Source: a bacterium
GTDB taxonomy: Bacteria > Blakebacterota > Blakebacteria > Blakebacterales > Blakebacteraceae
Direction: 5' to 3'
NCBI GenBank assembly: GCA_025774205.1
Contig: JALGWK010000029.1
Coordinates: 1-25,085 of the forward strand
Length of the DNA stretch: 25,085 nucleotides
The notes beneath the pieces were generated by a model. It saw nothing but the letters and a program-made list of their open reading frames with translations. It did not search any database and was not told where the DNA came from. Below are positions 1 to 25,085 of this stretch, piece by piece. Position 1 is the stretch's first letter; the number at the start of each line of letters is the position of its first letter. A program made the position numbers and the translations under genes.

Positions 1-252
1 CTTGTCCGAAGCGTGCGCCAGCTTCATGTCGCCGCCCTCGTTCCGGATGTTGGTGAGCGCCCCCATCAGGGCTCCCAGACCGGAAGAGTTGAGCCACTTC
101 ACTTTGCTCAGGTCAGCCACGATCTGGTTGACCCCATCACCGAGCAGTTCGCTCACATGATCATGGAGTTCCTGCATATCAGGACCGCCCATCATCTTAC
201 CCTTGAGCTGCAGGACCGCCACCTTGCCGTCAATCGATTCAGTGATCTTCAC
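1..252 (-). CDS. STAS-domain anti-anti-sigma factor (partial, C-terminus off left edge)
   Basis: The minus strand is open from a GTG at 252-250 to the left edge (84 codons visible), with GGAGG at 261-265 eight bases upstream of the start. The protein begins MKITESIDGKVAVLQLKGK and contains WLNSSGLGALMG around residues 53-64. This matches the STAS-domain loop where the phosphorylatable serine sits (the S56-S57 pair; the usual Asp before it is Asn here). STAS proteins of this size are antagonists of anti-sigma factor kinases: dephosphorylated by a SpoIIE/RsbU phosphatase, they bind the anti-sigma factor and release sigma. A phosphatase of that class lies upstream in the same direction (1577-2887), which supports a partner-switching role. 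No RsbW-type kinase is visible. The C-terminal part of the domain lies outside the window. Confidence 0.88.
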   Translation of the reverse strand, partial: MKITESIDGKVAVLQLKGKMMGGPDMQELHDHVSELLGDGVNQIVADLSKVKWLNSSGLGALMGALTNIRNEGGDMKLAHASDK

Positions 253-337
253 CCGTAATACCTCCGCTCTCTGGTGAGCGCTGTTAATGATTCTGAGCGG
301 TATTCTCGCTCTTCACACCCGATGTGTCAACGGTCCA

Positions 338-1033
338 TCACCCTTCCCAGACGGGATCGAACAGAAAGAAGGAGACGGTGATCATGGCTCCGGTGAATCC
401 CAGCAGGCCTGTCAGGTGACGGGCTGCCTCATCCCACGGGGCGCCTTCCAGCGCCATCGCCGTACCGGGCACCGCCAGCAGCAGGATGGGCATGAGGATC
501 GGGAAAGCGAGGGCCCCGAAGAGTGGCCCCTTCACCCGGGCCCGGGAGATGATGGCCGCCACGATCGTCGAGGCCGCGGCCAGTCCGAGGATGCCGAGCA
601 GCAGGTAGAGGACAAGCAGTCCCGGGGAGGCCGGTTCAACGGAGAAAAAGACGATGAAGAGGGGCACCACCACCGCCGTGAGGATGAGCATCACCACGCA
701 GTTGAAAAGGAGTTTGCCGCCGAAGACCACTGACGGGTCGGTGGTGAGACGGAGCGCTATGGCGGTCCGGGTCTCCTCCTCCTTTACGAAGGTGCGGGAG
801 AGACCGACCGAAGAGGCAAAGAAGAGCACCGTCCAGAGCAGGCCCGACTGGACCACCGGCTCCAGGGGGGTCTGTCCGACGCCATAAGAGACCACGGCCA
901 GGGTCACCACGGCGAACATACCCACGGCGGTGGAAGCGGACGCCGAGCGGATCTCACAGGTGAGGTCCTTCCTCAGAAGGGCCATCACACCCGAGAGCCA
1001 CAAGCCGCTATCAGAGGTTGAGACGGTCATCAC
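338..1033 (-). CDS. ccmB: Heme exporter / ABC-2 membrane subunit CcmB
   Basis: The 231-residue protein has about six hydrophobic segments and the CcmB-type N-terminus (ALLRKDLTCEIRS, then SGLLWTVLFFASSVGLSRTF and KEEETRTAIALRL). CcmB is the inner-membrane partner of the CcmA ATPase in System I cytochrome c maturation. Length is close to the usual ~220 residues. The start is either GTG at 1033 or the adjacent ATG at 1030; a GGAG sits about 10-13 bases upstream. It overlaps the end of ccmA, so the two are translationally coupled. No ccmC, ccmD or ccmE follows: the next gene is the STAS protein after 85 bp. The family assignment is clear; the actual substrate of CcmAB is not fixed by sequence. 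Confidence 0.87.
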   Translation of the reverse strand: MMTVSTSDSGLWLSGVMALLRKDLTCEIRSASASTAVGMFAVVTLAVVSYGVGQTPLEPVVQSGLLWTVLFFASSVGLSRTFVKEEETRTAIALRLTTDPSVVFGGKLLFNCVVMLILTAVVVPLFIVFFSVEPASPGLLVLYLLLGILGLAAASTIVAAIISRARVKGPLFGALAFPILMPILLLAVPGTAMALEGAPWDEAARHLTGLLGFTGAMITVSFFLFDPVWEG

Positions 1034-1623
1034 CGTACCCGATCTCCCGGCTGTCGTTGGTCGCCACGACCACCACCCTGCCCTGCTCCCGGGCCTGTCC
1101 GATCAGTTCCCCGGAGAGCGTGAATCACTCCCGGTTCATCGAGCAGGAGTCCATCGGGCTCACCCAGCAGGGCGAAGGCCCATTTCAGGCGCTGCTTCAT
1201 ACCGGAGGAGTAGTCACCTGCCGGGTCGTTCGCGCGCGTATCGAGCCCAACCCGGGCGAGCAGTTCCCCCATCTCCTCATCACCGGCAGGCATGGCCCGC
1301 ACCCGGGCGAAGAAGCGAAGATTCTCGAGGCCGGTCAGTTCATCGTAAAGAGCGAGTTCCGGACTGATGTAACCCAGTCTTCTCCGGCGCTCCGGGCCAT
1401 TCCACTCCCGCTCGCCCTCCACCCAACGAACCGTCCCCGAGGTGGGACGATCGAGACCAGCGAGGCATCTCAACAGGGTGCTCTTCCCGGCCCCGTTCGG
1501 ACCGGTGACAACCAGTACCGACCCGGCGTCGACCGTGAGATCGATCCCGGCCAGTACCCGGCGCGGACCTGTTCCCTCAGAGAATCCGGACGACAACGAG
1601 CGAGATGTCGTCCTGCTGGACAC
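1030..1623 (-). CDS. ccmA: Heme exporter ATP-binding subunit CcmA (frameshifted near C-terminus)
   Basis: This is a small ABC ATPase with Walker A GPNGAGKS, signature YSSGMKQRL and Walker B DGLLLDEP in order; it would energise CcmB in System I cytochrome c maturation. After LLLDEPG the open frame turns into low-complexity Arg/Gly/Gln sequence and stops at 1030. The neighbouring frame reads ELIGQAREQGRVVVVATND followed by SREIGYGDDRLNL and a stop at 1011-1013, which is the expected end of such an ATPase. One extra base, or two missing bases, between about 1108 and 1133 therefore breaks the gene, just past the Walker B motif and through the D-loop. The corrected gene would end at 1011 and overlap ccmB by about 23 bp. 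The start is uncertain: GTG at 1623 overlaps the phosphatase gene by 47 bp, and a TTG at 1596 would give a family-typical N-terminus. The usual H-loop histidine appears as Asn (ATND). Confidence 0.8.
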   Translation of the reverse strand: MSSRTTSRSLSSGFSEGTGPRRVLAGIDLTVDAGSVLVVTGPNGAGKSTLLRCLAGLDRPTSGTVRWVEGEREWNGPERRRRLGYISPELALYDELTGLENLRFFARVRAMPAGDEEMGELLARVGLDTRANDPAGDYSSGMKQRLKWAFALLGEPDGLLLDEPGVIHALRGTDRTGPGAGQGGGRGDQRQPGDRVR

Positions 1624-2887
1624 TGCCGGCGCTGTGTGAGGTCACTGCTTTCAGGATGCCGTCAAGGACCTCCCTGGCCGACCTGCGGATCATCGTAGCA
1701 CATATCTCTGCCAGACGCTCCTCCCCGAACATCTCTTCGTCAGGACCGATCGCTTCGATGATCCCGTCGGTGTAGAGCACCATGATATCGCCCGCTTCGA
1801 GCGGCACGGTCCGTTCATCATAACTGGCGTCATCCATGAACCCGAGCACGATCCCGCCGTCCTTGAGGAATCGCGGCGCCTCTCCGGCCCGCAGGAGCAG
1901 CGGCGGGAAATGTCCGGCGTTGCAGTAGGTGAGCCGGTTCTCATCCGGCGCCACCACCCCGTAGAAGAAGGTGGCGTAGCGGTGGATTCCGAAGTTCTCC
2001 TGGATCAGGTTGTTGAGCCGGCCCATCATCTCACTGATGCTGAATCCCCGGCGGGTCAGCGACCGGTAGGAGGCATAGAGGCTCGCCATCAGGATCGCGG
2101 CCGGCGGCCCGTGACCCGAGATATCACCGATGGCGACACCCAGTTCCCTCTCTCCCACCTGGATGAGGTCGTAGAGGTCACCACCGAGGCTCTCGATCGG
2201 TTTCATGTACGCGGCGACGTCGAGACCGGATATGTCGGGCGGTGAGCGCGGCAGGAGAGCCTGCTGGATCTTCCCGGCTATCTCCAGCTCCTGCTCCAGG
2301 ACCCTCTTCTCCTGGGCCTCGGTGTAGCAGCTGGCGTTGTCGATCGCCACCGCCGCCTGCGCTCCGAAGGTCTGCAGCTGTTTCAGGTGCCGGTTCCGAT
2401 AGGCCCGGACACGATCGGACTCCAGGTTCAGGACCGCCACCACGAACCCGCTCACCATCAGGGGGATGACGATCTCGCTCCGGGTTGCACCCCGGATATC
2501 GATGTAGTCGGGATCTTTGCGGACATCAGCCACGACCAGGGGACGCTCGATCCTGGCGGAGCTGCCGATGAGTCCCTCGCCGATCTTCAGTCTGACCCGG
2601 GCCACCGCTTCCTCATCGTATCCCCGGAGCAGATGGTGGCTGATTTCGTCAGATTCAATATTCACCAGGAAGATGCCGGCCGCGTTGTATCCCACCACCT
2701 CCTCCAGACCGTCCAGGATCAGTCCGAGCACTTCATCCCGATCGAGGGAAGAGGATATGCGGGTGCCGACTTCCAGCAGGAGGTCGCGCTCGCGGGCGCC
2801 CCTTGTGGCCAGCAGGAAAAACCAGATCGCGGCGGCGGTGGCGACGGTAGTGGTCACCAGCAGGAAGATGGTTGAGTTGTCGGTCAT
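1577..2887 (-). CDS. Membrane-anchored GAF / SpoIIE-type PP2C phosphatase (RsbU-like)
   Basis: The 436-residue protein has one N-terminal membrane segment (about 7-26), a GAF domain (about 40-185), a helical linker with EIAGKIQQALLP (203-213), and a SpoIIE/RsbU PP2C-type domain to the end. Metal-binding signatures are visible: GGDLYD (235-240), GDISGHG (254-260), LYTDGI (371-376) and QQDDISL (424-430). These phosphatases dephosphorylate STAS anti-anti-sigma factors and so release sigma factors; the GAF domain is the probable signal sensor, ligand unknown. The ATG at 2887 lies one base after the NRAMP stop, and the 3' end overlaps ccmA. The likely substrate is the STAS protein at 1-252, with ccmAB lying between them. 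The family is certain; the partner is inferred from position. Confidence 0.9.
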   Translation of the reverse strand: MTDNSTIFLLVTTTVATAAAIWFFLLATRGARERDLLLEVGTRISSSLDRDEVLGLILDGLEEVVGYNAAGIFLVNIESDEISHHLLRGYDEEAVARVRLKIGEGLIGSSARIERPLVVADVRKDPDYIDIRGATRSEIVIPLMVSGFVVAVLNLESDRVRAYRNRHLKQLQTFGAQAAVAIDNASCYTEAQEKRVLEQELEIAGKIQQALLPRSPPDISGLDVAAYMKPIESLGGDLYDLIQVGERELGVAIGDISGHGPPAAILMASLYASYRSLTRRGFSISEMMGRLNNLIQENFGIHRYATFFYGVVAPDENRLTYCNAGHFPPLLLRAGEAPRFLKDGGIVLGFMDDASYDERTVPLEAGDIMVLYTDGIIEAIGPDEEMFGEERLAEICATMIRRSAREVLDGILKAVTSHSAGSVQQDDISLVVVRIL

Positions 2888-2888
2888 G

Positions 2889-4086
2889 TCAGACCAGCCC
2901 GGTGAGCCGCAGCAGAGCCCATCCCCCCAGACCCGCGGACAGCGCCACCACGGTAACTCCCGCGATGTTGGTCAGGGGCCGGTTCACGTGTTCTCCCAGT
3001 CGTCCGGCGTCGTTGGCCGCCCAGAGGAGGAAGACAGCTATAATGGGCAGGAGTATGCCATTGGCGGCCTGCGCCAGCATGATCGCCGGTAACGGCTGCA
3101 CTCCCAGACTGCCGAAGACAACCCCGGTGCCGACGACCGCCAGGGCTACCGCTCGCTGTCGTTTCCCGTCCAGTCCCGGTTCCCAGCCGAGGATGCCCCC
3201 GGTCGCGTAGGCGGCCGCCATCGGAGCGGTGATCCCCGAGGAGATCCCGGCGGCCAGGAGGCCGATCGAGAAGAAGATCGTTGCCCCCTTCCCGAGAAGC
3301 GGCTCGAGCTGGGCCGCCATGTCCCCGGCGCCCGTGATGGAGATGGCCGCGCCTCCCGGCGCGTGGAAGGCGCCGGCAGCGGTGAGCACGATCGCGCCCG
3401 AGATGAGCCCGCCCGCGATGATGCTCACGCCGGCGTCAAGGCGCGCCGGTCTCAGGTCCTCCGCTCCCCGGAACCGCTCCCGGACCGCCGCGGCGTGCAG
3501 GAAAAGATTGTAGGGAACCACCGTGGTCCCGACGAGGGCGATCACCAGGTAGATGTCCCCGCCCCCCTTCAGAGAGGGCAGCAGCGCTCCGCGCAGGGTG
3601 GTAACGACATCGAAGCCGGTAATGATGAGGGTGGTGATGAAGGCCAGGCTCATCACGATCACGGTCCCGATCAGGATCGATTCGAGAACGCGGTAACTCC
3701 CCTTGAGCAGAATGAGAGCCGCCACCACTCCGATGATGAGGACCAGGATCCGGCGGGTGATCGGGAGTATCGACTCCAGTCCAAGCGCCGCGCCCAGCAG
3801 ATTGCCCGTCTCGTAGGCGGCGCAGCCGAAGGTTACCGCGATGAGCACGAGGATGCCGGCCGACCGTCCCAGAACAGGCGAGCGGAACCCCTCTCTCAGG
3901 GATTCGGCCAGTCCCCGCCCTCCGATCACCCCGAGCCGCAGGCTCATCTCCTGCAGCACGAGGGTGGCGATGACACTGAAGGTCAGCGCCCACAGCAGCG
4001 CCTCTCCCGCGCGGGCGCCCGCCAGGCACGAAGGCGGCCGCGACAAGCGCACCCGGGCCGATCCTCACCCGGCGACGGGCCGGCAC
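2889..4086 (-). CDS. NRAMP-family divalent metal transporter (frame broken in TM1)
   Basis: The main frame gives at least ten hydrophobic segments and NRAMP features: WALTFSVIATLVLQEMSLRL, CAAYETGNLLGAALGL, and a TM6 motif with VPYN (nt 3507-3518). The family moves Mn2+, Fe2+ or related ions with protons across the inner membrane. The frame carrying most of the protein opens only at 4052 with a nonsensical N-terminus. A GTG at 4086, seven bases after GGAGG (4094-4098), begins IGPGALVAAAFV in another frame, which is a proper NRAMP TM1. The two frames meet at about 4022-4030, where the conserved TM1 metal-site loop should be, so roughly 20-23 bases appear to be missing. TM6 has VPYN where classical MntH has MPHN, placing it in a divergent clade of uncertain ion specificity. 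As read, it is probably non-functional unless the break is an assembly error. Confidence 0.82.
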
Positions 4087-4093
4087 GTCAGGA

Positions 4094-4098
4094 CCTCC
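4094..4098 (-). promoter_or_regulatory. Ribosome binding site setting the NRAMP start at 4086
   Basis: GGAGG on the minus strand, seven bases before the GTG at 4086-4084. It supports the upstream start and hence the reading that the gene is broken at 4022-4030, rather than starting at 4052. Confidence 0.6.
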
Positions 4099-4124
4099 GC
4101 GGGATTGAGTGCTTCGTCCGCGGA

Positions 4125-4655
4125 TCAGCCGGCCCCTCCGATCGCGATCATCGAGATCTCCACCCGGGCATCGGCCGGGATCCGCGCGACCTCGACACAG
4201 ACCCGCGCCGGCGGGATGTCACTGAAATACTTCGCGTACTCCTCGTTGACCGCTCCATAGTCGTCGAGGTCGGCCAGGTAGACCGTGGCTCTGACGACAT
4301 CGTCGAAGGTCATCCCGGCCGCGTTCAGCAGCGAACGCAGGTTGGCCATCGCCTGGCGGGCCTGGAGTACCGTTCCCCCCTCGACCATGTTCCCCGTGGC
4401 GGGATTGATGCCGAGCTGGCCCGACAGGAAGAGCATGTCACCAACCTTCACGGCCGGTGTGTAGGGACCGATGGGAGGCGAGGTGCCCTCCGGGATGACG
4501 GCGCTCTTCTGATGGGCCCCGGTGTGCTCATGCGACTCTTCGTGCTGCTGCGCCGTCGCTGTCTCATCCTCCCGGTTCTCGGTGAAGAAATAGAGCGAAC
4601 CGGCCAGGAGGAGGAAGAGGGCTCCGACAACAGCGGCGATAGCGAATCTGTTCAT
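4125..4655 (-). CDS. RidA/YjgF-family protein with N-terminal membrane anchor
   Basis: The 176-residue protein has a hydrophobic N-terminal segment (about 4-24), a hydrophilic His/Glu-rich linker (25-55), and a full RidA domain: IGPYTPAV (62-69), SGQLGINP (78-85), and PPARVCVEVARIP (148-160) with the arginine (R151) that binds the carboxylate in active RidA enzymes. RidA hydrolyses reactive 2-aminoacrylate and related imines to ketoacids and ammonia. Classical RidA is about 130 residues and cytosolic; the extra segment should place this one in the periplasm as a signal-anchored or exported enzyme. The ATG at 4655 has AGGA seven bases upstream. It follows pcm, separated by the palindrome, and precedes the NRAMP gene by 38 bp. 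The domain is clear; activity is inferred from the conserved Arg. Confidence 0.88.
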   Translation of the reverse strand: MNRFAIAAVVGALFLLLAGSLYFFTENREDETATAQQHEESHEHTGAHQKSAVIPEGTSPPIGPYTPAVKVGDMLFLSGQLGINPATGNMVEGGTVLQARQAMANLRSLLNAAGMTFDDVVRATVYLADLDDYGAVNEEYAKYFSDIPPARVCVEVARIPADARVEISMIAIGGAG

Positions 4656-4692
4656 GACCTGTTCCTTTCCGGGAGAACGGAAAATATGGCTA

Positions 4693-4852
4693 GTGTCATG
4701 TCAGGTAGCAAACGTCGGCACAGAGAGTGACGCCGTGCGCGACCGGGCAGGCGCGGCGACGAGGCATAGCGGTGGCTATGGCGAGGAGGCGCAACGCAGC
4801 CGGTCGGGATACGGCGCCGCTCGAATGCGACGGTTGTTGCGTGACAGGGCAC
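4693..4852. repeat. 160-bp imperfect palindrome (large intergenic hairpin)
   Basis: The pcm-ridA gap is filled by an inverted repeat centred at 4772/4773. The apex is CATAGC-GGTG-GCTATG (4765-4780). Further paired blocks outward are CGACCGG 4740-4746 with CCGGTCG 4800-4806, CGCCGT 4731-4736 with ACGGCG 4811-4816, CGTCG 4713-4717 with CGACG 4828-4832, TGTCA 4699-4703 with TGACA 4842-4846, and GTG 4693-4695 with CAC 4850-4852. It begins 8 bases after the pcm stop. It could be a REP/MITE-like dispersed repeat, a structured RNA, or an mRNA-stabilising or terminating element. Open frames through it on either strand look like chance. Confidence 0.7.
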
Positions 4853-4859
4853 CAGGACG

Positions 4860-5630
4860 TCAGGGTTCACGATCGGGCAGAGGCGGCGGTTTTCCGGCCT
4901 CGCCGGTCATCTGGACGAAGCGGACAGGGATCCCCCGTTCCCGCGTGATGTTCCCGTCGGGTCCTTTCTGAAGGAGGAGCAGTTCCTGGTAGTAGGAGCC
5001 GACCGGGATCACCATCCGCCCCCCGACCGCGAGCTGATCCACCAGCGGCTGCGGCACATGATCGGGCGCGGCGGTGACGATGATGGCATCGAAGGGCTCG
5101 TTCTCGGGCCAGCCCCGGTAGCCGTCACCGATCCTGGTGAAGACGTTCTCGATACCGAGCCGGTCGAGTGTCTCCCGGGCTCCCAGGGCCAGGGGCTGGA
5201 CGATCTCGATGGAGTAGACTTCCTTGACCATCCTGGAGAGGACCGCCGCCTGGTAACCCGAACCCGTCCCGATCTCAAGCACCCGGTCATCCGGCTTGAG
5301 TTCCAGCACCTGGGTCATCAGGGCCACGATGTACGGTTGGGAGATGGTCTGGTTATGACCGATGGGCAGAGCTTCGTCCATATAGGCAAGGTGTCGCAGA
5401 CCTTCGGGGAGAAACTCGTGTCGGGGCACCTCCTGCATCGCCCGCAACACGTTCGGATCGGTGATGGCCTCCCGTCCGGGCGCCTGGAACTGGACCTCCA
5501 CCATCCGCTGCCGGGCATCCGCCAGGGAGAGCTGTTCCTCTCCCGGTTCCCGGGCCGCGCGATCGCCGGCCCTGCATGACGCCAGGACCAGCAGCAGTGG
5601 GATGAGGCTGTATCCGGTACGCGGTTGCAT
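4860..5630 (-). CDS. pcm: Protein-L-isoaspartate O-methyltransferase, lipoprotein form
   Basis: The 256-residue protein carries the PCMT fold: VPRHEFLPEG (68-77), the ISQPYIVALM segment (96-105), the SAM-binding motif VLEIGTGSGYQ (117-127), and PVGSYYQELLLL near the end. It methylates L-isoaspartyl residues in damaged proteins to start their repair. The N-terminus is unusual: a short hydrophobic stretch ending in LASC (lipobox, Cys19) predicts a lipoprotein on the periplasmic side. The ATG at 5630 has GGAGG five bases upstream. It lies 24 bp after trxA in the same direction, so the two are probably co-transcribed; the large palindrome follows directly. Function is confident; localisation rests on the lipobox. 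Confidence 0.92.
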   Translation of the reverse strand: MQPRTGYSLIPLLLVLASCRAGDRAAREPGEEQLSLADARQRMVEVQFQAPGREAITDPNVLRAMQEVPRHEFLPEGLRHLAYMDEALPIGHNQTISQPYIVALMTQVLELKPDDRVLEIGTGSGYQAAVLSRMVKEVYSIEIVQPLALGARETLDRLGIENVFTRIGDGYRGWPENEPFDAIIVTAAPDHVPQPLVDQLAVGGRMVIPVGSYYQELLLLQKGPDGNITRERGIPVRFVQMTGEAGKPPPLPDREP

Positions 5631-5654
5631 CCCGGCCTCCGGGTATATGGGGTA

Positions 5655-5978
5655 CTACAGCAGTTTGTCGAGCTTCTCGACGATATCCTTCTTCGGCACG
5701 GTGCCGATGATCAGATCAGCGATCTCACCGCTCTTGAAGAAGAGCAGGACCGGGATACTCCTGATCCCGAACGAGGCCGCAACCTGCTGGTTGGTGTCGA
5801 CATCGACTTTGGCGAATTTCACCCGCCCGTCGTACTCCCCCGAAAGCTCGTCGACGATCGGCGCGATCGCCTTGCAGGGACCACACCATTCGGCCCAGAA
5901 ATCCACCACGACCGGCGTGTCGTTATCCAGCACTTCCTGCTTGAACGTTTCATCAGTCACATGGACCGGCTCTGCCAT
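5655..5978 (-). CDS. trxA: Thioredoxin
   Basis: The 107-residue protein has the standard thioredoxin length and active site WCGPC (31-35), the buried Asp (D26), and the cis-proline loop RSIPVLLFF (Pro76). There is no signal peptide, so it should be cytoplasmic and reduce protein disulfides using electrons from thioredoxin reductase. The ATG at 5978 has GGAGG seven bases upstream. It appears to be the first gene of the minus-strand string leading to pcm. A 14-bp perfect palindrome lies 59-72 bases upstream of the start and could be an operator. Confidence 0.96.
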   Translation of the reverse strand: MAEPVHVTDETFKQEVLDNDTPVVVDFWAEWCGPCKAIAPIVDELSGEYDGRVKFAKVDVDTNQQVAASFGIRSIPVLLFFKSGEIADLIIGTVPKKDIVEKLDKLL

Positions 5979-6036
5979 CTCTTACATCCTCCATGGTGTC
6001 GGCAGTCATGGATCCGCGGTTGTGTCTCAAGGTGTC

Positions 6037-6050
6037 ATGTCACGTGACAT
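6037..6050. promoter_or_regulatory. 14-bp perfect palindrome upstream of trxA
   Basis: ATGTCACGTGACAT is perfectly self-complementary and lies in the 121-bp gap between the DUF2723 gene and trxA. Its position fits an operator for a dimeric regulator of the trxA-pcm transcript. A weaker inverted repeat (CTCAT/ATGAG) lies at about 6060-6078. No clear -35/-10 pair was identified, and the regulator is unknown. Confidence 0.35.
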
Positions 6051-6099
6051 CCGCATACTCTCATGGTACGAATATGAGTCACCTTTGCACAACCCTGCA

Positions 6100-8781
6100 T
6101 TACAGCGCCGGGGGCACCCGCAGTCGGCGCAGCAGCATCCCGAATCTGGGATCCTCGGGCACCGCCATCCGGCCGCCCTCGAGAACACGGAGCGCCTCAG
6201 GGACACGGCCGTTACGCTCGAGCAACGCGGCCAGGGCAATATAGGAGTCCGCGTGCCGGGGCCATTCCCTGAGATTGGTCCGGAACGCTTCTTCGGCGCC
6301 CGCCAGATCATTCAGGTTCACCCGTGCCGTACCGAGGTTGAATCCGAACTGGGCGTTGGAGACACCGGCCTGACGGGCCCGCGTGAAATGTTCTTCCGCC
6401 TCCGCCCATCGGGCGTCACGGTAGGCGATCGTGCCCAGGTTCACCCAGGCCTCACCGAGATCGGGCCGGAGCTCGACCGCCCGGGTGAAAGCTTCGATCG
6501 CCACGCTCCACTGACCCTTCTCAAGGTAGACCACCCCCAGGTCGTTCCACACTTCGGGAGAATCGGGCGCCAGCCTGGCCGCCTCCTCCAGGTCGTCCCG
6601 GGCCGACGTCGCGTCTCCCTGTCCCAGGCTTATGCCGGCCCGCACCTGCAGGTAATCCTCCCGCGAGACCTGTCCGAGTCGACCGGTCGGCAGGACCAGC
6701 TCCGCTTCATCGAAGGCGCCCTGACGGGTGAGGGCCCGGGCCAGTTCGACCAGTAGTCCCTGGTCGCGAGGTCTGAGGGCCAGTGCTTCCCTCAGGGTTG
6801 CTTCCATTCCGTTCCAGTCCCCCACGGTGGAGAAGAAGGAGGCCAGGTCCATCCACGGTTCGGGTCTCTCGGGGTTGATCCGCGCCGAGGCCCTGAATTC
6901 GGCCTCAGCGGCCGGCAGTATCCCCAGTCTGAGCCAGGCTTCCCCGAGCAGGCGGTGACGTTCACTCCACCAGTCCCGGCTGGCATTATCAATGGCCGGC
7001 AGGGTCTCTCTCTGAAAACCGGGGGAGAACGCTTCAAGTATATTCACGTGTCGTTGAATATCATCAACCCCGACCTGGTACCCGGGAGGCTCCAGTCTGA
7101 ATAACACCCCCTGGGGCACCAGCACACCGTAGGTGTTTCCGGGGGGGAGGATGATGGGACTCAGGAAGAGCGGTTTATCAGAGTCTGTATTGGCCGCGAT
7201 CAGTTCCCGGGAGGCTGCTTCATGAGGCAGCCGTTCATACGATGGGTTGAGGGGCGGAACGGCAAGTGTTGGGATGGTTTCCCTCAACTCATTCTGGTAC
7301 CAGGCTTCCCGGACCAGTAACAGGTAGATCCCATGAAGATCCGGGTGCCGCCTCTCGACGCGCTGCTGGAACCAGAGCATGAACGAGGTGAGATTGTCCT
7401 CCGCAAATACCCAGCCCTCAACTTCACCGGTCGGATCAGGCTCACCCTTCACCGAGGAGATCACGGCCTCCAGGTATCGATCGGGTCCCCACTGGCGATC
7501 GGGAGTGGATACTCCCCAGTTCTGAACCATTCGGAATCCGGGTCCGATGCCGATCATCAGGGCCACCACTGCCAGAACAATCCGCCCGCCGGTGCCCGGG
7601 CCCAGCCGTTCGACACATTTTTCCCCTGCGAGAAGGATCAGAACCCCCACTCCGAAAGCCAGAAAGAGGTGAACCGGCAGGAGAGCATCATCGAGGATGT
7701 CCAGGTTCAGCAGCAGGAAAAGCGCGGGGAAGAGAAGGAATGTCAGAGCTGTGATCCCCAGCCGGAAGCGGCGCACACCAGCCCAGCACCACCCGCAGAG
7801 GGCCAGAATGAACATCGGCAGTCCCATGGACGCGGCGATCTTGCCCCAGAGAGTGAAGGCCGTGATGGGGAAATAGGTCGGTGGACGCTGCCGGATCTCC
7901 GCGGCTGTGACCAGACGGAAAAAGCCCCGGAGCGTATGAGCGTCCCCCCAGTTATAGGGAGGCTGGAGCGAGGCTCGTACCGGCAGCAGCAGGTAGACAG
8001 TGACAGCGATCAATCCCAGCGCAGTGAGAGGAATCAGCACCCTCCGCAGCCGGAATCCGGCCGAAGGAGCTCTGAATACTTCCGGCGGCGGTGTTTCCGG
8101 ATTGAGCATCCACCAGAAGAAGAGAGCCAGGGCCGGGAAGAATATGACGATGGTTACGTGGTTCGCCAGGGCCAGTCCCGCGACATAGATCGTCAGTAAT
8201 GGAATACGCCAGCCGGACGGTCCCCAGATCCTCGTCAGCAGATGATCGGCACTGCCCTCATCCAGCAGCGGGATCGGTTGATCGGAACGAAGCACCCCTT
8301 CAACAGAGAGGAGAATCAGCAGCGCCGCGAAGAGAGTGTGCAGCGTATACACCTCGGCTACGATCGCCTGCTCGACAAATATCGGCATGCTCGCCAGGGT
8401 GAAGACAGCCGCCACGGAAGCCACGATCCGGATCAGGGTCGGGATCGGACCGAGCCGCAGGAGACCGGATACCTTCCAGGCTGCCAGAGCCAGGATGGCC
8501 AGGGTCGCGCCGCCGGCCAGGGCCGAGAACAGGTTGGCGCCGACAGCCGGGGTAGTGATCCAGGCAAAGAGCAGGATCGAAAGGCGACCCAGAATACTGA
8601 ACGCCGGATAGCCGGTCGGGTGGGCGATCCCGAAGGAATTCGCGACTCCGATAAACTCAGCGCCATCCCGCCAGTTCGAGCCCGGCGACAACTGCAGCAG
8701 GAAGAAACAGAAACCGACCATTCCCACGACGAGGGCCAGTCGGGCAGGATTCGACACTGGTATGGATCTTGAGGTATTCAC
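6100..8781 (-). CDS. DUF2723 GT-C-like membrane glycosyltransferase fused to TPR repeats
   Basis: The 893-residue protein starts with a membrane segment and the DUF2723 hallmark LSPGSNWRDGAEFI (31-44) then GIAHPTGYPAFS (51-62); the Asp in the first loop sits where GT-C enzymes keep their catalytic acid. About ten or more membrane segments extend to about residue 400. An extracytoplasmic segment and then TPR repeats (about 590-880, e.g. VWNDLGVVYLEKGQWSVAIE) complete it. DUF2723 belongs to the protein O-mannosyltransferase-like GT-C clan, which transfers sugars from polyprenyl-phosphate donors outside the membrane. The TPR tail may select protein or complex partners. The GTG start overlaps the stop of the upstream GT2 gene by 4 nt. 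The exact sugar and acceptor are not known. Confidence 0.87.
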   Translation of the reverse strand: MNTSRSIPVSNPARLALVVGMVGFCFFLLQLSPGSNWRDGAEFIGVANSFGIAHPTGYPAFSILGRLSILLFAWITTPAVGANLFSALAGGATLAILALAAWKVSGLLRLGPIPTLIRIVASVAAVFTLASMPIFVEQAIVAEVYTLHTLFAALLILLSVEGVLRSDQPIPLLDEGSADHLLTRIWGPSGWRIPLLTIYVAGLALANHVTIVIFFPALALFFWWMLNPETPPPEVFRAPSAGFRLRRVLIPLTALGLIAVTVYLLLPVRASLQPPYNWGDAHTLRGFFRLVTAAEIRQRPPTYFPITAFTLWGKIAASMGLPMFILALCGWCWAGVRRFRLGITALTFLLFPALFLLLNLDILDDALLPVHLFLAFGVGVLILLAGEKCVERLGPGTGGRIVLAVVALMIGIGPGFRMVQNWGVSTPDRQWGPDRYLEAVISSVKGEPDPTGEVEGWVFAEDNLTSFMLWFQQRVERRHPDLHGIYLLLVREAWYQNELRETIPTLAVPPLNPSYERLPHEAASRELIAANTDSDKPLFLSPIILPPGNTYGVLVPQGVLFRLEPPGYQVGVDDIQRHVNILEAFSPGFQRETLPAIDNASRDWWSERHRLLGEAWLRLGILPAAEAEFRASARINPERPEPWMDLASFFSTVGDWNGMEATLREALALRPRDQGLLVELARALTRQGAFDEAELVLPTGRLGQVSREDYLQVRAGISLGQGDATSARDDLEEAARLAPDSPEVWNDLGVVYLEKGQWSVAIEAFTRAVELRPDLGEAWVNLGTIAYRDARWAEAEEHFTRARQAGVSNAQFGFNLGTARVNLNDLAGAEEAFRTNLREWPRHADSYIALAALLERNGRVPEALRVLEGGRMAVPEDPRFGMLLRRLRVPPAL

Positions 8782-9662
8782 GGAGTGTAGTGGTTTTTCT
8801 TGTTGAGAACGACGATCAGGTCTGCCAGAAGACCTGCGACCGCGATCATGGCGCCGAATACACAGATCATGACATCGGCCCCTCCGATATCATGAAAGGT
8901 GATCCAGTCATGAACTGTCTTCCAGACACCGATTCCGATGACAATGAAGCTGAGCGGCAGGAATACACGCAAGGGATTGAAATACATGACCGTACGGATG
9001 ACGAGCAGGATATAGTTGTAGGTATCCAGCAGGGGATGGAATGTCGATTTACCGGCTGTGCGCCGGTAATAATCCACTTCCACGAAGGCGACCGACTTCT
9101 CATTTGAGAGAAAGGCGAGGGTGAGGGTGCTCACCCAGGAGTGACTGTTGGGGAGCAGATAAAAGAACTCCAGGGCGACAGATTTCCGGAACGCTCTCAA
9201 GCCGGAATTGAGATCGGGAATTCGGGTCCGCGTCATGTAACTCGCCAGCATCCTGACAAAGAATTTCGCCGGCCAGCGCAACCAGGAGGAGGCTACCCTG
9301 CCCCCGGTCCGCGAGCCCACGACCATGTCATATTCAGTGAGCATCTGAACCAGACGGGGCATCTCATGGTTGGGGTAAGTTCCATCTGCATCGGAAGTTA
9401 CCACTAGTTCACTCCGTGCCGCCCGGGTGCCGGTCTTTCTGGCTGCTCCGACGCCCCGATTTCGATCATGACTGATCAGGGTAATCCCGGGAATCTCCTT
9501 CACGATCCCGGCGGTATTATCTGTTGAGCCGTCATCGACCACGATAATCTCATACGAGATATCGGCCTGCTCGAACGCCTTCTGGATAGTGGCGATATCA
9601 TCCGCGACAGTTTGTTCCTCGTTGTACGCGGGCAGGATGATACTGGCTTCCGGATTTTCCAT
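8778..9662 (-). CDS. Family 2 glycosyltransferase, dolichyl-phosphate sugar synthase-like
   Basis: From the ATG at 9662 the protein is 294 residues: PAYNEE (11-16), VVDDGSTDNT (41-50), the metal-binding DAD (91-93), and DLNSGLRAFRK (150-160), all typical of the DPM/DPG-synthase branch of GT2. Two C-terminal membrane helices follow (about 233-250 and 263-285). Such enzymes make polyprenyl-phosphate-linked mannose or glucose for GT-C transferases. A TTG at 9698, overlapping the asnB stop, is an alternative start that adds 12 residues; the ATG gives the family-typical N-terminus but has no strong ribosome binding site. The 4-nt overlap with the DUF2723 gene strongly suggests donor synthase and user are coupled. 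The sugar identity is inferred only from family resemblance. Confidence 0.9.
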   Translation of the reverse strand: MENPEASIILPAYNEEQTVADDIATIQKAFEQADISYEIIVVDDGSTDNTAGIVKEIPGITLISHDRNRGVGAARKTGTRAARSELVVTSDADGTYPNHEMPRLVQMLTEYDMVVGSRTGGRVASSWLRWPAKFFVRMLASYMTRTRIPDLNSGLRAFRKSVALEFFYLLPNSHSWVSTLTLAFLSNEKSVAFVEVDYYRRTAGKSTFHPLLDTYNYILLVIRTVMYFNPLRVFLPLSFIVIGIGVWKTVHDWITFHDIGGADVMICVFGAMIAVAGLLADLIVVLNKKNHYTP

Positions 9663-9694
9663 GTCGGGTAATGTACGAGGATTGCCCGGGAGAA

Positions 9695-11560
9695 TCAATC
9701 AACCCAGAGAAGATAGGAGATGAGGCAACTCAATCTCCTGGAGTGGTCCCTGATGCCGGTCCGATGTTCTTCCAGCAGGCGATCCATTTCCTTTCTGTTC
9801 AGACCATGCTCGGCCGGGTTGCATGAGCTGATGATATCCCCGGCAAAGGAGTGAAGCGGTCCTCTCAACCAGGGCCCGATCGGCACCAGGAACCCTTTCT
9901 TGGGCATGGTCACACATTCGGCCGGCAGCAGCCGGCGCATGGCCTGTCTGATGAGATATTTTGTCTTCAGACCCCTCGTTTTGTATTTCCAGGGGACAGA
10001 GGCCGCAAAATCAAGCATTTCCGTGTCAAGAAAAGGAGCCCGGCACTCAAGGGAGTGGGCCGAGGTCATGATATCCATTGAATAGAGGATGCAATCGGGG
10101 AGGAAGATCCTGAGATCCAGATACATGAGCCGGTTGATCATTTCAGGTTCGGTCAATCCATCCAGATGATGTTCGAAGACATGGAAGGCATCTTCGTGGG
10201 GGATACGTTGCTGCAGTCCGGCCGTGAACAGACGTCGGCGTTCCTCAATCGAGAAGATCTGCTTGAACAGATAATGGGCTCGTTCCGGTCTTTCGTCCGC
10301 TCCGGCAACAAAGGATTTGGCCTTGAAATCGAGTGACATCCTTCGAAATGAGGTGGGCAGCGCTTCCACTGCCGGCCTGATGAGCCTCCGTCGAATCAGC
10401 GCCGGAATGATCCGATATACGGCCGCCATCCGGGCCGCAACCAGGGTCGGATACCCGCCGAACAACTCATCCCCTCCCGCCCCGCTCAATACGACCGTGA
10501 CATCCTCCCTGGCTTTCTGTGACAGGTGTGAGATCGCCATGTTGGTCCAGTCACCATGCGGTTCATCCAGCTGTCTGATAACCTGCGGAAGCAGATCCTG
10601 CAGGTCATCCGGCGTGAGGATGAATTCATGATGATTGGTGGCGAACTGTCGGCTTATCAGGGATGCCATGTCGAGTTCGCTGTAGGAATCTTCATGATAT
10701 CCGACGGAATAGGTATTGATGGTGCTGCCATGCCGCGCCATCATCGCCACGATACTGGCGGAGTCAAGACCACCCGACAGATAGGCGCCAACCGGGACAT
10801 CACTCTGAAGATGGCGCTTCACTGATTGATCGAGCAACCCGGTGAACTCATGCGCACACTCCGCCAGCGATCGGTCCGGTCCCCGGGTGAAATCATAATT
10901 CCAGTAGCGGTTACTCCGGACGGTGCCTGACTCAATGGTCAGATACTCACCCGGCATAACCCGCCGGATGTTCTTATACAGCGTGCGGGGAGCGGTTACA
11001 TAGTAGAACGCGAAGTAATCGTTCAGGGCCTGATGATCCCGTTCGGTCGGAAAGGAGGGGAGAGCGAGGAGCGCTTTCATCTCGGAGGAGAAGAACAGGG
11101 CTCCCCTCCATTCGCTCACGAAGAGGGGTTTCATGCCGGTTCTATCTCTCGCCAGCAGCAGACGCCGGCGCGTCCGATCCCAGATCGCCAGCGCGAACAT
11201 GCCGTTCAGATGCTGAAGGAACCCGTCGTGGTCTTCCTCATACAGATGAACCAGCACCTCGGTATCACACATGGTCCGGAACTGGTGTCCCCGGGTGGTC
11301 AGGTCACGGCGAAGATCCGTATGATTGTAAATCTCCCCGTTGAACACTACCGAGACGGTCCCATCTTCATTGTGCAGAGGCTGGTGGCCACCCTCACTAT
11401 CGATGACTGCCAGTCTCCTGGCGCCCATTCCGAGCGGCCCGTCCACCAGTGTACCGGAATCGTCAGGTCCCCTGTGATGGAGCCTGGAGAGCCCGGTTTC
11501 CAGGAAATCGGGGGGAGCTTCGCTCCCGTCCAGCATGACGTATCCGAATATTCCGCACAT
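9695..11560 (-). CDS. asnB: Glutamine-hydrolysing asparagine synthase family protein
   Basis: The 621-residue protein begins MCGIFGYV, so Cys2 is the glutaminase nucleophile. That requires the start at 11560 rather than at the upstream in-frame ATG at 11584, although no strong ribosome binding site precedes it. Also present are HHRGPDDSG (28-36), FNGEIYNH (73-80), the ATP-PP loop SGGLDS (262-267) and VVLSGAGGDELFGGY. The family transfers glutamine-derived ammonia to an adenylylated carboxylate. Many copies located in glycan clusters amidate sugars or peptidoglycan-like substrates instead of making asparagine. Here it overlaps or abuts the GT2 gene and may belong to the same glycosylation unit. 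The family is certain; the substrate is open. Confidence 0.92.
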   Translation of the reverse strand: MCGIFGYVMLDGSEAPPDFLETGLSRLHHRGPDDSGTLVDGPLGMGARRLAVIDSEGGHQPLHNEDGTVSVVFNGEIYNHTDLRRDLTTRGHQFRTMCDTEVLVHLYEEDHDGFLQHLNGMFALAIWDRTRRRLLLARDRTGMKPLFVSEWRGALFFSSEMKALLALPSFPTERDHQALNDYFAFYYVTAPRTLYKNIRRVMPGEYLTIESGTVRSNRYWNYDFTRGPDRSLAECAHEFTGLLDQSVKRHLQSDVPVGAYLSGGLDSASIVAMMARHGSTINTYSVGYHEDSYSELDMASLISRQFATNHHEFILTPDDLQDLLPQVIRQLDEPHGDWTNMAISHLSQKAREDVTVVLSGAGGDELFGGYPTLVAARMAAVYRIIPALIRRRLIRPAVEALPTSFRRMSLDFKAKSFVAGADERPERAHYLFKQIFSIEERRRLFTAGLQQRIPHEDAFHVFEHHLDGLTEPEMINRLMYLDLRIFLPDCILYSMDIMTSAHSLECRAPFLDTEMLDFAASVPWKYKTRGLKTKYLIRQAMRRLLPAECVTMPKKGFLVPIGPWLRGPLHSFAGDIISSCNPAEHGLNRKEMDRLLEEHRTGIRDHSRRLSCLISYLLWVD

Positions 11561-11593
11561 GGGGATCAGGTGGTCTCCATACAACAGAGAAGA

Positions 11594-11620
11594 CCCCCGC
11601 GACCGTCAGGGTCGCGGGGG
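11594..11620 (-). terminator. Strong hairpin, likely terminator of the 11700-12377 gene
   Basis: An 11-bp perfect GC-rich stem (CCCCCGCGACC/GGTCGCGGGGG) with a 5-base loop lies about 80 bases past the lipoprotein stop and 34 bases before the asnB start. On the minus strand it is followed by TCTTCTCTGTTG, only a weak U-tract. Confidence 0.6.
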
Positions 11621-11699
11621 CCGACGGTACTGCCACAGATCAACAGCGACAGGCGACCGTTCCGGTTCTCCAACGGCCCGGTCGCTTCCCTGGTATTCC

Positions 11700-12377
11700 T
11701 CAGCGCTCCTGGCCGCCGGCGGGGACCAGCGTCTGCAGGATCGGGACCCACCCGCTGTCAGGGTACTTGTTGATGAAGTAGTTCTCGACATAGTCCCTGG
11801 TGTAGGTGGTTGACAGATGGAATTTATCATTATCCATCTTCGCCATTTTGTAATGTACGACCGTGCCTCCGCCCGTGAGGGAGAAGACGTTGTGCTGGAA
11901 GTTGTACACATTGAGACGGGGGCTGGTCTGGAAGTATTCACCCGTGAATGTGTAGCGGTAGTTCGCAGAGGCCGCCATCCATCGCTCGTTCGGCATGCGC
12001 AGCTCATTCCAGATGGTGAAATCACCGCCGCGGTTACCGATCATCCGGATGCCCTTGAGGGTGTACCGTCCCGGCGGCAGGTTCTCGACGCAGAAGTAGC
12101 CGTCATCCTCCGCCCAGATGGTGATGGCCTTCCGGACGTACTCGCCGTCCACTTCCTGGTCGGCCATGATCGAGATCTCCTGGCCGGAGGTATAGGCCTC
12201 CTGCATACCGCGGATGACTTCGACCGTACTCGAGCCGATGATCAGGATCGCGTCCTCGCCCGCGGGGTCGGTCAGACTGGTGGAGTAACCGCCGCCGCAG
12301 CTCGACAACATGACGATCAGGCCGAGGAAGAGCAGAACTCTGGCTCCCAACGGAGTCTTCGAAATGAATGCACGCAT
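11700..12377 (-). CDS. Lipoprotein of unknown function
   Basis: The start at 12377 (ATG, with GAGG about six bases upstream) gives 225 residues; the frame is open further upstream, but that extension would precede the signal peptide. The N-terminus is a lipoprotein signal ending in LSSC (Cys27) followed by Gly-Gly-Gly. The mature part is rich in beta-type sequence, with the segment GYFCVENLPPGRYTLKGIRM resembling carboxypeptidase-regulatory or prealbumin-like folds, and later aromatic-rich strands (YRYTFTGEYFQ). I do not recognise a named family. It is divergent from the TPR/GWxTD gene at 12579 with a 201-bp shared upstream region, and separated from asnB by a hairpin. An envelope role, perhaps with the neighbouring surface locus, is inference. 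Confidence 0.75.
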   Translation of the reverse strand: MRAFISKTPLGARVLLFLGLIVMLSSCGGGYSTSLTDPAGEDAILIIGSSTVEVIRGMQEAYTSGQEISIMADQEVDGEYVRKAITIWAEDDGYFCVENLPPGRYTLKGIRMIGNRGGDFTIWNELRMPNERWMAASANYRYTFTGEYFQTSPRLNVYNFQHNVFSLTGGGTVVHYKMAKMDNDKFHLSTTYTRDYVENYFINKYPDSGWVPILQTLVPAGGQER

Positions 12378-12578
12378 CTGGGTCCTCACTTGTCGGGTTC
12401 TTCCCTTGTTGTTGGGTCCTGGATATATGATATCAAAGCTTGCGTAACTGACCCACTGGAACCGTAAACAGTTTAGCATTATTTTGCGTCGAAACAGTGG
12501 GGTATTCTGCATTTTAATGGTGTACAGTTGAGGTCAGTGAAGTCTTCGAGGTCAAGTGGAGCAATGAGGAGTTCCTTC
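12378..12578. promoter_or_regulatory. Divergent intergenic region, presumed promoters both ways
   Basis: This 201-bp region separates divergently transcribed genes and is more AT-rich than its surroundings, with stretches such as CATATATCC (minus strand) and GCATTATTTTGCG (plus strand). Its position implies a promoter in each direction, but I see no convincing -35/-10 pair and no clear operator. Confidence 0.4.
12567..12571 (+). promoter_or_regulatory. Ribosome binding site choosing the start at 12579
   Basis: AGGAG lies seven bases before the ATG at 12579. The earlier in-frame ATG at 12564 has GGAG only two bases away, so 12579, which also gives a clean signal peptide, is preferred. Confidence 0.55.
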
Positions 12579-14378
12579 ATGCATCAACCTGTCGCGTCGG
12601 GTCCCCGTGCGGGATCGCTGTTCGCCCTGCTGGCCGTCCTGGCGGCTCTCTCCCTGCCGGTCGGAAACGCTCAAGCCCAGGATGTCGATTCCCTCTACCG
12701 GTTCGGGCTCGATCAGCTTGAACAGGGGGATACCGAGAACGCCATCAACACCTTCCGAAAGGTTCTGGAACTCAACCCGAATTACGCCCTGGCCCACTCG
12801 AGTCTCGGCTATATCTACATGCTTCGCGGGAACAGCGACCTGGCCCGGGCCTCCTTCGAGCGCGCGATCGATCTGGATATCAGGCTGGCCGCGGCCCATA
12901 ACGGGCGGGGAATGGTGCTCGCCCGGGAGGACCGGATGCGGTCGGAGGCCCTCGTGTCGTTCCGTGAGGCACTCGACCTCGACCCTGAATACCTGGACGC
13001 GCGCTACAATCTCGGCGTGACCCTGGCGGATATGGAGGATTTCCGGGGCGCCCGCCAGGCCTTTGCGGCACTCCTGCAGACCGATCCCGAATACAGTGAC
13101 GTCCACTATCGGCTCGGTGTGATCGCCAGCAATGAGGGAGATTACGATACCGCGATGGACGAGTTCCGTGACCAGTACCGCCTGGCGCCGAACCATCGGG
13201 AGAACCGGTTGGAACTCGGCCGTCTCTACTTCCGGCAGGAGGAGTACGACGACGCCGAACAGATGCTGCTGCCGATGGTCCAGCAGTTCCCGGACTATAC
13301 GCCGGCGATGCTCCTGCTCGCCGACGTCTACCTGGCGGTCGAGGACTACACCCGGGCCAATCAGCTCTACCTCCTCTCCTACAAGGATTTCGATGACGAG
13401 GAGACCGCCGATCGGCTCTGGCAGGATGTGGTGGATATCGCCGAAGACAAAGAACGCCGGGAATACCAGGAAACGGCGCTCGAGGACATGCCCGACTTCT
13501 TCCGGCGGTTCTGGCGCAAGCGGGACCGCGACCCCACCACTCCTGACACCAACGAGCGGATGGTCGAACACTACAGTCGGCTCCGACACGCTCGCATGTA
13601 TTTCCACAGCCCGACCACGATCGGGGAATACGACGACCGGGGACGAATCTGGATCAGGTATGGGCCACCCGACGAGCAGGCAGGATACGGCACCGCCGAC
13701 TCCGAGACCAGGCCCAGCGACACCTGGCTCTACTGGAGGGGCCTTAAGGAGCGTATCATCGTCCACTTCGTGGATCGGGGCATCGGGTACTTCCAGATCG
13801 TCGAGAGCCTGATGGAGGCCGCCGAGATGACGCCACTCACCCTCCTCCCCTCCATCGAGGAGGGGGAGCTCACCTCCACCACCTCGGAGATGTCAATCGA
13901 TCGGCTCCCGATCAATGCCTTCCGGGAGCGCGCCATCATCGATCCCCGGTACGACCGGATGGCCGACGAGATGGAAGAGATCATCCGGAACGCCCAGGGT
14001 CAGGGCGGCGGCGTCGATGGCGTCGACACCTATCTCCAGAACCTCCAGCGGATGATGGAGACGGAACGGATGGACAACCTGCAGGACATGGCGACCCTCG
14101 AATCGACGACCCATTACGTCAGCATCGAGCCGGAAAACCCGCTCCCCTTCAGCTTCTACACGGCCGCCTTCAAGGATATCCAGGGACGTACCCGGATCGA
14201 GGTCTACTACGGCATCCCGACCAGCGAACTGGAACTGGAGCGATACGGTGAAGGTCAGAAGGCGAGGGTCAACCTCGGGGTGGCCATGTTCGACGAGAAC
14301 TGGAACGAGATCGACCGGACCAACGAGATCCGGGAGTACCTCTCCTCCCAATTGGTGGAGCAGCAGGCGGGCGCCTAA
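12579..14378 (+). CDS. Exported TPR protein with GWxTD-like domain, N-terminal part of frameshifted gene
   Basis: The protein begins with a signal peptide (cleavage near AQAQ-D, residues 31-35), then about six TPR repeats (37-270, e.g. LELNPNYALAHSSLGYIYML). A GWxTD-like domain follows (about 305-415: FFRRFWRKRDRDPTTPDTNE, RGRIWIRYGPPDE, DTWLYW). The diagnostic GWxTD pentad itself has become GEYDD here. A further beta-rich region follows and the frame stops at 14376-14378 after EQQAGA. The downstream frame continues the same protein, so a single base is missing in the G/C-rich run at about 14366-14376; the full protein would be about 796 residues. GWxTD domains have no established function and occur in FCB-type bacteria, usually with surface or secretion genes. 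It is the only plus-strand gene in the window. Confidence 0.85.
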   Translation: MHQPVASGPRAGSLFALLAVLAALSLPVGNAQAQDVDSLYRFGLDQLEQGDTENAINTFRKVLELNPNYALAHSSLGYIYMLRGNSDLARASFERAIDLDIRLAAAHNGRGMVLAREDRMRSEALVSFREALDLDPEYLDARYNLGVTLADMEDFRGARQAFAALLQTDPEYSDVHYRLGVIASNEGDYDTAMDEFRDQYRLAPNHRENRLELGRLYFRQEEYDDAEQMLLPMVQQFPDYTPAMLLLADVYLAVEDYTRANQLYLLSYKDFDDEETADRLWQDVVDIAEDKERREYQETALEDMPDFFRRFWRKRDRDPTTPDTNERMVEHYSRLRHARMYFHSPTTIGEYDDRGRIWIRYGPPDEQAGYGTADSETRPSDTWLYWRGLKERIIVHFVDRGIGYFQIVESLMEAAEMTPLTLLPSIEEGELTSTTSEMSIDRLPINAFRERAIIDPRYDRMADEMEEIIRNAQGQGGGVDGVDTYLQNLQRMMETERMDNLQDMATLESTTHYVSIEPENPLPFSFYTAAFKDIQGRTRIEVYYGIPTSELELERYGEGQKARVNLGVAMFDENWNEIDRTNEIREYLSSQLVEQQAGA

Positions 14379-14968
14379 GGGCGATCCCCGGGGTCTACAA
14401 TTTCGCCATCAGCCTGACCGACATCAATTCGGGCCGGAGCGGTGTCGTGCGGGACAGTCTGAGGGTCGAGGAGTTCACCGGTCGGGCGCTCACCATCAGC
14501 GACATCGAGATGGCGGGATCAATCGGCACCCGGCGTGGAGGACGATTCTACCGCGACGGGGTTGAGATCATCCCGATGCCCACGCGGACCTATACCACCG
14601 AGCAGCCGATCTTCATCTACTACGAGCTGTACAACCTCTCGAAGGACGAGTTCGGTACCACCGCCTTCCAGGTGAGGTACGGCATCAAGCCGTCGGCCCA
14701 AGCCCGTCGCCGGGGCGTCCTCTCGTCGGCCTTCCGCGGACTCGGCCGTCTGGTCGGGATCGGCAAACCGGTCGAGGTCGGGCTCGAACTCGATATCGAA
14801 TACGGGATCCGGATGCAGGAGAACCGCTGGCTGGAACTGGAGTTCGCCGATCCCAAACCGGGCCTCTACCAGATCACGCTCATAGTGAAGGATATCAACA
14901 ACGGGACCGAGTACGAGCGGATCCAGGAATTCATGGTGACCCCGCCCCCTCAGACCGAGCGGAACTGA
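14378..14968 (+). CDS. C-terminal part of the frameshifted TPR/GWxTD gene
   Basis: Reading in the +2 frame relative to the upstream piece gives AIPGVYNFAISLTDINSG, then SLRVEEFTGRALTISDIEMA and about 150 more residues, ending in VTPPPQTERN. The phrases LTISDIE and YELYNLSKDE match counterparts in the neighbouring GWxTD protein (LTISDIEF, YAEVYGLSEP at 15061-16545), so this is the beta-sandwich module that accompanies GWxTD domains. It has no ribosome binding site or signal peptide of its own. An internal GTG at 14447 could only start a fragment. I read it as the continuation of the gene at 12579, separated by a one-base frameshift. Confidence 0.78.
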   Translation, partial: RAIPGVYNFAISLTDINSGRSGVVRDSLRVEEFTGRALTISDIEMAGSIGTRRGGRFYRDGVEIIPMPTRTYTTEQPIFIYYELYNLSKDEFGTTAFQVRYGIKPSAQARRRGVLSSAFRGLGRLVGIGKPVEVGLELDIEYGIRMQENRWLELEFADPKPGLYQITLIVKDINNGTEYERIQEFMVTPPPQTERN

Positions 14969-15010
14969 GCAGAGTGGCAGGCACTGGTCCGACTCTCTGA
15001 ATGGAATCCG

Positions 15011-15039
15011 GCTGATCCGGGAAGGACTCCCGGATCAGC
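15011..15039. terminator. Bidirectional terminator hairpin between convergent genes
   Basis: GCTGATCCGGGA (15011-15022) pairs perfectly with TCCCGGATCAGC (15028-15039) around a 5-base loop. It lies 42 bases after the plus-strand stop at 14968 and 21 bases after the minus-strand stop at 15061, so it can serve both transcripts. Flanking T-tracts are weak. Confidence 0.65.
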
Positions 15040-15060
15040 TGTCTCGCGCGATACTGTTTC

Positions 15061-16545
15061 CTACCGGGGCGGTATCCCCAGCTCTTCCCGCCACTGAGGG
15101 TTCTGCCGTTCGCCCGTCAAATCGGAATGGAGCAGAATGTAGGAGCCGAAACCGCCGCTGGTGTCGGCGAAGATGAACATCTTGCGGCCCTGCTCAGCCA
15201 GCCGGTAATAGATCCACTCCACCCACGGCTTGTTGCCTTCCATCATGTGTGGTTCGACCTCGTCGGGCTGGCCGTACATGATCCAGATCCGTCCCTGATC
15301 GGTTTTCCAGCCTTCCGGCTGCGTTGGAGTGGTGAAGTTGTCATTGGCGTGGTCGAACCGCTGAAGGATCGCTTCCCGGTACTCATTCTCGGGCGTGCCC
15401 GGGGTAGTGTCCCGCGCAGTCCAGAAATTGATCAGCCAGGTCCGCTTCCCCTCCGGATCGAGCTGGTCGAATTCATCAAGTTCAGCCGATGTTGCCAGCC
15501 AGGTAATCTCGTTCCTGAGTCGTATGACCGCCTCGGCCGTCATGTTGATCGTGCTCAACTCATCGGCCTCCACAGCCTGGATCTCGCTGTATATCTGGAA
15601 CGGCTTCCGGCGGACAGCCCGCTGACCGGTCGCGTCGTCGGTGATTTCCACGTACAGGTGGTAATCACCGCTCGGGATGATGAGCGGATTGAGGTTCCCG
15701 ATCGCGACCATGTCGTTCGAGGACCTGATCGGTTTCGTGATCCGGTCCTCGAATACATGCCGGTGATCGACGTTCAGTCCCTCGATGTAGACCGTCCGGG
15801 TGTAGGTGTTCTGCTCTCCAGCAGGGCCTATCGGCTCCGACAGGCCGTACACCTCGGCATAGAACGACATGGGATGGAAGTTGAGGCCGAACAGCCGGAG
15901 GGGGTTGGGGATGACCTGCAGTCCGTTCTTGACGAACCTGTTCGGGGATGCCGCCGGTCCGAGGCGCACGGTGAATTCGATGTCACTGATGGTAAGCTGG
16001 GAGGAGGTGTAATCGGGTATCACCACCGTCCGGCGATCCACCCCGATTCTGGTGTCATCCTGCAGCTGACTGTTCTTGTCGGTGATGGTGGTGATGAATC
16101 GATACGTGCCCGGCGGAAGGTAGAGACGATAGATATCGAAGATGGTCTGGGGCTCATCTACCTCGGCCTGGTTCCCGGTCTGGAATACCGTCGGCCAGCT
16201 GTCCCATTTGACCCGGTCGCCGATCTCGGTCTCCACCACGGTCTCGAGCATCCAGAGGGCGGACCAGGTATCCGGCGTGTCGGGGAGCGGGATGAAGGTC
16301 AGGTTCTGCCGTTCGAAGGCATAATAAATCTCAATATAGGTCAGAGAGGGATCCTGGAGGTTGCGGTAGCTCACCACATCCACGTAGATCTGGACATCGC
16401 CGGTGAAGCTCTGGGAGATGAGCCATTCCTGCTGTGCGTTCGCCGTCCCACTGCCGCCCGTCAACAGGATGACGGCTGTCAGGAGAGCCGTCAGACCATA
16501 CCGGCTGCCCCTCCGTGAACGATTCTGTGGACAACGTGAAGACAT
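15061..16545 (-). CDS. Exported GWxTD-domain protein (canonical motif GWKTD)
   Basis: From the ATG at 16545 the protein is 494 residues, with a signal peptide (basic stretch, LTALLTAVILLTGG, cleavage near ANAQ). Two beta-sandwich regions follow, with LTISDIEFTVRLG in the middle. The C-terminal GWxTD domain contains INFWTARDTTPGTPENEYR, EGWKTDQGRIWIMYGQPDE (GWKTD about 412-416) and EWIYYRL. The open frame extends up to an ATG at 16614 that overlaps the upstream stop as ATGA, but this would push the signal peptide more than 20 residues inward. GAGGA about ten bases before 16545 supports the inner start. It is probably translated with the upstream paralogue (16611-18026). Function is unknown; the context suggests surface or secretion machinery. 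Confidence 0.88.
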   Translation of the reverse strand: MSSRCPQNRSRRGSRYGLTALLTAVILLTGGSGTANAQQEWLISQSFTGDVQIYVDVVSYRNLQDPSLTYIEIYYAFERQNLTFIPLPDTPDTWSALWMLETVVETEIGDRVKWDSWPTVFQTGNQAEVDEPQTIFDIYRLYLPPGTYRFITTITDKNSQLQDDTRIGVDRRTVVIPDYTSSQLTISDIEFTVRLGPAASPNRFVKNGLQVIPNPLRLFGLNFHPMSFYAEVYGLSEPIGPAGEQNTYTRTVYIEGLNVDHRHVFEDRITKPIRSSNDMVAIGNLNPLIIPSGDYHLYVEITDDATGQRAVRRKPFQIYSEIQAVEADELSTINMTAEAVIRLRNEITWLATSAELDEFDQLDPEGKRTWLINFWTARDTTPGTPENEYREAILQRFDHANDNFTTPTQPEGWKTDQGRIWIMYGQPDEVEPHMMEGNKPWVEWIYYRLAEQGRKMFIFADTSGGFGSYILLHSDLTGERQNPQWREELGIPPR

Positions 16546-16610
16546 GTTAATCCGGTCCTCTCTGATGATGCTGTTAACCGATGTTGAAGCCTGCCGATTC
16601 ATCAATTCCA

Positions 16611-18026
16611 TCAACGTTCCGGCGGGATCTGCATCCGGACCCTCTGCCGGTACTCATCCCGGTTCATCAGCTTGAAATCACCGAAACCGGAATCATCTTC
16701 GAAGAGAAGCTGCAGCCTCTCACTGTTATACACCCAGACCTGCGCGGGATTCGATCCTCTGGCGAATTCCGAACGTTCGACAAAGTCGGGCAGACCCAGG
16801 GTCAGGTAGACTTCGCCGCGATCGGTCGCCCACCCATCCAGCTGCGGAATGCTGAACATCTCGTTGGCATAGGCCACCCGGCGGTAGTACTCGAGCATGA
16901 CCTCATTCCGTTTCGTTCCCGGAGACGGATCACGGCTGGCCCAGAACTGCCTGAAGAAGGCGAGCCGTCGTTCTTCGGGAGCGCTGCGCAGCAGTCGAAG
17001 CTCCCGCTCGGAGGCGATGTATCGGAGCTGGTTGACCGCCTTCTCGTAGTCCTCGAATGCCAGTGTCAGGTACGACTCCAGGACCGTGAACTCCCGCTCA
17101 TTGGACACCGTCGTTCCCGATCCCATGTCGGTGATATCGATCTTGAGCTGGTATTTTCCGGGGGTGAGATCCTGGATGTTCATCTCGACCGAGTTGAAGG
17201 CTGAGGAGCCCGGTTTGTCATGCCGGCGCATGAAATAGATCGCCGTCTCACCGGTGTCATTCAGCACGTAGAACTCCACCCGGTAGAGCCGGTCCTGCTC
17301 GGTCCGACGCACCGGATTGAAACCGTAGACCTCGTAGTAGGCCAGCACCGAGGGCGCGAAGTTGGCGTAGATGCCGCGGGTGTTCGGGATGTAAGCGTGA
17401 CCCTGCCGGACGAAGAGCTGCGATCCGGCGTGATCCACGACCGCGCCGGCCGGCAACTGGGGATCGGACTCTCCCAGGTAATCGGCCAGAAGGATATCGG
17501 ACATGCCCAGGCGACTCTCGGAGTAGCGGGGCACCTCGATCTCGATACTGATCTCCTTCGGGTCGCTCCTGAACTGGTCATTCAGCGACACTTCCAGGTC
17601 GTAGGTCCCCGGATCGACGATAAAGGAGAACCGCTGGATCCGGATGATCTCGTCGGAAAGCGTCTCCTCGAACACCGGCGTAGTTGTCTGCTCCCGGGTT
17701 GTCTCATCGAAGACCTGTTCACCGCGGGGACCGACCAGGATCAGGGTCAGATCGTATTCCGCCCTGAAGGCTCCATCCGCCCGGGTGAATAAAAGCTGCT
17801 CGTAGGCGATCGAGATGTAGACTTCGACCAGGGTCCTGGCTGACGCCTGATCGCTCAGAAAGGTAATGACGCTGGCATGGAAATCGGGTCCGGTGATCTG
17901 GGGAGCGACCACCTCCTGGGCCTGGACCGGAGTCGGACCGGGGAGCCCCGCCGAGACCAGCAGGAGCGCGAAGGGAAGCGGCAATAAAAAGTGTCTCAAC
18001 AGGTTACTGGATTCCAGTCGGGCCAC
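16611..18026 (-). CDS. Exported GWxTD-domain protein (motif GWATD)
   Basis: The 471-residue protein has an N-terminal signal peptide (LLPLPFALLLVSAGLPG, cleavage near VQAQ), beta-rich regions that include SRLGMSDILLADYLG and YYEVYGFNPV, and a C-terminal GWxTD domain: RRLAFFRQFWASRDPSPGTK, DGWATDRGEVYLTLGLPDF (GWATD at 398-402) and VWVYNSERLQLLFED. It shares its architecture with the downstream gene, so the two are tandem paralogues; the stop and the possible downstream ATG overlap as ATGA. The start is GTG at 18026 with AGGAAA nine bases upstream. An extended -10 promoter lies about 130 bases upstream, so the pair may have its own transcript, separate from the PorV-like gene. The role is not established. 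Confidence 0.9.
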   Translation of the reverse strand: MARLESSNLLRHFLLPLPFALLLVSAGLPGPTPVQAQEVVAPQITGPDFHASVITFLSDQASARTLVEVYISIAYEQLLFTRADGAFRAEYDLTLILVGPRGEQVFDETTREQTTTPVFEETLSDEIIRIQRFSFIVDPGTYDLEVSLNDQFRSDPKEISIEIEVPRYSESRLGMSDILLADYLGESDPQLPAGAVVDHAGSQLFVRQGHAYIPNTRGIYANFAPSVLAYYEVYGFNPVRRTEQDRLYRVEFYVLNDTGETAIYFMRRHDKPGSSAFNSVEMNIQDLTPGKYQLKIDITDMGSGTTVSNEREFTVLESYLTLAFEDYEKAVNQLRYIASERELRLLRSAPEERRLAFFRQFWASRDPSPGTKRNEVMLEYYRRVAYANEMFSIPQLDGWATDRGEVYLTLGLPDFVERSEFARGSNPAQVWVYNSERLQLLFEDDSGFGDFKLMNRDEYRQRVRMQIPPER

Positions 18027-18158
18027 GCGTACGATTTCCTTTCACGTTGTCGAGGTCCTGTCTCAGGGCGCACCTCTACCGGCGGATCCACCCCGAAGTA
18101 ACCGTTCGACGCCGCCGGGACGGGTAACGTTCACACGACGGACACACACAATCAACGA

Positions 18159-18167
18159 ATTATAACA
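18159..18167 (-). promoter_or_regulatory. Extended -10 promoter for the GWxTD pair
   Basis: TGTTATAAT on the minus strand (18167-18159) matches the extended -10 pattern TGnTATAAT. The best -35 at 17-base spacing (GTTCTT) is poor. It lies directly after the terminator of the PorV-like gene and would give a leader of about 125 bases before the GTG at 18026. Confidence 0.45.
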
Positions 18168-18177
18168 GGAATACCCA

Positions 18178-18230
18178 GAAAAAGAACGCCCGCCACCCTC
18201 GTCGGCGAGAGGCCGTCGAAGACAGCGGGC
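18178..18230 (-). terminator. Rho-independent terminator after the PorV-like gene
   Basis: On the minus strand GCCCGC (18230-18225) pairs with GCGGGC (18193-18188), enclosing a smaller hairpin (CCTC/GAGG), and is followed by GTTCTTTTTC. A second hairpin with two 5-bp stem segments and one mismatch lies closer to the stop, at 18254-18278 (GGGCG-A-CGCTC/GAGCG-C-CGCCC). Together they should end the transcript coming from the receptor, cargo and porV genes. Confidence 0.6.
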
Positions 18231-18302
18231 ATTCACGTCCTCCTGCGGTCGGCGGGCGACGCTCGGAGAGCGCCGCCCTCAACCGCTACCTGATTTCTAC
18301 GC

Positions 18303-19406
18303 CTAGAAGCCCAGGCTGAAGAAGAACTGGGTGACCGACCCCAGGTCGCCGTAGTCCGCCATTCCGAAGTCGAACCGGAGAGCGTAACCGGCGAATGTGG
18401 TCTTCACCCCCGCACCGTAGCCAATCTCCATGAGCTCACGGGGCTTGCCCTGCAGACGGGCGCCCAGCTGCTCAGAGACCTTACCACGCATCCGGTAGCC
18501 AGCGCGCAGAAACACTGTCTCGTTCCACGCGTACTCGGCTGAGAAAGCCAGCCGGGCTATCTGATCGTTCGGGTCTTCGATGTCTACGTGTGCGGTGAGG
18601 CGGTTCATCTCGTTCGCCATGAACGTGCTGATACCACCCACCAGGTCGATGGCCAGCCCCATACGGAACATCAGGGGCAGGTCATACTTCAGCGTCGCCA
18701 TCTCTGCGTTCGGGTTCAGACCAGTGTAGTCCTCACTCGGGTCGTCATCGATCTGACGGTTGAACGCGAAGTCCGGACCGCTCATTTGCATCTTCGGACC
18801 CATGTTCAGGATCGCCATACCGAGCCGAGTGCCCAGCAGACCGGTGTTGAACGTCGAGCCGAGATCTATGGCTATGGCGTTCGCTGTCGCACGCTGAATT
18901 TTCTCCTGGATCCACTTGACGGTGAAACCCAGCGCGAACCGATCGGTCAGGACCTGCGAGATCGTAACCCCCATCGAGAGGTTGTTCACGCTGAAGTACT
19001 CACCCTCACCTGTCGGCTCTTCAACCGTCGTTACCTCCATCTCACCTGAATCGAGTCCGATGTAGTGGATCCCGATCCGGGTGTTCAGACCCAGAGGTAT
19101 GACGATACCGGTGAAGGAGTGGGTTATTCCCGCGTACAGGTCAGCCCTGTTCATCGCGAGGGTCATTCTGTCGATCTTCGAGATGCCGGCCGGGTTCCAG
19201 TAGAGAGCGGTGGCGTCGTCATTGGTCGCGAGACCAGTGCCTGCCAACGCGAGACTCCTGGCGCCAATCGGCAGCTTCAGGAAGTTAGCGGCGGATGTTC
19301 CCACCTTCGACAGATCTGTTGGAGGCTTGTCGCCTTGCTGCTGACCGTATGCAACCGACGCGGTCACCAGGAGCAGCGCACAAGCAATTGTGATTACTTT
19401 ACGCAT
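18303..19406 (-). CDS. PorV/PorQ-family outer membrane protein
   Basis: The 367-residue protein starts at ATG 19406 with AGGAGG eight bases upstream (19415-19420), then a signal peptide (KVITIACALLLVTASVAYG). The conserved PorV/PorQ start of the mature region is present: ANFLKLPIGARSLALAGTG, then NDDATALYWNPAGIS. Repeated amphipathic strands run to a C-terminal Phe (FFFSLGF), as in outer-membrane barrels. PorV in Bacteroidota is the barrel that receives cargo carrying a type IX C-terminal domain and passes it to the attachment complex; the broader family also sits in organisms without full T9SS. The gene begins 31 bp after the stop of a protein with a sorting-like C-terminus, which supports a cargo-carrier relation. 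Confidence 0.88.
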   Translation of the reverse strand: MRKVITIACALLLVTASVAYGQQQGDKPPTDLSKVGTSAANFLKLPIGARSLALAGTGLATNDDATALYWNPAGISKIDRMTLAMNRADLYAGITHSFTGIVIPLGLNTRIGIHYIGLDSGEMEVTTVEEPTGEGEYFSVNNLSMGVTISQVLTDRFALGFTVKWIQEKIQRATANAIAIDLGSTFNTGLLGTRLGMAILNMGPKMQMSGPDFAFNRQIDDDPSEDYTGLNPNAEMATLKYDLPLMFRMGLAIDLVGGISTFMANEMNRLTAHVDIEDPNDQIARLAFSAEYAWNETVFLRAGYRMRGKVSEQLGARLQGKPRELMEIGYGAGVKTTFAGYALRFDFGMADYGDLGSVTQFFFSLGF

Positions 19407-19437
19407 GATTGGTTCCTCCTTGGGACTCAGTGGTTGC

Positions 19438-22400
19438 CTATCGGATGATGGCAAACTTGCCAACCTTGGTCTTTCCGTCGTCCGTCTTCAAGACGTAGAC
19501 GTACAGTCCATAGGCTGCCTCCGTGAATTCATACGTCCAGATGTTCCAGTCGACCGTGCCGACCCGGTTGGAGTTGTACCCTCTCCCGCCGGCAACGGCT
19601 GTGGCGTCACCATGGTGATCAAGGATCGCCACCAGTTCCCCTGAGACCGTGTAGATCTGGATCTCGCTGTTGATGGGAACGTTGGTGAACTGGATCTTCC
19701 GCCGGTTGTTGCTCAGGTCCCATTCTGAGTAAATGTAGTACGGGTTCGGAACGACCTTGACGTCATCGAGATCGATCAGTGAATCCTCGATGGCTGCGCC
19801 CGTGGTGCTGAACTCGTACTGCAATCCGGAACCCATCGGGTGAGTGAAACCCCAGGTGAGCGTCGTACCGTGCAGATCCCGCCAGGTCAATCCGGTGTCC
19901 ATCCCGGGGATCGTCGACCACATGTGATCGAGGTTCGAACCACTCCAGTCCGACTTGGTGCCGTCCACGAGGTCAGTGTACGCCGTGTCGGGTGTCGCGC
20001 CGGAGTAGTCGCTGGCAAGCACCGACGTGTAGTGCCGGTTGGCTCCCAGCGGATCGTCGTCGATATCCCAGGCCAGGTTGGCGCCCTTGGCCGACTGACG
20101 CGTGTAGGCGATGTTCACCTGCCGGTCAGTCGTTCCGTCCACATCCCAGGCGGTACCGGGGAACATATTGTACCCCACGTAATCGTAGCCACCCGTGCGG
20201 TTGTAGACGTAAGCCATCTGTGTCGCCGTGGTATCGAACCTGATCTCGATCGTGGTGTACCGATTCGCCATGTCTGACATCGAGCCGTGACTCAGCTCGC
20301 TGTTCATGAACCAGTCGTCACCATACAGCTGCTCATACCCGCCGTAAGGTACATAAACCGTCGGGAGTGTGTAGTCCAACAGGTCATATACATCAGAAAC
20401 GGCATTGAACATGGTATTCGCAACGACCTGGAAACCATCCACGATCGGCAGCAGGCCGGAACCGTAGCCAGTATCATCAGGCAGCAGTGCCGTGTAGAGC
20501 ACCTGTGCCGTCGGAGTCAGCCGCTCCAGTGTGATACCAATTACTCCGGTCTGACTGTCGAGACCGTAGGCGCCACTGTCGGCCGTGGTGATCCGGTACG
20601 TACCGTCCATCGTCCCGGCGTCGACCATCACGTTGACGGACACAGTGCCGTCAGTCGGATAGGCGCCGCTGACTGTCGGGGTCAGGCTCGAGGTTGCGCC
20701 GCCATCCACCAGACCATCGGTGAAACCGTTCGGCCGCGAACCTGATACCACCGCGATTACAGCCGGCGCGTTCGGGTTGCTCCCGATCGGCGACTGCAGT
20801 GACGGCAGCAGCTGGACCAATCCCGTGGCCGGGTCGAATTCACCCTGGTCATAGGCAGTGATGGCGTACCAGTACTCGATACCATCCAGCGCCTCCTCGT
20901 CGACAAACGAACTCACCAGACCAGTGTCATCACCGAGGTAGGAGTAACTGGTACCATCCTTGCCGGTGATGCCGTCGGCAAGGTCCCACTGGCGATAGGG
21001 TACCCAGTTGGCGAATGCGCCCTGCACATCGCTGATCACATTGCCCCAGGTGGAACCCCGGTCCATAGACCGGAAGAGCCTGATACCCTCGGCGTCCTCG
21101 ACACCCGAGGAGGGGTCGGGGGTGGTAAGCGTGCCGGCCAGGTTCCACGTCAGGGTGATGTTACCCGATGGTGCGTAGTAGATCGGGTAGGCGTGAATCC
21201 GCGGGTCGTACTCCCGACCGCCCGGACCGGCGGTGATGCCGTTGGCAGAAAAATCGCCCGGCGCCGGCGGGGCTGCTGGGCCCGCGTACTTGATGTTATA
21301 CGTGTGCTTGGCGACTGCTGCCGCGTCTCTGAACTGGCCCCATGTCAGACCACCCACGAACGCCACGACGAAGTCGAAGCTCGCGCCTGAAGCCATCGAG
21401 AACGGCCCCGAAGCGGTGTAGTAGAAGTGGTCAACACTGGCCAGAGTCCCATTGTACAACTCGTATTCGACCTTGGTCTGCTTCAAGATCGGCTGACCGG
21501 TACCACTCTGTCCGGTCTTCCAGATGTTCGAGGCATAATTGGAGTCCATCACCGAGATGTCACCGGAGACCGCGCCGTAGAGAGCCGCCTCATCCCTCAG
21601 CACCCGGTCACCCCAGTCGATCAGGGCCACCCGCGTCAGGATGTTGGCCGGACTGAAGACGGTCGAGTCCTCAATCGGCATGCCGGCGACAGAACTCGTG
21701 AGGTAGTTCGCACCCGGGTCGTCCGGGTCGTAGTTGTCCTCACGGAAACTGCCCGTCGGGCTCTCCAGCACCATCTGACCCACGAAGGCGAGCTGCTCAC
21801 TCGTCGACGGGCGAGTGTGCTTGCCCGTCCCTGGGTCGAAGTTGGACGCCACCGAGAAGAGTAGCTGGTCCTCCTCGAAGTAATCGAGTGTAGCATCTGC
21901 GAAGTCATTGCTGCTCGGGCTGCCCTTGTCGCAGATGTGTCCGATGTACACACCGGTGTAGTTGTTGCTCGATGTGTTCGTGAACTCATACTGCATGTAG
22001 ACAACGTTCAGCGCCGAGTAAGCGATCGCGCGCTTCTTGACTTCAATACCCAGCGGGATCGACTGGCCGTCATTTTCCCGGTCGGCGTACGCGTCATCGA
22101 AGATGCAGTACGTGTTCCGGTCACCGGCCCTCTCCCACTTGAACCACGTGTCGGTCCCGGCCCAGACCTCTTCAACACTCTCAGGTGCGGGCCAGCCGGA
22201 CGTCGGCCAGGTGGCAGGCAGGTCGCTCGTCGCGTAGATCGGGTAACTTCCCTCCAGCTGTGGTGGATTCGAGAACTGAATCCCGCGGGCCCCGTCCTTT
22301 GCCTCCCAGTCCATCTTGGAGAGGCTGTGGAAGTCCGATGTTTCGTGGACCATTCCAGTCGGGTGACTAGTGCCCACGACACCTTCCACAGCGAAAGCGA

Positions 22401-22728
22401 CGGTGGAAGTGAACCAGTACGACCTCTGGGTACCATCTGCGTTGGGGAAGTTGCCGCGGCCGGCAGAGAAAATCCGGCCGAGCTGGATCCCCATGTTGTA
22501 GGTGTGAACTTTAAGCTGGGACAGATCCATAACCGACACGGCGCGATCGGTTGCGTCCGCGTCACGGGCAAGCGCTGTCGGACCCATATCCTCCAGGGTC
22601 ATCTTCAGCTGCGCCCGTTCTTCAGCCCATCCGGGCTGGCCCTGTGCCCAGCTCGCAGATGCCATGCAGGTCAGCAGCATGAAGGCCACCGGCCAGCGCA
22701 GCATTTTCAGCAAGCGTGGATAATCCAT
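19438..22728 (-). CDS. Large secreted protein with C-terminal sorting-type (T9SS A-like) domain
   Basis: From ATG 22728 (GGAG eight bases upstream) the protein is 1096 residues: signal peptide (WPVAFMLLTCMASASWA), a long N-terminal region rich in aromatic and Asp residues, a fibronectin-like stretch in the middle (GNITLTWNLAG, then GIRLFRSMDRGSTW), and a C-terminal module of about 90 residues. That module (VKVVPNPYYIYSEWDLSNN, KIQFTNVPINSEIQIYTVSG, YGLYVYVLKTDDGKTKVGKF) has the pattern of the type A secretion-system C-terminal sorting domain. It should be exported and presented at the surface through the PorV-like protein encoded next. No enzyme motif was recognised; a structural or binding role alongside the TonB receptor is inference. 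An upstream GTG at 22749 is an alternative start. Confidence 0.86.
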   Translation of the reverse strand: MDYPRLLKMLRWPVAFMLLTCMASASWAQGQPGWAEERAQLKMTLEDMGPTALARDADATDRAVSVMDLSQLKVHTYNMGIQLGRIFSAGRGNFPNADGTQRSYWFTSTVAFAVEGVVGTSHPTGMVHETSDFHSLSKMDWEAKDGARGIQFSNPPQLEGSYPIYATSDLPATWPTSGWPAPESVEEVWAGTDTWFKWERAGDRNTYCIFDDAYADRENDGQSIPLGIEVKKRAIAYSALNVVYMQYEFTNTSSNNYTGVYIGHICDKGSPSSNDFADATLDYFEEDQLLFSVASNFDPGTGKHTRPSTSEQLAFVGQMVLESPTGSFREDNYDPDDPGANYLTSSVAGMPIEDSTVFSPANILTRVALIDWGDRVLRDEAALYGAVSGDISVMDSNYASNIWKTGQSGTGQPILKQTKVEYELYNGTLASVDHFYYTASGPFSMASGASFDFVVAFVGGLTWGQFRDAAAVAKHTYNIKYAGPAAPPAPGDFSANGITAGPGGREYDPRIHAYPIYYAPSGNITLTWNLAGTLTTPDPSSGVEDAEGIRLFRSMDRGSTWGNVISDVQGAFANWVPYRQWDLADGITGKDGTSYSYLGDDTGLVSSFVDEEALDGIEYWYAITAYDQGEFDPATGLVQLLPSLQSPIGSNPNAPAVIAVVSGSRPNGFTDGLVDGGATSSLTPTVSGAYPTDGTVSVNVMVDAGTMDGTYRITTADSGAYGLDSQTGVIGITLERLTPTAQVLYTALLPDDTGYGSGLLPIVDGFQVVANTMFNAVSDVYDLLDYTLPTVYVPYGGYEQLYGDDWFMNSELSHGSMSDMANRYTTIEIRFDTTATQMAYVYNRTGGYDYVGYNMFPGTAWDVDGTTDRQVNIAYTRQSAKGANLAWDIDDDPLGANRHYTSVLASDYSGATPDTAYTDLVDGTKSDWSGSNLDHMWSTIPGMDTGLTWRDLHGTTLTWGFTHPMGSGLQYEFSTTGAAIEDSLIDLDDVKVVPNPYYIYSEWDLSNNRRKIQFTNVPINSEIQIYTVSGELVAILDHHGDATAVAGGRGYNSNRVGTVDWNIWTYEFTEAAYGLYVYVLKTDDGKTKVGKFAIIR

Positions 22729-22745
22729 ATTGTCCGCTCCTTCAC

Positions 22746-22898
22746 TCACGTTCCGAAATGCGTCGTAATCGACGTCAGGTAGCGGGATGATCCGGAATTC
22801 GGCACGGAGTCGGCCGCTGTCGCAGCCGGGCGGCCGTCGGAGGGCTGCGCCAACAGCCCCCCGATGCCTCTGTCCATGCGTTTCCGAAGTGATCCCAT
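22746..22898 (-). CDS. Possible 50-residue small ORF
   Basis: An ATG at 22898, eight bases after AGGAG, opens a 50-residue frame that begins MGSLRKRMDRGIGGLL and ends at a TGA (22748-22746) overlapping the alternative GTG start of the large secreted protein. No homology is recognised and the product has no signal or membrane segment. It could be a leader peptide coupled to the next gene, or chance. The good ribosome binding site and the overlap with the downstream start are its only support. Confidence 0.25.
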   Translation of the reverse strand: MGSLRKRMDRGIGGLLAQPSDGRPAATAADSVPNSGSSRYLTSITTHFGT

Positions 22899-23002
22899 TT
22901 CTTTGCTCTCCTGCATCTCTTCTCTTCAGACTCTAGAAGAAGACGCGGATCCCGATGTCGATCGACCGCGGCCTGGAGAAGTACCAGGAACGGTCGTAGC
23001 TC

Positions 23003-24133
23003 TCACTGTAACTTCTTCGCGTTAAAGAGATTCCGAATGTCAGCGAAGATGCTGTACCGCATCCCGAACGACTCGAAGTCACGGTAGAACTTCGCCGACC
23101 ACGAGAACGTCCATGGACGACGACCGGAGTTGGGCTCGAGCGTCTTCTCCTTGGTGGTCGGAGTGTAGGGCCTGCCCGCCGCGGCCGAGTAAAGCAGGCT
23201 CGCGTTGAACCTCTCGAAGGGGCGGATACCGAAGATCTCCGGACCCACGCCCTGCGGGATGCTGATACTGACGGACGAGCTCAAACGGTGCGGCTGGTCC
23301 CAACCGAGCACCCGGGGGCGCTTCGGGCTGGTCTCCAGCTCGTGACCACCGCGGTACCCGGCCCACGGGTCGTCGCGGTTCGACTGCGTCGTCATGTACG
23401 AGTAGTTCACCCGGGTGCTCCAGAAGTCGCTGTACCGCTTGATCAGCGACATGTCGATACCCTTCGATGACGAGTAGTCGTAGTTGAGGAACACGGTGTA
23501 GTCATACGGGTTCGAGACACCCTGGAAGAACGCCGGGATCCGCTCGGAACCTACCATGTTGGAAGTGTCCTTCGCGTACATGGTCAGCTCAAGAGCGTAG
23601 ATCTCGGTGAACTGGTGCTTGTAACCGAACTCGTACGAAACCGTCTTCTCGTTCTCCATGTTCGGGTTGCCGATCAGCGGTACGGAGTCCTCCAGTGTGC
23701 CCTGGATGTACAGGTTACGGTAGATCGGGTTCTGGAAGAAGTGGCCATAGTTGAAGTACATGACCGAACGTTCGGTGATCGGGTGCGAGATACCTATACG
23801 CGGTGAGAACTGGCTGCGAAGCTCACCGGTCTTGATCGGCGCGGTCTCCGGATCGGACGGGTCAATTACGAGTTCACCGTCTGCGTCGATCGGGTTCCGC
23901 GGGTCGATCCAGTAGGGGATCTCGCCGGCGTTGGCTGCATCGTACCTCAGACCCAGGTTCAGGATGATGAAGTCGTACTCAACCTTGTCCTGGATGTAGA
24001 GACCCAGCTCCCACGGAGTACGACGGTACTGCGTGATGTAGGGCGGGGTCAGGTAGAGCAGCTGCACGTCGTAGGTGTCCATCGTCGGGACGTTGTAGAT
24101 CGCGCCCGTCTTCACCTGGTGGTGCGTGGTCAC
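23003..24133 (-). CDS. TonB-dependent receptor, C-terminal barrel part (frameshifted)
   Basis: This frame encodes outer-membrane beta-barrel strands of a TonB-dependent receptor: LGLYIQDKVEYDFIILNLGLRYD, then QFSPRIGISHPITERSVMYF and YGHFFQNPIYRNLY, NPNMENEKTVSYEFGYKHQF, and ADIRNLFNAKK close to the end. It ends at 23003-23005, but the next frame continues SESYDRSWYFSRPRSIDIGI and finishes in RVFF with a stop at 22933-22935, the expected C-terminal aromatic strand. One extra base near 23006-23018 explains this. Upstream it joins the middle part by another one-base break near 24146-24156. The whole gene would end at 22933 and import a siderophore, glycan or peptide across the outer membrane; the ligand is not deducible. 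Confidence 0.85.
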   Translation of the reverse strand: MTTHHQVKTGAIYNVPTMDTYDVQLLYLTPPYITQYRRTPWELGLYIQDKVEYDFIILNLGLRYDAANAGEIPYWIDPRNPIDADGELVIDPSDPETAPIKTGELRSQFSPRIGISHPITERSVMYFNYGHFFQNPIYRNLYIQGTLEDSVPLIGNPNMENEKTVSYEFGYKHQFTEIYALELTMYAKDTSNMVGSERIPAFFQGVSNPYDYTVFLNYDYSSSKGIDMSLIKRYSDFWSTRVNYSYMTTQSNRDDPWAGYRGGHELETSPKRPRVLGWDQPHRLSSSVSISIPQGVGPEIFGIRPFERFNASLLYSAAAGRPYTPTTKEKTLEPNSGRRPWTFSWSAKFYRDFESFGMRYSIFADIRNLFNAKKLQ

Positions 24134-24768
24134 CTGGCTGGTGATATCTGGTAGTCGTTCGAGTAGTAACGGTCAGACCCGTCGCTACCAAATCCAGCGC
24201 CGCCGATCGGGAAGTAGCCGAACGTCCTGGCCAGTGAGTCACCCGAGGCGTAAGGCATCGGTTCCAGCATGACCTGGGTCATGGCGTCACCGAAGTGCCA
24301 GAGAGTGTCCGGCGTGCCGGTGGCCGGGGGGGCCGGGTAGAGGTGCTCATATCGCGGCACATAGCCCCGGTCGTTGACCCAGCGGTTCACCCGCATCGCG
24401 CGGTTGTAGTCATAATACGACCCGCGGATGCTGTAGAACGTGGACTGACCGAGCTGGTGCGTCCAGACGAACGCCATCCGCTGGTTCTTCATGTCAACGA
24501 GGTTCTTCTCGTTGTGGAAGTCGGTCAGACCTGTGCTGGAGATGATGTTCTTGCCAGCACCACCAGTGTACCACGGATCCGATGCGTAGATATCGTTGTT
24601 GCTCCACTCATCGGTACCCCAGACGCTGTTGTCCTGGATCTCACTCGGAATCCCCCAGAACATCGAATACCGCCAGGCGTTCGTGAAGGGGGTCCGGTCG
24701 GAACCGTTCAACTGACCCGAGAAGGTCATCTTCATGCTCGGGGTCAGCTTGTAGGTCAGGTTGGCCAT
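24130..24768 (-). CDS. TonB-dependent receptor, middle barrel part (frameshifted both ends)
   Basis: About 212 residues of barrel sequence starting MANLTYKLTPSMKMTFSGQ, with FNNSWNG-type strands before it in another frame and YYSNDYQ at its end. Alternating hydrophobic strands and long loops (e.g. VWTHQLGQSTFYSIRGSYYD) fit the receptor barrel. It has no ribosome binding site or signal peptide of its own. Its upstream join is a 5-bp tandem duplication (TGGAA twice, 24773-24782) and its downstream join a missing base near 24146-24156. Removing these gives one continuous receptor with the flanking segments. Confidence 0.82.
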   Translation of the reverse strand: MANLTYKLTPSMKMTFSGQLNGSDRTPFTNAWRYSMFWGIPSEIQDNSVWGTDEWSNNDIYASDPWYTGGAGKNIISSTGLTDFHNEKNLVDMKNQRMAFVWTHQLGQSTFYSIRGSYYDYNRAMRVNRWVNDRGYVPRYEHLYPAPPATGTPDTLWHFGDAMTQVMLEPMPYASGDSLARTFGYFPIGGAGFGSDGSDRYYSNDYQISPAR

Positions 24769-25085
24769 ACCGTTCCATTCCAGCTGTTGTTGAACCCGTA
24801 CCCCAACCAGCCCGAGTAGATGTCGATCGGGTAAATACGCCAGTCGTACCCACTACCCGTTTCACGCTGGAGGTACGGATTGTCTTCGACGTAGTCGAAG
24901 TCCGCCCAGTCATCCGGCATGTCGTAGTAGTTGATGTCCGCGCGACGGGTCTCGTCAATAGGGTTGACGTACAGATCGTACGTGTAGTCATCCTTGTTGA
25001 CGGTGTAGTCACGCGAACCGCTGACTGAACCCGACAGGAAGAACGACGCCTTGCTGATCATCGGCACCGGACCACCGAGGTAGCC
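24756..25085 (-). CDS. TonB-dependent receptor, upstream part (open at right edge)
   Basis: The frame runs in from the right edge, reading GYLGGPVPMISKASFFLSGS and then Tyr/Asp-rich loops to WLGYGFNNSWNG, where it derails and stops at 24756-24758. GYLGGPVP followed by a FFLSG strand is typical of the first barrel strands after the plug in carboxypeptidase-regulatory-like TonB receptors. The plug, any N-terminal regulatory domain and the signal peptide lie beyond the window. The ATG at 25067 is internal, not a start. Confidence 0.78.
   Translation of the reverse strand, partial: GYLGGPVPMISKASFFLSGSVSGSRDYTVNKDDYTYDLYVNPIDETRRADINYYDMPDDWADFDYVEDNPYLQRETGSGYDWRIYPIDIYSGWLGYGFNNSWNGTVWPT

Follow-up and report, generated by a model that had tools for sequence, protein, structure and literature searches.

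What brings a TonB-dependent receptor, a large secreted protein and a PorV-family barrel together with proteins of the GWxTD family, which has no assigned function and is found in roughly one in four of 212 genomes sampled across Bacteria? The question is raised by a stretch of 25,085 bp (hereafter the window) that makes up the entire contig C56 of the draft genome G000, which is 86% complete and spreads its 3.09 Mb over 527 contigs. Because the GWxTD genes are linked to a PorV barrel and a cargo with a C-terminal domain (CTD), and because the family is co-distributed with the SprA translocon, their role becomes testable.

Gene content of the locus

Between about 12.5 and 25 kb, the window encodes a TonB-dependent receptor, a secreted cargo, a PorV-family barrel, two GWxTD genes in tandem and, convergent to them, a TPR-GWxTD gene. 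The layout originally predicted from the DNA was borne out by ORF coordinates and profile scores for every part, and the predicted cargo length of 1096 residues and the 31 bp between the cargo stop codon and the ATG of PorV were both exact. The N-termini of the cargo, PorV and all three GWxTD proteins resemble type I signal peptides, as judged by eye.

The receptor is the first gene of the cassette and lies on the reverse strand in three overlapping frames (23003-24133, 24130-24768 and 24756-25085), its 5' end having been lost off the contig edge at 25085. Its C-terminal piece (23003-24133) matches PF00593 with 86 bits, and all three pieces match receptor frames at related loci. In the sister genome G001 the receptor gene also has a frame shift, at a different site. 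The convergent gene on the forward strand encodes a TPR array followed by a GWxTD domain (12528-14378; TPR Pfam matches and 63 bits to TIGR04514) until its frame breaks at about 14378, and the tail continues in another frame (14384-14968, forward strand), which aligns with the C-terminal region of an intact homologue in the sister genome. This homologue (encoded in L077) has 815 aa in the order TPR, GWxTD, C-terminal region; L077 and L057 are one contig, JALGVQ010000087.1, of the MAG Meg19_1012_Bin_119. The frame breaks in the receptor and TPR-GWxTD genes look like assembly errors.

The two tandem GWxTD proteins are encoded on the reverse strand at 15061-16614 (protein 1, with a probable ATG near 16545; 88.5 bits to TIGR04514) and 16611-18026 (protein 2; 106 bits), and both have a signal peptide, beta domains and a C-terminal GWxTD domain. 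All three GWxTD proteins exceed the TIGR04514 cut-off of 28 bits and belong, by cut-offs, to the family described by TIGR04514 and PF20094. No OmpA domain was found in them, and a GWxTD sequence profile had no convincing relative among solved structures. Predicted GWxTD models, made from window and L077 sequences, were too poor (pLDDT 44 and 52) to yield a contact with the PorV barrel; a Foldseek search with the first model of this pair returned generic tandem Ig/FN3-like sandwiches at query TM-scores below 0.2 and was set aside. The GWxTD codon pattern had no match in a viral collection, and an Rfam search gave no match.

Conservation of the gene order across lineages

A scan of genome contigs with one protein matched only the sister genome, and an alignment query would reach further. 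We ran profiles built from the window proteins over stretches of other genomes and found the order receptor-cargo-PorV-GWxTD on one strand in 12 taxonomic families; three belong to the GTDB phylum of G205, which we take to be a Bacteroidota-like genome. The full order is present in the window genus (the window and G001), in G047 (two copies), G027, G004, G192, G068, G101, G123 and G137, and, within the phylum of G205, in G446, G283 and G334, the last of which has a tandem GWxTD pair as well. An extra gene with a PIG-L domain stands between PorV and GWxTD in G004 and G192. Partial versions occur in G003 (PorV and GWxTD, where the contig ends), in G174 (cargo, PorV and GWxTD, with no receptor in the stretch taken) and in G209, where the contig ends within the cargo. 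A further nine stretches from loci picked by cargo alone (L085 to L090, L092, L093 and L097) contain the triad of receptor, cargo and PorV without GWxTD.

The original prediction had named the absence of a conserved neighbourhood among relatives as its main refutation; the same order was found in many lineages. It recurs far above chance, with seven adjacencies from PorV to GWxTD in a set of 60 genomes (0.55 expected) and GWxTD in seven of 20 loci picked by cargo alone (0.07 expected), counts that are not fully independent because they include relatives of the window. Six loci (L078 to L083) were picked since their coordinates hinted at the pattern, and they therefore extend the list rather than forming a random sample. 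We are practically certain that the cassette is real. Its placement outside classical Bacteroidota was not supported: GWxTD occurs in 173 of the 296 genomes of G205's phylum, so that Bacteroidota, as GTDB defines them, do have the protein family, and the cassette is found in three sampled families there. We found no literature pairing "PorV family", TonB-dependent receptors and the type IX secretion system (T9SS) in the literature searched, the term "GWxTD" did not appear in it (most subscription journals lying outside that search), and no description of the linkage of GWxTD to PorV, cargo and SprA was found there.

A PorV-family barrel probably paired with its cargo

Directly behind the cargo gene lies the gene of an outer-membrane barrel with a signal peptide (18303-19406, reverse strand), which passes NF033709, the model of the PorV/PorQ family, with 153 bits at a cut-off of 90. 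It falls below the equivalog cut-offs of PorV, PorQ and PorV2 (55.9, 78.5 and 60.6 bits vs 250, 220 and 325, respectively), and a profile of the barrel family (alignment A2) matches the PorV of the SprA-PorV structure 6h3i (E 3e-19). In F. johnsoniae, one PorV is used by all type A CTDs (PMC12618676), and this precedent, together with the match of the family profile to the PorV of the SprA complex, would fit a barrel that is an ordinary shuttle for all CTD proteins, with the cargo as an ordinary type A substrate that adjoins it by accident. We consider this very unlikely, as G000 contains seven PorV-family matches (one on C18 at 222 bits), cargo and PorV are neighbours one-to-one in nearly every cargo locus, and the cargo CTD is not canonical. 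The cargo and its adjoining PorV are very probably a cognate pair.

The cargo C-terminal domain

The cargo (1096 aa from its ATG; 19438-22728, reverse strand) has full-length relatives by profile A1. As a whole, it matched no family in Pfam and NCBIfam, including any SusD-family partner, and its sequence profile had no convincing relative among solved structures and no sequence relation to SusD. Its last ~110 residues form a T9SS CTD of the PorU/PorZ-like type. The original prediction had called this C-terminus T9SS type A-like, a label that must be revised, since the domain scores 15.9 bits against TIGR04183 (T9SS type A; cut-off 23) and represents a different CTD subclass. Four more cassette CTDs, scored singly, reach 20.6 to 27.6 bits, and canonical CTDs from the same or other genomes reach 31 to 56 bits. 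The canonical tails in these genomes carry NYPNPFN, while those of the cassettes follow the pattern VPNPY ... FxNLP ... SGxYIYHV ... GK, and beyond the window genus many of them continue for a further ~12 residues, with F or Y in last place.

Comparison with the PDB separated the two classes. The profile of the cassette CTDs matches only PorU (8e-6) and PorZ (4e-5), matches that are modest in bits, and the profile of canonical CTDs from the same or related genomes finds the CTDs of F. johnsoniae cargo and FlgD first, reaches PorU only at E 0.8 and misses PorZ. A match to the NCBIfam PorU model was dropped as a mark of the cassette CTD, as canonical CTDs match that model too; only the search against the PDB and the scores for PorZ tell the classes apart. 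PorU and PorZ are known to retain their CTDs uncleaved (PMC11285876), PorU being held by PorV and PorZ by PorQ (PMC5562754). It is mainly because the CTD profile matches these two proteins, which keep their CTDs and stay held by a barrel, that we propose the same for the cargo, which probably remains uncleaved and anchored on its barrel, to judge from sequence comparison. The barrel encoded right behind the cargo would thus catch the CTD and, with no cleavage, serve as a lasting anchor. That the CTD would escape cleavage is suggested both by its PorU/PorZ kind and by the failure to find PorU in family f1. In G000 to G003, the four incomplete genomes on which the absence of PorU from this family rests, the only matches to the PorU model were CTD tails; true PorU was found in ten other SprA genomes.

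The arrangement would resemble the PorU:PorV and PorZ:PorQ pairs of P. gingivalis, in which a surface protein is held through its CTD by a PorV-family barrel and the CTD is kept. Unlike those pairs, which form a sortase complex for all cargo, the window has a linked cargo and a TonB-dependent receptor, with no PorU found in the family. Type B cargo offers a second parallel, as it has its own barrel gene downstream and sometimes a PorE gene (PMC12618676, PMC9143113). Several operons with PorP/SprF and PorE show the same succession of a cargo gene, a dedicated barrel and a periplasmic partner, but the window has a type A-like CTD, a PorV-family barrel and GWxTD instead of PorE. The cassette is likened to the PorU:PorV and PorZ:PorQ pairs and to type B operons, yet its cargo and PorV fail the type A and equivalog cut-offs.

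Secretion machinery and co-occurrence with SprA

With all steps taken together, we lean on balance toward the explanation that this widespread cassette builds a stable surface complex via a type IX-like route. The cargo, in which a signal peptide is seen, would cross the inner membrane by Sec, and may then pass the outer membrane through SprA, which is present in the genome. In G000, SprA (TIGR04189) lies in two pieces on two contigs, with 351 bits summed on C22 and 276 bits on C63, and the same genome encodes eight type A-like CTD tails. GldM/PorM (TIGR03517) was not detected in 60 genomes, SprA-bearing ones included, a search that a distant motor may escape; the positive control, G205, gave 394 bits, and the SprA genomes G091, G147 and G102 are also without GldM. 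The motor may thus be distant in sequence or different. For the secretion system expected in the window's own genome, the translocon was recovered as SprA, and neither PorU nor GldM was found.

GWxTD is present in 53 and SprA, above cut-off, in 52 of 212 genomes spread across Bacteria. Both occur in 48 genomes, GWxTD only in 5, SprA only in 4 and neither in 155, which gives a phi of 0.89, uncorrected for deep shared ancestry; when repeated families are collapsed, the same four classes come to 42, 4, 4 and 155. The suggested co-occurrence of GWxTD with type IX secretion is therefore found as a co-distribution with the SprA translocon (48 genomes with both vs 9 with one only). Four genomes with GWxTD (G036, G181, G085 and G204) gave no match to SprA at E 1e-20, and SprA occurs without GWxTD in G205, G091, G147 and G102. 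The SprA of G205 scores 2705 bits, and neither G205 nor the other listed members of its family have GWxTD.

The TonB-dependent receptor and a possible role in uptake

The receptor would work with the anchored cargo as SusC does with SusD, to judge from the linkage of their genes; we hold the existence of such a receptor-cargo complex in even balance. As in SusCD systems, a TonB-dependent receptor with a CarboxypepD-like domain is encoded with a large surface protein, but in the window a CTD protein that has a dedicated barrel takes the place of the SusD lipoprotein. The cassette also suggests that a cargo with a dedicated barrel, an arrangement already known from type B cargo and from PorU and PorZ, is a common design of TonB-receptor surface complexes in bacteria only distantly related to the two model organisms.

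The same linkage could also be read as nutrient uptake first, with the cargo as a SusD-like capture protein for the receptor, and with the barrel and GWxTD helping assembly. This would be compatible with the surface complex that we propose, to which it adds substrate uptake. It draws on the position of the receptor as the first gene, on its CarboxypepD-like and plug domains, which are those of SusC-type receptors, and on its strict linkage to the cargo. We nonetheless regard it as rather unlikely, because the cargo shows no sequence relation to SusD or any solved protein and no substrate-specific gene recurs in the cassette neighbourhood.

Possible roles of the GWxTD proteins

In the surface complex, GWxTD would be a periplasmic accessory for barrels or their assembly, like PorE beside PorP-type barrels. 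This is the weakest step of the explanation, because a hairpin splits PorV from GWxTD, a type of GWxTD linked to rimO exists, and GWxTD occurs without SprA and within Bacteroidota. That GWxTD acts on the complex of receptor, cargo and PorV is accordingly a tentative proposal, to which we give a little less than even weight.

The hairpin is terminator-like, is followed by a U-run and lies directly 3' of porV (18184-18234, reverse strand). It has 22 pairs and a fold z-score of -5.4, and it is retained in the sister genome, where the changes are paired; a further hairpin lies near it at ~18245-18286 on the same strand. A hairpin with a U-run also stands between PorV and GWxTD in L062, L063, L106 and L117, and less clearly in L110. 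A general scan for terminators found fewer sites than in shuffles, so that single matches carry little weight. In L062 there are ~20 bases from the hairpin to the first possible start codon, a gap that hardly fits a promoter and makes read-through at a reduced level likely; the corresponding gap in the window genus measures 150 to 175 bases, which is enough for a promoter. The reading of GWxTD in the window genus as part of a simple operon is weakened by this hairpin.

The hairpin would also suit a role outside the cassette complex, in which GWxTD proteins serve outer-membrane biogenesis in general, be it of beta-barrels or of lipids, across the wider Bacteroidota-like superphylum, and envelope genes stay neighbours because their products are made simultaneously. 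Further evidence in this direction comes from the genomes with GWxTD and no detected SprA (G036, G085, G181 and G204) and from a GWxTD type adjoining rimO in eleven loci. In five of these loci (L102, L103, L105, L107 and L116) an Omp85 (BamA-like) gene lies close downstream, with further genes for the envelope or for lipids nearby. However, GWxTD directly follows PorV in many families, far above chance, and the presence of GWxTD tracks SprA closely across the 212 genomes. We see general biogenesis as possible but somewhat doubtful. An unlikely possibility that we also considered is that GWxTD is an unrecognised core component of type IX-like export or outer-membrane assembly in lineages where SprA lacks a detectable GldM and, here, a detectable sortase, with the PorV-linked type serving lasting complexes of receptor, cargo and barrel.

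A tree of 62 GWxTD domains, in which deep branches are weak, shows the PorV-linked members clustered (9 changes vs 17.7 under shuffled labels), and these do not form one clade. GWxTD protein 2 of the window groups with the rimO-linked type, with weak support. Protein 1 takes no firm position, and the rows there include most PorV-linked GWxTD proteins outside one starred set. Many genomes carry one GWxTD of each kind, which suggests that the family may comprise two old types.

Frame breaks in the window

The TPR-GWxTD gene has a frame break at 14370-14400, where about ten residues are absent relative to the sister genome (G001). The TonB receptor is made up of three frames (23003-25085), and its counterpart in the sister genome also contains a frame change, but at a different site. 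A truncated-looking ABC-transporter ATPase frame (1030-1623) overlaps the adjacent frame at 1577-2887, which is possibly another assembly error. The stretch at 6100-12512, close to the TPR-GWxTD gene, encodes a protein recognised by eye as DUF2723-type and also holds, at 11700-12512, a lipoprotein-like gene; both have the TPR-GWxTD gene nearby in genomes G001 and G002 as well.

Variation among the cassettes and other GWxTD loci

Many of the T9SS-like C-terminal domains of cassette cargo proteins are closed by an extension of about 12 residues whose last residue is F or Y; the loci with extended cargo C-termini are L061, L064, L085, L087, L089, L090, L092, L093, L097, L106, L110, and L117. In two families, PorV and GWxTD are separated by a gene (L064:9047-11398 and L084:2067-4391) whose product is about 780 residues long and contains a PIG-L deacetylase domain.

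GWxTD genes were also found in other surroundings. At 11 loci GWxTD is adjoined by rimO, and in L105 (5034-12780) the block reads cdsA-like, rimO, GWxTD, pfkB, Omp85, ubiA, and rnhB. In L076 (G036:C193), a TonB receptor has GWxTD-like and TPR-GWxTD-like genes nearby; there was no match to the translocon protein SprA in G036, the genome of this locus.

In L126:1343-3436, on another contig (G000:C18), the genome of the window encodes a second PorV-family protein (222 bits). Its gene is followed by the 5' part of a gene for a secreted protein, of which only the start is present, and this protein is metalloprotease-like with an HEFGH motif.
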